Positions 1 to 64,000 of a DNA stretch of 64,000 bases are shown piece by piece. Numbering within the stretch: position 1 is the stretch's first letter; each line of letters begins with the position of its first letter. Source of the stretch: Chaetoderma sp. LZ-2023a (lineage: Eukaryota; Mollusca; Caudofoveata; Chaetodermatida; Chaetodermatidae); assembly GCA_034401795.1 (NCBI GenBank), contig CM067366.1:82986116-83050115 (forward strand), in the 5' to 3' direction. Under the pieces are notes generated by a model. That model did no database searches and was not told the DNA's origin. It saw nothing but the letters and a program-made list of their open reading frames with translations. Position numbers and translations under genes: made by a program.

Positions 1-213
1 TTAAAATTTAGGTTATGGAAATTCAGCTTTCAAATCGATTCCAACACACGTAAGAAGTGGGCGGAGCTTAGCTAGAAATGGATCCCTCTTGTGGTAGGTG
101 AATAGTCTGTTATCACCGACACCTGCTTTGAGACGGTAGCGGGATTCAGTTTTTGCTTAACACTTTAGCACTCATGTCAGCAAAAAAATGGCTTCTGAAG
201 TCATCTTGAGAAA

Positions 214-343
214 TGTCCATCTGCAAACCAAGAGAAGACTATTTTGATAAATTTACCACTGTAATGACTGGCTCGATGATCGAGCCAGTCATTGCAGTGG
301 TAATTTTTCAAATATAGTTTGCTCTTGGTCTGCGATTGGACAT
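214..343. repeat. P1 palindromic repeat, copy 1
   Basis: A roughly 130-bp sequence whose two halves are reverse complements. It opens with TGTCCAT and closes with GGACA, with the centre GGCTCGATGATCGAGCC at about 270-286. The same fold recurs at least six times outside the duplication, so it is a dispersed foldback family. It encodes no protein. Confidence 0.8.
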
Positions 344-669
344 TTTCTATGAGAAAATTTAACTTTTCTTGACATATTTGAGGGTTAAAGGGTTAAGTAT
401 ATGCATCTATGCAAATGTTGGGGTTTCATTCAATATCTTCGCCTAAACTTGGGAGTTCATTGATGAAATTTTGTGTCTAGGTTGACAACAGGCATTACAG
501 GGCTAGGAATAAAGCTTATTACTTTTTAGTCTGCTCATCCATCCATCTGTCAGTTGTGCCAATCCTGTATTATGTATGCGTGCAGATTTGTGGTTTTCCT
601 TCATTAACCATGTATGACTGAGTTTTTGCAGATAACATATTCCAGGGGTTATGTCTCTGGACTGGCTAA

Positions 670-751
670 ATATTTTGAAAACAATTTGAATGAAAGTTGT
701 TGCGGCTGAGCCACCAACAACCTTCAGTCAAATTTCTTTTAAAATATTCAG
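670..751. repeat. P3 palindromic repeat
   Basis: An imperfect palindrome: TATTTTGAAAACAATTTG on the left is mirrored by a degenerate AAATTTCTTTTAAAATA on the right, around a centre of GTTGTTG ... CCAACAAC. A half copy lies at 1168-1229, another full copy at 48158-48249, and the duplicate repeats all of this near 6985-7070. Confidence 0.65.
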
Positions 752-1594
752 CACATAAGGGATTTTGCTCATTGCATAGTTAATCATTCCACACATCATG
801 GTCTGTGTTCATTTTTTCCATCCATTCTATCAGAGTTCTTTTAAGCGTAGTAGTTATTATTAGAGGCTTAGGTTACATTAATCTATATTAGTGCATCTGT
901 TTAGATGTAGTGATGTGTTGACAGCTATCTGAGAATGTTGGCTTATCAATGTCACCACCATCTGCAAGATGTATAACATTTTATCATATACCTAAGCCAC
1001 TATGTGCCCATTTCTGTCACTCTTCTACATTCAGATTCTCTTCTACAGTAGTTAAACCAGTACACATGTTCCTGCCATAAATCTAGTTGCCATGGGTAGG
1101 CCAAGCGGAGTTCTAAACAACTTCTCTTTTAGATAATAAAGAAATATTAGTTACCTCTCCAGGATGTAGAAATTGTTGGCTAGGCCGCCAACAACTTTCA
1201 GTCGAATTGTTTTCAAAATATTGAACAAGTCAAGAGTTTTTGAAAATTGAAATTATTGGCTGCACTTGCTTGCAGCAGTGAGACAGTTAAGAAACCACCT
1301 GTTGTTAGCACTGATATCATCTATTTTCGCTTAAACATTGTTCAAAATCACTAATGCAAAAAAACAGTCCAGAGATTGTTGTCAGTATCTCGAAAACAAA
1401 ACCATTTGACTGAAAGTCATTGGAAGTGACACCAATGGATGTAAAACTTATGTAAGATTAGTTGAAATGCCAATGTTACAGTTGAGTGATACAGGCCCAT
1501 TGGGCCTCTTGTTCTCTATGCGATAAAATTAAATAAAAATGGATGATTTAATCGTCAAATTTGTTCAAGAAAGTTTAAATATCTGCCTATTGAA

Positions 1595-1723
1595 TGTCCA
1601 TTTACAGGCCAAGAGAATACAATTTTTGAAAATGTATCACTGGAAAGACTGGCTCGGCTATCGAGCCAGTCATTTGAGTGGTAAATTAAAAAAAATTGTA
1701 TTATCTTGACCTGTAAATGGACA
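1595..1723. repeat. P1 palindromic repeat, copy 2
   Basis: A well-preserved member of the family. TGTCCATTTACAGGCCAAGA at the left end is mirrored by TTGACCTGTAAATGGACA at the right, around GGCTCGGCTATCGAGCC. The arms are about 60 bp each and could form a long hairpin in DNA or RNA. Confidence 0.85.
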
Positions 1724-2210
1724 TTCCACAAGACCATAACAGAGACGGTTTTGGCCGACATGACCATTAAAGGGTTAAGGTCATAATGACTGAACTATTT
1801 AAAATCCTTTAGTGGTAAAAAATTGTGATCACTCCAAAGGCCAGTTTTGGGCAGCTTGACCATTAAAGTGGTAAAAGTATGAAGAAGGGAAAATGTCATC
1901 AAAGCTTATAAAAATATGTGAAAATTTACATTTTTATTGAGATTCTTAAACCTGGAGCAAGAATTGTTGCAGAATTTGGTGTCCTGGTTGCAGTGATACT
2001 GGAGATAAGACAATTCTCATGCTGTGCATGTGGGTATTGAGACAGCAATGTCCAGAGTGGAGTCAGAAGCTTGCTTGTTTCCTATTGAGTGAACATCGGA
2101 GAAGAATTTGTTGTTTGTCCCCTTCTTTCACATGTTCTTGTATCGGTTTTTGTCTCACCTGTGAAGCAGAAAGCGAGACATAGGTATCACTTTACCGACA
2201 TTACGGTTCT

Positions 2211-2480
2211 GCGTTTAGCAAAACTTCTCAGCTTATATTTCAGGATTAGTTAAGCCTATTGCAACTAAACTTGGATACCTGGTTAACTGTAATGATACGA
2301 AGCAGCCTGATGATGTTGGGGTCACAAGGTCAACAGTCAAGGTCACTGACCTTGATACAGAACTGTTATTTCAACATTAAGTTTTTGCGTATAGCAAGAC
2401 TTTTCAGCTTCTATTTCAGGATTGCTTAAGCCTACGGCAAATAAACTTGGATATGCCAACACTTCAACCATGTTGGGATC
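2211..2480. repeat. Tandem 176-bp repeat, copy A
   Basis: One full unit starts at the GCG of 2211 and a diverged second unit starts at 2387. Each full unit carries the near-perfect palindrome TCAAGGTCACTGACCTTGA (2337-2355). Copy B of the large duplication holds one more unit. Confidence 0.75.
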
Positions 2481-2702
2481 GATCGATCCCTGAACTACAT
2501 GACTATCAATTTCCAGAGAACTATGGCAGCAAAAGTGCCCAGTCGAATTAGTTTCAACATATTCAACAGGTTTATTAAATAGGAAAGACATCGATCGATC
2601 CCTGAACTACATGACTATCAATTTCCAGAGAACTATGGCAGCAAAAGTGCCCAGTCGAATTAGTTTCAACATATTCAACAGGTTTATTAAATAGGAAAGA
2701 CT
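2478..2702. repeat. Tandem 112-bp repeat of a P2 half-element
   Basis: The sequence beginning ATCGATCGATCCCTGAAC and ending TTTATTAAATAGGAAAGA occurs twice head to tail. It matches one half of the P2 family seen whole at 40.0, 42.5, 47.7 and 48.5 kb. In copy B the pair is at about 8975-9198. Confidence 0.75.
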
Positions 2703-2922
2703 TACAAGAACGCTTAGTCTGTCATCAATTAAGCATTTGTCATGAACAGCTACGTCGTTCATGTCATAATTGATTATGTTGTCATCCTACACATCACATA
2801 GTTGATTGATTATGATGTCATATGATTGATGGATAAACTAATCCTCCATTAACCCTGTGTCAAGGGCATGGGATAAAGTCAAACCTTTAATGGTCACAAA
2901 AATTGAGACTTGTCTTAGTAAA

Positions 2923-3043
2923 TGTCTATTTACAGGCAAAGCTTTTTTGTAAAAAATTACCACTTGACTGACGGACTCGGTTATCGAGCCAGTCCTTTCA
3001 GTGATAGTTTCTAAAGAATAAACTCTTGGCCTGTAAATGGACA
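2923..3043. repeat. P1 palindromic repeat, copy 3
   Basis: Same hairpin plan as the other P1 copies: a TTTACAGG arm on the left, CCTGTAAATGGACA on the right, and the centre CGGTTATCGAGCCAGTC. The left arm is a little shortened. Confidence 0.75.
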
Positions 3044-3462
3044 TTCCTGAAGATTAGGTGATGTCAGCAGTCATTTGTTTGACAAAGACTGCTATAGGAT
3101 TAAATAATATTATGGAAGGTTAACAACTTATACCTTTTATTCAGTGTAATGAAATTCCGTCTTGGAATGTAATTTGTGCACGTATCTAATCTGTGATCTC
3201 GTTGTGGACCAAAGTGTATTTATTTAATATCAATGTCATTATATAATTATCAGTGTGAAAATAAAATGTCATATCCAGTCAAAACTTTAATCTTACATCA
3301 ATAGTCCACCCAATGCACTACTGAACCCCACCACCGACATCAATAATGGCTGTAAAACATCATAGCAGTTCATTACTGATGGTGATATTGGCTCCAGTGC
3401 GCAACAGCAGCCCACCTCTGACATCAATATTGGCTCCAATGCACCGCTGAAGCACATTCCTG

Positions 3463-3800
3463 ATGTCATATTGTCTCCAATATACCGTCTTGAAAGTTTG
3501 TTTCTGGATGATATCTCTGTTACCATTTATCGGATCACTTCCTAGGGTCGTTGGAATATGTCTGGTGAAGAAACTTATCGGAATTTATGATAATCCGAAA
3601 TACAATATGGCCGGCAGTCATCTTGAAAATTGGTTTCCAGACGATAACTCTTCACCGTTTAACGGATCGCTTTGACACTTCATAAGGATAACTGGTCTAA
3701 TGGGTCTGAGGAAGAATAAATATTTTCTGATAGCTCTCATTCATTGGTTTATCATCATGGTGGGGTATTATGCACGGTTTGCGGAGCTCTTGTTTTATAT
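3463..3800 (+). repeat. Diverged tandem repeat beside the Tc1 element
   Basis: Two diverged units about 133 bp apart share the pattern GGTTTCTGGATGATATCTCT / GGTTTCCAGACGATAACTCT followed by an ACCGTTTAACGGATCGCTT-like stretch. Open frames run through it, but both the unit structure and the frames look like repeat DNA rather than a gene. The duplicate copy is at about 9959-10290. Confidence 0.5.
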
Positions 3801-3833
3801 TCAAGAGAACATTTGCATATACACATACATATA

Positions 3834-5134
3834 CTGGACAAAAAAAGTTAGGGATCACGAAGTTTTTTCAGTATTGTTAGAAACATTCGATATAACAGAC
3901 ATATACAGATTCGAAATGATAACTAACAGCCTCTGCTGAATCCATATTTAATGACAGTTTTGAAATTGATTTGTCAGCAATGCATCACATAGGTGTTAAT
4001 GAAAGGCATCCATGAAACAATGAGAATTCATGATTGCAAGTCAACAAGCGTATAAACGTGTGTCACTCCAAATCAGTCCATATGCACTTTAGTAACGAGT
4101 GTGACCTCCACGTGCAGCCACGACTGCTTGACAACGCCGCTGCATGCTGTTGATGAGGCGCACGATGTTCTGTTCTGGAAGGTTGTCCCATTCCTGCCTG
4201 AGAGCAGTTTCCAGGTCATCCAGAGTCATTGGGGGCACCTGGCGTTGTGAAATTTGTTGTTGAAGCTGGTCCCACACATGCTCAATGGGGTTCAAGTCAG
4301 GTGATACTGCTGGCCACTCCATTCTCTCTATGGTCTCCCTCTCAAGGTACTGTGTGATAACTCGAGCACGGTGAGGCCGAGCGTTGTCATCCATGAGAAC
4401 AAAGTCAGGACCCACAGCTCCAGCAAACAATCTCACAACTGGATGAAGGATTTCATCCCTATACCGGATGGCATTCAGAGCTCCATTCCTGATAGCAACC
4501 AGTTCAGTGCGACCAGTCAAAGAAATCCCACCCCAAACCATCACTGAGCCCCCTCCGAAATGGTCATGTTCAGCGACCATACACTGTGCATACCGTTGTC
4601 TGGGTTCTCTCCACACATGTCTGCGACCATCATGGAAATCTAAACAGAATCTGGATTCATCAGTGAACAAAACTGGCTGCCAGTGACGTCTTTGCCATCT
4701 AATGTGATTACGAGCCCATTCCAGGCGAGCTTGTCGATGATGTAGGAGTAGCCTTGGTCTCACAGCTGGCCTGCGAGCTCTAAGATTGGCTCCGTGAAGT
4801 CGGTTCCTCAAAGTCTGGGGTGTTATCTGAACATCTGTAGCAGCATTGAACTGTCTGTTGAGAGAACGTGCACTATCAAAACGATGTCTCCTGGCTAAAG
4901 TGACGATATACCGGTCTTGGCGGCGTGTTGTGGTACGTGGTCTTCCACTTCTATGCCTCTCATCGACAGTTCCAGTTGCTTGAAACTGTGTCCACAACCG
5001 GGATATCACACTTTGCGAAACACCAAGTGCAACAGCCACCTGTCTCTGTGTTTGGGCAGTTTGGATCATTCCAACTGCTTGATTTGCCTCACAAGCTCGT
5101 AAATGTCTTCTTTGCAGCATTTTGTAAAGGTGGT
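3834..5134 (-). mobile_element. Tc1-type DNA transposon, copy A (cut by the gap)
   Basis: The outer end is seen at 3834 (CTGGACAAAAAAAGTTAGGG) after a TA at 3832-3833. The element holds an intact transposase on the minus strand. The other terminal repeat is lost at the assembly gap. Copy B (10331-11918) shows both ends and gives the expected length of about 1.59 kb. Confidence 0.88.
4089..5120 (-). CDS. Tc1/mariner transposase (DD34E), intact
   Basis: The enzyme cuts and rejoins DNA at the terminal repeats to move the element, inserting at TA. The frame is open for 343 codons from the Met at 5120 (MLQRRH). Longer reading from 5141 uses bases that copy B lacks, so I chose 5120. The N-terminal half holds a helix-turn-helix pair (Q-VAVALGVSQSVISRLW) and a GRPR motif near residue 60. 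The catalytic residues are D154 (FTDESRF), D245 (MDDNARPH) and E280 (NPIEHVW), with 34 residues between the second D and the E, which defines the DD34E Tc1 group. Length and motif order are those of a full Tc1 transposase. The duplicate copy is frameshifted, so only this one could be active, provided its missing right end exists beyond the gap. Confidence 0.92.
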   Translation of the reverse strand: MLQRRHLRACEANQAVGMIQTAQTQRQVAVALGVSQSVISRLWTQFQATGTVDERHRSGRPRTTTRRQDRYIVTLARRHRFDSARSLNRQFNAATDVQITPQTLRNRLHGANLRARRPAVRPRLLLHHRQARLEWARNHIRWQRRHWQPVLFTDESRFCLDFHDGRRHVWREPRQRYAQCMVAEHDHFGGGSVMVWGGISLTGRTELVAIRNGALNAIRYRDEILHPVVRLFAGAVGPDFVLMDDNARPHRARVITQYLERETIERMEWPAVSPDLNPIEHVWDQLQQQISQRQVPPMTLDDLETALRQEWDNLPEQNIVRLINSMQRRCQAVVAARGGHTRY

Positions 5135-5151
5135 AACACACGTGTCATGCG

Positions 5152-5651
5152 NNNNNNNNNNNNNNNNNNNNNNNNNNNNNNNNNNNNNNNNNNNNNNNNN
5201 NNNNNNNNNNNNNNNNNNNNNNNNNNNNNNNNNNNNNNNNNNNNNNNNNNNNNNNNNNNNNNNNNNNNNNNNNNNNNNNNNNNNNNNNNNNNNNNNNNNN
5301 NNNNNNNNNNNNNNNNNNNNNNNNNNNNNNNNNNNNNNNNNNNNNNNNNNNNNNNNNNNNNNNNNNNNNNNNNNNNNNNNNNNNNNNNNNNNNNNNNNNN
5401 NNNNNNNNNNNNNNNNNNNNNNNNNNNNNNNNNNNNNNNNNNNNNNNNNNNNNNNNNNNNNNNNNNNNNNNNNNNNNNNNNNNNNNNNNNNNNNNNNNNN
5501 NNNNNNNNNNNNNNNNNNNNNNNNNNNNNNNNNNNNNNNNNNNNNNNNNNNNNNNNNNNNNNNNNNNNNNNNNNNNNNNNNNNNNNNNNNNNNNNNNNNN
5601 NNNNNNNNNNNNNNNNNNNNNNNNNNNNNNNNNNNNNNNNNNNNNNNNNNN
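5152..5651. other. Assembly gap, 500 N
   Basis: Exactly 500 Ns, a length typical of a fixed-size scaffold gap rather than a measured one. The last 17 bases before it (5135-5151) do not match the duplicate copy. Reading frames that appear to cross it are artefacts. Confidence 0.98.
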
Positions 5652-6314
5652 ACGACACGACGATGTTGGCAGCAACAGCATCCAGGCAAAAATATTCAAC
5701 ATCCAACCTAATCGATCCAACACAAGCGAGGTGTGGGTGGAGTTTAGCTAGAGATGGATGTGGAATAGCTAAAACTGGAAATGTCCATTACCATACTAGG
5801 TTGAGTTATATCAAAGGGGTGAGCTTCATGATCCACTTATGTTATGTTAAGATTTTTATGAGCTGTTGCAATTTTATGCACGTTTTTAAGAAATGACACA
5901 AAATTATTTATACTTTTTTTGCATTTACGTCTTAAGATTTACTTTGTTTGTTTTTCTTGGTTTATTTTGTTATCAAATTTTAATTGATAACTAATTAGTG
6001 AATGTTAATCTTTCTGAACTATACAAGTGATATATATATATATATACAAACAAATATAGTGCACTATTTCTAAATAATCAACGATCAAACACAATGAAAG
6101 GATGTGTCACTCAAGTATCTGATTAGATATTATTATCATAATATATCACTTGTTATCTGATGTCACAATCGTGACAATCAAATAATGTAAGTATGTCTTA
6201 AAGATTGAAATGTCTGTCAGTAAAGTGTACAAATTTAATGAACATTCGCTTGAACATTTTTGCTCCCAGTCAAATTAGTTTTGAAATATTGAACAGCTTA
6301 CATGTATAGTTACA
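5652..6314. other. Non-coding spacer between duplicate copies
   Basis: It starts with half of a P2 palindrome (GGCAGCAACAGC ... AAATATTCAAC), followed by the usual P2 flank (GTGGGTGGAGTTTAGCTAGA). The rest is AT-rich with a short TA run near 6030-6048 and another P2-like scrap near 6268-6300. I see no gene. Confidence 0.7.
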
Positions 6315-8528
6315 TTAAAATTTAGGTTATGGAAATTCAGCTTTCAAATCGATTCCAACACACGTAAGAAGTGGGCGGAGCTTAGCTAGAAATGGATCCC
6401 TCTTGTGGTAGGTGAATAGTCTGTTATCACCGACACCTGCTTTGAGACGGTAGCGGGATTCAGTTTTTGCTTAACACTTTAGCACTCATGTCAGCAAAAA
6501 AATGGCTTCTGAAGTCATCTTGAGAAATGTCCATCTGCAAACCAAGAGAAGACTATTTTGATAAATTTACCACTGTAATGACTGGCTCGATGATCGAGCC
6601 AGTCATTGCAGTGGTAATTTTTCAAATATAGTTTGCTCTTGGTCTGCGATTGGACATTTTCTATGAGAAAATTTAACTTTTCTTGACATATTTGAGGGTT
6701 AAAGGGTTAAGTATATGCATCTATGCAAATGTTGGGGTTTCATTCAATATCTTCGCCTAAACTTGGGAGTTCATTGATGAAATTTTGTGTCTAGGTTGAC
6801 AACAGGCATTACAGGGCTAGGAATAAAGCTTATTACTTTTTAGTCTGCTCATCCATCCATCTGTCAGTTGTGCCTCAATCCTGTATTATGTATGCGTGCA
6901 GATTTGTGGTTTTCCTTCATTAACCATGTATGACTGAGTTTTTGCAGATAACATATTCCAGGGGTTATGTCCTCTGGACTGGCTAAAATATTTTGAAAAC
7001 AATTTGAATGAAAGTTGTTGCGGCTGAGCCACCAACAACCTTCAGTCAAATTTCTTTTAAAATATTCAGCACATAAGGGATTTTGCTCATTGCATAGTTA
7101 ATCATTCCACACATCATGGTCTGTGTTCATTTTTTCCATCCATTCTATCAGAGTTCTTTTAAGCGTAGTAGTTATTATTAGAGGCTTAGGTTACATTAAT
7201 CTATATTAGTGCATCTGTTAGATGTAGTGATGTGTTGACAGCTATCTGAGAAATGTTGGCTTATCAATGCCACCACCGTCTGCAAGATGTATAACATTTT
7301 ATCATATACCTAAGCCACTATGTGCCCATTTCTGTCACTCATCTACATCAGATCTCTTCTACAGTAGTTAAACCAGTAAACATGTTCCTGCCATAAATCT
7401 AGTTGCCATGGGTAGGCCAAGCGGAGTTCTAAACAACTTCTCTTTTAGATAATAAAGAAATAGTAGTTACCTCTCCAGGATGTAGAAATTGTTGGCTAGG
7501 CCGCCAACAACTTTCAGTCGAATTGTTTTCAAAATATTGAACAAGTCAAGAGTTTTTGAAAATTGAAAATTATTGGCTGCACTTGCTTGCAGCAGTGAGA
7601 CAGTTAAGAAACCACCTGTTGTTAGCACTGATATCATCTATTTCGCTTAAACATTGTTCAAAATCACTAATGCAAAAAAACAGTCCAGAGATTGTTGTCA
7701 GTATCTCGAAAACAAAACCATTTGACTGAAAGTCATTGGAAGTGACACCAATGGATGTAAAACCTTATGTAAGATTAGTTGAAATGCCAATGTTACAGTT
7801 GAGTGATACAGGCCCATTGGGCCTCTTGTTCTCTATGCGATAAAATTAAATAAAAATGGATGATTTAATCGTCTAATTTGTTCAAGAAAGTTTAAATATC
7901 TGCCTATTGAATGTCCAATTTACAGGCCAAGAGAATACAATTTTTGAAAATGTATCACTGGAAAGACTGGCTCGGCTATCGAGCCAGTCATTTGAGTGGT
8001 AAATTAAAAAAAATTGTATTATCTTGACCTGTAAATGGACTTTCACAAGACCATAACAGAGACGGTTTTGGCCGACATGACCATTAAAGGGTTAAGGTCA
8101 TAATGACTGAACTATTTAAAATCCTTTAGTGGTAAAAAATTGTGATCACTTCCAAAGGCCAGTTTTGGGCAGCTTGACCATTAAAGTGGTAAAAGTATGA
8201 AGAAGGGAAAATGTCATCAAAGCTTATAAAAATATGTGAAAATTTACATTTTTATTGAGATTCTGAAACCTGGAGCAAGAATTGTTGCAGAATTTGGTGT
8301 CCTGGTTGCAGTGATACTGGAGATAAGACAATCTCATGCTGTGGCATGTGGGTATTGAGACAGCAATGTCCAGAGTGGAGTCAGAAGCTTGCTTGTTTCC
8401 TATTGAGTGAACATCGGAGAAGAATTTGTTGTTTGTCCCCTTCTTTCACATGTTCTTGTATCGGTTTTTGTCTCACCTGTGAAGCAGAAAGCGAGACATA
8501 GGTATCACTTTACCGACATTACGGTTCT

Positions 8529-8975
8529 GCGTTTAGCAAAACTTCTCAGCTTATATTTCAGGATTAGTTAAGCCTATTGCAACTAAACTTGGATACCTGG
8601 TTAACTGTAATGATACGAAGCAGCCTGATGATGTTGGGGTCACAAGGTCAACAGTCAAGGTCACTGACCTTGATACAGAACTGTTATTTCAACATTAAGT
8701 TTTTGCGTATAGCAAAACTTCTCAGCTTATATTTCATGATTGATTAAGCCTATTCAACTAAACTTGAATACATGGTTACCTATAATCTTAGGAAGCAGCA
8801 TGATGATGTTGGCGTCACAAGGTCAGAGGTCAAGGTCACTGACCTTGATACAGAACTCTGCTTTTTCAACATTATGTTTTTGCGTTTAGCAAGACTTTTC
8901 AGCTTCTATTTCAGGATTGCTTAAGCCTACGGCAAATAAACTTGGATATGCCAACACTTCAACCATGTTGGGATC
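8529..8975. repeat. Tandem 176-bp repeat, copy B (one unit more than copy A)
   Basis: Unit starts are marked by a GCG at 8529, 8705 and 8882, a period of 176-177 bp. TCAAGGTCACTGACCTTGA palindromes lie at 8655-8673 and 8830-8848. Copy A has one unit fewer. Confidence 0.8.
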
Positions 8976-10330
8976 GATCGATCCCTGAACTACATGACTA
9001 TCAATTTCCAGAGAACTATGGCAGCAAAAGTTCCCAGTCGAATTAGTTTCAACATATTCAACAGGTTTATTAAATAGGAAAGACATCGATCGATCCCTGA
9101 ACTACATGACTATCAATTTCCAGAGAACTATGGCAGCAAAAGTGCCCAGTCGAATTAGTTTCAACATATTCAACAGGTTTATTAAATAGGAAAGACTTAC
9201 AAGAACGCTTAGTCTGTCATCAATTAAGCATTTGTCATGAACAGCTACGTCGTTCATGTCATAATTGATTATGTTGTCATCCTACACATCACATAGTTGA
9301 TTGATTATGATGTCATATGATTGATGGATAAACTAATCCTCCATTAACCCTGTGTCAAGGGCATGGGATAAAGTCAAACCTTTAATGGTCACAAAAATTG
9401 AGACTTGTCTTAGTAAATGTCTATTTACAGGCAAAGTTTTTTTTGTAAAAAATTACCACTTGACTGACGGACTCGGTTATCGAGCCAGTCCTTTCAGTGA
9501 TAGTTTCTAAAGAATAAACTCTTGGCCTGTAAATGGACATTCCTGAAGATTAGGTGATGTCAGCAGTCATTTGTTTGACAAAGACTGCTATAGGATTAAA
9601 TAATATTATGGAAGGTTAACAACTTATACCTTTTATTCAGTGTAATGAAATTCCGTCTTGGAATGTAATTTGTGCACGTATCTAATCTGTGATCTCGTTG
9701 TGGACCAAAGTGTATTTATTTAATATCAATGTCATTATATAATTATCAGTGTGAAAATAAAATGTCATATCCAGTCAAAACTTTAATCTTACATCAATAG
9801 TGCACCCAATGCACTACTGAACCCCACCACTGACATCAATAATGGCTGTAAAACATCATAGCAGTTCATTACTGATGGTGATATTGGCTCCAGTGCGCAA
9901 CAGCAGCCCACCTCTGACATCAATATTGGCTCCAATGCACCGCTGAAGCACATTCCTGATGTCATATTGTCTCCAATATACCGTCTTGAAAGTTGGTTTC
10001 TGGATGATATCTCTGTTACCATTTATCGGATCACTTCCTAGGGTCGTTGGAATATGTCTGGTGAAGAAACTTATCGGAATTTATGATAATCCGAAATACA
10101 ATATGGCCGGCAGTCATCTTGAAAATTGGTTTCCAGACGATAACTCTTTCACCGTTTAACGGATCGCTTGGACACTTCATAAGGATAACTGGTCTAATGG
10201 GTCTGAGGAAGAATAAATATTTTCTGATAGCTCTCATTCATTGGTTTATCATCATGGTGGGGTATTATGCACGGTTTGCGGAGCTCTTGTTTTATATTCA
10301 AGAGAACATTTGCATATACACATACATATA

Positions 10331-11918
10331 CTGGACAAAAAAAGTTAGGGATCACGAAGTTTTTTCAGTATTGTTAGAAACATTCGATATAACAGACATA
10401 TACAGATTCGAAATGATAACTAACAGCCTCTGCTGAATCCATATTTAATGACAGTTTTGAAATTGATTTGTCAGCAATGCATCACATAGGTGTTAATGAA
10501 AGGCATCCATGAAACAATGAGAATTCATGATTGCAAGTCAACAAGCGTATAAACGTGTGTCACTCCAAATCAGTCCATATGCACTTTAGTAACGAGTGTG
10601 ACCTCCACGTGCAGCCACGACTGCTTGACAACGCCGCTGCATGCTGTTGATGAGGCGCACGATGTTCTGTTCTGGAAGGTTGTCCCATTCCTGCCTGAGA
10701 GCAGTTTCCAGGTCATCCAGAGTCATTGGGGGCACCTGGCGTTGTGAAATTTGTTGTTGAAGCTGGTCCCCACACATGCTCAATGGGGTTCAAGTCAGGT
10801 GATACTGCTGGCCACTCCATTCTCTCTATGGTCTCCCTCTCAAGGTACTGTGTGATAACTCGAGCACGGTGAGGCCGAGCGTTGTCATCCATGAGAACAA
10901 AGTCAGGACCCACAGCTCCAGCAAACAATCACAACTGGATGAAGGATTTCATCCCTATACCGGATGGCGTTCAGAGCTCCATTCCTGATAGCAACCAGTT
11001 CAGTGCGACCAGTCAAAGAAATCCCACCCCAAACCATCACTGAGCCCCCTCCGAAACGGTCATGTTCAGCGACCATACACTGTGCATACCGTTGTCTTGG
11101 TTCTCTCCACACATGTCTGCGACCATCATGGAAATCTAAACAGAATCTGGATTCATCAGTGAACAAAACTGGCTGCCAGTAACGTCTTTGCCATCTAATG
11201 TGATTACGAGCCCATTCCAGGCGAGCTTGTCGATGACGTAGGAGTAGCCTTGGTCTCACACAGCTGGCCTGCGAGCTCTAAGATTGGCTCCGTGAAGTCG
11301 GTTCCTCAAAGTCTGGGGTGTTATCTGAACATCTGTAGCAGCATTGAACTGTCTGTTGAGAGAACGTGCACTATCAAAAACGATGTCTCCTGGCTAAAGT
11401 GACGATATACCGGTCTTGGCGGCGTGTTGTGGTACGTGGTCTTCCACTTCTATGCCTCTCATTGACAGTTCCAGTTGCTTGAAACCGTGTCCACAACCTG
11501 GATATCACACTTTGCGAAACACCAAGTGCAACAGCCACCTGTCTCTGTGTTTGGGCAGTTTGGATCATTCCAACTGCTTGATTTGCCTCACAAGCTCGTA
11601 AATGTCTTCTTTGCAGCATTTTGTAAAGGTGGTCCACCGTGGTCAATGTACACGTTAACCAAGGCCTCAATCAGACTCAATCAGATGTCTTCATAAAAAA
11701 ATCAGTCACACCTGTGATCTCTGAAAACACTCAATTTTAGCCACCCTTCACATGTGCTGCACGCTTGCACGTGAAAAGTGAAATTGACAACACACGACAC
11801 CGTCCATGTCTCAATGACCAATAAAAGAAGTAAACAAAAGCTGTTTTCACTTGATCTGAGCCGTTTACCAGAATATACTCAAAATATAATCCATGATCCC
11901 TAACCTTTTTTTGACCAG
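10331..11918 (-). mobile_element. Tc1-type DNA transposon, copy B (both ends present)
   Basis: The terminal repeats are CTGGACAAAAAAAGTTAGGG at the left and, read inward from the right, CTGGTCAAAAAAAGGTTAGG. Both are flanked by TA (10329-10330 and 11919-11920), the target duplication of this superfamily. The length is 1588 bp. Its right end abuts the 14-bp satellite, and the left flank (CATATACACATACATA) resembles that satellite, so it probably inserted at the edge of an existing CATATACA-rich tract. Confidence 0.92.
10586..11619 (-). pseudogene. Tc1 transposase, frameshifted copy B
   Basis: Same protein as at 4089-5120, broken by four small indels relative to it: an extra C near 10768, two missing bases near 10929, two extra bases near 11260, and an extra A near 11380. 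All lie in homopolymers or short repeats. They may be real decay or uncorrected read errors. The three catalytic residues are still encoded, in separate frames. Confidence 0.88.
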
Positions 11919-11920
11919 TA

Positions 11921-12758
11921 TATATCCATACATATACACATATACATAAACACATATACATAAACACATATACATAAACACATATACATAAACACATATA
12001 CATAAACACATATACATAAACACATATACATAAACACATATACATAAACACATATACATAAACACATATACATAAACACATATACATAAACACATATACA
12101 TAAACACATATACATAAACACATATACATAAACACATATACATAAACACATATACATAAACACATATACATATACACATATACATAAACACATATACATA
12201 AACACATATACATAAACACATATACATAAACACATATACATAAACACATATACATAAACACATATACATAAACACATATACATAAACACATATACATAAA
12301 CACATATACATAAACACATATACATATACACATATACATAAACACATATACATAAACACATATACATAAACACATATACATAAACACATATACATAAACA
12401 CATATACATAAACACATATACATAAACACATATACATAAACACATATACATATACACATATACATAAACACATATACATAAACACATATACATAAACACA
12501 TATACATAAACACATATACATAAACACATATACATAAACACATATACATAAACACATATACATAAACACATATACATAAACACATATACATAAACACATA
12601 TACATAAACACATATACATAAACACATATACATAAACACATATACATAAACACATATACATAAACACATATACATATACACATATACATAAACACATATA
12701 CATAAACACATATACATAAACACATATACATAAACACATATACATAAACACATATACC
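11921..12758. repeat. 14-bp satellite, about 59 units
   Basis: CACATATACATAAA is repeated head to tail with almost no drift. A variant unit ending TATA instead of TAAA begins at about 12161, 12315, 12441 and 12665; the intervals are exact multiples of 14 (11, 9 and 16 units). Because 14 is not a multiple of 3 and the unit lacks stops on the minus strand, three long false minus-strand frames run through it. Confidence 0.97.
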
Positions 12759-12759
12759 A

Positions 12760-14074
12760 GGGCTTCAACTAACTTCTAATTGTAGGAAGTCTAGAACTTT
12801 CTGGGTAATACTATTGAATATATATATCAAGGTAGCAAATCTGATGCTATTACCGCCAGTAATCAAAGCAGAATATCCTATAAGTCACAACTGCAATAAG
12901 CAAATATTTTACCTGTCTGTATTTTAGTATTTTCAAAGTCTGACACCATCAACCACGAAATTCTACTAGACAAACTTGCCTATTATGGAATCAGGGGAAG
13001 TGCACTCTTCTGGTATCAAAGCTACTTAAGCGACAGAACGCAATGTGTGCAATTTAATTCAACTTGCTCAGAAAATAGGAAACTAACCTGCATTGCTCCT
13101 CAGGGCCCTCTGCTGTTCCAGTTGTACATGAATGACATACCCACTACTTGCAAAAACAGGTCACTAATACTATTTGCTGATGACACCAATGCCTTCTGTT
13201 GTGACGAAGACATAATTACCTTATATGAAAGGCAAATAAAGTAAGAGGTTTTCGCTAAATAATCTATCGCTAAATGTCGATAAAACCAACTACCAGTATG
13301 TGCTATTTTCAAAATCCAGAGAACTATTAAAGAGATTCCAAAAATTTATGTTAGCAAAAAAGAAATTGAAGAAGCCCCTTTTGCTATGTTCTTAGAAGTA
13401 TATTTAGATAAAAACCTGACTTCGGGTAAACAAATTGACACAGTAACTGCCAATGTAGCAAGAGGCATGGGTGTCATCCAAAGACTAAAACCATATATGA
13501 CACACGACACTTAAAACACTACAGCACCTTGATCCTCCCGCATCTCACATACTACAATGCTGTTTGGACTAATACGCACACAAATAAATTATCAAAAATT
13601 CAGTCTCCAGAAAAAAGCATTAAACTATTCGCTAATACAGCAGCGGGCCAAACCATTTTTAAAACTGAAAAACTGCTTAAACTCAGACATCGGAAAATAA
13701 CAAATGTTTACTATTGTTAAAGACTCATCACAATTCCCTACCCAAATCCACCACCTCATACTTCACACACAACATCAGCATTCACCAACATAACACAAGA
13801 ACAAGACATAATCTACATGTTGAATATGCATGAACAGACATAGGGAAAACAGAATATCTATTGCGGCCACTAAACTATGGAACAGTACAAAACGGGTAAC
13901 ACGTGACAAAATTTTAACAGAAAATCGTTCAAGAAAACAATAAAAAATATTACGTAATTGACACATACTAGAACCCGCATAAATAACATTACCAAGACCA
14001 CACAAAATATCCATAACCAATAGTGCTAGTACTGCCACTGAAACTACTACTTCCACCACCACCAACCACCACCG

Positions 14075-14106
<32 letters not shown>

Positions 14107-14444
14107 GCTGCTGCTGCTGGATGAACCCAATTGCTATTACCACTATCAATACCGCTACTGAATATTATATTAAAACTACTGGATGGGGTTGTAAATATAA
14201 CAGCCATAGCCTGCCCACCCACCCACCCACCCCTCCCCTGCCCATGTGTGTTTTATAATACTATCTACTAAATCCGATGTATATCCTGATATCTAACTGT
14301 CGCTGTTGTCTGTATTGTTACTGTTCTGTCTATATATGTAAGGTGTACGCCAGAACTGTAGACTGTGACTTCGGCGGACAACCTGGACTCAATTATGTAA
14401 AAACATGTTACTGTCAAATAAATAACCTTTGATTGATTGATTTT
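12760..14444 (+). mobile_element. 5'-truncated CR1/L2-like LINE, copy 1
   Basis: It contains the back half of a reverse transcriptase (from about 12930), a 3' untranslated region with (ACT)n and (GCT)n runs at 14076-14119, and a tail of TTTGATTGATTGATTTT at 14428-14444. Short A/T repeat tails of this sort are usual for CR1-like elements. The 5' boundary is not clear; 12760-12925 shows nothing recognisable. Confidence 0.75.
12930..13940 (+). pseudogene. LINE reverse transcriptase fragment (FADD motif)
   Basis: Read in pieces, the translation shows the palm and thumb of a non-LTR reverse transcriptase: DTINHEILLDKLAYYGIRG near 12945, an APQGPLL block replacing the usual GVPQGS near 13097, LILFADDTNAF near 13170 (the catalytic DD), then a thumb with LILPHLTYYNAVW near 13530 and a C-terminal LWNS block near 13880. 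Several frameshifts and an in-frame stop near 13512 make it inactive. The fingers domain and endonuclease are missing. Confidence 0.85.
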
Positions 14445-14890
14445 GATCACTATCCAACCACTGAAAAGTAACATTAGATATAAAACTTTAGCTCGGTTTT
14501 GTGGAAATGCTGTGGTGCAGATGGGGTTTCCCCATGTTAATTGCGTTGTGCCGCCTACACTCATGGTTACACCCTGCTGCACCTAGCATTTGTTTACGTG
14601 TTAACTTGTGGAGGCTATGCTTGGTCCTATTGCTGCTGTTGTCTTTTTCTGTGTTTATCACTATCCGAGTCTCCTCTAGGCTCGTGTCTCTTCATACCAC
14701 CACAAAGTGCGGACGTGGAAAGCAGAGACCTATCTAGCGATAATTGAAATCGCTACCGAGCATGCTCTTGCCTATACACAGGCTACCCCAAGACCAGTCC
14801 ACTGTGTATGTAGACTTTTGTGATGGTCTGTTATACGTGTGGCCTGTTCAGTCCAATTCAATTGTTCTTTCTTTGAAGTAGATATCAACT
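14445..14890. other. Non-coding stretch between two LINEs
   Basis: No gene, hairpin family or simple repeat that I can identify. Short open frames are present on the + strand, without features. Confidence 0.5.
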
Positions 14891-15301
14891 TTTTCTTATG
14901 TTCACTTCAGAAAATCCTCATTCTACGCCAACCATTAACCCCAGAAGTAATGGTATTGACATAATAATAACAGCCATCGCCATCGAAAATAAATTGAAAG
15001 CACTCGACCCCAATAAAAGTAATGGCCCAGATGAAATACCAGTGAGAATTTTAAAGGAAATTGCTAAAGAAATTAGTGCACCACTATGCACAATTTTTAA
15101 CAAGTCACTAGAAGAAGGTGTACTGCCCGGCATCTGGAAAATGGCAAATGTTTGCAGTATACACAAAAAAGGCTCCAAGAACGACCCAAGCAACTACAGA
15201 CCAATCAGTCTTACCTCTACGTTGTGTAAGATCCTAGAGTCATTTATAAGGGACAGCATTGTACATTTTCTGGAAACAGCCAATCTAATCATAGTTTCGC
15301 A

Positions 15302-15630
15302 CATCCGGGCATCTTGAGATCGGCCGCCATTAAAGTTGGGACAAACTTACTACATGCTAAAGAGCACGACCCATAGCAACGCATTGTTTACATTTTCCAT
15401 GAAGCTCAAACCATTAAATCCTGTATCTGAGAATATGCAATAACACCCGCCAGGTATCAGAAAACATCAAATCATGAGTGAATTTTGCAAGATAGTAAAG
15501 AAAATGTAATTACGATTTTACGGCCCGTTGCTTGTAATGTTAAATTAGCCCTTCCAAAAATAGTGTCGCTCCCAGGGTATTATGGGAAATTTGATTGTCA
15601 TGACGTCATTGCGATTTTATGAATTTACCA
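15302..15630. mobile_element. Unidentified insertion inside the LINE, about 330 bp
   Basis: It interrupts the reverse transcriptase between the NLI and SQHGF blocks. The edges carry an imperfect direct repeat (AGTTTCGCA at 15293, AGTCTCAGCA at 15631), which may be the target duplication. It contains one TGACGTCA (15601-15608). No terminal inverted repeat or coding potential was seen; a SINE or short DNA element is possible. Confidence 0.55.
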
Positions 15631-16026
15631 AGTCTCAGCATGGTTTCAGACACACCCGATCCTGTAAAACTCAATTGCTAGAGTAGTTCGAAGATATAAC
15701 AGTCAAACTTGATTGAAATGAACCTGTCGATGCAGTAAATTTATATGTCTCAAAAGCATTTGATACCGTATCACACTAAAGACTCTAAACAAAACTGAGA
15801 AGCTATGGTATTGGCGACAATTTAGTAAGATGGATAGGAAACAACCTACGCAACAGAAGACAGAGAGTAAGAATCGATGATACGACATCAGACTGGATAG
15901 TGACAGGCGGCGTGCCACAAGGAAGTGTCCTGAGACCTATACTATTTCTGATATACATAAATGACCTACCAGACAGTGTGACCTGCTACTGCCAAATATT
16001 TGCAGACGACACAAAGATATATGGCA

Positions 16027-16353
16027 TAATCCAGAAATCCGAAAAGTGGAGTCATAATTTCCTGTATAAACCCCACCTCGGGCGATCCCAGCTACTAGAC
16101 TTGAGACCCTGGGTCCATTTGAATTGGTAGAAGACTAAAATCCCAACAACTGCACATAGCTAAATCATAAGAAGCAGGCATTCAGTATATACTTCTACCG
16201 TTCTGTACTAGTCAACTTGTGTACATAGCAATGCATGTATTAAGTTACTAATTGTGTATCGTCATCGTAGATTTGTGATTGTACGCAAAATTTATAAATA
16301 TTCAACCTAGGTGCGCCTAATGTAAAGGCGGGATTTCCGAAACTGAACTGAAC
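16027..16353 (+). mobile_element. Short retroposon nested in the LINE, with 7-bp target duplication
   Basis: TATGGCA occurs directly before (16020-16026) and after (16354-16360) this 327-bp block. The block ends in GAAACTGAACTGAACT, a short-repeat tail like those of LINE-mobilised sequences. Taking out the block plus one TATGGCA returns the reverse transcriptase to a single open frame, which supports the boundaries to the base. It is probably a SINE or a 3' LINE stub. Confidence 0.75.
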
Positions 16354-17116
16354 TATGGCAACCCAGCTACCAGTAAGATTCAGGACAACATAGACAACGT
16401 ATGTAAATGGTCGTAGACATGGCAACTATCCTTCAACACAGATATAAGGCATGCCCTACATTTCTGTAGGAATAACCCTCAAACTATATACTATATGACT
16501 GATACGCCCGATATCCATCCTATATCAACATGTGATGTAGAAAAATACCTGGGAGTGCATATTGACAGAAACCTCGCTTTTAATATACATATAGGCAAGA
16601 TCATCTCCAAGGTTAACAGCACAATAGGACTAATCAGGAGAACATTGACCAATATTGGCCCATCTACTTTCACGCTCTTGTACAACTCTAGTGAGACCTA
16701 TTCTAGAATACTACAACTCGGCACAGTCGCCAAAATTGAAAAGACAATCACAGCTCTGAGAAAGACTTCAACGCCAGGCAACAAAACTTGTCCCACAAAT
16801 CATAGAGACTATAGCTCCACGGAAAGACCTGAAACCTTAAATCTAATGTCACTGAAATATAGAGGATTTCGAGGAAATTTAATTGAAACGTTCAAGCTCG
16901 GGGATCTATATAATATGGATAGATTACTTTTGTAACCATCCAGTATTACACAGACCAGAGGCCATAAGTTTAAGCCCAACATAAAACGTAACAGCACAGA
17001 TATTAGCAAGCACTTTTTCGTTAATAGAGTGGTACCGCAGTGGCTCGCAGCTACAATAGCAGAAGCGACGGTAGAATTATTCAAGAACAAACCGGTGTAG
17101 ATGTTTGCAACGCTCA

Positions 17117-17122
17117 TTTATT
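17117..17122 (-). terminator. Candidate poly(A) signal of the WSC/F5-8C gene
   Basis: AATAAA on the minus strand, about 200 nt after the stop codon at 17324. It would place the transcript end near 17100, at the end of the neighbouring LINE. Confidence 0.45.
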
Positions 17123-17323
17123 TTATATCAGAAAAATACAATGGAGGTAAGATAGGATGTATGAGAATTATTTCACTTCAAATATTAGACAGTACAATAT
17201 CACTACATTCATTGAAACCAACGTAACGCAGGAGTTGCGAGTGTGTATTTGTTTAACAACATCATGTTTACTGTTCCGCTTGCTGTTAATATCAGCCAGG
17301 TTGGCCTGTGTATACAGGTGCTG

Positions 17324-17485
17324 TTAGTAGGTATCCACGCATCCGTATAATTCAACTCTGAATGTTGGGAAGTCCTTAAAAGCTGTCACCAAAATCTGCA
17401 CATACTGTGTGACTATGATGTCAGCAAACAGGTGTTCCTCAATCACTCCTTCACCGATCTTGCTCATGTCTGCTGGTTCTATCGT
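17324..17485 (-). CDS. Exon: end of the F5/8C domain and stop
   Basis: Acceptor CTTTTGCACAG before 17485, length 162 bp including the stop at 17324-17326, phase 0. It encodes VTQYVQILVTAFKDFPTFRV then ELYGC, the domain's closing strand and cysteine, followed by only four more residues. Confidence 0.87.
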   Translation of the reverse strand, partial: TIEPADMSKIGEGVIEEHLFADIIVTQYVQILVTAFKDFPTFRVELYGCVDTY

Positions 17486-20400
17486 CTGTGCAAAAGAACA
17501 TGGAGTCAATTAGTGTGATTCTTAAGCAAAGTAATATATTGAAGTAAGTTATGTTCTAAGCGCATATATTCAGCATGCCTGCGTACTTTCACACACGCAC
17601 GCTCTCGCGAACATAACCATTGGTGTACCTGGAGGGATCCGATCTGTCGTCCAAGTAACTGACGTCTTAATCAAGGTATCTGACTTGTTAGCTGCCATTA
17701 TGGGACGAACATGTCAAAATTGTATGGTTTTAATTTACAACTTAATAAATATTCGGTTGAACATTTTGAAATTAATTTGATTGAGATCCGTTGCTACCTT
17801 AAAGATTCTGGAAATTCACAATGTGTCAAACCGATTCTAATATGAATACAATATGGGCGAAGCTTAGTTATAAATGGGCGTGGTATATCTAGAAATGGAT
17901 CCCTCTATTAATTCTCTCTTCATGACAGTATTCTTATAGATATCGGCGATCTGTTTATAGACTTTGTGAATCGGGTAAACTAACAACTCCGTTGACACCA
18001 ATGTCTTATGTTATAGTTGTGTAGCCTTGCTAGTATATAATCTTACCTTTGAATCGTATGTATCAGTGTTGTAGAGGAACGTGTAACTTACGCCATCATC
18101 ACTGAAAGCCATTTTGAATCCTGTCACGCCTGTAGGCTCCACCGGATGACCCGAGTATCTGGCAGGTAAATGAGCAATCAAATTAATAATTGCTGCAAAA
18201 TTCTAATACATGTCAGATTCTAAAAAAACAGTTTATAAAATTGTCTTTAACAATCAAAGTAACCCAAACGGCTTCTGGACTCGTCTTGAGACATCACTAT
18301 TTGTACACCAAGAGAACTTTATTTTAGAAAATCTAGCACTGGAATTACTGGCCCAGTAACCGAGCCAGTCATTCCAGTGATACATTTTTAGAAATAATCA
18401 TTTGGTCTGCATTTCTGACATTTTCTATGAAAGGTTTTTAATTTTCTTGGACAAATTTGAGTGCTAAACGATTACATATCTTTGTGGTGTGCAGGTAGGC
18501 TCTGCGGATGAATTCGAGCGCATGCCTCGAAATGCTTAGGCTGAGCACACGCCAGATTCAGGATACAGTGATATTGTGTTTACACAAACTAACCCATCCA
18601 ATTAGAGATATAGCAAGATCCATCAGAAGAAGGCATATCCCCCCCCCCACCGGATCCAAGCATCAGATAAACATACATCAAGAGTGGACAATATTTTAGA
18701 AAAACTAATCAATGAAAAATGAAATAGTGACACTACATCTCCCCTTAAGGAAAGATAGATTTGTAAGTGCGGGTTCAATTCCGTTCAACTATTATGCCCG
18801 GAGAAGAGAATTTTGGTAATTTAAAAGTTTTTCAAGGGTGATAACTCAGGAAAATACAGATGAATTTCTTCAAAATGGAATCATAGCATTGCTTCATCAA
18901 GCAGTATACTCAGTGACAGGAATTGAGAGCATTGATGAAATTTAACTATTTCAGGGGAGATACCGACCACAGACCCACAGGGTTTGTCTTTCGGTTTATT
19001 AACCACATAAATATACTTATCGTTCAATCACTACTTGCTAAACAAATCTACAGAAAAAGCTTTTTAATATCTTGCATTCAATGCGTTCTAATGCAAGAAC
19101 CACAACTCTCTACTCTAGTATACTCTACTGTAGGAGTTGTGTTGACATCTTGAAATGATTTTCAGAGATGGACGCACCGACAGACTGACATACATACATT
19201 CTATACAGACGCATGGATGTACAGGCATACTGATAGCACATGCACATCTTCAAGTGGTAATGAGAACCTTTACCAAGTTTCAAAAGAATCACAGCTAAAT
19301 TGTAGGAGTTGTGTTGACGCGAAAAGAGCACATACACCTGTTCAGATGATAATGACTAGATGTATCACGTTTCAAAAGAATTGTAACTAAACTGTAGGAG
19401 GAGTTCCGTTGACAAGGATGGACCGACAGACGAACATACATTTGGGACAGACAGATGGACTTACAAGTATCCGGATAGCACATGCATATCTTCCCGTCGT
19501 AATGATAACACTTACCAAGTTTCAAAAGAATTGCAGCTAAACTGTAGGAGGAGTTTCGTTGACAAGAACTGATTGTCAGAGACTGTCCGACAGACGGACA
19601 TACATACAAGTTAGACAGACGGATGGCGTACAGGTATACGGATAGCACGTGCACATCTTCATGTGCTAATGATAACACTTACAAAGTTTCAAAAGAATCA
19701 CAGCTAAACTGTAGGAAGAGTTACGTTGACAAAAAATGATTGGCAATGCTGTTTATGTATCGGCTTCAAGATATTTAAAAGGGGATAACTCTGTAATGAA
19801 CAATTTTTGGCCGCAAAAAAAGCACGTCCAGATCTACACATGATACTGATAATGTGGACGAAATTAAAAGTTAATGCAGACTTCTAAGAGGAGATCTGTT
19901 GACAAGAGATGGATGGACCAACAGACGGACATACACACATTTTGGACAGGCGGATGGACGTACAGGTATACGGACAGCACATGCACACCTTCACATGGTA
20001 ATGATAACAATTACCAAGTTGCAAAAGAAACGGAGCGAAACTAGGAGTTGCGTTGATAAGAAATGATTGGCAATGCAGTTTACGTATCGGCTTTAAGATA
20101 TTTAAAGGGGGATAACTCTGTAATGAACAATTTTTTGGCCGCGAAAAAAAGCACATCTGCACATGATACTGATAATGTAGACGAAATTTTAAGTTAATCC
20201 ATTTATGCCTCTAGGAGGAGTTGCGTTGACAAAATGGGGACAGACGGACGGGTGGAAGGCGTGGACGGATGGATGGCAAGACAGATGGACGGACATACCG
20301 ATCGCTATACCCCCCACCCCGTCTTCCAGATCGATGGTGGTGGTGGTGGTTGGTTGGGGGGGGTGTCGTTGGGGGGGGGGGGGTGGGAGGTGGGGGGGTG

Positions 20401-23400
20401 TGGGGTGGGGTGGGGGTGGGGGTGGAGGTATAAAAATGAACAATGAAACTTTGAACGCGTAAGACAGGTGACCTAATTGACTTACAGAGCCCAAAATTTG
20501 GCTCAAATAACAGATATCTAGCGTCAACAACAGAGCCCAAGACGATTTGCAACCGGCTAAAATCTCATTCCTCCGCAGTGGGTGTATTTGTACCACATAA
20601 ATTCTCAATATACACTAGTTAATTAGAAACTACATCAACAAATCAAGAAACAACGTATTATAGTTATACATATGGATGGATTCAATCTCGCACTTAAGTA
20701 TCTGACGTCATAATGTGAAATGCGACGTGTTAGCTGATGCCACAGTCTAAATGATGTAGTTGAATCACGAAAATCGAAAAGTCTGAGGTTAAAGTATTAG
20801 TGCTAAAGGTATTCCTATGGCAGCAACAGCGCCCAGTCAGATTAGTTTCAAAATATTCAACAGAATGTTTATTAAATAGTAAAGGCACAATTCGTACAAC
20901 TGACGGCCTATTCAAAGTTCTTGACGAACTTATCTACATCATTCTTATACATACTTACTTGAACGACAGATTGGATTAATCAATTGAGTATTTGAGATGT
21001 ACAAGTCGGTCAGGAGTGCACCGCTTAAATCTAAGCATCAAACAAGCACTGCCATTAGTAAGTACCCTACCACTAACCTCAAGGGAGGAACCTCTGAGCC
21101 AATATGAAAGCATATCATGTGCCCATATGTTGTCAAATGCGTCTTTATATAGTCTGTTATATATACATACTTGATAGAACGAATCAGACGGTGAGTTCCA
21201 AGAGCCACAATGAAGCGTGGCTGGGTTTCCAAAGGGTCCAATATCTCACCAATTGTCGAAGACACAATGCCAGTATTGTCTTCCTCTAGATTAAATGCCC
21301 ACGGAACCTCTTCACCCACGCGGGTATATAGCTTGGACCTGTGTTCCATGGTGAAAGCTAGGGTGGTGCCCAGACCAAACGCCTGGCGACAAACTGAAAC
21401 ACAAATGATTATAAGTGTTCAAATTCAAATTTATTTATTTGAATTAATTGTATATTTTACTGCAAGTGGTTGCACCACTGGCAGAACCTATATACGCCTC
21501 TGGATTCATTTCAATAACGCATATCAAAATATGAATGGATTTAAGCCAAACCAAGAATATATACACGCACGCATGCATATATGGGTTGGGTGTGGTCTAT
21601 AGAGGGGTCCATTACTAGCTATGCTCCTCACTCCAAGAAGTGCCAATTTTAAGGCACTAATAACCAATGGAACTTTCCAGTTTATCCATCAATCATATGA
21701 CGTCATAATCAACTACGTGATGTGTAGGCAGACGTCATAATCAATTGTACGAATTGTATGTCTACTATTTAATAACCTGCGGTTTATATTTTGAAACTAA
21801 TTTGACAGGGCGCTGTTGATGCCATAGCATAGGATATTGCATGCTGGGTAGCATAGCATGCTGATTAGCATGGCATGTTGGGTAAATTGAAAAGAAATCA
21901 ACAGGCATCTCATATCTCGCGCACAAGTGTCTATATTTAATGGAACACGATAACTTTATAATATAAGCGTAGAATGGATCTGCGCATACAGTCACTATGG
22001 AGCCCGTTGTTCCGACCTTCAGTGACGTGAGTTTAGTAAAATACAACTGCTCAAGTTTGGACCCGCAGACGATTAGTAGCATATATAGCCGTCAAAAGTG
22101 AGCCGATTATCTTTTGGTAATTAGAAAGGAAATTGAGCAGACGCAAATGTATATAATTTTACCCGAAATAAACTTGTTTTGGTGATATTAATCTGGCACT
22201 TTATTTTTATTCTACTAAGTAAGCTGTGGAGACATCACTTACAGATATGCTTCTTTCGGTGGTGATTGGTGAACACTCTGAACATTTATCAAGCGGTCGG
22301 GGTCCTTGATCTAGATACAGTCCTGCTTACCACTGCTTTCGATACGCAGCAGATAAGTATTCGAGATGTTTGAAATAACGCCAGACACGCTTTATATGGA
22401 TAAGGGGTATAGTGAACTCCGGAAATCATGGCTGTCCCAGAGGTAGTTTGACGGTCAGTGTGGATTAATGACTGCTGCATGCAAATGGTTGGTGGAGATT
22501 GCGATTACTTAGGATGTTGAATACAATTTCACTGATGAAGGCGGCTAGACATTGTCAGGTATGCCACGTATTATAAGTTGGACCGAAATTCGTAGTTCGA
22601 AATTCAACGGGAGCAGGAATTATACGGTAAACCTAGATGCTACAAATTAAGCTATAGGCAGCAGGCGCGCATGTGTATATAGATTGTGCAGGCTGATCTA
22701 TAGACTGAATAACCGTTCTAGCAGTAAGATGCAATCCGAATTACGGTATTGACCGTGATTCAAACCAAATTACGTTCTAGCATGTGATGTCATCCGAATT
22801 ACGGTCTGAACCGTGATTCAAACTGAATTATGTTCTAACATGTGATGTCATCCGAATTACAGTCTGGACCCTGATTCAAACCGAATTACGCTCTAGAATG
22901 TGATGTCATCCGAATTATGGTCTGGACCGTGATTCAAACGGAATTATGTTCTAACACGTGATGCCATCCGAATTACGGTCTGGACCGTCATTAAAACTGA
23001 ATTAGGCCTACGTTCTAACTTGTGATGTCATCCGTAATTCGGATGACATCACATGTTTGAAAATAATTTTTCTGGACCGTTATTCAGTTTGAATTACAGT
23101 CCAGACCGTGATCCGCATTGCATCTTATTGCTAGAACGTAATTTGTTATTCAGTCTACACCATAACACACACGTGTGCGCGTGCATCCGACCTGCCTCCT
23201 CTGGCTTAATCTGCAGTATCTAATTTTAATGCCTGCTCCCGTTGAATTTCGAACTACGAATTTGGGTCTAACTTATAATATGTAGAGATGCCTAGGAATG
23301 CGAATGTAAATTCGCAAATCTGTATGATGTTAGTTTCTCAACTCTGTTGGCATTTCAGGGAGAGATCGCTGTGAAGGTGTCGTCTTCGCAATATATGAGG

Positions 23401-23755
23401 TCCTGTACTAACTACACACAGTGATCAGTGGCTTAGAAAAATATGTTATATTGCTGGAATGCTTTGTCTTTAGTGTAAGTGAAGCTAGTTTGTTTCATAC
23501 CTGCTTGGTAGAGGGTATGTGCTGAATCACCGCCACAATCTTTGTCGTCAAAGCACTCTTCAGTACACCAGTCTTTATTAATGGCGTAACTCTGAATACC
23601 ACGGTCACAGTAACATAGCAAAAAATTATTGGAAAACATCTGTGCAGCCGCCACGCTAGAATAGAAGAATTTAATTGGCTTGCATATGTCCTGGCTATAC
23701 TGATTGCATTAAAATGTGCGTTTAATTACCCTAGCCCTGCAAGTGGACGAGTGTG

Positions 23756-23823
<68 letters not shown>

Positions 23824-26800
23824 TGTCTGCCCAGAGTTGTATCTAAAAAACTGCTGATCTGAGTTAGCTAAAATTTTAACACGACGAAGTGTATTAGAGC
23901 GAAAGACGATTTGCTGACATTGGCAGTACTCCAAATAAAAATCACGACTCGGGATCGTGTTAAATTGGCGGGAAACCTCTTACGACGCCCACAAAAGACA
24001 GAAGACAATGATTCTTCCCCACATCTGTTTCTTGAAAATAACGTGTCACATGCCATTCAGGTGTGAGACACTCAACAGAACAAGGAAGTCCAAAAAAGAA
24101 AGACACAGGATCATACCACTAAATATCGCAAGCAAAGAAGATCAAAGACAATGTCGACGTCATCGGCGACGAAGACCAACATATATTTCCTATGTAAACT
24201 GAACAACAGAACCTGATACGATATTCTACTAGGTGCACAGATCAGTTATTGAGAGATATGGCAACATCGATGGAGGATACACTAATGCTTGCAAAAATGT
24301 TCTTATTGAGGCAAGGTACCACTTTGATTGCCTTACTAGCTGCAGAAATATGTAGAGGATGCACAAAGTCCCACATTCGCGAAACTTAAATTGCTGACAA
24401 TGTCATCAAGGTTTGCGAGCTGACAACGGCATTCAGAGACAACGCGGGTCATGTCTATCAACTCCTTCGAAAGCAACTTTAAACAGTCAGTGCATTAGAC
24501 AACATAGATGACAATCCATCCTACACAACTGCACACGACTCATTCTGTGGCACAACTATCAGTATCATTCAGTTCTGTACAGAATGACTCCAAGTGATGA
24601 TCATACAGTACCCCTCGCCTTTCACAATGGCTTCTGGAATTCCAGACCCACCAGATTCATGCACAATCGTAGCATCAGTGTCAGTGAAGGTTGCAGAAGC
24701 ACCTGTCCCACAAGCCACCACACACCTAATAAAAGAAAGATTAGTCACCGAAAGAGACACAGAAGGAGCTTGGTTTTAATTACAATATATTGTGCAGCAG
24801 AAGCCTGCAATGAACAGCATATCAGATGCACACACAAAGAAAAGGCAACCAGATGTTTCATATGTGGTTGTGCAAGGGCTGACTTTTCATGTACACAATT
24901 GTGTACGCGTTCTTATTCTAGACATAGTGGATAGTAAGTACATCTACATACATTGTATATAGTTGTAGTAATCTCTGATCAGTCGTGTGATGTATACGTT
25001 AAATACAATTTTACAAATTTTCCATGAAAACCTGTTAATAACTGACACTTTAATGGACAAACCAATGCGGTTACCCTTAAACAAAAAATGATTGTTTATT
25101 GCATTTCAGTTGCTATAAGAAAAGGTTTTTGTGGTTACAAGATACTGGTTATTTAAGTCGCGTGATCATACAGCAATCCATCATAAAGAGCCATCATTTA
25201 CTAGCACCAAAGCAAGTGGTTTTAAATGGCAGGTTTTCCACTATTTAGTGAATAATACTGTTAAAATAATGGATAATATTATATAAAATCAAACACGTAT
25301 GTGTACACCAATTATAAATGTATTCTGCTTTGAATCTGTTGTGTCAATATAGTTAAAGGGTTCTTGAACTGTACCGTTTTGTGCCATGTAATGAATTATG
25401 GCGGCCATTTGGAAAATATTGTATAATCCGGAGAATAGTGGATATATATTTATGGATCCATTGAAAAAATCAATATAGTAAAGTACACACTCTGAATGTT
25501 TGGTGCCTTTGTCCAGCACGTAACGCTATGCTCGATTTTTGTTGCTAAGGTACCTCACTAGTACGTCGAATATGGGTAATTATCCGTAATATATAATTCT
25601 GTATGTGAAGCGGAAATGCTCATACGATCTTGGTCATACAAGAAGACTTCCAGATTAAGATTTTCCAGCCACGGTATGCGGCTACTGGAAAGGGGAAACA
25701 CATTTATCAGTCCATCACCACGTCTCCCCGGCATCACCATCATGTGTAGGCCCTATACACTTAACAATTTTAGGCATATTTGTCAAGCTTGCCCAAGACT
25801 ATCAAAATATTTGCTTAACCGTTTTGAGACAAAATTTTGTCAAAAATCCAAATATTTTCTTGATGAATGTCCATTTGCAGGCCAAGTTATCGAGCCAGTC
25901 ATTCTTGTGATAATCTTCAAAAATAGTATTAACTTGGCCTGCAAATAGGCATACTTCAAAACCACTGCGCAGACCGGTTTTGACTAACTTCCTCATAAAA
26001 GCGTTAAAGAATATCTATGTGCAGGCTAACAGATGTATATTTTTGGAGAACATATCACTGGGATGGCTCGCTCTGTTATCGAGCAGGGCTTTCGAGTGAT
26101 ACATCTAATAACAAACCTCTTGAACTGTAAGTGGACACTGGACACTCTAAAACCACTATTAAGGTATGTTTTGACAGGCTTGACCATTACAGCTTTAAAC
26201 TACAGATACGCCGATGATATTTGAGATAGGTGACGTATCTCATTAGGAAAAGTATACATTGGATCGCGGAGTGCCTCTCTCATTGCCTAATCCTGTTTAA
26301 CTATTTCGTGTAATAAGTAGGTTAACAGGCCTACATATCCGATATATCTGTTTACATTCACACTGGTAGATAGGTGGTGTTCTGTCCAAATATTCGAATA
26401 TTCGAATATTCATTCAAATAGACCAAATGAATGAATATTCACATAGCATACGAATATTCGAATATTTATCAAAAATTACAAACTTGCCTTAGACAGTTAT
26501 GAGCCTACATTTGTCAGGATGAAAGACGACAACCATCATTCTGATCATTCCTGGAGTCTATGCAAGTCTGAATGTAGATCTTGCTGGTCTTTGTCACGGC
26601 TAATTTGCTGAGAGATTTTCGTGTCATCTGCATACATGTATGCTTCTGATGTTAGTATATTAGGGAGGTTGTTGATATATATTACAAATAGGACTTGGCC
26701 TAAATCACTGCCTTGTTGGATTCCACTTAAATCACTAGACCATGCCGATTCTCAGATTCTGAGTCGTTTAATTTTGCTCACTGTTTGCGATTTAATGGGA

Positions 26801-29800
26801 AGGCTGAGATCCATTCCTGAACTTTCACCATTATGCTATATCCTCTGAGTTTAAGCAGCAGGCACTGGTGTGGTGAAGTATCAAAGGCTTTTATACAGTC
26901 TAGATAAATTGCATCAATAGTGTTGCCTTTGTCCAGTTGGTCTGTCCATGAATCTAGTTCTCAAAGCAGTTGTGGTGATGTAGATCTGCCAGATATAAAT
27001 CCAAACTGTTTGTCGCTGATCAGGAAGTTGCTCTTCATGTGCATTGCGTGGGTTGGATGTTACCATTGGCTCCCGAAGATGCCTATAGATTTTGCGGGCA
27101 AAGATAAAATGCCAAGGTTACCATTAAGGTAAAAGCTACCAGGCTTTTTTTGCCAGAGACGAATGTTTGAATAGTTCAATGGACGTCTTAGAAGTTACCT
27201 CATGACACCCAAGGGCGTCCCTTTTAAGAAAAATGTTCGAACTGCAACTACACCCACGGTTTTTATCCCAAAGAAGCAAGTTAACTTTTGGGTCAAAAGT
27301 CAAGGTTATTTCTTTGTGTCAAGATACCGGTAACCGTTTATGTTACAGAAATGAACTCTCCTTAATCACACACGTTCTATGATCATATTAGAAGATACAG
27401 TATAACCTATGTTGGTGCCCAGACAGAAGTCTACACCTTTACAGGGAAAAGGTGGAAACAGAAATGTCTTTCTTTTACAAAATAGCCGCTAAAATTGTTT
27501 TTGGTCCGATCGACTAGAACCTCGTCCAGAACCTCGATAAACTCCTAATTGCTATAATCTATAATTTCTTGATGGGGTATCAATTTCATGGTGGATCCTT
27601 CTAACAACTTTTGAGAAATCTGTATATTATTGCCCAAGGTGTCTCCTATAGGAAATATAGGAAATATAAGATAGTAGCATTTAAACAGCATTTTACTCTT
27701 GCATTTTAAACCGCATGCATAGAAACTTGACAGAGATCTAACACATATTGAACCCTACGTCAATGCGTCAATCATATTTTCCGCAACAAAACATTCTCTA
27801 TTTTACATGCTACCTGACGATATCATTTCTATTTAGCTGTCATCTGAAAATTGTAAATAATTCGAATATTCATTCATATAATTATACGAATCTTCGAATA
27901 CCAATTTTTATACGAATATCGAACACTAAAGACAATCCTGGATTGGACGGTCATGCTACCTGGCGTAACGTGATAGAATCAGAGATATCTGAAGGCTATT
28001 GATTCAGCTTTTGTAAAGGTTTCATGAACATTTGTACACTTTAAGAAGTAGGATCCAGATATCATGATCGCATCGCTCTATGACTAGTCTTTCCGAAGAA
28101 GAGAATCCGCATCACCCATTTTCTCCCATCGCCAATATACTTGGTGTAGTAAACAGAATTATCGACCCGAACTCCGCTTCCGACCTACAGCACGGATTCA
28201 ATATTGAGCCAAACCCAATTTCTTATCATAACATAAGAGCATAAGCTCAAACATATCCTTCAATACCAGCATAGTTGGTGCTGTTTTTGTGTAGGAAGAT
28301 ACACTGAAAGATCAATCAAGAACATTGGATTTGCAAAGAATTTGACCTCAATGCCACGTTGTATGCCCTATCTATATATTCCTGGAAACGGTGAACGGCA
28401 TAGCACATGGGCGAATAAGTAATACGAGATTGCAACTCTCACTATCCGGTTTTTGTCAAAATGTAAAAGACGCTCCAGATTTTCCAGATATTTAAGGAAT
28501 TTACGTATTTTGGGGGAATTTATTTAAAAAGCTATGGACTCGTAGACTAGGGGTTAAAATTTGAGCCAAATCGGACCAGTACTTTCCGAGCTATCAGCAG
28601 ATTCAGAATTCGATACGATCCGCATCGGGGTTCTCTTATCCAGATCACGGACAAAGGAAATCCTCTTGCATCACAGGCCCCTTCATTGTGTTAAAATCTG
28701 AGCCGAATTGGAGCAGTAGTCTTTTTAGATATAGCTCCGGAACCACAGACAGACAGAAAGAAGCACAGCAAGTTACGCAATCACGCACAAAGACACGCAC
28801 ACAAAAGGGCACACACGCACGCACGTACGCACCCACACATATATACACGCAGATAGACGGGGCAAGGGTAATAAAATGCAGCTCACCGGTACGCACGCAC
28901 ATATACACGCAAAACATACAGATAACGACTACAAAGAGGAAGTGATTTTATTTCAAATTAATTTTAATTGATTTTAAATATATACACAGCTACAAAGCAT
29001 ATTTATATATGGGTCTTGTTATAGACGGTTTTCCGGCTTTCGAAAATATCACTCGGTATCCATAACGCCAATGTTTCCATGAAGTTTTTTCGGTGTGTTA
29101 CCGGTATAACTCCCAGCCCTAGTACATTGCACTCATATTTCTAATAATCTCAATTTAAAGGAAGTCTCACCTTATCTTATACTAACGATTCACGTGATAG
29201 AATTTGCCACCCGTAATCCATCCCTGGCATTTTAGCTTTTTATCATGCCAACAACGAAATATATTCAGGCTTTAGTAGCTAAATGTTGATAATTTCTACA
29301 GCCTATGATGGCCGTCATGATTTACTTTTCAACCAATCAGAAAAAACTAGCGTGTCTGCCATGGTATATACGCTCAGTCATAGAGGTGCCAGCTATAGTT
29401 TGGCAATGTGGTATGGAAGCTTGTATATTGCTGTTGCGTATTTTGAAACTAATTTCCAGTCAAATTAGTTTTAAAGTATTCAACGGGATGGGTATTACAT
29501 AATAACAAATGTGATGCATTGGCACTTATTTGACATCACAAACTATCGCTTGAAGAGAAAATGGTGGCGATCACTGTTCAACATTTTCGCGATATTACGA
29601 AGCAGATAATTGTGACATAGATAAGGAAATGTGACAGGATATGACTGACATGGAATCTATAAACCATAATCTATCGGTACAATACCGCATTTGAGATGAG
29701 ATTAATTGCACATAGAAATATGGTCCTACCTGTATCCACGCTCGGAGCACTCTTTGATACAGGATGCTGCATACCTATTACTAACAAGAAACCCTACGGT

Positions 29801-29862
29801 TAAGCTCATCGGATTGTAGCACTTCTTGTCAACTAATTTAAAATTTTCATCGTTTCCACGTG

Positions 29863-29918
<56 letters not shown>

Positions 29919-32900
29919 ATACAATTATCCCATAGAATCCTACACCAAATATTGTAGCTGTGTACCACTTTTCAAGCTTGAAACGATTTGACAAGTGCCC
30001 TGATAATCCGCATGTTACTGTAATAAACCTTTTGTAACTTTTAACCATTTCAACCATCCAAGCGTAATATAAAATAATTTCACTATTATGAAGAAAGAAT
30101 TTAATTATAATAATCTGAAACTAATTTAACTATAAGAAGCTGTTACTTGCTGCCGCAACAAGTTCAACTCAAGTTAATTTAGAGATGTACAACGGCTTAT
30201 CAATAAAGCAGTATTAACACTTTCAATCCTGCATACCGAATTCCTTATTATGTGGGAAATATCCGGTTGCAAATTTGAAATAAAAAGACTACCATTTCCA
30301 AATAAACCGAGACTGTACTCCCTAGTAGCAAATGGAACACCGTCTCTATTGTTTAGGAAAACATAAATATTTCAATAATTCATTCATATCATTATAATAG
30401 ACCATCTTGTAGGAAACAATGTTGCCTTAATATGAATTCTCTACTAATCTCGGTAAGACCTCTGCATTTGTAAGTCAATATCTCGCTTTGTCTAAAGGTT
30501 TATCAGATTTAACATCCCTCTCCCCGTCATCACATATTATGTATTGGGCCATCATCATTCGCAAGGGTCATGTTGATGCAGTCCTGAAGGTTACACGCAT
30601 GGTGAATTTCTGTACCATTAGACATCTAGCGAGTTTACGAGATCATCTACATGATATGCATGAATGCCATGAGTAGTTAAGGGTGCGGCTGTGCATCATT
30701 GTTCTTTTCGTTGGAATGTGGTTTTAACCAATCAAAACGCTCCATTTCATTTGCTAGCGTTTGGAGAACAATGGCACTCAGGGGCACATGCATTCTAGAG
30801 AACAATGACGAACAGCGGCACACGTTTTTCTCGATAACAATGACGCACAGCCGCACACGTATTTGAGAATCTGCAACACTGGAATGTTCTATTACTTTGA
30901 ATGAGTTAACCCTTAAAAGTATAAAAGTTGTGTATTTTACGTTTGAACGTAGTGGCAGCGCTCCCCCCTCCGCGGTTATCTACCGTGGTAGATAATGTAA
31001 AAGTAATGAGAGTAATGTAAAATAATAGAGTTTAAGAGGTGGTCTGATAATGGAGGGCGTATGAGGTTGAGGATGTATGAGGAATTACGGTATTGATGTT
31101 TGAAAATAATTTGACTGTTTTGTCGGTAACGTTATTAGTAAACTGTAGAATATTTAGAGACTGCACGTAAGCTGTTAGTAAGGAACAGCTACCATACAGA
31201 TTAGTAACAAAATATTAAAAATAAAATGAGAAAACGGATTGAATTTGTACTGTTTATAGGAATATATGTACTGTGGCCGCAAATCCGCAACATGAGCCCG
31301 CAAATCCGCAACACGCACCCACATGCGGCCGCACATGTATGCATGCATTTTGGCATGTATGCGTGTTCAGGCATGTGCATATAGTTGTTGCCATGCGCAA
31401 CACGCGCCCGCAAATCCGCAACACATTTTAGCCGAATGTACATTAACATTTACATTTATACTACATCGCTCTACTACAAAAAATGTAAGGAATATCATGT
31501 GAGATGACTAGCATCCTATCAAAAACTGTCGCGTATTGACCTCCATATAATGACACATACATGCAGGCGAAAATCTTGGATATGTTCACGGGCTAGACGC
31601 TATGGATCAGTTTGTTAAATGGTTTATGCGCATAAAAATCTGAGCGTTAAAAAAGTATCCAGGGAAATATGTTTTCTCTGACCACCTCGTTATTGTGCAT
31701 AAAGCATCTATGATTCGCTTTTAATCCTTCAATTTGTATGCAAATGCGTTAACCTTCATCTAAAACCCTCAAAACTAAGCGGCTTCCTACCAGTCATTTA
31801 ATTTTTTTAAAAGAGAGCAAAGTACATCTCTATGCAGGTAATATATAGCTAAGCTAAGTGATGTTGTATGCATAATATTATATAGATAATAATCATGCAT
31901 CTCGTATTTAAGGAGTAGTCTTTAAAGTGGCAGTCATTTAATTATTAAAATTTAAAAATTATTATAAAAATGGTGGGAACAATGTCCACCATCGTCATCG
32001 TTGACGAATAATGACGAGCACCCTTGTATCGTTTAATGTCTTAGGTGGTCGATGCGGTCCCTCGTGGTTGTAGTAAAAAAGTATTTTGAAACTAAGTGGA
32101 ATCGTGGCTTCCTATGTCAAATTGTCGCATTGAACAGCACTTTTTTAAGTGTTTGTGCGTGCGCACGAATGCGCTAGTGCGAATTGTAGCTTCCTATGTC
32201 AAATTAGTATCAAAACTATTCACTTAAACTACCAATGCGCCATGATTTAGGTTTGAAAAATCAGAAAATAACATCCCTGGAATGAGTGTAGGGGTGGTCG
32301 CATAATTGAGGTCGAACGAGTTAGGAGGAGGAGAGATGAGGTATGCTAGCGCGGTGCTGCCTGGCACGAGGGATGAGGTATACTAGCATACTTGTTTACA
32401 AGGCCGACAATGCGCGTTGTACAAATATTTTGAAAATAATTTGACTGTGGTGTTAGCGACAACTTTCTATCAAATCATTTCCATGATATTTAGTGAATAT
32501 TTTGAAAATAATGTGTCTGTCTGCATCAACTTTTGCTAAAATCGTTTCCATAATATTTTGCTAGGAAGTAGATCCCTGGAATGTCTGAAACACCTCGCCA
32601 GTCAGCCAGTTAAAGGTAATAAAACTAGGAAAAATTACCATGTCTGGGTACACGCAGTATGAATGCATTATGAGTACCTTGTCAATGAGAACCTGACAAC
32701 AAAAATAATACATTATTAATACATTGCGGCTGCAATCAGCTACTACCAATACCGACCAACATCACCATCATCACCACCATCACCATCCCTCTATCACCAC
32801 CAGCACCACCACCTACTAAGCACCAACACCCACCACCAAGCATTAACCCCACCACCATCATCCACCACAACACCTATTTTCATCAACCGCTAACCCCACC

Positions 32901-35900
32901 ACCGCCACCACCACCAACAGCATCAGCACTCCGATTTGTATATCGAGGGGTGTGGGGGGACCCGGATGGGAAGCTACAATCATCAAACACACGCATAAAG
33001 AACCAATGTTTTATTTGCATACATATTTTCACATTGAAGTAAATATTACATATGATAAAACGTATAGTTGCAGTAGCATAAACAAATAGTCAATGTTCTG
33101 GAGATCCATTTATCGATGACTGATTCCTTATGGATCAGATCTATCGCCGACAGAATCATCATCATTATCCTCAGCATCTAGATGGTTCCTTATGTACTTC
33201 TTGGTCAGAAACTCTCTTTTTCGAAAAGCTGAGAAGACTGCTTCATGGTATGCGTACCCCTCGTCGATAAAATCTTTAATTTCCTGACGAATTATTTTAA
33301 TGAGCGTAGAGTTCTGTAATCTTCTCGACTGGAGCATTATGTCTATACACTTTGTAACTAAAGCATCAGCATATACGGAAATAGGCACATTGCCTACACC
33401 ATGCGGGTCTGTGTCCACTTCGCCATCCTCATCTTCTAAACCTGATTGTTCAGCGTCTAAGACCTGCTTAATATTTTGGAATATGGTAAATAGTTCCTCA
33501 TTGCCTATGTCTTCTTTTTCATCTTCACCTTCACCTTCACTCTCAGTCTCCGCTGAGTCATTACCGGCTTCACTCTCCGACTCCGCTGGCGCATCATCTT
33601 CACTCTTCATCTCTGTCATTTCTTCATCTTCACTGTCTAGATTTTCGCTATCTTCATCGTTATGGAATCGGATCTTATGCCGCTTCAGGTCATTTGACCT
33701 ATTAAAAGTTGAACCACATTCAAAACATTTATGTCTCGGCATATTGATTATAGGCTAAATCTAGCAAGTTACAAGGTTCTTCAAAGAAATCTGACTGCCT
33801 TACTACTCTGCAGTTACACGTCCAACCACTTTGCGATGTTTAAACTGGAATGAGAAAAGGGATTGAATTTGTACCGTTTATAGGATTATATGTACTGCGG
33901 CCACAAATCCGCATCATACGCCCGTAATCCGCAACATACGCCCGCAATCTGCATCATGTGCCCACAATCCGCAACATATGCCCGCAAATCCGCAAATGCG
34001 GCCTGCACGTGGCCGCACATGTATGCATACATTTTGGCATGTATGCATGTTCAGGCATGTACATACACTTGGTGCCATCCACACCACACACCCGCAAATC
34101 CGCATCATGCGCCCACAATCCGCAACATACACCCACAAATCCGCATCATACGCCCGCAATCCGCAACATACGCCCGCAATTCGCATCATGCACCCGCAAT
34201 CCGCAACATATGCCTGCAAATCCGCAAATGCGGCCCGCATGTGGCCGCACATGTATGCATGCATTTTGGCGTGTATGCATGTTCAGGCATGTACATACAC
34301 TTGGTGCCATCCGCAACACACACCCGCAAATCCGCATCATGCGCCCGCAAATCCGCAACATACGCCCGCAAATCCGCATCATGCGCCCGCAATCCGCAAC
34401 ATACGCCCGCAAATCCGCAAATGCGGATCGCATGCATTCGCACATGTATGTATGCATTTTGGCGTGTATACGTGTTCAGGCATGTACATACACTTGGTGC
34501 CATCCGCAACACGCACCCGCAAATCCGCAACATACGCCCGCAATCCGCAACATACGCCCGCAATACGCAACATATGCCCGCAAATTCACAACATGCGGAC
34601 CGCAAGCGTTCGCACATGTACGTATACATTTTAGCCAGCAGAGCCAGTCATTCCGATGATAAATTTTCAAAGATAGTCTTCTGGTGCACGCATGCGCACA
34701 AGGGCGCACACCGCGGCATGCACGCATGCACAAGGGTACAACGTATAACTAGCAGTATCGCGTATTAGTACGTGTTCATACGAGCGTGACCTATATTTAA
34801 CCTTCATGACATACCCTCTCCAACCTAGATATCAATTTTCAGACACCTCGCTCTCACACATTACGACCACAATGTCTAGACAAATGGATAGCTTTCAGAG
34901 TCAGTCATTCCGATGATAAATTTTCAAAGATAGTCTTCTCTAGGGCTGCAAGTATGAGTATTAAAAAATTCGCTATGGGTTGTCGGGTGGGTGGGTGGGT
35001 GTTGGTGGTGGGGTTAATGCCTGGTGTTGGGTGTAGGTCATAGTGTTGCACGCACGCACCTATGCACAACGTATAACTAGCAGTATCGTGTACTAGCACG
35101 TGTGCATACGAGCGAGATGTTTATTAAATCCTCATGACCCTCTCCAACCTATATGCCATTTTTTCAAACACAGAGCTCTCACACATTCCGATCACAATGT
35201 CTAGATAAATGGATCGCTGTCAGAGTCAGTCATTCCGGTGATAAATTTTCAAAAATAGTCTTCTCTAAGGATGCAAGTATGAATATGAAGAAATTCGCTA
35301 TGGGTTGGCGGGTGCATGGGTGGTGGTGGTGGTGGGGTTAATGCATGGTGTTGGGCGTAGGTCGTAGTGGTGGTAGTGGTGGTGGTGGTGGTGGTGGTGG
35401 TGGTGGTGGTGGTGTTGGTGATGATGATGGTGGTTGGTGGGGGGTGTTTGCCGGCGCAATGACTAGACAAATGGATAGCCTGCAGTGCCAGTCATTCTGA
35501 CAATAAATTTTCAAAAATAGTCTTCTCTTGTACTACAAATATGAATATGAAGAAAATGGACATTTTCTTGAAGAAATTCGAGGGTTAAAAGGGTTAAGAA
35601 AGTCTCTAGCGTCCATGTAATGGCGCAACACGAGGTGGTCGCTTAGGGCAGGACTGAATTATATAGTAAAAAACATGGTTATAATGTATCACTGCTCTGT
35701 AGCCAAAAGGATATATTTATATTTGTAGTAAGCGGTCATCTATGATTATGCTACTACGCTCAAAATGTTGCTCTTAATTGTCGTATCTTTAAGCGTCGGT
35801 AAACAGCAATAGCCGGTGAGCGGGCGTTATTATCGATTTTTACAAACTCTCGGCGAGGACATTGTAATATCCCGTGCTTAGAACGAGACGGGTGGTATAT

Positions 35901-38900
35901 TCTTATAGTATTCCTTAACACATGACATGTTTGTATCTCGATTCAAGATTGATCTTGGTGCTTTAACATTCTTTCGTTATTAACACGTGCCATGTTTGTA
36001 ACTCGATTAAGGACTGATCTCACGGCTATTCAAGACGCAACAAATAATCTTTTTAGCATAAGTACGCTCTACATACAATTCTATAAACGGAACCTTCAGA
36101 GACATAATTACCACATTTTAACCGTCGTATCTAAAACGATTGACGTTATTGCAAAGTATTTAAAAAACAATGTACGCGTAATAACGGTTAAAAGTCAATC
36201 AAAATATTTGACAAAAAAAGTTTTACTAATAACGTTAGCGACGTCAAATTAATTTCAAAATATTCAACAGTTTACCTGTATGGTATCGATAGAAAATGAA
36301 CTATATATTCATCGGTGAAAGGGTTAACTTCTTTTTAACCCAGGATACAATCCATCACTACCAAGTCTTGGTTACCATTCCAACCGTACATACCATTAAT
36401 ACATTATTTTTAATATTTTGTTGCTAATCTGTCTGGTAGCTGTTCCTTACTAACAGCTTACGTGCAGTCTCTAAATATTCTACAGTTTACTAATAACGTT
36501 ACCGACGAAACAGTCAAATTATTTTCAAACATCAATACCGTAATTCCTCATACATCCTCAACCTCATACGCCCTCCGTTATCGGACCACCTCTTAAACTC
36601 TATTCTTTTACATTACTCTCTTATTACTTTTACATTATCTACCACGGTAGATAACCGCGGAGGGGGGAGCGCTGCCACTACGTTCAAACGTAAAATACAC
36701 AACTTTTATACTTTTAAGGGTTAACTCATTCAAAGTAATAGAACATTCCAGTGTTGCAGATTCTCAAATACGTGTGCGGCTGTGCGTCATTGTTATCGAG
36801 AAAAACGTGTGCCGCTGTTCGTCATTGTTCTCTAGAATGCGTGTGCCCTTGAGCGCAATTGTTCTCCAAACGCTAGCAAATGAAATGGAGCGTTTTGATT
36901 GGTTAAAACCACATTCCAACGAAAAGAACAATGACGCACAGCCGCACCCGTAACTACTGCCATGATGATTTTCAGTTCAATTATCCCTTGAATGCAAAGG
37001 CTTACTATTTCCACTACAGCTATTCATTCATGATTGTTTTTGGGAGCGGATGCATCAGGGCAGGTAAGGAGAATATACGTCCATTTGACACTTTGTTAGT
37101 TTCGCCTAGAACATGGTGATGAAAACCTTCTTCACATAGAGATGGTTGTCCTGGATTTACTATCCATTTTATTGCACATATGAAATGGTAGCTGGGTTAA
37201 TTTACATGACAGATTGGAGTGCTGGTACCATACACAGCACAACCTCTAAGAGGACTGTAAAGATGTCATATCCCAAGTGTAATTGGTCCCTCCATGATAG
37301 AAACGGGCATTGAAATGCTTGACATGGGCGAGTGTGCTTAACTCCCTTGAATTAGTCTTAGCTTGAAAAGACAGAGATCTCAGTATTGTTATGAATAAAT
37401 GTAATCACAAGAATTAGATACACACACTATTTGCAAATATACCATTTTGTTTGTTGACACTGATTAGCATAGTCCGTCTCTAAGGCTCTTTGCACCATGG
37501 TGCATGTAGATGGCACAGTTAATTTTGGTCATGCCAGTTCGGCATATAATCAGCACATCTGCCTTCCCTGGTACAATCATTGTATCCTGTGTCTGCAGCA
37601 TGGTTAGTGTGTAGGAGCATACTGGTGTCAGCTTTTCCATGTGTTGAATTAAGTGGTACAATTTCCTGACATATTCCCAGGATATATATATCAAGTACAA
37701 AATGATATGGTCAATCTATTCTAGTCTTGTTCACCAGTCGTCCACAAAGAAATGGATCAGCCAGTCCTTGCTGGTTAGACATGACAGCAGATGACTCAAT
37801 ACTTGTTTGGCGCTACACGAAGACGAAGTTGAGGATGGTTCATTTTGGTGAACTGAATGGTGTCTGGAATCCAGCATCCAGGTTCCAAGAACTCAGTACT
37901 GTTAAATTTCTTTAATGCTTTGATGGGTCGAAATGCACAGTCCCAGGCCTCTGGCTGTACTGTATGGGATGCAATTATTTTGGAGAAGAAGATCCCACCA
38001 TCTGGACCCATACTGTGACGTTTCTGCGAAATCTGATTGTATCAATGACACTCGCTAGAGTTTGCCTCAGTAATGAAACCTGTTTCTCAAGATATCTAAC
38101 CAGTACTTAATTACAAGATTACCATGTAGGTTATTTATTCAGGTGGTTGTTGATGAAAGAGTTAAGGCATAAGTCAACTAATCGTCAACAAATGCAGTAT
38201 ATGCAGTTTCTCTTTTTGTGGGCCTTTAGGGACGTTTAATATGCCAGGTGGTATAGATATATTTTACGAATATACTCCACATATCACAATCACTTAAACA
38301 AATAGATCAAGCTAATTGTTTTCACGTAAGACAGCAACTGATTGAACATTTGTTGTGTCACTCTGAATACAGAATGTTGATCAATCAGGACAGCAGATGC
38401 CACGCGCGCCTACAAATTCTATCTAATCACGTAGCTGTCTCAGGTACATCCTGCGATATTCTTCTGGCATGAAACACTTAGAAACACCTGCGTTTTGTGT
38501 GCCCCTATTAACTGTTTCATCCACAGTTTGATTGATGGTATCCTGCTAAACGTATCGATTCCACTAATATGGGCAGAGATTCCACCATATTACATTGTTT
38601 GTGAATAACATGATGGTGACCATTCAGTAACCTTACCATATGGGCATGTTACACAGATGGGTATGGGTATACTTTGTTTATTGTAGGCTTATGCGAATCA
38701 CCATGTAACCATGTGGATTAATGCTGCTGGTTTTGCAGTTTGTGCTTTATAAACATATAACGCGAGCTTTTGGATTGCTAATGGAATTATCCATTTCTGG
38801 CTATAACCTGGCGATTTTTAGCTAGGCTCCGTCCACTATTTACGCATCTTAACCAACCATTTTCATGCTTTCATTTTATCATTACTTAATTTTACCGACT

Positions 38901-41900
38901 CTGTCTGTAACACCGACAGACAGCGATTCATGCTAAAAACATAGTCTTATTTTATTGGTCAGAATGCAAGTAAGTGGTCGATTGTCTAGTCAATGTCCCG
39001 TGTCGGATTTTCATTGGTTCGATTCTAACATTCTGAAATAGTCAATCCACTACAGTCAGATTTTGTCATGGAATTCTCGTGTAGTAATCATATGGTGTTT
39101 CCTAAGAACAGGGGCAATGGGAGTCACGTGATTCGATCTTTCTAGAATGTTCTGTTTGACGTCATATCCGATTTGAATATACTTAACTTTCTACATTTCC
39201 TTAGTAAATGGGCTGCTAACAGAACATTTCAAGATCGTGACTAGTATTAACTGGGGCCTCAGAAAAGCTTACATAAGTCCTGTATTTACTATAGGATCGA
39301 ATGGGGGAAATGCGCTTGATATTTTAGAGGCGCCATAATGTCTATAACATAGCTGGTCCACCTCGTTGCGGCCCATCTGGTTGCGGTACTCAAAATAGCC
39401 ATATCTATTATTGTGTTCAAGGGTGTTTATGACTGCAATCTGCGCGTAAAACTGGTAGCAGCGAGCTGTCATTTTCACTGTTCCTTGAATGTCTAGATAT
39501 TGGGCTGAGTTGTCAAAAATTGTCTGGCCCGAGTTATCAAATAACCTAAAGATCGGATATGTTGTCGGGGTAAGCAGGGTAGCTCGACAACATATCCGAA
39601 CGACCAAGAGTATAATCGAATAACGTACCACGTGGTACAAATTCGGGTCACGTGGAACAAATTTTACTCGATTACTCCTGCTTCAAGCGAGAGTAAAAGT
39701 GTGCGCATCCTGAGATAGGCAAAGCAACTACGCGCTACTTCCGGTCGGAGTACTGCGACAACGAACCCGAATTCAACATAAGTCTTGTTCAACCCGTTGC
39801 ATCAATCGCCACGTTGCTACACGTGCTGTTATTCTATTTACGTTCTTACTCGTACCAATAGATTGTATGTTTCTGCCTAGCGAAGTGATTCGTCTTAAAT
39901 CAAAATATGGAGTTCTCTAATACTCCAAGGTTTCTTGTGCACACCTTGCAAATAAAGCAATCCAGTCCACCCACAATTCGCCTGTGTTGGTATCAATCTA
40001 TTTCTAAATTCCTTGACTATCGATATCCAGAAAACTATACAGGTAAGCTGTTGAATATTTTGAAACTAATTTGACTGAGTGTTGTTGCTGCCGGCGTCAA
40101 GTCAAATTAGTTTCAAAATATTCAACAACAGAATGTTATTAAAAAGTAAAGACATATAATTCGTACAACAACGCTCGTTTCGTCATCAATTGAGTGTTCG
40201 TAACGAAATTATCTATGTCATTCATGACGTCATTGACTATGACACCACCATACATCACGTAGTTGATTATGACGTCATTTAATTGATGGATACACTGAAA
40301 AGGTACATTCGTCTTAAATTCAAAGATGGAGTTCTCTAATAATACAACGTTTCTTGTGCACATCATGGCAATAATATGATAGACGGACGTGGTGTGATCT
40401 CAAATCCACAAGGTGGCGTATTTGATGTCAGATACTTTAGACTGACTTTAGTGACAGATCGTAACACTGGATCCAGCAAATATGATGTGCTAGCTAGTGT
40501 ACACGCACACACGCACGCACGCACACTAACCAACATTAACATGCCATAGAATATCCACACCATTGTTGAACGATGATGACATTATGAACTAATAAACTTA
40601 CGATCAAAGTTAGTCTTCATCAGTGCCTTAACACCATTGATTCCACCCTGGTTTCCGGTTCCGCTCCCTATCTCGCATTCACTTTCTGCCACTTTGACAG
40701 TCATCGCCTGATACACATTGACGCATGTGCAGTACGGGGCATCTACAAGGCCATACATGTACTTCCTGTTTTCGCATTCAGTCTTACACCAAGCTGACTT
40801 TTGATCCTCGCCATCAGGATAGCTCTGGGTAACCTCTGGAGAGGAATCGGTCACTTTGTAGCAACCTTGATATGCGGCACCTAAATGGCAGGAATATACA
40901 GGAATGTAAAAGCTTTGACGCCAGTGCTTTCTAGCGCATTCACTACACTATATAGTACAGCTCAGAAATAACGTACCATATTTCAAAAACAAAATAAAAC
41001 GTACTGTTGAATATTTTGAACATAATTGGTTTGCAATGACTTACAATCCAATTATCTTCCTGATATTCAACAAAATATTTCTTACATCGTGTTGACAATT
41101 GTACTAACTAATGCCTAGCTCAGACGACCGTTTTAAAACGGATCCGTTTGCGTTAAAAACATAAGAGGAGACGGATTCGTGCGCTGCTATCGATCCGTCA
41201 GGCATCTGTTTATTATATTTTAGTAATCGTCTGTGACGTGTCCGGATAACAAATAAAAAAAAATCAGGTAGTCAAAACTGAGAAACGTAAACGGATCCCG
41301 CCGCACACGGCCCGCTTCATACCGCTTCATGACGATGCCGCTGCGGTCGTCCGTTTAAAATCAAAATGGTTTGATATTGATTGCCTTTAGAAAATTCGGA
41401 GGGAGCGGACAGGCATTTACCCGCGCTCGGATGGGTTCGTCAGTATTGCGTCAGCGTTCATCCGCCTTGCGTAAAAAAACCGGTAGTGTGCGCCAGAAAT
41501 AAGTAAATAAGTTTACAGTTTTTGCTGCTTTCACCAAAGTGCTCAGCGATTTTAATCTCTAAATCCCAGCGCAGATGTTTCACAGAAAAAGTTTGTCGTC
41601 TGCTCTAAAAAATCAATCGAAACAATGTTTCTAATATTAAACATGTTTAATATCACATAACATTGTTCTGCGGTGCTTTCCAAGCTACACATTGTTGGCC
41701 GTCTGCTCTGTCAGATTCAAAATGGCGGACCACATCATGGATGAAGGCAAACATGTGGAGTCTGATGACTTTTATGGTCAAGAGAGAAGGGATAATTTAG
41801 CCTGGAATTGTTGCACGTGTGCGGCTTGAGAGAAACATTTACTACACGAAACAATGTTTTGTTGGAAGTCAAGAAAATGTTGGCCGTTTGCGCCCCGCTT

Positions 41901-43688
41901 AGGCCCGCTTTCCATGTAAGTGATTCCGAGCGCAATTCCGAACGCCGAAAAGTCGATCCAGTACGTTTATATAGATTCATTTCCACGTCTACGTCATCGC
42001 GCGCTTAGTACACGCGCTCTGAAAAAAGATCCTCAGTGAGCGACTTTTCCACGCGCGTTGTTCCTATTGGCCTTGTGCGCATGCGTGTTGGCGTGCAACC
42101 AGTTTGTTAAATTCCTCGCCGAATTAGCTTGGGTGGGCAAACGCGCCATTTTCAGCGGTAATCTTGCGAGCGTGGAAACATACGTACACGCGCACGAAAA
42201 CGAGCGCGAGAAAATCTGCGCGGAATCGCTTATGGAAAGCGGACCTTCCCTGGTCTTGACTAACTGACATGTTTCTGTTTTTGTTGTGGAAACAAGTTAA
42301 CTTATCTATAACTTGTGCTGTATGCCATTGCTTGTGGACGCGCATCTGGCCACAACAGCATCAAGAACGAACTCTTTATGTATACCGGTAATGGACCTTT
42401 GCATTTTAGCTATGCACCGCCCATCTCTAGCTAAGTTCCATCCACACCTCGCTCGTGTTGGGATCGATCTATCTCTGAACTCTCTGACTAGCAATTTCCA
42501 GAAATCTATAAAGGTAAGCTATTGAATATTTTGGAACTAATTTGACTGGGCGCTGTTGCTGCCTATGGCAGAAACAGCGTCCGGTCAAATTAGTTTCAAA
42601 ATATTCAACACCATGCTTATTAAATTGTAGAGACATACAATTCGTACCACGTGCCGGACTAGTAAGAGTTAAAGACTGGCCAAATAGAGTCATTTATGAC
42701 GCTGCTTAGCTGATTATGACATCATATGACGTCAGATTGATAGATGGATACTCTGGAAATGTGAATAGCATCTCCAAACCACACACGCACGCACGCACGC
42801 AATAAAATCTGCCTTCATACAGCACCCCCCCCCCCCACCCCATCGATGTTGTTGGGCAAGGTACCCTTATTGTGCTGGCAACACACAACACACCTGTATA
42901 ACCAGTAAACCTGCGGCCTATAGCGCTCCTCACCAACATACGAAAGATCGTATCCAATGCCACATCGTAGAAAGGATTTACAGTTTCACAGAAGCCTACC
43001 AGAACGGCTTTAAACGAGGACGACGTTGCGGAGACATTGCGTAGGCGTGGCGCTTGTTCGTGTTAATAGCCATGTCCAAGTACGGGGACATTCATAAGAT
43101 GGGCATCGGCATGCGGTGGGCGTTTGGCAATTTTAAGTGATCAAAGATCCTGGACGTAGCCTAGTACATCAAACTGGCTGTAATGACGATGAGCTAGATA
43201 GGTGCCAGTTCTCCTGAATCTCTGGCCAAAATGATGTCGGTGGTGTAATTGATAAAAAGATCAATAGATGGATGGATTAACAGTAGCCTAATTAATGTGC
43301 GTGATTCTTGCCATTAAATTATACTAGTGACACACATGTAAGTACATACATTAAACGTAATTCTGATCCTTGTTATTGCCAGACTAAACACACATGCATG
43401 ATGATGAAGCAGTACAAACAGGAAAGATTAAGCAAATATAAGGGCACAGCCATATCCGCACGCCACCCTACTCCACCCCACTCAACCAAGAAATCACCCG
43501 GCGCAGACGCACATCGTCAATTATACTCCATAGTTAGTATTGCATATCTACAATAAATTATACCAAGAAGTAATATTTTGAACTACTTGACCGACGAACT
43601 TTGCAAACATTTTCCTGGAATTCTGTAATATTATTTAATCACGCCACTGCGAATGTTAGTGGAAGTATTGTAATCTGTCCCGCGTGCA

Positions 43689-43721
<33 letters not shown>

Positions 43722-45806
43722 GTGTGTGTGTGTGCGTGCGCGCCGCGCGCGTGTGTGTGTGATCCGACAAACTCACAAAAATGCGAGTAAATCAGGATCT
43801 TCCGAAAAAGGTTTTACAATATGACGAAAACGGGAGGGTGAGTGTTTGCAATTTCTGATCGCTCTTGTTCAAATTATATTTTCATTTCGTAGTGAGGCGG
43901 AACTGATGGACATGTGAGAATGGGCCCCAAGGACGAGGAAAATATGAACAGAGTAAAACCCGGACCGAGTTAGAAAAAAAGATTGCCAACAATTAGATCC
44001 GCACTATCTGATTCTGTCGTCCACGATATGTCCGATTTACATTACACGATTTTATAGCCGATTGATCGTGCGCGGTTAAATCGTTCAAGGCAACTGACTA
44101 GACCATCGTAGAAGACCATACTGTTTAGATTATGCGACAGTTTCTCTTTCAATCATTCTCAATTCTATGTCTATTAACTATATTTAATTTTATTTAAAGA
44201 TACATATTCACAGCAAAATGCTTGAAAATAAAATTGTCAAAATTGTATACTCTTAGTGGCTTAAGTTGTGGGCCTAGAGGTAATGAAGCGAGAAAAATAT
44301 TAACATAAGATGATATCAGTACGTATAAATTCATATACTTATGAAATTGAATTAGAGACACGAGTCCCTAATTCAACTTCGCAAATAAAAAATTTATGAA
44401 ACAAAATTGGTACGGAATGGAAATCATCATATGTTAAGATTTCTATCGGTTCATTACATCTAGACCCACAAGTTAAGCCTCTAAGTCTATACAATTTTGA
44501 TAATTTTATTTTCAAGCATTTTGCTGTGAATATGTACCTGGTAAGCATGCATTGAATGATTTTACATCACGTTACGATGTCAGATTTCCTATTTACATTA
44601 CACGAAATCGCATGCAACAAATCGTGAAAATCAAACATGCTTTGAATTTCACGATGTTTCGCAAGACAAGGAAAATCGTGAGTTGAGAGGTGCTTACATT
44701 ATCATTGTCGTCGTCGGCGACGTCTCACACACGATCAATCGGCTATAAAATCGTGTAGTATAAATTGGTCATTAGGTAAATGAGCATTACAATCCGGTGT
44801 TAACTATGCCCCGCCCATTTCTAGCTAGGCTCCACCAGTGCTTTGACTATGTTGGGATAGATCGATCTCTGCATTCTCTGAATCTCAATTTCCAGAAAAC
44901 TCTACAGGTAAGCTGTTGAATGCAACCTGCCAGAGTATTAAGCGTTTAAGAAGTACTAAATACAGCTTCTCATGCCATAATTGACTATGGCGTCGGCCTA
45001 TACGTCACGCAGTTTATTATCACGTCATATTACTGACTGAGAAACTGGATTCATGAATGGTTGGTACACAAGACATAACAACTAGGCTATACTATATTCG
45101 CATAGATACTTAGCTCACCATTACCATGCAAATTATGGCCATCCCGACGATCAACATCTCCCTGTAGCTGACAGCTAGATACCGACACTATAAATCACAA
45201 CTGGACACATTTACTACCACATCTAACATTCTGCATGATAAAGCACAATGTAGAGATTAACAGTGAACATCCTATCAAAAACAACACAGATTGGCAAACA
45301 TGATGGAGAAGCTCGAAGTCCCTGGGTGAAATTTCATCGTCAGGCGGTGAAAAGTGGATTGGCAAAACAGAGCGCAATGACATGAGTATCAGAATCCCCC
45401 CTAAGTGCAGCTTAGTTGTCGTTGTCGTCCCCGTTGTCATTATTGTTTTTACATTAATTCACTGTTTCTATCTACCTGTTTTGAAGACAGAGTATGGATA
45501 TGTGCCTGAATCGCTTATCCCACCACACGTCTCCTGCACTCTCCCAGGGCACGGGACTGTGCAGCTTGTCTCTGGGAGTGATATCACCTCAGAGCCAAAA
45601 GGCAGCGTATTGAAACAAGCGCAGAATATACCACGCATTGCTGAAAAATATAAGTCAATGAATAAATAAATAAACAAATTTTCACGAGGATTCCACTCTG
45701 GCTCGTGTGACGGACTTGAGTCCCAGCGTGTGATTACGGAATACCCAGTTTGACCACGAAATGATCCAAATCGAGGGTCTAAATGTCATATTATATATAT
45801 ATATAA

Positions 45807-45875
<69 letters not shown>

Positions 45876-45964
45876 ATCAGTTAGACAATAAATCCCATAT
45901 ACATTTAATACAGCTGGGTATCATTGTCTGATTAAGTAGAAAAATTGGCAGGCATATTATTATT

Positions 45965-45996
<32 letters not shown>

Positions 45997-46945
45997 GCCT
46001 GCCAATTTTCTACTTAAGCAGACAATGACCCCCAGAGAGACTGCATTGCGTCTATGGGATTTATTGTCTAACTGATAAGGTGAACTCAATAGCACAAGCG
46101 ACAATCCAAACTTTTTCTTATCACAAGCGAGCTCGCCATCAAGATCCAAGCTGAATGATTAGTCCAAATGGACCCTTTTATTAATGAAATAGTTTTGTAA
46201 ACATAATTTGATAATATATCGATTAAAAGAACGTAAATGTAACGGGCTGAGGCATGTAGTACCTCTCTATATCGCCACTGGGATACCGAGGGTGGAGGAA
46301 TGCTGGGTGGGTTAGCTCACAATCTCGGGGTGGGGATAAGTGGGCGTTGGGGTGGGGGAGCTTGTGAGGAGTGTGGTTTGGGGTTGGGGGTGCAGTTCTT
46401 CCATGGATCGTGTTGGAAATTGCTGATCCTCATGTTCATTCCGTCACTTTGAGGAGCTTGCACTACTACTATATCAACCACCCCATGCACATTAAATTGT
46501 ATGGTAGAACACATTTCTCCAGCTAGATGCCTGAGAGAGAGAGAGAGAGAGAGAGAGGGCGTGAGAGGGGGGGGGGTGAGGGGAGGGGAAGTGAGAGGGG
46601 TTGGGTGGGAAAGGGAGGAGAGAGGGAGAGGGGCGGATGTGGAGAGAAGGAGAGAGTGAGAGGGGTGAGAGAGGGTGGGAGGTGGTGGGAGTGGCTGAAG
46701 GGGTGGGGTGGAGTCGGAGTGGGCGTGGGGCTGGGGGAGGGGGTGCTGGTAGACTAGAGAGGTAGAGGGGGGGGGGAAGGATGGAGGCGGGGGGGGGGCG
46801 GAGGGAGGGAGGTATATTTTACACGTACCGAAGTAGATCCTATCATCACCTGCACATGCCTTTTTGCATTCTGACTCCTTGTTATTGTCGATAGTCTTGA
46901 AGTAATACTGGGCATCCACATGATAGCAACCCATGTAGTTTATAT
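17324..46945 (-). CDS. Secreted or membrane-type protein with three WSC domains and a C-terminal F5/8C (discoidin) domain, 5' end missing
   Basis: Eight exons on the minus strand: 46829-46945, 45476-45640, 40602-40880, 29730-29862, 23501-23655, 21171-21393, 18047-18158 and 17324-17485. Every junction has AG/GT and the phases agree (1, 1, 1, 2, 1, 2, 0), giving an unbroken 447 residues plus stop. WSC1 (exons 1-2) and WSC3 (exons 4-5) each keep eight cysteines; WSC2 (exon 3) has only six. The discoidin domain runs from VCRQAFG to VELYGC, its usual bounding cysteines. Both domain types bind carbohydrate or lipid outside the cell, so a lectin-like surface or secreted role is likely; the ligand is unknown. 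No signal peptide is visible because the first exon(s) were not found. The introns reach 10.7 kb and are loaded with transposons. The phase consistency makes the model strong. Confidence 0.87.
17530..18040. other. Last intron, with a P2-type repeat scrap
   Basis: A P2 flank in reverse orientation lies at about 17745-17905 (AACATTTTGAAATTAATTTG ... GGGCGAAGCTTAGTTATAAA). Otherwise nothing identifiable. Confidence 0.5.
18047..18158 (-). CDS. Exon: middle of the F5/8C domain
   Basis: Acceptor CCTGCCAG before 18158, donor GTAAGA after 18047, length 112 bp, phase 2 in and 0 out. It encodes VTGFKMAFSDDGVSYTFLY, the central strand block (V-T-x-F-x-x-x-x-S-D-D-G). Confidence 0.87.
18291..18420. repeat. 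P1 palindromic repeat, copy 4
   Basis: Diverged copy with recognisable arms (CAAGAGAACTTTATTTTAGA on the left, AAATAATCATTTGGTCTG on the right) and the centre CTGGCCCAGTAACCGAGCCAG. It lies in an intron of the WSC gene. Confidence 0.65.
19125..20240. repeat. Degenerate tandem repeat, units roughly 100-190 bp
   Basis: The motif CTGTAGGAGGAGTTGCGTTGAC and a downstream GACAGACGGACATACA block recur at about 19130, 19300, 19395, 19540, 19708, 19890 and 20213. A second block (GGGGATAACTCTGTAATGAA) occurs at 19781 and 20107. Apparent minus-strand frames here are carried by the repeat. Confidence 0.7.
20335..20432 (+). repeat. G-rich tract
   Basis: About 100 bases of the + strand composed almost wholly of G with T, including runs of 13, 8 and 7 G. 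It directly follows the preceding tandem array. It could form stacked G-quadruplexes on this strand. Confidence 0.8.
20640..20960. repeat. P2-family repeat (partial)
   Basis: Contains the half palindrome GGCAGCAACAGCGCCCAGTC at 20819 followed by TTAGTTTCAAAATATTCAAC and TTTATTAAATAGTAAAGGCA. TGACGTCA is at 20703-20710. Confidence 0.65.
21171..21393 (-). CDS. Exon: start of the F5/8C (discoidin) domain
   Basis: Acceptor TGTGTTTCAG before 21393, donor GTATGT after 21171, length 223 bp, phase 1 in and 2 out. It begins CRQAFGLG, the usual first cysteine of the domain, and continues through VPWAFNLEED and RFIVALGTHRLIRSI, which match the domain's W-x-F/A-x-L and Y/F-I-x-V-x-L-G blocks. Confidence 0.87.
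21650..21860. repeat. P2-family repeat, reverse orientation
   Basis: Reads TATTTTGAAACTAATTTGAC then GGGCGCTGTTGATGCCATAG after CATCAATCATATGACGTCAT. The palindrome's second half is missing. Confidence 0.65.
21870..22565. other. Intron sequence without recognised content
   Basis: I see no coding pattern, tandem repeat or member of the palindromic families here. Confidence 0.45.
22570..23280. mobile_element. Foldback element with internal 58-bp tandem repeats
   Basis: The outer arms (about 22570-22745 and 23105-23280) are reverse complements at their ends: both read TTCGTAGTTCGAAATTCAAC inward, followed by GGGAGCAGG. Between them, units opening with CCGAATTACGGTCTGGACCG start at 22736, 22794, 22852, 22910, 22968 and 23032; the period is 58 bp, with the last interval 64. 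The right edge of the array is itself palindromic (GATGTCATCCG / CGGATGACATC). It has no open frame of note, so it would be non-autonomous. Confidence 0.8.
23501..23655 (-). CDS. Exon: second half of WSC domain 3
   Basis: Acceptor CTATTCTAG before 23655, donor GTATGA after 23501, length 155 bp, phase 2 in and 1 out. It encodes AAAQMFSNNFLLCYCDRG and CTEECFDDKDCGG. Another AG lies 16 nt further in, but only the chosen one keeps frame with the exon before it. Confidence 0.87.
23748..23825. repeat. (GTGC)n microsatellite
   Basis: About 18 tandem GTGC/GCGT units, nearly perfect. Confidence 0.95.
23950..24940 (+). pseudogene. Decayed copy of an unnamed dispersed gene family, fragment 1
   Basis: One block reads ALDNIDDNPSYTTAHDSFCG near 24490-24550. 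A cysteine-rich block lies near 24788-24925 (CNEQHIRCTHKEKATRCFIC, then ARADFSCTQLC). From memory these fit conserved stretches (DNIDHNPSSTT-like; a C-terminal CxC-rich block) of long unannotated proteins common in molluscan and cnidarian genomes; I do not know a name or function. Stops and frameshifts separate the blocks. A second fragment is at 48.8-50.7 kb. Confidence 0.45.
24945..25860. other. Intron sequence without recognised content
   Basis: AT-rich. Only short unremarkable open frames are present, with no repeat family that I recognise. Confidence 0.45.
25868..26136. repeat. Two P1 palindromic repeats, degenerate
   Basis: The first (25868-25951) has lost most of its left arm: TGTCCATTTGCAGGCCAAG runs straight into TTATCGAGCCAGTC. 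The second (26013-26136) keeps both arms around GGCTCGCTCTGTTATCGAGC. Confidence 0.65.
26385..26475. repeat. TTCGAATA palindromic block, left
   Basis: ATATTCGAATATTCGAATAT at the start and CGAATATTCGAATATT at the end, with mirrored ATTCATTC / GAATGAAT between. A related block is at 27858-27925. Confidence 0.6.
26510..27000 (-). pseudogene. LINE reverse transcriptase fragment (YADD motif)
   Basis: On the minus strand, read from about 26995 down: KQFGFISGRSTSPQLL, LDSWTDQLDKGNTIDAIYLD, IKAFDTSPHQCLLLKLRGYS, IQQGSDLGQVLFVIYINNLP, EAYMYADDTKISQQISRDKD. These are consecutive palm blocks of a CR1/L2-like non-LTR reverse transcriptase, including the catalytic DD. Frameshifts occur between blocks, and neither end of the element is visible. 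Confidence 0.8.
27010..28690. other. Intron sequence without recognised genes
   Basis: Holds the right TTCGAATA palindromic block at 27858-27925. No coding pattern was seen in the remainder. Confidence 0.45.
28740..28925. repeat. ACAC/ACGC-rich degenerate simple repeat
   Basis: Alternating CA and CACG runs on the + strand (GCACACAAAAGGGCACACAC and similar). The frames seen here (TRTRTQKGTHART) reflect the repeat. Confidence 0.7.
29440..29500. repeat. P2-family remnant
   Basis: TATTTTGAAACTAATTTCCA faces AGTCAAATTAGTTTTAAAGT: both P2 outer arms with the centre deleted. Confidence 0.6.
29730..29862 (-). CDS. Exon: first half of WSC domain 3
   Basis: Acceptor ATTATTCAG before 29862, donor GTAGGA after 29730, length 133 bp, phase 1 in and 2 out. 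It encodes KKCYNPMS, then SCIKECSERGY. The acceptor follows directly on an ATT microsatellite that stands in for the pyrimidine tract. Confidence 0.85.
29866..29917. repeat. (AAT)n microsatellite at a splice acceptor
   Basis: About 17 AAT units on the + strand, ending two bases from the AG acceptor of the exon at 29730-29862. On the coding strand it reads (ATT)n leading into ATTCAG. Confidence 0.92.
30666..30671. other. Target-site duplication GCCATG (left)
   Basis: Identical to 36959-36964 at the other end of the 6.3-kb element; 6 bp is the duplication length of Polinton/Maverick integration. Confidence 0.8.
30672..31224. repeat. Left terminal inverted repeat
   Basis: Pairs with 36404-36958. 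The outer 25 bases (GTGCGGCTGTGCATCATTGT) are repeated in inverse orientation inside the same repeat at about 30835-30860 (ACAATGACGCACAGCCGCAC), so each end can fold on itself. A TTATCTACC/GGTAGATAA hairpin lies near 30977-30996. Confidence 0.9.
31240..31445. repeat. Minisatellite A of the 6.3-kb element
   Basis: Contains CCCGCAAATCCGCAACA units and the long linker ACATGTATGCATGCATTTTG. It is a single, shorter version of the array at 33860-34640. Confidence 0.8.
31450..32750. other. Interior of the 6.3-kb element without recognised genes
   Basis: AT-rich, with several lone TTTTGAAAATAATTTGACTG motifs (near 31102, 32428 and 32495) resembling arms of P2/P3 repeats. No supported coding region. 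Confidence 0.5.
32756..32930. repeat. CAC/CAT-rich degenerate trinucleotide repeat
   Basis: Mostly CAC, CAT and ACC triplets on the + strand, imperfect throughout. Confidence 0.85.
33010..33015 (-). terminator. Poly(A) signal of the zinc-finger gene
   Basis: AATAAA on the minus strand, about 115 nt after the stop at 33128. Confidence 0.65.
33128..33742 (-). CDS. Acidic single C2H2 zinc-finger protein, intact, carried by the 6.3-kb element
   Basis: An uninterrupted 204-codon frame from the Met at 33742. One classical finger lies at the very N-terminus: C6, C9, H22, H27 (C-x2-C-x12-H-x4-H) with the usual F13 and L19. Residues 28-90 are strongly acidic (runs of D and E with S). Residues 105-190 look helical (ELFTIFQNIKQVLD, LIKIIRQEIKDFIDEG, AFRKREFLTKKYIRNHL), and the tail is acidic again. 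There is no intron, and a poly(A) signal follows. It is the only intact gene within the inverted repeats, so it probably serves the element: binding its ends, or acting on a helper or host. The composition also fits a transcription or chromatin regulator. The function is not established. Confidence 0.8.
   Translation of the reverse strand: MPRHKCFECGSTFNRSNDLKRHKIRFHNDEDSENLDSEDEEMTEMKSEDDAPAESESEAGNDSAETESEGEGEDEKEDIGNEELFTIFQNIKQVLDAEQSGLEDEDGEVDTDPHGVGNVPISVYADALVTKCIDIMLQSRRLQNSTLIKIIRQEIKDFIDEGYAYHEAVFSAFRKREFLTKKYIRNHLDAEDNDDDSVGDRSDP
33860..34640. repeat. Minisatellite B of the 6.3-kb element, with higher-order structure
   Basis: Subunits of 19-21 bp (CGCCCGCAATCCGCAACATA and close variants) are grouped into larger units, each with one linker ACATGTATGCATGCATTTTG at about 34016, 34249, 34442 and 34613. 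The spacing varies (233, 193, 171) with the number of subunits. Long open frames on both strands here are artefacts of the repeat. Confidence 0.9.
34630..35600. repeat. Tandem repeat of about 320 bp containing half P1 elements and (GGT)n
   Basis: The P1 right half (AGTCATTCCGATGATAAATT, then TTCAAAGATAGTCTTCT) recurs at 34646, 34904, 35229 and 35491. Intervening sequence (ACAACGTATAACTAGCAGTA; CACATTACGACCACAATGTC) repeats as well. A (GGT)n run is at 35368-35425. Confidence 0.8.
35600..36400. other. Interior of the 6.3-kb element without recognised genes
   Basis: An 86-codon + frame (35992-36252) is present, but has no recognisable features and is unsupported. A P2-type scrap (TTAATTTCAAAATATTCAAC) is at 36249. 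Confidence 0.5.
36404..36958. repeat. Right terminal inverted repeat
   Basis: Reverse complement of 30672-31224 with scattered substitutions, ending in CCCGTAACTACT. The target duplication GCCATG follows at 36959-36964. Confidence 0.9.
36965..39260. other. Intron sequence without recognised genes
   Basis: Minus-strand frames at 37464-37700 and 37796-38011 are open but unmatched to anything I know. No repeat structure was seen. Confidence 0.45.
39269..39640 (-). CDS. Uncharacterised 123-aa open frame in intron 3
   Basis: An uninterrupted frame beginning with a hydrophobic, signal-like start (YSIILLVVRICC), then a polar part with three further cysteines. I do not recognise it. It is not a WSC or discoidin exon: neither its possible acceptor (CTTTAG, phase 2) nor donor (GTAAAT, phase 0) fits the flanking exons, which meet in phase 1. 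A hairpin (CGGATATGTTGTCG / CGACAACATATCCG, 39556-39600) lies inside its 5' part. It could be a small gene in the intron or chance. Confidence 0.3.
   Translation of the reverse strand: MYHVVRYSIILLVVRICCRATLLTPTTYPIFRLFDNSGQTIFDNSAQYLDIQGTVKMTARCYQFYAQIAVINTLEHNNRYGYFEYRNQMGRNEVDQLCYRHYGASKISSAFPPFDPIVNTGLM
39985..40310. repeat. P2-family repeat with full palindrome
   Basis: The core 40050-40127 reads TGAATATTTTGAAACTAATT ... mirrored by GTCAAATTAGTTTCAAAATA. The long right flank carries two TGACGTCA (40225 and 40270). The left flank is GATATCCAGAAAACTATACAGG. Confidence 0.75.
40602..40880 (-). CDS. Exon: complete WSC domain 2
   Basis: Acceptor CCATTTAG before 40880, strong donor GTAAGT after 40602, length 279 bp, phase 1-1. 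A whole domain in one symmetric exon: QGCYKV, WCKTECENRKYMYG, YCTCVNVY, then SECEIGSGTGNQGG. The last two cysteines of the standard pattern are missing. Confidence 0.85.
40890..41895. other. Intron sequence without recognised genes
   Basis: Contains a P2-like scrap at about 41007-41070 and a CG-richer stretch at 41120-41480 with repeated ACGGATCCG-like words. No coding pattern. Confidence 0.4.
41901..42246. mobile_element. CpG-rich MITE with about 30-bp terminal inverted repeats
   Basis: The left end reads GGCCCGCTTTCCAT then GTGATTCCGAGCGC; the right end, inverted, reads GGTCCGCTTTCCAT then GCGATTCCGCGC. The interior is much richer in CG than its surroundings (TCATCGCGCGCTTAGTACAC; CACGCGCACGAAAACGAGCG). 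No clear target duplication. The internal + frame is short and unsupported. Confidence 0.7.
42300..42760. repeat. P2-family repeat with full palindrome
   Basis: The core is 42521-42609: GGGCGCTGTTGCTGCCTATG faces GGCAGAAACAGCGTCCGGTC, with TTTGGAACTAATTTGAC and GTCAAATTAGTTTCAAAATA outside. TGACGTCA is at 42727-42734. The left flank includes CACCGCCCATCTCTAGCTAA. Confidence 0.75.
42899..43170 (+). pseudogene. L1-like LINE reverse transcriptase scrap
   Basis: Reads RPIALLTNIRKIVSNATS, then SFTEAYQNGFKRGRRCGDIA, then MSKYGDIHKMGIG across frameshifts. These fit the RPI-L, QxGFRxGRS and hydrophobic-D blocks of non-LTR reverse transcriptases, and are closer in style to L1-type than to the other LINEs here. 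Confidence 0.55.
43175..43670. other. Intron sequence without recognised content
   Basis: No repeat or coding signal that I can support. Confidence 0.4.
43683..43762. repeat. (GTGC)n/(GT)n/(GC)n microsatellite
   Basis: Runs of GCGTGCGTGC followed by GTGTGTGTGC, then GCGCCGCGCGC and GTGTGTGTGTG. Confidence 0.92.
44042..44758. mobile_element. Foldback element built around a roughly 335-bp palindrome
   Basis: The outer inverted repeats (28 bp) are TACACGATTTTATAGCCGAT ... at the left and its complement at 44730-44757. Inside, 44201-44375 and 44376-44536 are reverse complements with almost no spacer (both start, read inward, with TACATATTCACAGCAAAATG). It has no credible gene. The palindrome may be a second, nested element. 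Confidence 0.78.
44770..45060. repeat. P2-family repeat lacking the palindrome
   Basis: The left flank is complete (GCCCCGCCCATTTCTAGCTA, then AATTTCCAGAAAACTCTACA and GGTAAGCTGTTGAAT) and runs directly into the right flank, so the central palindrome has been deleted. Confidence 0.65.
45476..45640 (-). CDS. Exon: second half of WSC domain 1
   Basis: Acceptor TATTTTTCAG before 45640, donor GTAGAT after 45476, length 165 bp, phase 1-1. It encodes FCACFNTLPFG, then SCTVPCPGRVQETCGG, the classic close of a WSC domain (C-x3-C-x6-C-G-G). Confidence 0.85.
45785..45870. repeat. (AT)n microsatellite
   Basis: About 86 bases, nearly pure AT, adjoining the MITE to its right. Confidence 0.95.
45872..46081. 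mobile_element. MITE with about 80-bp arms in WSC intron 1
   Basis: The arms open with CCTTATCAGTTAGACAATAA and close with its complement. The centre is itself palindromic (GGCAGGCATATTATTATT / AATAATATTATGCCTGCC). The whole 210 bp folds into one hairpin. It lies between the two exons of WSC domain 1. Confidence 0.8.
46317..46529 (-). other. Possible alternative terminal exon of the WSC gene
   Basis: After an acceptor-like CATCTAG the frame GEMCSTIQFNVHGVVDIVVV runs in the phase required by exon 46829-46945 and reaches a stop at 46317. The standard next exon (45476-45640) fits the WSC pattern far better. If used, this would give a truncated product. It may be chance. Confidence 0.25.
46525..46810 (+). 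repeat. Long polypurine tract
   Basis: About 285 bases of the + strand are nearly all G and A (GAGAGAGAGA, then GGGGGGGG and GGGGTGGGG blocks) with isolated T and C. It begins 19 bases from a splice donor. Frames rich in P/S or R/E/G are artefacts of it. Confidence 0.9.
46829..46945 (-). CDS. Exon: first half of WSC domain 1
   Basis: Acceptor TTGTTTTCAG before 46945, donor GTACGT after 46829, length 117 bp, phase 1 in and 1 out. It encodes DINYMGCYHVD and the paired cysteines ECKKACAGDD, ending at YF. This is the most 5' exon I can support, and at least one earlier exon must supply the first base of its first codon. Confidence 0.8.
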
Positions 46946-46959
46946 CTGAAAACAAATGA

Positions 46960-47550
46960 AATAAATCACATACACAGTCTGGGCCGAAGAACCAACCATT
47001 GGATGGTAGTATGTGAGAATACGTTCAGCTCCCTGTTTGGTCGTATGTATGGTGAAAAATCTATGCTGGATCAGCATTTTGTCACCGTGAGTACACATTT
47101 TTCTCCCGCCCACACAAAACAGTACATGTGTACGGGCAGAAGAACGTACATGATGTGGGGGTGGGGCGGTGTTGGGGCGGTGGGCGGGCAGATTATAGTC
47201 ATTCAGTGTCGCCCCCTTCTATAACATCATCATCAGCCCCAATGACCCATTTGGCGACCGCCTCTCCAAATAACCCACCACTACACTGAACTCAGCGCTC
47301 TGGGGGTGGGGGGGGGCAACTGTCTCCCCTGTCACACCACACATTCCCCCCCACCCCCTCATCATTACGCAATTGATTACGTATCACTGTATGGTCACAG
47401 GACATGGAATTCCTGATGTTTAGGGCCGGGACCCGACACGTATGGCTAAACGAGCGGGTCAATGAGAGAATAGCAGCTTGCTAAGGTTCAATTAGAGAAT
47501 TACTTCCCGATTATAAAATATTGGCTTTATTTATTTTGAAGACGTTAATG
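46960..47550. other. Sequence upstream of the most 5' exon found
   Basis: No further WSC exon, promoter or signal-peptide exon was identified. G-rich patches occur at 47155-47195 and 47300-47320. Confidence 0.4.
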
Positions 47551-47554
47551 GATG

Positions 47555-47800
47555 AATCCACTTTTACAATACACCGCCATCTCTATAGCTAAGCGATTTA
47601 TATACTTTGAATCATGAATTCCCAGAATCCCTTTTCAAGGTAACTATACAGGCGAGCTTTTGAATATTTTGAAATTAATTTAACTGGGCGCTGCTGCTGC
47701 TATGGCAGCAGCAGCGCCCAGTCACATTAGCCTCAAAATAATCAACTGAATGTTTATTAAATAGTAATTCGACAGATCGAATTCATCAAATAGTTGTGTT
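47555..47800. repeat. P2-family repeat with the best-preserved palindrome
   Basis: The core is 47660-47746: GGGCGCTGCTGCTGCTATGG faces GGCAGCAGCAGCGCCCAGTC around TATG. The outer arms are degenerate. Confidence 0.75.
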
Positions 47801-48157
47801 GGACGGGTGGACTTCTTTGGAAAGTGTATTTCCTTGGGTTCAGATTCTAGCGTTCACTAGGCTGAGTTTCCATAGAAGTTCACGTTTCACGTGCCACGAT
47901 TGTGAACCTCTTTGGGAACTCGGCCTTACGAACCAGGTGATATATGACTTTGGCATATCTATGAGGACTTCAATGCATCATCTTCATAAAAGGATACTCT
48001 CTGGGAAAGCTAAGGAAACTTCCGTTCCTCCTTATTGAACGCATGACTTCTTCCCTCCTAGTAGTAAATGGGGGATAGTGTGAAAAGCTAGGGTGCTTCG
48101 GATGGGGCTGTTGTAAGACACAATTCATTAAATTCAATGGGCATTAACCAAGGGCCT

Positions 48158-48249
48158 GTTGCCTATTTTGAAAACAATTTGCCTGTAAGTTGTTGGTGGC
48201 TTATCCACCAACAACATTCAGCCGAATTGTTTTCAGAATATTCAGCATA
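48158..48249. repeat. P3 palindromic repeat
   Basis: TATTTTGAAAACAATTTGCC and AAGTTGTTGGTGGCTTATCC are mirrored by CCACCAACAACATT and GAATTGTTTTCAGAATATTC. Confidence 0.75.
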
Positions 48250-48309
48250 TCCATAGTTAAACTCCACGGAAAATGTAGTCTGCCGAAATTAAGCGTGCAT
48301 ACGGCTAAG

Positions 48310-48740
48310 TAATAGAGCGATCAATTTCTAGCTATGCACCGCCCATTTATAGATAAGCTGTGCCTACGTTTTTCGCGTGTCCCGATCGATTTATATACTT
48401 TGTACCCTGATTTCTTAGAATCACATTTTCAAGATAATTATTGGCCTACAGGTACGGTGTTGGATATTTTGAAGCTAGTTTGACTGCGTTATGTTGCTGC
48501 GTATGATCACAGCAGCGCCCAATCAAATAAGTTTCGAAATATTCAACAGAATGTTTAGTAAATAATAAATCCATCTCAAAGACATACAATTCGTACAGTT
48601 GACGGACTTTTAAATGTTTATCACAAAGCTAGATATGCCATTCAGTATGCATTTTGATTGTGACGTCGTGATGTCACACTATACGTGACGTAATTGATTA
48701 TGACGTCATATACTTGAGGCCAATCCTGTTGGTTGTACAC
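48310..48740. repeat. P2-family repeat with palindrome
   Basis: The left flank CACCGCCCATTTATAGATAA leads to the core at 48460-48548 (GTTATGTTGCTGCG / CACAGCAGCGCCC). The right flank contains TGACGTCA at 48701-48708. Confidence 0.7.
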
Positions 48741-48829
48741 ACGATCGGTATGTAAACTGCAGTATTACTCGCTGATAGACATCTACCCTAGAGATAATGG
48801 GGTCGATTCTATCGACACTGGATTACATT

Positions 48830-49698
48830 TGCAAGCTTGCGATGAAGCACCATGTCCCTCCCATAATAACGTTTGACCAACCCTTATATAATATTGGAAG
48901 GCATCTGAGGTTACTAGCGACGTCCCACAGGATAGTCACTTGAAAAAGATTGTTTTGATGTTTGAATGTTTTCACACATTCATGAATATACTTGGAGTAA
49001 TTGATACACTGATGGAAGGCACTAGGATAAAAGATACTAGAAATTGTTTATGCTGAAAATACTGTAGCACACATGTTGGCCGGAAGATCAATCCAAAGAC
49101 CCTTCTGTAGCCATCTTCTTGTGGACAAATGTCTTAACCGCATGACTGTATCAGACATGATGGGCAATGCTCCTGTCTTTTCTTCAAAGGTAAATCAGTC
49201 CTAGGAAATGGATACCTCTTTTTTGATGTGTGACACAACTATCGAAACCATAGCCACATTTGGTACGATAGCCAAAATAGATCATGAAATGAACAAAAGG
49301 AAGGCGGGAATGCCTGAGACGCTAAGGACAAGTCAATTATGGCTTTGTTACCAGTGAATGATACAAGTGGCCAGAAATCTGATCACGGCTAACCTCAAGG
49401 GGGTCCTGGATAATGTACCTACAGGTGTGCTGTATCTGACTGCCTGCCAATACTTGCTGCATGTGGATATTTCAACTATTTCAAATCTGTCTCCCTCTAC
49501 ATACAAAGTATGAACGAATTTGAAATCAAACAGCCTCTTGTTTTAAAGTTATCTGAACAATGGTTCCAGACTATTAGCCGACGCAAACAGTTCTGGGCAG
49601 ACCGTGGGCCATAGTGATAGAGTCACCATTGATGTGATCTTTTAGGCGTACTGGCGGCCTCAATGGAGGAAGCCGGATGACCCACACAACAACAACAA

Positions 49699-49785
<87 letters not shown>

Positions 49786-50710
49786 CGTGCATTATGACCA
49801 ATGGCTTCCCCATATCCGCGGAATACAACAATGTTATGCAAGATTTTAAGAACAGGGCTTACATCACGCGAGATTAGTACAAAGAATCCACGGCAGCAAG
49901 AATTAAGAGATTTGCCTGACCTAGAAAATATGAATTCAACACTAAAGCTCTGCACACCATTCTCCACAGGTCCTACTTTAAGAAACATTGTAAGCGGTAT
50001 TGTGGCAAAGGATGGTGTAAATGCTCATGAATTAAATTCTGTTGGAAACAAATCTGTCAGAATAATTAAGGGGACCGTGTGTACATAGACTCATTTATAA
50101 TGAAAGCTAATGCCAAAAACACTTGGAGAAGCATCTGCTTTGATGGGTGATAGTGACAGAAGCAGTGACTCTGCCCTGTTGCTTCAGAGGTTTCTAGTTG
50201 TGTCCAGAACAATGACCTTTCACTATATGGTGTAATGGACTACGAACTAAGTTTGAGGCAATAAAGGCCTTCTGAAATGCTGACGAGCTATTAATGACCA
50301 TTCTAGTAACTTGTCTGGTGAGACCATCACAAATACTATTCTAAAAAACGGAACATTATCTTCTAGATGGAGGGACCTTATTGAATCGTTTACTCCGGAG
50401 AAGAGGAACATATAGTCCAAAAGCTATGTCATATTCAGACCTTTTGTTCATCATTATGGTTTAATAACGGTGGTATTTGACGGGTATGGTGCAGTGCCAT
50501 CCATTAAAGATAATGCACACCACGCCAGCGGAAGGCCCATCTAGCCGTCAACTTAACGGCAGATACAGTGTCAAAAGGATACAGGGGAAAAGGATATATT
50601 TCATTCAAGAGAGTTCAACAAACAAGGATAGACCAGTCTATCAGCAGTTTCGTCCAACGCAATTCTCCATCGTCCCTCGTTTTCCCACGCTACCGATTCT
50701 ATGAACGAGT
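48830..50710 (+). pseudogene. Decayed copy of an unnamed dispersed gene family, fragment 2
   Basis: Blocks in order on the + strand: a PIITFDQPLYNIG-like block near 48860, EIVYAENTVAHMLAGRSIQR near 49040, QFWADRGP near 49590, TLRNIVSGIVAKDGVNAHEL near 49976, and VVFDGYGAVPSIKDNAHHAS near 50470. From memory this block order (FDQPLY, YA-N-V-HML-GKA, YWAG, L-NIA-G, VVFDGY-SPSTKDH) is that of a long protein family common in cnidarians and molluscs with no agreed function. Frameshifts and stops are frequent, and a (CAG)n/(CAA)n run at 49690-49785 interrupts it. Confidence 0.5.
49685..49788. repeat. (CAG)n/(CAA)n microsatellite
   Basis: About 16 CAG units flanked by CAA units. It produces poly-A, poly-C and poly-T residue frames with no meaning. 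Confidence 0.95.
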
Positions 50711-51254
50711 GGACATCTGAAGTGGAAAGACAACGAGGACAGTAGGCAGTCTACTGACGATACCGTGCCATTAACTCAAGGCCACCCACCCGACACTGAG
50801 CAAGACCGTTCCTTGTAAGAGGGGAAGTCTATTATTATGACTTTGAGAATAATCGGTTTTATGCTAAAATGAAGTTATATAAAAGCATACAAGACACCCA
50901 TGACAAAAACATATGCAGAAAATTTCTTAAAAGAAGGCCTATTTCTCGGGAAAAGGCATGGGCAGTATTAGCTATGGGCTAGGAAAGGTTGCTTATATTT
51001 TGGGTCAGTCCGTCCATTTTTTCATCCATCTCTCTCCAGACCAAACACATTAACAGAGCGAGGAACAGAAAATATTAAGAGCAGCCAGAGACAAGAGAAA
51101 TGCACTACTGCATCAACAAAGAGTAACAGATTAAATCTGGGTCATTGGGTATCGACAACTTGTAAAGATAAAGAAATCAGCAGAACCTGCAACCCAGTCA
51201 GTAGAAAATCGGTGCAAGAAGCAGTACCTGATACCCATTCAAACATATTGAATA

Positions 51255-51490
51255 ACACCGTGAAGAATGTTTTAAACCTAAAATGTGTGTACACAAATCT
51301 TGATACCTTGTTAAACAAGCTTGGATAGCTTATAATACGCATCAAAGATACACCCCCAGATATCATTGGCGTCACTGAGCCAAAACCTAAAAAATCTTCG
51401 ACTAAACTGTAGACCTTCAAACTAAATGTCAGTGGATATGATTGTTGTACAGCATTGCTACCGCAGGTCGCGGCGCATCTATTTACACTA
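51255..51490 (+). pseudogene. LINE endonuclease N-terminal fragment
   Basis: LKCVYTNLDTLLNKLG then IRIKDTPPDIIGVTEPKPKK and, after a stop, NVSGYDCCT and GRGASIYT. This is the N-terminal pattern of APE-type endonucleases in CR1-like elements (L--YTNA-SL-NK--EL, P-II-VTEVKPK). It is cut off where the MITE at 51492 begins. Confidence 0.65.
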
Positions 51491-51491
51491 A

Positions 51492-51861
51492 AGGCCCATT
51501 CGCACCGCATGCGTGCGACGCATGGGACACGGGCGACTTTTTTTTATAAACATGTTCAAATCAGTAGGATTATTTACACTGCACCCGAGCGACGCCTGCT
51601 ACACCAGTGTCTCCGCGTGCAACATTTTTGTTGCTAAAATTATTTAACATCGCGGGTGTCGTAGTTACGCTCTCTACCTAGCCACTTAGAAATAATTGTG
51701 TGACCTTTTACCGTATATATTCCACCTTGATAATGTTGTCAAAATTACAATATGTTGGATCGTGTATGCGCTTGATCTGAATGCTATTTTGTTATGTCGG
51801 ATGCATCTAGATGCATTTGTCATTTCGCACGTGCCACACATGCTGCGGCCTGAATGGGCCA
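51492..51861. mobile_element. MITE with GGCCCATTC terminal inverted repeats
   Basis: GGCCCATTC at the left and GAATGGGCC at the right, followed inward by GC-CCGCATGC-like sequence on both sides. It inserted into the LINE endonuclease fragment. The length of about 370 bp suits a PIF/Harbinger-type MITE, but no clear 3-bp TWA duplication was found. Confidence 0.6.
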
Positions 51862-52148
51862 TAGGCGTCATTAAAAGCATCAGAGCATCATTTTTATCTC
51901 GCCTTTCAGGAAGTGAAAAAGAGCTTTTGGGAGACGGGGTGGGGGTGGAAATGTTGGCGTCGGCGTTGGCGTCCGCTCTGGGTAAGCTTTCTATAAAATG
52001 ACAACGGGTTGTCCAATTAAAAAAATCTTTCATAGATGCGTTCCATACGATGCTTAGGACTAGTCTGCATCACAATTATACCGATTTGTGAAAACTTTCC
52101 AGGTTAAGTTTTTTGCTGTGTTTTAACATTGCAAATTTGTTCTATAAA
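51862..52148. other. Spacer without recognised content
   Basis: Contains a short GT-rich patch (51935-51985). No gene. Confidence 0.4.
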
Positions 52149-53531
52149 CATGCGCACTGAATACGTGGCACCGCTAACATCTCCCTCTGCGAGAGGTTGT
52201 GACCCCACAACCTCCGCATGTCGCAAACTTCCTTTCCTTGGTAAAACGGCAGTGGTTGGTTGTAGCACCTCCACTGAAACAGCGTTTATACAAGCACCAC
52301 GACCCGCCGCCAAAGCGCTTAATACCCGGTGCCCCTTGGTGGTATGAAACTCACAGGTCCTAACAGCATCACCCACCGCATCTAGCAGCAATAACAGCGA
52401 CACGGACAGCAGTCAGCCTTCAGCAACATGGATCCACAAGAAGAAGCATTATCCGAAGAGTGGAAAACCACAGTGCGCCGCTGCTTCTTTTGCGCATCCA
52501 CTAAACATCCTATGATGCGTTGTCAGAAGTGACTAACACAGCTGGCCCTTATCCGCGACCGCACCAGTCATGTCCAGACTGCTGTCTATACCAATTCACG
52601 ATACAGCACACCAGCATCAACAACACCGCCATTGCTACCCCCCAGCTCCGTAATCGCCTAAGCAATCACAGCAGCGGCGACGAGTTCGTTTCTTCCTCAC
52701 TCAGCCACCAATTGCATTCATGGAAGCTATTAAAAAGAAAACGGACTACATACAGGATGATACTGCATTAAAATAAATCCATCAGGCAGTATCATTGGAA
52801 AGTCCTCCACAAGCACACCGCAAAGTAATATACAAGTGTATAGATGCCCTGCTCGGTGCTGTCTTCCTCAGTGCCAGCGAAGCCGTCATACATTGCAGAC
52901 AACAGGAATTAGACATACACGGCCGCCGCATACCCCTTGGACCGGAATCATCACTGTACGACACGTGTGCAGTGATTTTGGCATCTACGGCCACAGTTGG
53001 GCTGTGACAAGAGGAAATATTATGGGTCACTGCACCACAGTTAGGAAGCAACACACACACAACCGTGCTGTAACGCGACCCCGATTACATGATCACCTCA
53101 CAATGCGCAAGTCCCTGGATGAACGTGAACACCACCACCAAGGATCATATACCATTTAGGGTATTCAATGGCACAGCGGACCCGATAACACTAGTACCAG
53201 GAGCTCGTTGTGGCCATCTGGTGGATGTGATATTATTGGGGACACCCCTACCGCACCTACACCAACAACAACTTCTGGGGATGATTTACCCGAACACCTG
53301 CATGACATTTATTTGCGCGCTACAGTTGGTTTAACTCAATCTCACAAACGTGACGTACGACATATATTACATAAGTATCATGAAAGTTTTTTGGCTGGAG
53401 ACATGGATCTGGGAGAAACTCACCTCGTGTGAAAGACTACATTGACACTGGAAATAGTCGACCCGTTCGGCAACCGGTACGACGTCTTCACATTCACAAG
53501 GATGTGGAAGCACATCAACAAGTGAATGACA
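52149..53531 (+). mobile_element. Ty3/gypsy retrotransposon fragment, plus orientation
   Basis: Covers the gag-to-protease linker and the beginning of the reverse transcriptase. LPEHLHDIYLRATVGLTQSH near 53285, a KRDVRHILHKY block and a DLGETHLV block near 53405 fit the N-terminal lead of a gypsy reverse transcriptase. The protease catalytic region present in the facing copy is deleted near 52855. It ends abruptly where the minus-oriented copy begins. Confidence 0.8.
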
Positions 53532-53550
53532 GGGGGTGTCTCCAGTGATA

Positions 53551-54188
53551 TCACATCCACACTAGTGTTATTGGGTCCGCTGTGCCATTGAATACCCTAA
53601 ATGGTATATGATCCTTGTTGGTGGTGTCCACGATCTTCCCGAGACTTGCCCATTCCGCTTGTCCCGGCTCAACTGTGGCCGTAGATGCCAAAATCACTGC
53701 ACAAGTGTCGTACAGTGATGATTCCTGTCCAAGGGGTATGCGGCGGCCATGTATGTCTAATTCCTGTTGTCTGCAATGTATGACGGCTTCGCTGGCACTG
53801 AGGAAGTCAAAACTGAGCACGGCATCATTTTGAATAGAGGCAATTACAACTCGCTTTATGAATTGCAGTTCCTCTATCTGTATGACGAGGTTTACCGTAC
53901 CAGCCACAGGAACATCGGCTCCGGTAGCTGTTTGTAAAATATGTTTGTGGGCCTAAGGGGTGGCTCTTTATGAGGTTGGATGCTCTCATACAAGCGCTTG
54001 TTAAAAACGGTGATGGAAGCTCCAGTGTCTACGGTGGCACTGGTCGAAACGCCACTAAACAGGCAAGCACACTTGTATATTACTTTGCGGTGTGCTTGTG
54101 GAGGAGTTTCCAATGATACTGCCTGATGGATTTCTTTTAATGCAGTATCATCCTGTATGTAGTCCGTTTTCTTTTTGATAGCTTCCAT
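53551..54188 (-). pseudogene. Gypsy aspartic protease region
   Basis: Carries the catalytic DTGA triad (VDTGASITVF) with D at about 54029, in a frame of about 98 codons. A frameshift near 53900 separates it from the following stretch (RVVIASIQNDAVLSFDFL, then GRRIPLG). This is the only copy of the catalytic site in the window. Confidence 0.75.
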
Positions 54189-54869
54189 GAGTGCAATTGG
54201 TGGCTGAGTGAGGATGAAACGAACTCGTCGCCGCTGCTGTGATTGCTTAGGCGATTACGGAGCTGGGGGTAGCAATGGCAATGTATCATGGGATGTTTAG
54301 TGGATGCGCAAAAGAAACAGTGGCGCACTGTGGTTTGCCACTCTTCAGATGATGTTTCTTCTTTCGGATCCATGATGCTGAAGGTTGACTGCTGTCCGTG
54401 TCACTGTTACTGCTGCAAGATGCGGTGGGTGATGCTGTTAGGACCTGTGAGTTGCATACCACCAAGGGGCACAGGGTATTAAGTGCTTTGGCGGCGGGTC
54501 GGGTGTGCTTGTATAAACGCTGTTTCAGTGGAGGTGCTACAACCAACCACTGCAATTTTACCCAGGAAGGAAGGTTTGTGAGATGCGGAGGCTGCGGGGT
54601 CACAACCTCTCACAGAGGGAGATGTTGGCGGTGCCATGTATTAAGTGCACATGGTTGGCACCAACTTATGTGAAGCCGGGTGTGTGTGGTTGTGTACTGT
54701 CGTGTAAGTAGTATTTTGAGTTGTAGTGTTAGCCACCTGACGTTGTTGTCTGGAGGCCGTCGTTGAGCTGGGTTGTGAGAGTGGGCACCGAAGTGACTCT
54801 ATAATTGGTACCCATTCTAGTTTAACGAGGAATCAGGTTGCTGTGTACGTCGGTCAGCTTTTGGAGTTG

Positions 54870-56896
54870 TAGATGGGGGCCGATTTGGGCATCGTTCCTT
54901 CCAGTGGCCCGGCTAACCACATCCATAACATGTCTTTGCCGGCTGTGTGGGTGTGCTCCCGTACTTGAAGCCGGTCATCTAGTTGACTGTGTGGCGACGG
55001 TGGTGCTGAGCGTGGTGACTAAATTAGTGAGTGCTGAGATCTGTTTGGTTATCTCTTCCAACCTATCATGCATGTTTTGTCTATTGTTGTTGTTGTGCTG
55101 GTTTCCACATCCGGGGGCATTGTTGTCGCCTCTCCAATGGGGCTTGGCACACCTCTTCCTCTAAGTGCGTGATTGTGACTGGTTTGGTGTTCATATTGTG
55201 TGGTGTGCGGGTCTGTTGCTGATGTGGATGTAGGTGCAGATGTGGTGTCAGCGGCGATTAGGAGGTGTGCATCGTTTACCTCATTAATTGGATGCAATTG
55301 GCGGCGATTTACTTTTTCCCGCTCCACGAAATTCTCAATTCTGACAGCAGTTGCGGTTAATGATTGTAAATTATTATGTTCTATACGAAACAGTTTTTCT
55401 TTGAGGGCGGGCTTACCGCTCAATGCATCGATGAAGGTGTCGACATGAAGATGCGTAACTCTCTCGCGATTGGTGCTGGGGTATGTGTGTGTAACAAGTC
55501 GCAGATACAACTTGCTAACTCCGGCAAGGTCTCCCCATCTCGTCTACATAATTTTTTAAGCTGAAGATGACTTGTTTGCCCAAGGGCGGTGTCTCCGAAT
55601 CTTTCCAACATCGCGTTTTCCAGTTCCATGTATGTTGGTGTGGAGTCTGACCTCAAATCTGCCAGTACTTGTAATGTTTTGCCTGACACCTTTGCAGCCA
55701 GATACTCTCCCATTTGTTGATCCATCAATCGGTTTGTGTGGCTAATAATCTCGAACTGGCACTTGTAATTGGCCCAGCCACTCTCATCACTGAATTCCGG
55801 AGGGAGAATGACTCGGCCATGTCCATGATATGGTAATATAGGTGCGAATCCATGTGGTGGTGCTAGGGAGAATGGTGTGAATGCGGATGCTGGTCTGCGT
55901 ATTCGTGGTGGTGTCAGTGGTTGTTTCCGCTGCTGGTCTCCCGGATACCGCATACGCGAAGGTGATTCCCGACGATGATGTTGTGTGTGATACATGGGTT
56001 CCGCCGAATACCGCCCTGATGCAGGTCTATAGACAGGTGTTGATCTAATAGTCTGGTGGAGGCATTCTGTGTATGTGATGCGGAAGTTCCATAGGTTGCT
56101 GTGACAGGCGTTCTTCATATGGAGGTGGTCCAGGAGATTGACGTGGGTGGTGCACGCGGTGTGAAGATGTGTTCCTTCTGGTATAATATTGAAATGGATG
56201 TTCCGCATCCCCCGGTACATATCATGGTGCAGATGGATACTACGGCGACGACGTTCTGATAGGAGTAGATGCGGGACATGGTGCATGAGGGGCAGGCCAT
56301 TTGTCACCTGATGATATGGGTGAATGTAATTGTTGTGAAGAATTGGTGTGCCCCCATAGGCGTCTTTGGCATGGTCGACCGCGATCTGGCACAGGTTTTC
56401 GGTGCCTATCGCAGATATCTGACAATGTGATGTATTGAGTACCCACATGCGAGGCATCGCGGAAGGTTCCCTCGCTGATCGGTGAATACTCACGTTGATT
56501 CGGTGCTGGTAGTTCCACATCGGGGAAATTTCTGGCATAGTCGCTGAACATGCATGCAGTTCTCCCGTCATATGATGCTACTTCCATATCTAAGGAGGAC
56601 TGAAACGCATGTGTGTTGAGGGTAGGCGTGGGCTCGCTTCTCACTTGGGCCCCAAATCGGGCACAACTTTTAGCTCGCGGGGGTACACGCTGGCCCGTCC
56701 TGCTGCTCCGATCTGTTGCACCACATGTACAGGATGCGTGGGAGGGCTGGTTAGCTGTGGGTCTCGGAGTTACGGATCCCGTATCATGACTTCGAAAAGT
56801 ACAAAGGCCGACTTCTAGAGCCGGTGGAACGATAACGTTCCAGTGGGGCTGTGCGACCATTGCCACCGAGATTGAACCTATTTGTGTCACTGGCAT
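54870..56896 (-). pseudogene. Gypsy gag, frameshifted, with a broken zinc knuckle
   Basis: Gag coats the element RNA and assembles its particle. The recognisable capsid part lies near 55150-55800 (PPEFSDESGWANYKCQFEII, LAAKVSGKTLQVLADL, LERFGDTALGQ, KKLCRRDGETLPELA). The frame changes near 55500 and elsewhere, and the N-terminal region is spread over three frames. A CCHC knuckle (C-x2-C-x4-H-x4-C) is visible near 54880-54925 but contains a stop codon after its second cysteine. Confidence 0.75.
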
Positions 56897-56899
56897 GAT

Positions 56900-58478
56900 G
56901 GTCCATAACTCAATTTAGGAGCTTAGACATGATAATTAAAAATAAACTATACACACAATGGTACTCGTTTGTTAGCACGAGAGAGAAAATATACAGTACA
57001 TAGACCTAAGTTGGTGTCTTGTTAACGGGGATTTGTCAGAGATACGTCACCGATCCTTATACATCCGTGAGGTATCCCTGCAAGGGAGCGTCCTAATGAG
57101 GCCACATATAGTTTAATATAAACCATTCTACCCCTGACAAAAATATTATTGCTGTGAGAGGAAAGTGCCTCGCACGGGCCTCCGTCACAGGAAAATGCCT
57201 TCAATGCCGAAGCAGAGGAAGAGAGCTGGCAAAAGGGGTCACTCTCTTGTTCAAACCTCTGCTAAGTGTAGTGTGAGTCAACCTACTGAAATTATAATTA
57301 ATGTGATGCATGCTGTATTACGTGAAGATGGGGTGGATGATTTCCGTAAAATTCAACACCGTTATCTTAGGTAAGTCCAAGATACTGTATTTGTACTTGC
57401 CGCTTTTATTTATATGGTCCTTCTGCTAAATCCTAAACTACCAGTTGGTTGTTAGATTTATATCCAAGCTTTGGCCGCAAGTGGCAGGAATTTCTACCTG
57501 TCCTTGATACCTGAGCCTGACTGGTGAAGATGCTCGGTTTCCGTAAGGGCACCCTCCGGAGCAGAAAGGCAGTGAGCAGACATGTTACGGAGTGACAGCT
57601 TCAGATTCACATAACGATCCAGCTACATATCACACCGCAACCACATACAACATCACTAGGACAAGTCAATATTAGACAAGCAATTTGTAAAGCGCATGAA
57701 AATTTATGGCGGGGAGTGAGAGGCAGATATCCATCTCTAGTGAACTTCCCATGAGGGCGTGGTTGGTTCCAAGACCACACCCAATCACTGTACGGAGTTA
57801 GATGGAGATCTGCGTCCTATCCATCACCCGGTGTGTTGGGGGCTGACCATATGAGATCCAGCTCCGGGGACTAAAGCTGGTCTGTCGTTAAGGTTAAGTT
57901 TCAGGATGCCCAGAGACGCACTGCTGGCTGGTTAAAATAAATATATTTTCACAGAGCTTCCTACTTTTGTGGGGTTATCTATGCTAACTGGTATCCGAAG
58001 ATACAGAGGACATTTTGGTCTTCACCACTTGGAAACCCCAATAGTTTCCCAAATCGGATCATGCCAACATGGTGATGGGAGTTCCAGACAATTAATAAGC
58101 CTTGCGGCTGGAAGAGCATAGAAAGAGACAATCTCTCAATATAATATGAGGCCCTAAGGTAACTGGCCAATTTTACACAATCTAGCCGGTGTGCGGTGTT
58201 ACATATCTGCTACATCCAGAAAAGAGGCTTAAACAAATGACTCCTAAGGAGTGGTTGTCCCTAACTACTTTTAAACCTATTCTTTCGAGCTAGAATGACC
58301 AGGTTTAGTCGATCACATGTCAGGTTCGTGCAAGGAGAACATGAACAGTGACCTCAGTGTAAAATTGATGCTGGGGGAAAAGTGATGCAGATTTATTGTT
58401 GCTGTATACTATAGCCTAGCGTATTGTGGTCCTAGTATTTTATATCAAATAAACAAAACAAGTAACTAGGATGGCTGC
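56900..58478. other. Spacer, possibly containing a gypsy LTR at its start
   Basis: No LTR pair can be defined because only one end of the element is present. Open frames at 57165-57374 (+) and 57979-58170 (-) are unmatched. No repeat was seen in 57400-58400. Confidence 0.4.

Positions 58479-60223
<1,745 letters not shown>

Positions 60224-60297
<74 letters not shown>
60224..60297. repeat. (TA)n microsatellite, right of Tc1 element
   Basis: About 74 bases of alternating T and A starting directly at the right terminal repeat. Confidence 0.95.
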
Positions 60298-60299
<2 letters not shown>

Positions 60300-60300
<1 letters not shown>

Positions 60301-61300
60301 ATCATCACGGTATTGACAATAAATCAGGTGATAGGACCTTGCGGTGCTTGTTAGTCATAAGTACAAAAAAATAAGGATAATATTTACATTAAAGATATAA
60401 ATTATAAAATGTGGTCTCAAACGACCAGTAGAGTACTATTAGTCACCAGTACCTGTAAAGAAATGAAGAAATACAATAATACAAAAATATAGTACGAAAA
60501 AAGTTCATAAGTCGCCGTGGATGATGCGTTACGGATGAGGAACGCGAAATGGCACGATTCTGAAGTTGCTGGGAAATCTCCGCAGGCGAAATGTTGATGC
60601 AGCTCACTCTCAAGGACGGTGAAAACGAATGATTATAGTTGCGGATGTCCACTAGATAGTCAGAATAGCTTATACAAATAATTTAAGCAGAATGTTGGAA
60701 AGTTCCGTACTGTATCGGAAGTTTGAAAGTTGCCCATAACATAGAGGGCTACAGTAGAAAGTTGTAATTATACAATGCATGTACCTTCCTGGGTATACCA
60801 TACATGGTACACTGCATAGCTCTTGCGGCATACCAGGCAGAGTCCCACCAGACTGCGGCCTAAAAGTTAATTAACGGAAGTTTGATCACCACTTTTCAGC
60901 ATGGTTCGGCAGATCTGATGAGTTGTCCACCAAGATTCACAACTCGTTCTACATACTGGAGAAGTTGCATCGGGGCCGCGAGGCCCATCCGCAGGAAGGC
61001 TCCTCTAAAGTGTTGGAAGTGACGGACTCTTCTATTCAATTAGTTTCCCCCGGAGGGCTTACAAAAACTAGATGTGGATGTTCAATTGCGGACCAGAGAC
61101 TAAGAACAGAAATCAAAAAGGCACCGCTGCGGTTATAGCTGTCAGTAAGCAGTTGCCCACGTCTTGCACTGCTCTGGCCACACAACCTGCCACTTGTTCT
61201 CTCTCGATGAAGTGTGGTCTCGATTCTTGGTTTTGTGCACCTTTTATACTACTCGTGACGTCATAGGCAGGACGCCCAGCCAATCAGCGGGCGATCTGTA
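60300..61300. other. Spacer before the Polinton relic
   Basis: No supported gene. Two CCAATCAGCG words (61278 and 61302) and TGACGTCA (61257-61264) cluster just downstream of the integrase frame's end, which is reminiscent of a promoter. The relic's terminal repeat was not found. Confidence 0.4.
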
Positions 61301-61305
61301 GCCAA

Positions 61306-62076
61306 TCAGCGTGCAGATATGAAGGGTGAGGATGCTATCACCACCTCTACCGGCTTCTTCCCGATTAGCCTAGTAACCTCGGCATTGGATCTCTCCACCA
61401 CAGCAGGCAGCCCTCTCACCCATCCTCTAGAACGTTCACTCGGCGTGGCCATTTCCTGGGCATATTGGTGTGGGAACAGTCTCTCTGCCAGTGTCCGATT
61501 CCACAGCTCAACGATAGCCTGGGCATGGTGATGCCCTACCTCGCCTCGCCTAACTGCCACACTGTGTTTCTGCATGAGGGCTGCAGTCTCCCCTCTGAAC
61601 TCCTTACTCTCATCCACCTGCAACAATTCTGGCCACTGGAGGGGATTTTCCGAAGCCTCGTAGACACCGTGGAATGCCGGGGCCACCTGGCCAGCTGACT
61701 TGTCTGTGAGCGGTACTGCCACCTTGTACCTGCTGGCGACATCGACGATGGTGAGGGCATACTTGTAGGTCTTACGACCAACCGAGTCATGTGGAAGGAA
61801 TAGAACATTTGCCTGGTGAAATCTGTTCGGGACAGTTTCCTCGAAATGGGCATGCCTGATGCGACGTGGACGAGGTCTGTATATCTGCCACATTGTCTGG
61901 TGGCTGAGCCACTGGCTAACTGTCTCCAATGTGAAGTTGTGCCCCTTGCGACGTGCAGCCTCGAGTAGTTGAGCGGGCTCACAGTAATATCCATCAGGCT
62001 GATAGTAGAGTTCATCAAGAAAGACGGTTGATAAACTCGCAGATTTCATCACTGACGTCCACTCCCGTCCTGTCAC
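61306..62076 (-). CDS. Polinton/Maverick integrase (rve type), first catalytic residue altered
   Basis: The enzyme joins element ends to host DNA. The frame is open for 256 codons. The core domain runs from about residue 85: ANVLFLPHDSVGRKTYKYAL, IVDVASRYKVAVPLTDKSA, LLQVDESKEFRGE and AIVELWNRTLAERLF. D155 and E190 form the second and third catalytic positions with 34 residues between; position 90, where the first Asp is expected (QAD-VLFLP in relatives as I remember them), is Asn, so this copy should be inactive. NAEVTRLIGKKP closes the domain. The N-terminal 80 residues show no clear zinc-binding site. Neighbouring frames support a Polinton context. Confidence 0.8.
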   Translation of the reverse strand: MTGREWTSVMKSASLSTVFLDELYYQPDGYYCEPAQLLEAARRKGHNFTLETVSQWLSHQTMWQIYRPRPRRIRHAHFEETVPNRFHQANVLFLPHDSVGRKTYKYALTIVDVASRYKVAVPLTDKSAGQVAPAFHGVYEASENPLQWPELLQVDESKEFRGETAALMQKHSVAVRRGEVGHHHAQAIVELWNRTLAERLFPHQYAQEMATPSERSRGWVRGLPAVVERSNAEVTRLIGKKPVEVVIASSPFISAR

Positions 62077-62254
62077 GCATGGCCTGGGTGAACTCTAAAC
62101 AGACGCCCGTCATTCATTCGACCATCACTGAAGACCTCCTCAAACACCTCCGTACACTGGCATCAAATCTCTGCTGGATCCTCACTGAATGGTAGTTTAT
62201 CGATCAACCCTTGGAAGTTAAGGGACTTGATCAAGTCATACACAGACGCCATCC

Positions 62255-62745
62255 TTATATAGCATGGCTTAAATGTTCGGCGGCCCAGATGGCCACGAGT
62301 GCTATGGCAACGTACGGTAGCCAATGGCCTGCGACTCCGAAGAACATACCTACACCTGAGGCGATGGCTTCAGAAATCTTCTCCACCCCATGGAGAGCAT
62401 TGTTGGCGATCTTGCGCGCCGTCTCGCCAGCCTTCATTGTGAACAGAGCGATCAGAGCCCCAACTGCTGCCAGCGGACCGATAGAACCTTTTACATAAGT
62501 GCGATAGATTCATTTCACTCTGTGTACTAGCTTGCGGGATTCAGATGCAGTCTCCTCTACATCATCATACTCACCCACAGTCTCCGCTACATCGTAGTCG
62601 TCTGCATCATAATCCTCCTCCTCATCATAGTCCTCCTCATAGTCCTCATCATCTATATCCTCGACTGGATCAGCCTCTGGTTCATACATAAACTCTGGGT
62701 ATCCATCGCTGGGGCAGTTATATAGTAGCTTTAAACTGTAGTCTA
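62255..62745 (-). pseudogene. Acidic membrane protein of the Polinton relic, one stop
   Basis: From about 62745 downward the minus strand reads a strongly acidic region (DPVEDIDDEDYEEDYDEEED), a basic turn, a stop near 62510, then IGPLAAVGALIALFTM, an amphipathic part (KIANNALHGVEKISEAI), and a hydrophobic close (WLPYVAIALVAIWAAE). The composition suggests a virion or membrane-associated protein. I cannot name it. Confidence 0.5.
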
Positions 62746-62749
62746 TAGC

Positions 62750-63130
62750 ATGGCCTCCGCAATCTTGAATGCGGGCGTGTTTGCCTTAGCGAACTGGGGA
62801 CTCAGCTTCGCTGACAAGAAGGCGGCAGAGGTCGCGCGTGAGCATCATAGCCAGGCGATGGAGAAGCTGTCTAAGGAGAAGTTTGAGTACAGCAAATCAC
62901 TCGAGCATATACGCCAGAGTGAGGCACACTGACGACAACTCCAAGCTCAGGCCAACAAGAGCCTCAAAGAGGCAGATGAGAGTCTCGATGAGTACTACAA
63001 GGCTGTAAAGATATCTGAGCCAACGCTCGACTATTAAGCATCGACAGGTCAGAAGACAGCAGAGCTTATAGTAGTGGTGGCAGCTGCAGTGGTGACGACA
63101 GGAGTCGTGCTCTACGCACGCTCAAGCTGA
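62750..63130 (+). pseudogene. Coiled-coil protein with C-terminal membrane segment, two stops
   Basis: Starts MASAILNAGVFALANWGLSF, followed by a long charged helical part (KKAAEVAREHHSQAMEKLSK onward). It continues in the same frame past stops near 62930 and 63034 to a hydrophobic end (LIVVVAAAVVTTGVVLYA). It lies head to head with the acidic protein. I have a memory of similar proteins in animal Polintons but cannot assign a role. Confidence 0.45.
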
Positions 63131-63206
63131 ACACCTGATGTGTTCGACACGCATACCGTAGCATAGCCAAAGTAAAGTACCGTCACACCTAATGAGCGAG
63201 TCCCAG

Positions 63207-64000
63207 CTATGAGGGTTCTGATTTTGAAGCTGAGCCGGTTGCCCTGATTAGGTGGGATGTCCCTGCCCCGAGGTGGTGACGGCCTTCGAGTGCCAACTCT
63301 AGGTCGTCACTTCCACTGGTTAGTCGCAGAAGTGCATATGACTTAGTTTTCTGTCTGTAGAGTTGGCAATCAGCCAGCTCGCGTACCTCACCAAGAACAT
63401 TGGTCCCAGCAACCCCAAGCTTGAAGTCGTCTAGCTTATCCACCTGCTGGATGGCTCCTCCCTTCTGAACCAGGACCGCAACAGTGACACAGTCTGATGC
63501 ACCATGATGCAATGTCAGCTCTACCCGTTGGTTAGCTGTGGCTTGGACCTGCTGGTGTTCTCGCTCCACATGCACGATCCGCTGTTTGGAACCCGTTTGC
63601 TTCAGCTCCTGGTCATTCTCGTCATGCAAGTCATTAAGTCTTGGAGCACTCATCGTCGCATCTGCGAGCTGCTCAGTGTACACCCGGAGGAACAGCCTAT
63701 CCTGCATGGCAGCCGGATTCACGTGTGTGTTCTTGAGGAGGGTTAAGAGTGGAACTGCCACAGGCTTCTCGACACCTGCCTGTAGTTCGAATTCTGTGAA
63801 ACCCTCATTGCACCCCACATCGTAGTACCCCTTTCCCTTTGCATAGAAGGTTGGACCACGAGCCAGCGGACCTAGGACTTGGTACTCATCATTCACATGT
63901 TCACATAGGCGGTGTCCACGGTGCTGTTGCTCTGCATGATCTCCCACCTGTTGAGAACCTGCGGGAGTTCTACAGTCTGTTCTATTGTGCTCTGAAGCTT
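63207..64000 (-). pseudogene. Larger protein of the Polinton relic, running off the window
   Basis: The minus-strand frame is open from about 63895 to the stop at 63207, with blocks such as GPTFYAKGKGYYDVGC, FELQAGVEKPVAVPLLTLLK, LFLRVYTEQLADA, VTVAVLVQKGG and KLDDFKLGVAGTNVLGEV. Upstream of a frameshift near 63895 the coding pattern continues in another frame to the window edge. Beta-rich composition and position fit a structural (capsid-type) protein, but I see no diagnostic motif. Confidence 0.45.

Follow-up and report, generated by a model that had tools for sequence, protein, structure and literature searches.

The window analysed here, a stretch of 64,000 nucleotides, contains a complete mobile element of about 6.3 kb (30672-36958, 6287 bp; Table 1). 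It is bounded by two inverted repeats of 555 bp each that are 97.8% identical (541 of 553 aligned positions, plus one 2-bp offset), its termini read AGTAGT...ACTACT, and it is flanked by a perfect 6-bp duplication, GCCATG. These repeats, ends and duplication are the published Maverick/Polinton signature, which the sections of PMC8097293 covered here give as an (AGT)2//(ACT)2 or (AG)3//(CT)3 end motif, whose repetition has a jumping-back role, a 6-bp duplication and terminal repeats of 46-1447 bp. Identical 6-bp flanks occur in only one of the 255 pairs of Maverick-type ends in the window (matching 6-bp ends, (AGT)2 or (AG)3, spaced 2-30 kb), namely the element's own. An earlier note on this DNA had described near-identical repeats of about 554 bp and the GCCATG duplication, both of which stand; its AG...CT termini are consistent with the ends, the actual motif being the more specific (AGT)2//(ACT)2.

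Table 1. Features of the element and its flanks (window positions)
Feature	Positions	Strand	Basis or comparison
Target-site duplication, left copy, GCCATG	30666-30671	.	
Left terminal inverted repeat, 555 bp, AGTAGT start	30672-31226	+	97.8% to right arm; 92% to end of 17.2-kb Polinton
Subterminal repeats, motif GTGCGGCTGTGCNTCATTGTT	30683-30856	.	Forward at 30683, reverse at 30801 and 30836; 0 expected by shuffles
Subterminal repeats, additional diverged unit	30759-30793		
TATAAAAG box within left repeat, pointing inward	30920-30927	+	Sequence match only
Left CCGCAA-containing repeat cluster	31277-31440	+	Adjoins second copy of promoter-like block (31212-31303)
Polinton polymerase gene relic, 189 bp	31585-31773	-	69% over 198 aligned positions to L039:4367-4172, E 2.7e-15
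AATAAA polyadenylation-like signal, downstream of ZF stop	33010-33015	-	Sequence match only
ZF gene, C2H2 ORF, 204 aa	33128-33742	-	Codon-position G+C, shuffles, genomic matches
TATA-like box upstream of ZF gene	33877-33882	-	Sequence match only
Main array, 20-bp CCGCAA-containing units, upstream of ZF gene	33901-34635	+	
325-bp repeat, 1.9 copies, leading into GGT tract	34738-35440	+	
Segment inside right repeat, common to full-size Polinton end	35966-36403	+	35966-36958 vs L024:1270-263, 90%
Right terminal inverted repeat, 555 bp, ACTACT end	36404-36958	-	Compared with left arm
TATAAAAG box, mirror copy in right repeat	36703-36710	-	Sequence match only
Target-site duplication, right copy, GCCATG	36959-36964	.	

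Gene content and interior

The only credible gene of the element is a zinc-finger (ZF) frame, whose protein has one N-terminal C2H2 finger, then an acidic middle and a C-terminus that is helical by low-confidence prediction (the single-sequence fold is poor, pLDDT 52). When the non-array interior was shuffled 1000 times (second-order Markov), an ORF of this length arose once; in a second set of 1000, six shuffles contained a C2H2 pattern. The codon-position G+C is of coding type (0.55/0.32/0.37), against a flat profile in the four array ORFs compared. A search of 5.8 billion proteins returned no match to the ZF protein. Nothing useful came from comparing it and the integrase near 61 kb in the window with viral contigs, the left repeat with phage records, or the repeat motif with viral contigs; two viral-contig matches to an 18-base repeat pattern were judged to be chance.

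Polinton genes are represented by a relic. The element has no match to the 12 ORFs of a full-size relative from the same genome, nor to four protein pieces of L001 (JANQFH010000027.1), a MAG-contaminant contig in which a Polinton integrase adjoins a DNA_pol_B_2 polymerase, and Pfam gave only sub-cutoff matches for all 20 listed stop-free stretches of at least 70 codons; these queries detect no gene for a capsid-like protein, a protease, an integrase or an ATPase. The earlier note's picture of a zinc-finger protein as sole gene, with no recognisable polymerase, integrase, protease or capsid gene, is thus upheld by the protein and Pfam queries. The counterpart of the 189-bp polymerase relic lies inside the polymerase gene region of L039, none of 50 shuffles produced a match at 1e-5, and the relic is present too in L014, L015, L022, L025, L026, L032, L037 and L038. 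About 440 bp internal to one terminal repeat is also Polinton-line sequence.

The repeat clusters share one orientation almost throughout: counted over both, the element's 37 CCGCAA/TTGCGG hexamers read CCGCAA on the + strand in 36 cases. The density of GCG triplets in the array (88 per kb, against 14 elsewhere) was rejected as a signal, dinucleotide composition being sufficient to explain it (406 of 500 shuffles reach it).

Short copies and full-size Polintons in the host genome

Searches of the 2.44-Gb host assembly, with repeat-bearing stretches examined over at most 10 kb each, revealed that the same terminal repeats bound two kinds of element, gene-bearing Polintons and short ones without those genes, many of which have the ZF ORF. 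Among 22 such stretches, five carry Polinton genes, nine carry ZF (whole or partial), eight neither and none both; ZF is absent from all five Polinton-gene stretches as viewed, four of them being partial views beyond which ZF may lie. Short family members lacking the ZF gene thus exist (the eight with neither gene set). Genomic ZF matches number at least 150, scored from 3482 first-look candidates, and are spread over many contigs; terminal-repeat matches number at least 41, with 40 candidates scored of 2808. Totals past the scored ones are first-look candidates, unconfirmed as copies.

Both outer ends could be placed in seven copies, the window's included, and all seven show AGTAGT...ACTACT; the single end of L035 reads AGGAGT. 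Five of the seven have a perfect 6-bp duplication, one matches at five and one at four of six positions, and none of 371 shifted controls reaches six. The duplications at other loci differ in sequence from one another and directly abut the ends of the repeats. L037 lacks a matching pair of 6-bp flanks, those of L014 and of the 17.2-kb copy described below agree at five of six positions, and two short copies without ZF, L012 and L013, have 6-bp duplications too. This comparison leaves out L015, L016, L025, L030 and L036, where the matched repeat stops short of the outer end, and the C6 repeat pair. The latter, 24 kb apart, was rejected as a full-size element: none of its interior pieces matches the helper or ZF, and its two flanks mirror each other.

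One full-size relative was followed over 17.2 kb. Its ends match the window repeat at 92% over 553 bp and 93% over 415 bp, and it carries an adenovirus-type protease, an rve+chromo integrase, an ATPase-like ORF and a family-B DNA polymerase; four further stretches contain some or most of these genes. In Pfam, the full-size relative matches Peptidase_C5 (2.1e-4), rve (1.6e-11), Chromo (3.4e-13) and, under its curated cutoff, Pox_A32 (3.4e-4), and the Polinton-type polymerase matches DNA_pol_B_2 (2e-19 and 9.3e-16). The polymerase of the 17.2-kb Polinton, the sole copy followed end to end, is broken across several frames. The gene order in the full-size copy is integrase, minor-capsid-like, major-capsid-like, protease; the two capsid names, given to ORFs of L024, rest on position only, neither ORF having a Pfam match and the major-capsid-like one having no credible match in the PDB. 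A degraded integrase in the window (61309-62094) was rejected as a helper: it shares about 23% identity with the helper's integrase and is assigned to a different lineage.

Apparent selection on the zinc-finger frame and rival explanations

Is the ZF frame maintained, or is it merely carried along? Across nine copies found by their terminal repeats, the ORF diverges at 0.74 of the rate of the pooled non-coding flank (95% interval 0.55-0.92; simple repeats at 32744-32940 and L035 excluded), and without CpG-type contexts the two values are 0.018 and 0.033. The gene evolves more slowly than its non-coding flank, in keeping with modest purifying selection. Its fourfold sites are unconstrained (1.32 of non-coding, 0.68-2.06), and the ratio of zerofold to fourfold sites is 0.53 (0.31-1.08). 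The short flanks adjoining the ORF (0.044 and 0.047) are closer to the ORF rate (0.039) than is the larger upstream part (0.056).

Changes within the frame were also counted in 34 copies ranked by DNA (40 rows minus six with indels). Single-copy changes are neutral (79 N, 28 S), while among shared changes (18 N, 13 S) the N/S ratio is roughly half that expected under neutrality, with p values of 0.04, 0.08 and 0.13 for CpG factors of 1, 5 and 10, non-significant once CpG hypermutation is allowed for; Fisher's test of shared against single changes gives p 0.12. The nine repeat-found copies, after dropping L035 (too short) and L026 (no match), have 14 N and 8 S shared and 44 N and 17 S single changes. 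A stop is present in ZF in five of the 34 closely related copies. The frame is indel-free over 1-612, with no stop reported, in three of the nine repeat-found copies (window, L032 and L037; the protein match of L037 stops at residue 191), and it has no stop in 112 of the 150 copies listed, the list being ranked by protein match and hence biased. A dN/dS of 0.44 from 23 copies was discarded because most of these had been chosen by protein-match rank and for the absence of stops; neutral evolution simulated under that ranking yielded a value lower still, 0.26 (0.13-0.37).

These data bear on the possibility that the element is a passive internal-deletion derivative of a Polinton in which the ZF frame is a hitch-hiker without a role. 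The neutral single-copy changes, the stops in close copies, the weak shared-change test and the existence of L012 and L013, which lack ZF and have duplications nonetheless, all agree with it. It is opposed by the slower divergence of the ORF relative to the pooled flank, with or without CpG-type contexts, by the codon-position G+C and by the many listed copies without a stop, biased as that list is. We regard this explanation as possible but unlikely.

More doubtful still is that the host has domesticated ZF, or that ZF is a captured host gene multiplied passively. Hosts commonly encode proteins with a single C2H2 finger, and no relative of ZF was found among the proteins searched. The copies, however, are distributed over many contigs rather than held at one locus, ZF lies near Polinton-type repeats in nine of the 22 repeat-bearing stretches, and its single-copy changes are neutral, unlike those of a host gene.

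The earlier note had also raised a new superfamily; a new DNA-transposon superfamily and membership in IS3EU or GingerRoot are both highly improbable. The latter likewise make 6-bp duplications, but according to the sections of PMC10045372 covered here their ends are TA..TA and occasionally TG..CA, whereas those of the element are AGT..ACT; a new superfamily is excluded by the ends shared with Polintons, by the 6-bp duplications and ZF of other short copies, and by the polymerase relic, which marks the element as derived from a Polinton. An origin of the inverted repeats by genomic inversion or assembly artefact, suggested by a suspect duplication surrounding an N gap in the window (5152-5651) and by the mirror-image flanks of the C6 pair, is refuted by independent loci with their own distinct 6-bp duplications at the repeat ends and has a negligible probability.

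A probable satellite of Polintons

The element is very probably a non-autonomous, satellite-like member of the Polinton/Maverick group, which full-size relatives would mobilise in trans and whose ZF gene is apparently under selection. As expected of a non-autonomous rather than an autonomous Polinton, it combines the duplication, the end motif, repeats shared with a gene-bearing copy and an internal remnant with a size of 6287 bp and no polymerase or rve integrase match. The satellite-like derivative proposed in the earlier note, which had suggested looking for further host copies and for full-length Polintons with the same repeats, has gained from the discovery of both: other short copies with ZF and 6-bp duplications, and Polinton-gene-bearing copies, one of which was followed over 17.2 kb. 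The note's refuting condition, a different duplication length in other copies, was put to the seven copies with both ends placed, five of which have the perfect 6-bp duplication.

How could such an element multiply? The shared ends suggest that it is probably mobilised by Polinton enzymes acting in trans. The doubled AGT triplets would let the protein-primed polymerase of a Polinton start and jump back on satellite DNA as on its own, and the Polinton integrase would insert the satellite through a 6-bp staggered cut. In the element, the ZF gene occupies the place of the Polinton genes. Its role we can only infer: the protein may be retained by selection since it is helpful to the satellite, and would most likely bind the GCG-rich repeats, that is, the array upstream of its own promoter and the subterminal repeats, thereby controlling its own expression, its own copying or the helper promoters in the shared ends. 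Tentatively, ZF might mark a capsid-less Polinton parasite, whose own regulator favours its own ends or silences helper promoters and which may outnumber its helper.

Polintons have been proposed to link transposons with many DNA viruses. A multicopy satellite that has kept only its ends, plus a single gene that appears to be selected, would reveal which Polinton parts are sufficient in cis. It also provides a natural setting in which to ask whether virus-like transposons come under the control of parasites of their own. The open-licence PMC literature searched, which does not extend to Repbase, describes no non-autonomous Polinton that bears its own gene, and neither do the sections covered of PMC10045372, PMC2836005, PMC8097293, PMC6431247, PMC8969392 and PMC5718144.

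Compared with the intact vertebrate Polintons described in the covered sections of PMC8097293, the element has the same (AGT)2//(ACT)2 motif, 6-bp duplication and repeats of hundreds of base pairs, but is 6.3 kb long instead of 12.7-24.6 kb, has no detectable core genes and carries ZF. The L001 Polinton, in which no ends are visible, has an integrase that shares only some 25% identity with the one in the full-size relative. Internal-deletion repressors of the P element are likewise short derivatives, which may code for a regulator that binds the ends held in common with the parent; the ZF protein, by contrast, is not a truncated parent protein, having no significant match to the 12 helper ORFs. 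Virophages and satellite viruses likewise have a smaller genome expected to depend on a related larger virus-like genome, plus a gene of their own; the element differs in being known as integrated copies only and in having no detected capsid genes (none of the helper's ORFs for capsid-like proteins, protease and ATPase is matched in it, the queries being helper rather than virophage proteins). Non-autonomous elements with terminal inverted repeats, such as Ds and MITEs, retain cis-acting ends and need enzymes in trans; here the parent is instead a virus-like transposon that replicates itself, and its derivative retains one conserved protein gene.

Ancestry of the short element

The element bearing the zinc-finger (ZF) gene is a real, complete, non-autonomous Polinton (Maverick) derivative that carries its own gene and shares its host genome with a full-size relative; shared ends, a polymerase relic, target-site duplications and multicopy spread are established for it. 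The earlier note had offered either such a derivative or a new superfamily, and the shared ends, the relic and the relative bear out the former. The full-length Polinton with the same terminal repeats, for which that note proposed a search, was found on contig C17 and traced to its other end. Its repeats match those of the element at 92% over 553 bp at one end and 93% over 415 bp at the other, its termini are AGTAGT...ACTACT, and its flanks agree at 5 of 6 bases. This copy encodes an adenovirus-type protease, an integrase (rve and chromo), an A32-like ATPase ORF whose match lies below the Pfam cutoff, a polymerase broken over several frames (DNA_pol_B_2), and ORFs of 434 and 386 aa, which occupy the capsid-gene places and are named by position alone. 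The ZF gene is absent from the two pieces of the copy.

Common to the element and the Polinton are the terminal repeats, a region inside one repeat, and the relic, which aligns at 69% with the polymerase gene region (E 2.7e-15; 0 of 50 shuffles reached 1e-5). The short form thus arose from this Polinton line, shedding the core and acquiring the ZF gene and arrays. No polymerase, integrase, protease or capsid had been recognised in the element, and this stands: none of its 20 stop-free stretches of at least 70 codons gave a Pfam match above the curated cutoff, and the polymerase, integrase, protease, ATPase and capsid-like ORFs of the relative found no match in it.

Locations of features in the window and in fetched sequences
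Feature	Location	Description
Element	30672-36958	6287 bp
ZF gene	33128-33742	minus strand
Polymerase relic	31585-31773	189 bp
Region shared with Polinton	35966-36403	90% over 35966-36958
Tandem duplication, real or assembly error	1-11645	~6.3 kb, around 500-N gap (5152-5651); 1-2453 vs 6315-8770, 98.6%; 2198-5147 vs 8692-11645, 98.2%
Tc1/mariner-type transposase ORFs	4089-5141; 59020-59916	HTH_Tnp_Tc3_2, DDE_3
Foldback-like element	52146-54656	2.5 kb; nested inverted repeats, arms 89-98%; no clear target-site duplication seen
Decayed Polinton-type integrase (rve)	61309-62094	second lineage
Possible further Polinton ORFs	62258-63998	beside decayed integrase
Full-size Polinton	C17:39839112-39856346	17,235 bp
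Short copy L012	G000:C12:198333486-198339382	
Short copy L013	G000:C7:25780718-25787321	
Inward-facing repeat pair (L017-L021)	G000:C6:1377154-1401215	24 kb apart
Double repeat	L028:7416-9755	same orientation, 1.8 kb apart

The decayed integrase of the window carries Asn where all 18 aligned relatives have the first catalytic Asp. A Polinton-type integrase also adjoins DNA_pol_B_2 in a bacterial MAG contig (L001, JANQFH010000027.1), which is probably eukaryotic contamination of the bin.

Copies in the host assembly

In the 2.44-Gb assembly the left terminal repeat has at least 41 matching places at 87-100% (40 of 2808 first-look candidates scored). We fetched five intervals with a repeat on each side (L012-L016), both repeats (L017, L018) and three interior pieces (L019-L021) of a sixth, and 17 stretches of at most 10 kb adjoining unpaired repeats (L022-L038). 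Both outer ends could be placed in seven copies, including that of the window. Other copies had been proposed as a check on duplication length, and perfect 6-bp duplications flank five of the seven (GCCATG, GGAGTT, GGGGTG, GATGAT and AGCGCC), with 5/6 and 4/6 agreement in one copy each; shifted controls gave 6/6 in 0 of 371 and at least 5/6 in four.

The same gene had also been sought in other copies, and here the outcome is divided: among the 22 repeat-bearing stretches (L012-L016, L022-L038), nine carry the ZF gene, some partially, and 13 lack it. Five have Polinton genes (L023, L024, L028, L031, L033, all among the 17), eight have neither and none has both, counts that cover the stretch only, a 10-kb stretch being shorter than a whole Polinton; runs of N occur in L025, L029 and L038. 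In L023 the Polinton genes are limited to the protease and a portion of the major-capsid-like ORF. The polymerase relic recurs in 8 of the 22.

L012 and L013, flanked by perfect 6-bp duplications, lack the ZF gene, contain arrays in both orientations and are possibly a second short subfamily. The outer flanks of the C6 repeat pair are mutually reverse-complementary, and its interior pieces gave no helper or ZF match. The double repeat of L028, a copy with Polinton genes, has a common 3' flank (GTCACATA) and looks like a local tandem duplication.

The zinc-finger gene

The sole credible gene of the element is a 204-aa ORF with an N-terminal C2H2 finger (E 9.7e-8 against a PDB consensus finger; the Pfam zf-C2H2 match falls below its cutoff). 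Its middle is acidic, and its C-terminus is predicted, at low confidence, to be helical. Units of 20 bp form an array upstream of the ORF; of the element's 37 CCGCAA/TTGCGG hexamers, 36 read CCGCAA on the plus strand. The finger helix (R15, N17, D18, R21) belongs to the type reading GCG in engineered fingers. Tool-output tables in PMC5260015 list RSDDLVR modules for GCG-containing targets. The four helix residues persist in 45, 46, 45 and 42 of 46 fetched copies, respectively, though with copies so closely related this tells little. GCG is dense in the array, yet not beyond dinucleotide prediction, and is therefore only a predicted target.

The protein matches at least 150 genomic places (150 scored of 3482 candidates). 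Among the matches listed, 143 span residues 1-204, 112 lack a stop, and identity is 91-98%, the window's own match aside; ranking by protein match favours intact frames. In nine copies picked by their repeats and not by ZF (window, L014, L015, L022, L025, L027, L032, L037, L038), the ORF differs between pairs by 0.039 and pooled non-coding sequence by 0.054 (ratio 0.74, 95% 0.55-0.92), or by 0.018 and 0.033 without CpG-type contexts; the small flanks closest to the ORF stand at 0.044 and 0.047. Shared changes in these nine number 14 nonsynonymous-type (N) and 8 synonymous-type (S), single ones 44 N and 17 S. Among the 34 copies used from a 40-row ranking by DNA identity, five have a stop; single-copy changes (79 N, 28 S) behave neutrally, at 0.99-1.26 of neutral, as is expected after insertion, and shared changes (18 N, 13 S) at about half the neutral N/S ratio (p 0.04-0.13, depending on the CpG assumption). 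The pattern is suggestive, consistent with modest purifying selection on the ZF gene during propagation of the family, and is not proof of it.

Element ends and vertebrate Mavericks

The long inverted repeats and 6-bp duplication claimed for the element are both seen, as 555-bp arms that agree at 541 of 553 aligned positions, with one 2-bp offset besides, between perfect GCCATG copies. The reported AG...CT termini are compatible with the ends, which read more fully AGTAGT...ACTACT. Maverick-type 6-bp ends match in 255 pairs at a spacing of 2-30 kb within the window, and only the pair of the element has identical 6-bp flanks. Within the terminal repeats are a 21-bp motif, present in either orientation, and, by sequence match, an inward-reading TATAAAAG box. 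The helper polymerase would copy the element and the helper integrase insert it, and the ZF protein may act by DNA binding. According to PMC8097293, vertebrate Mavericks have 6-bp duplications, terminal repeats of 46-1447 bp and, as the commonest of three types, the same end motif, the doubling of which its authors tie to jumping back during protein-primed replication.
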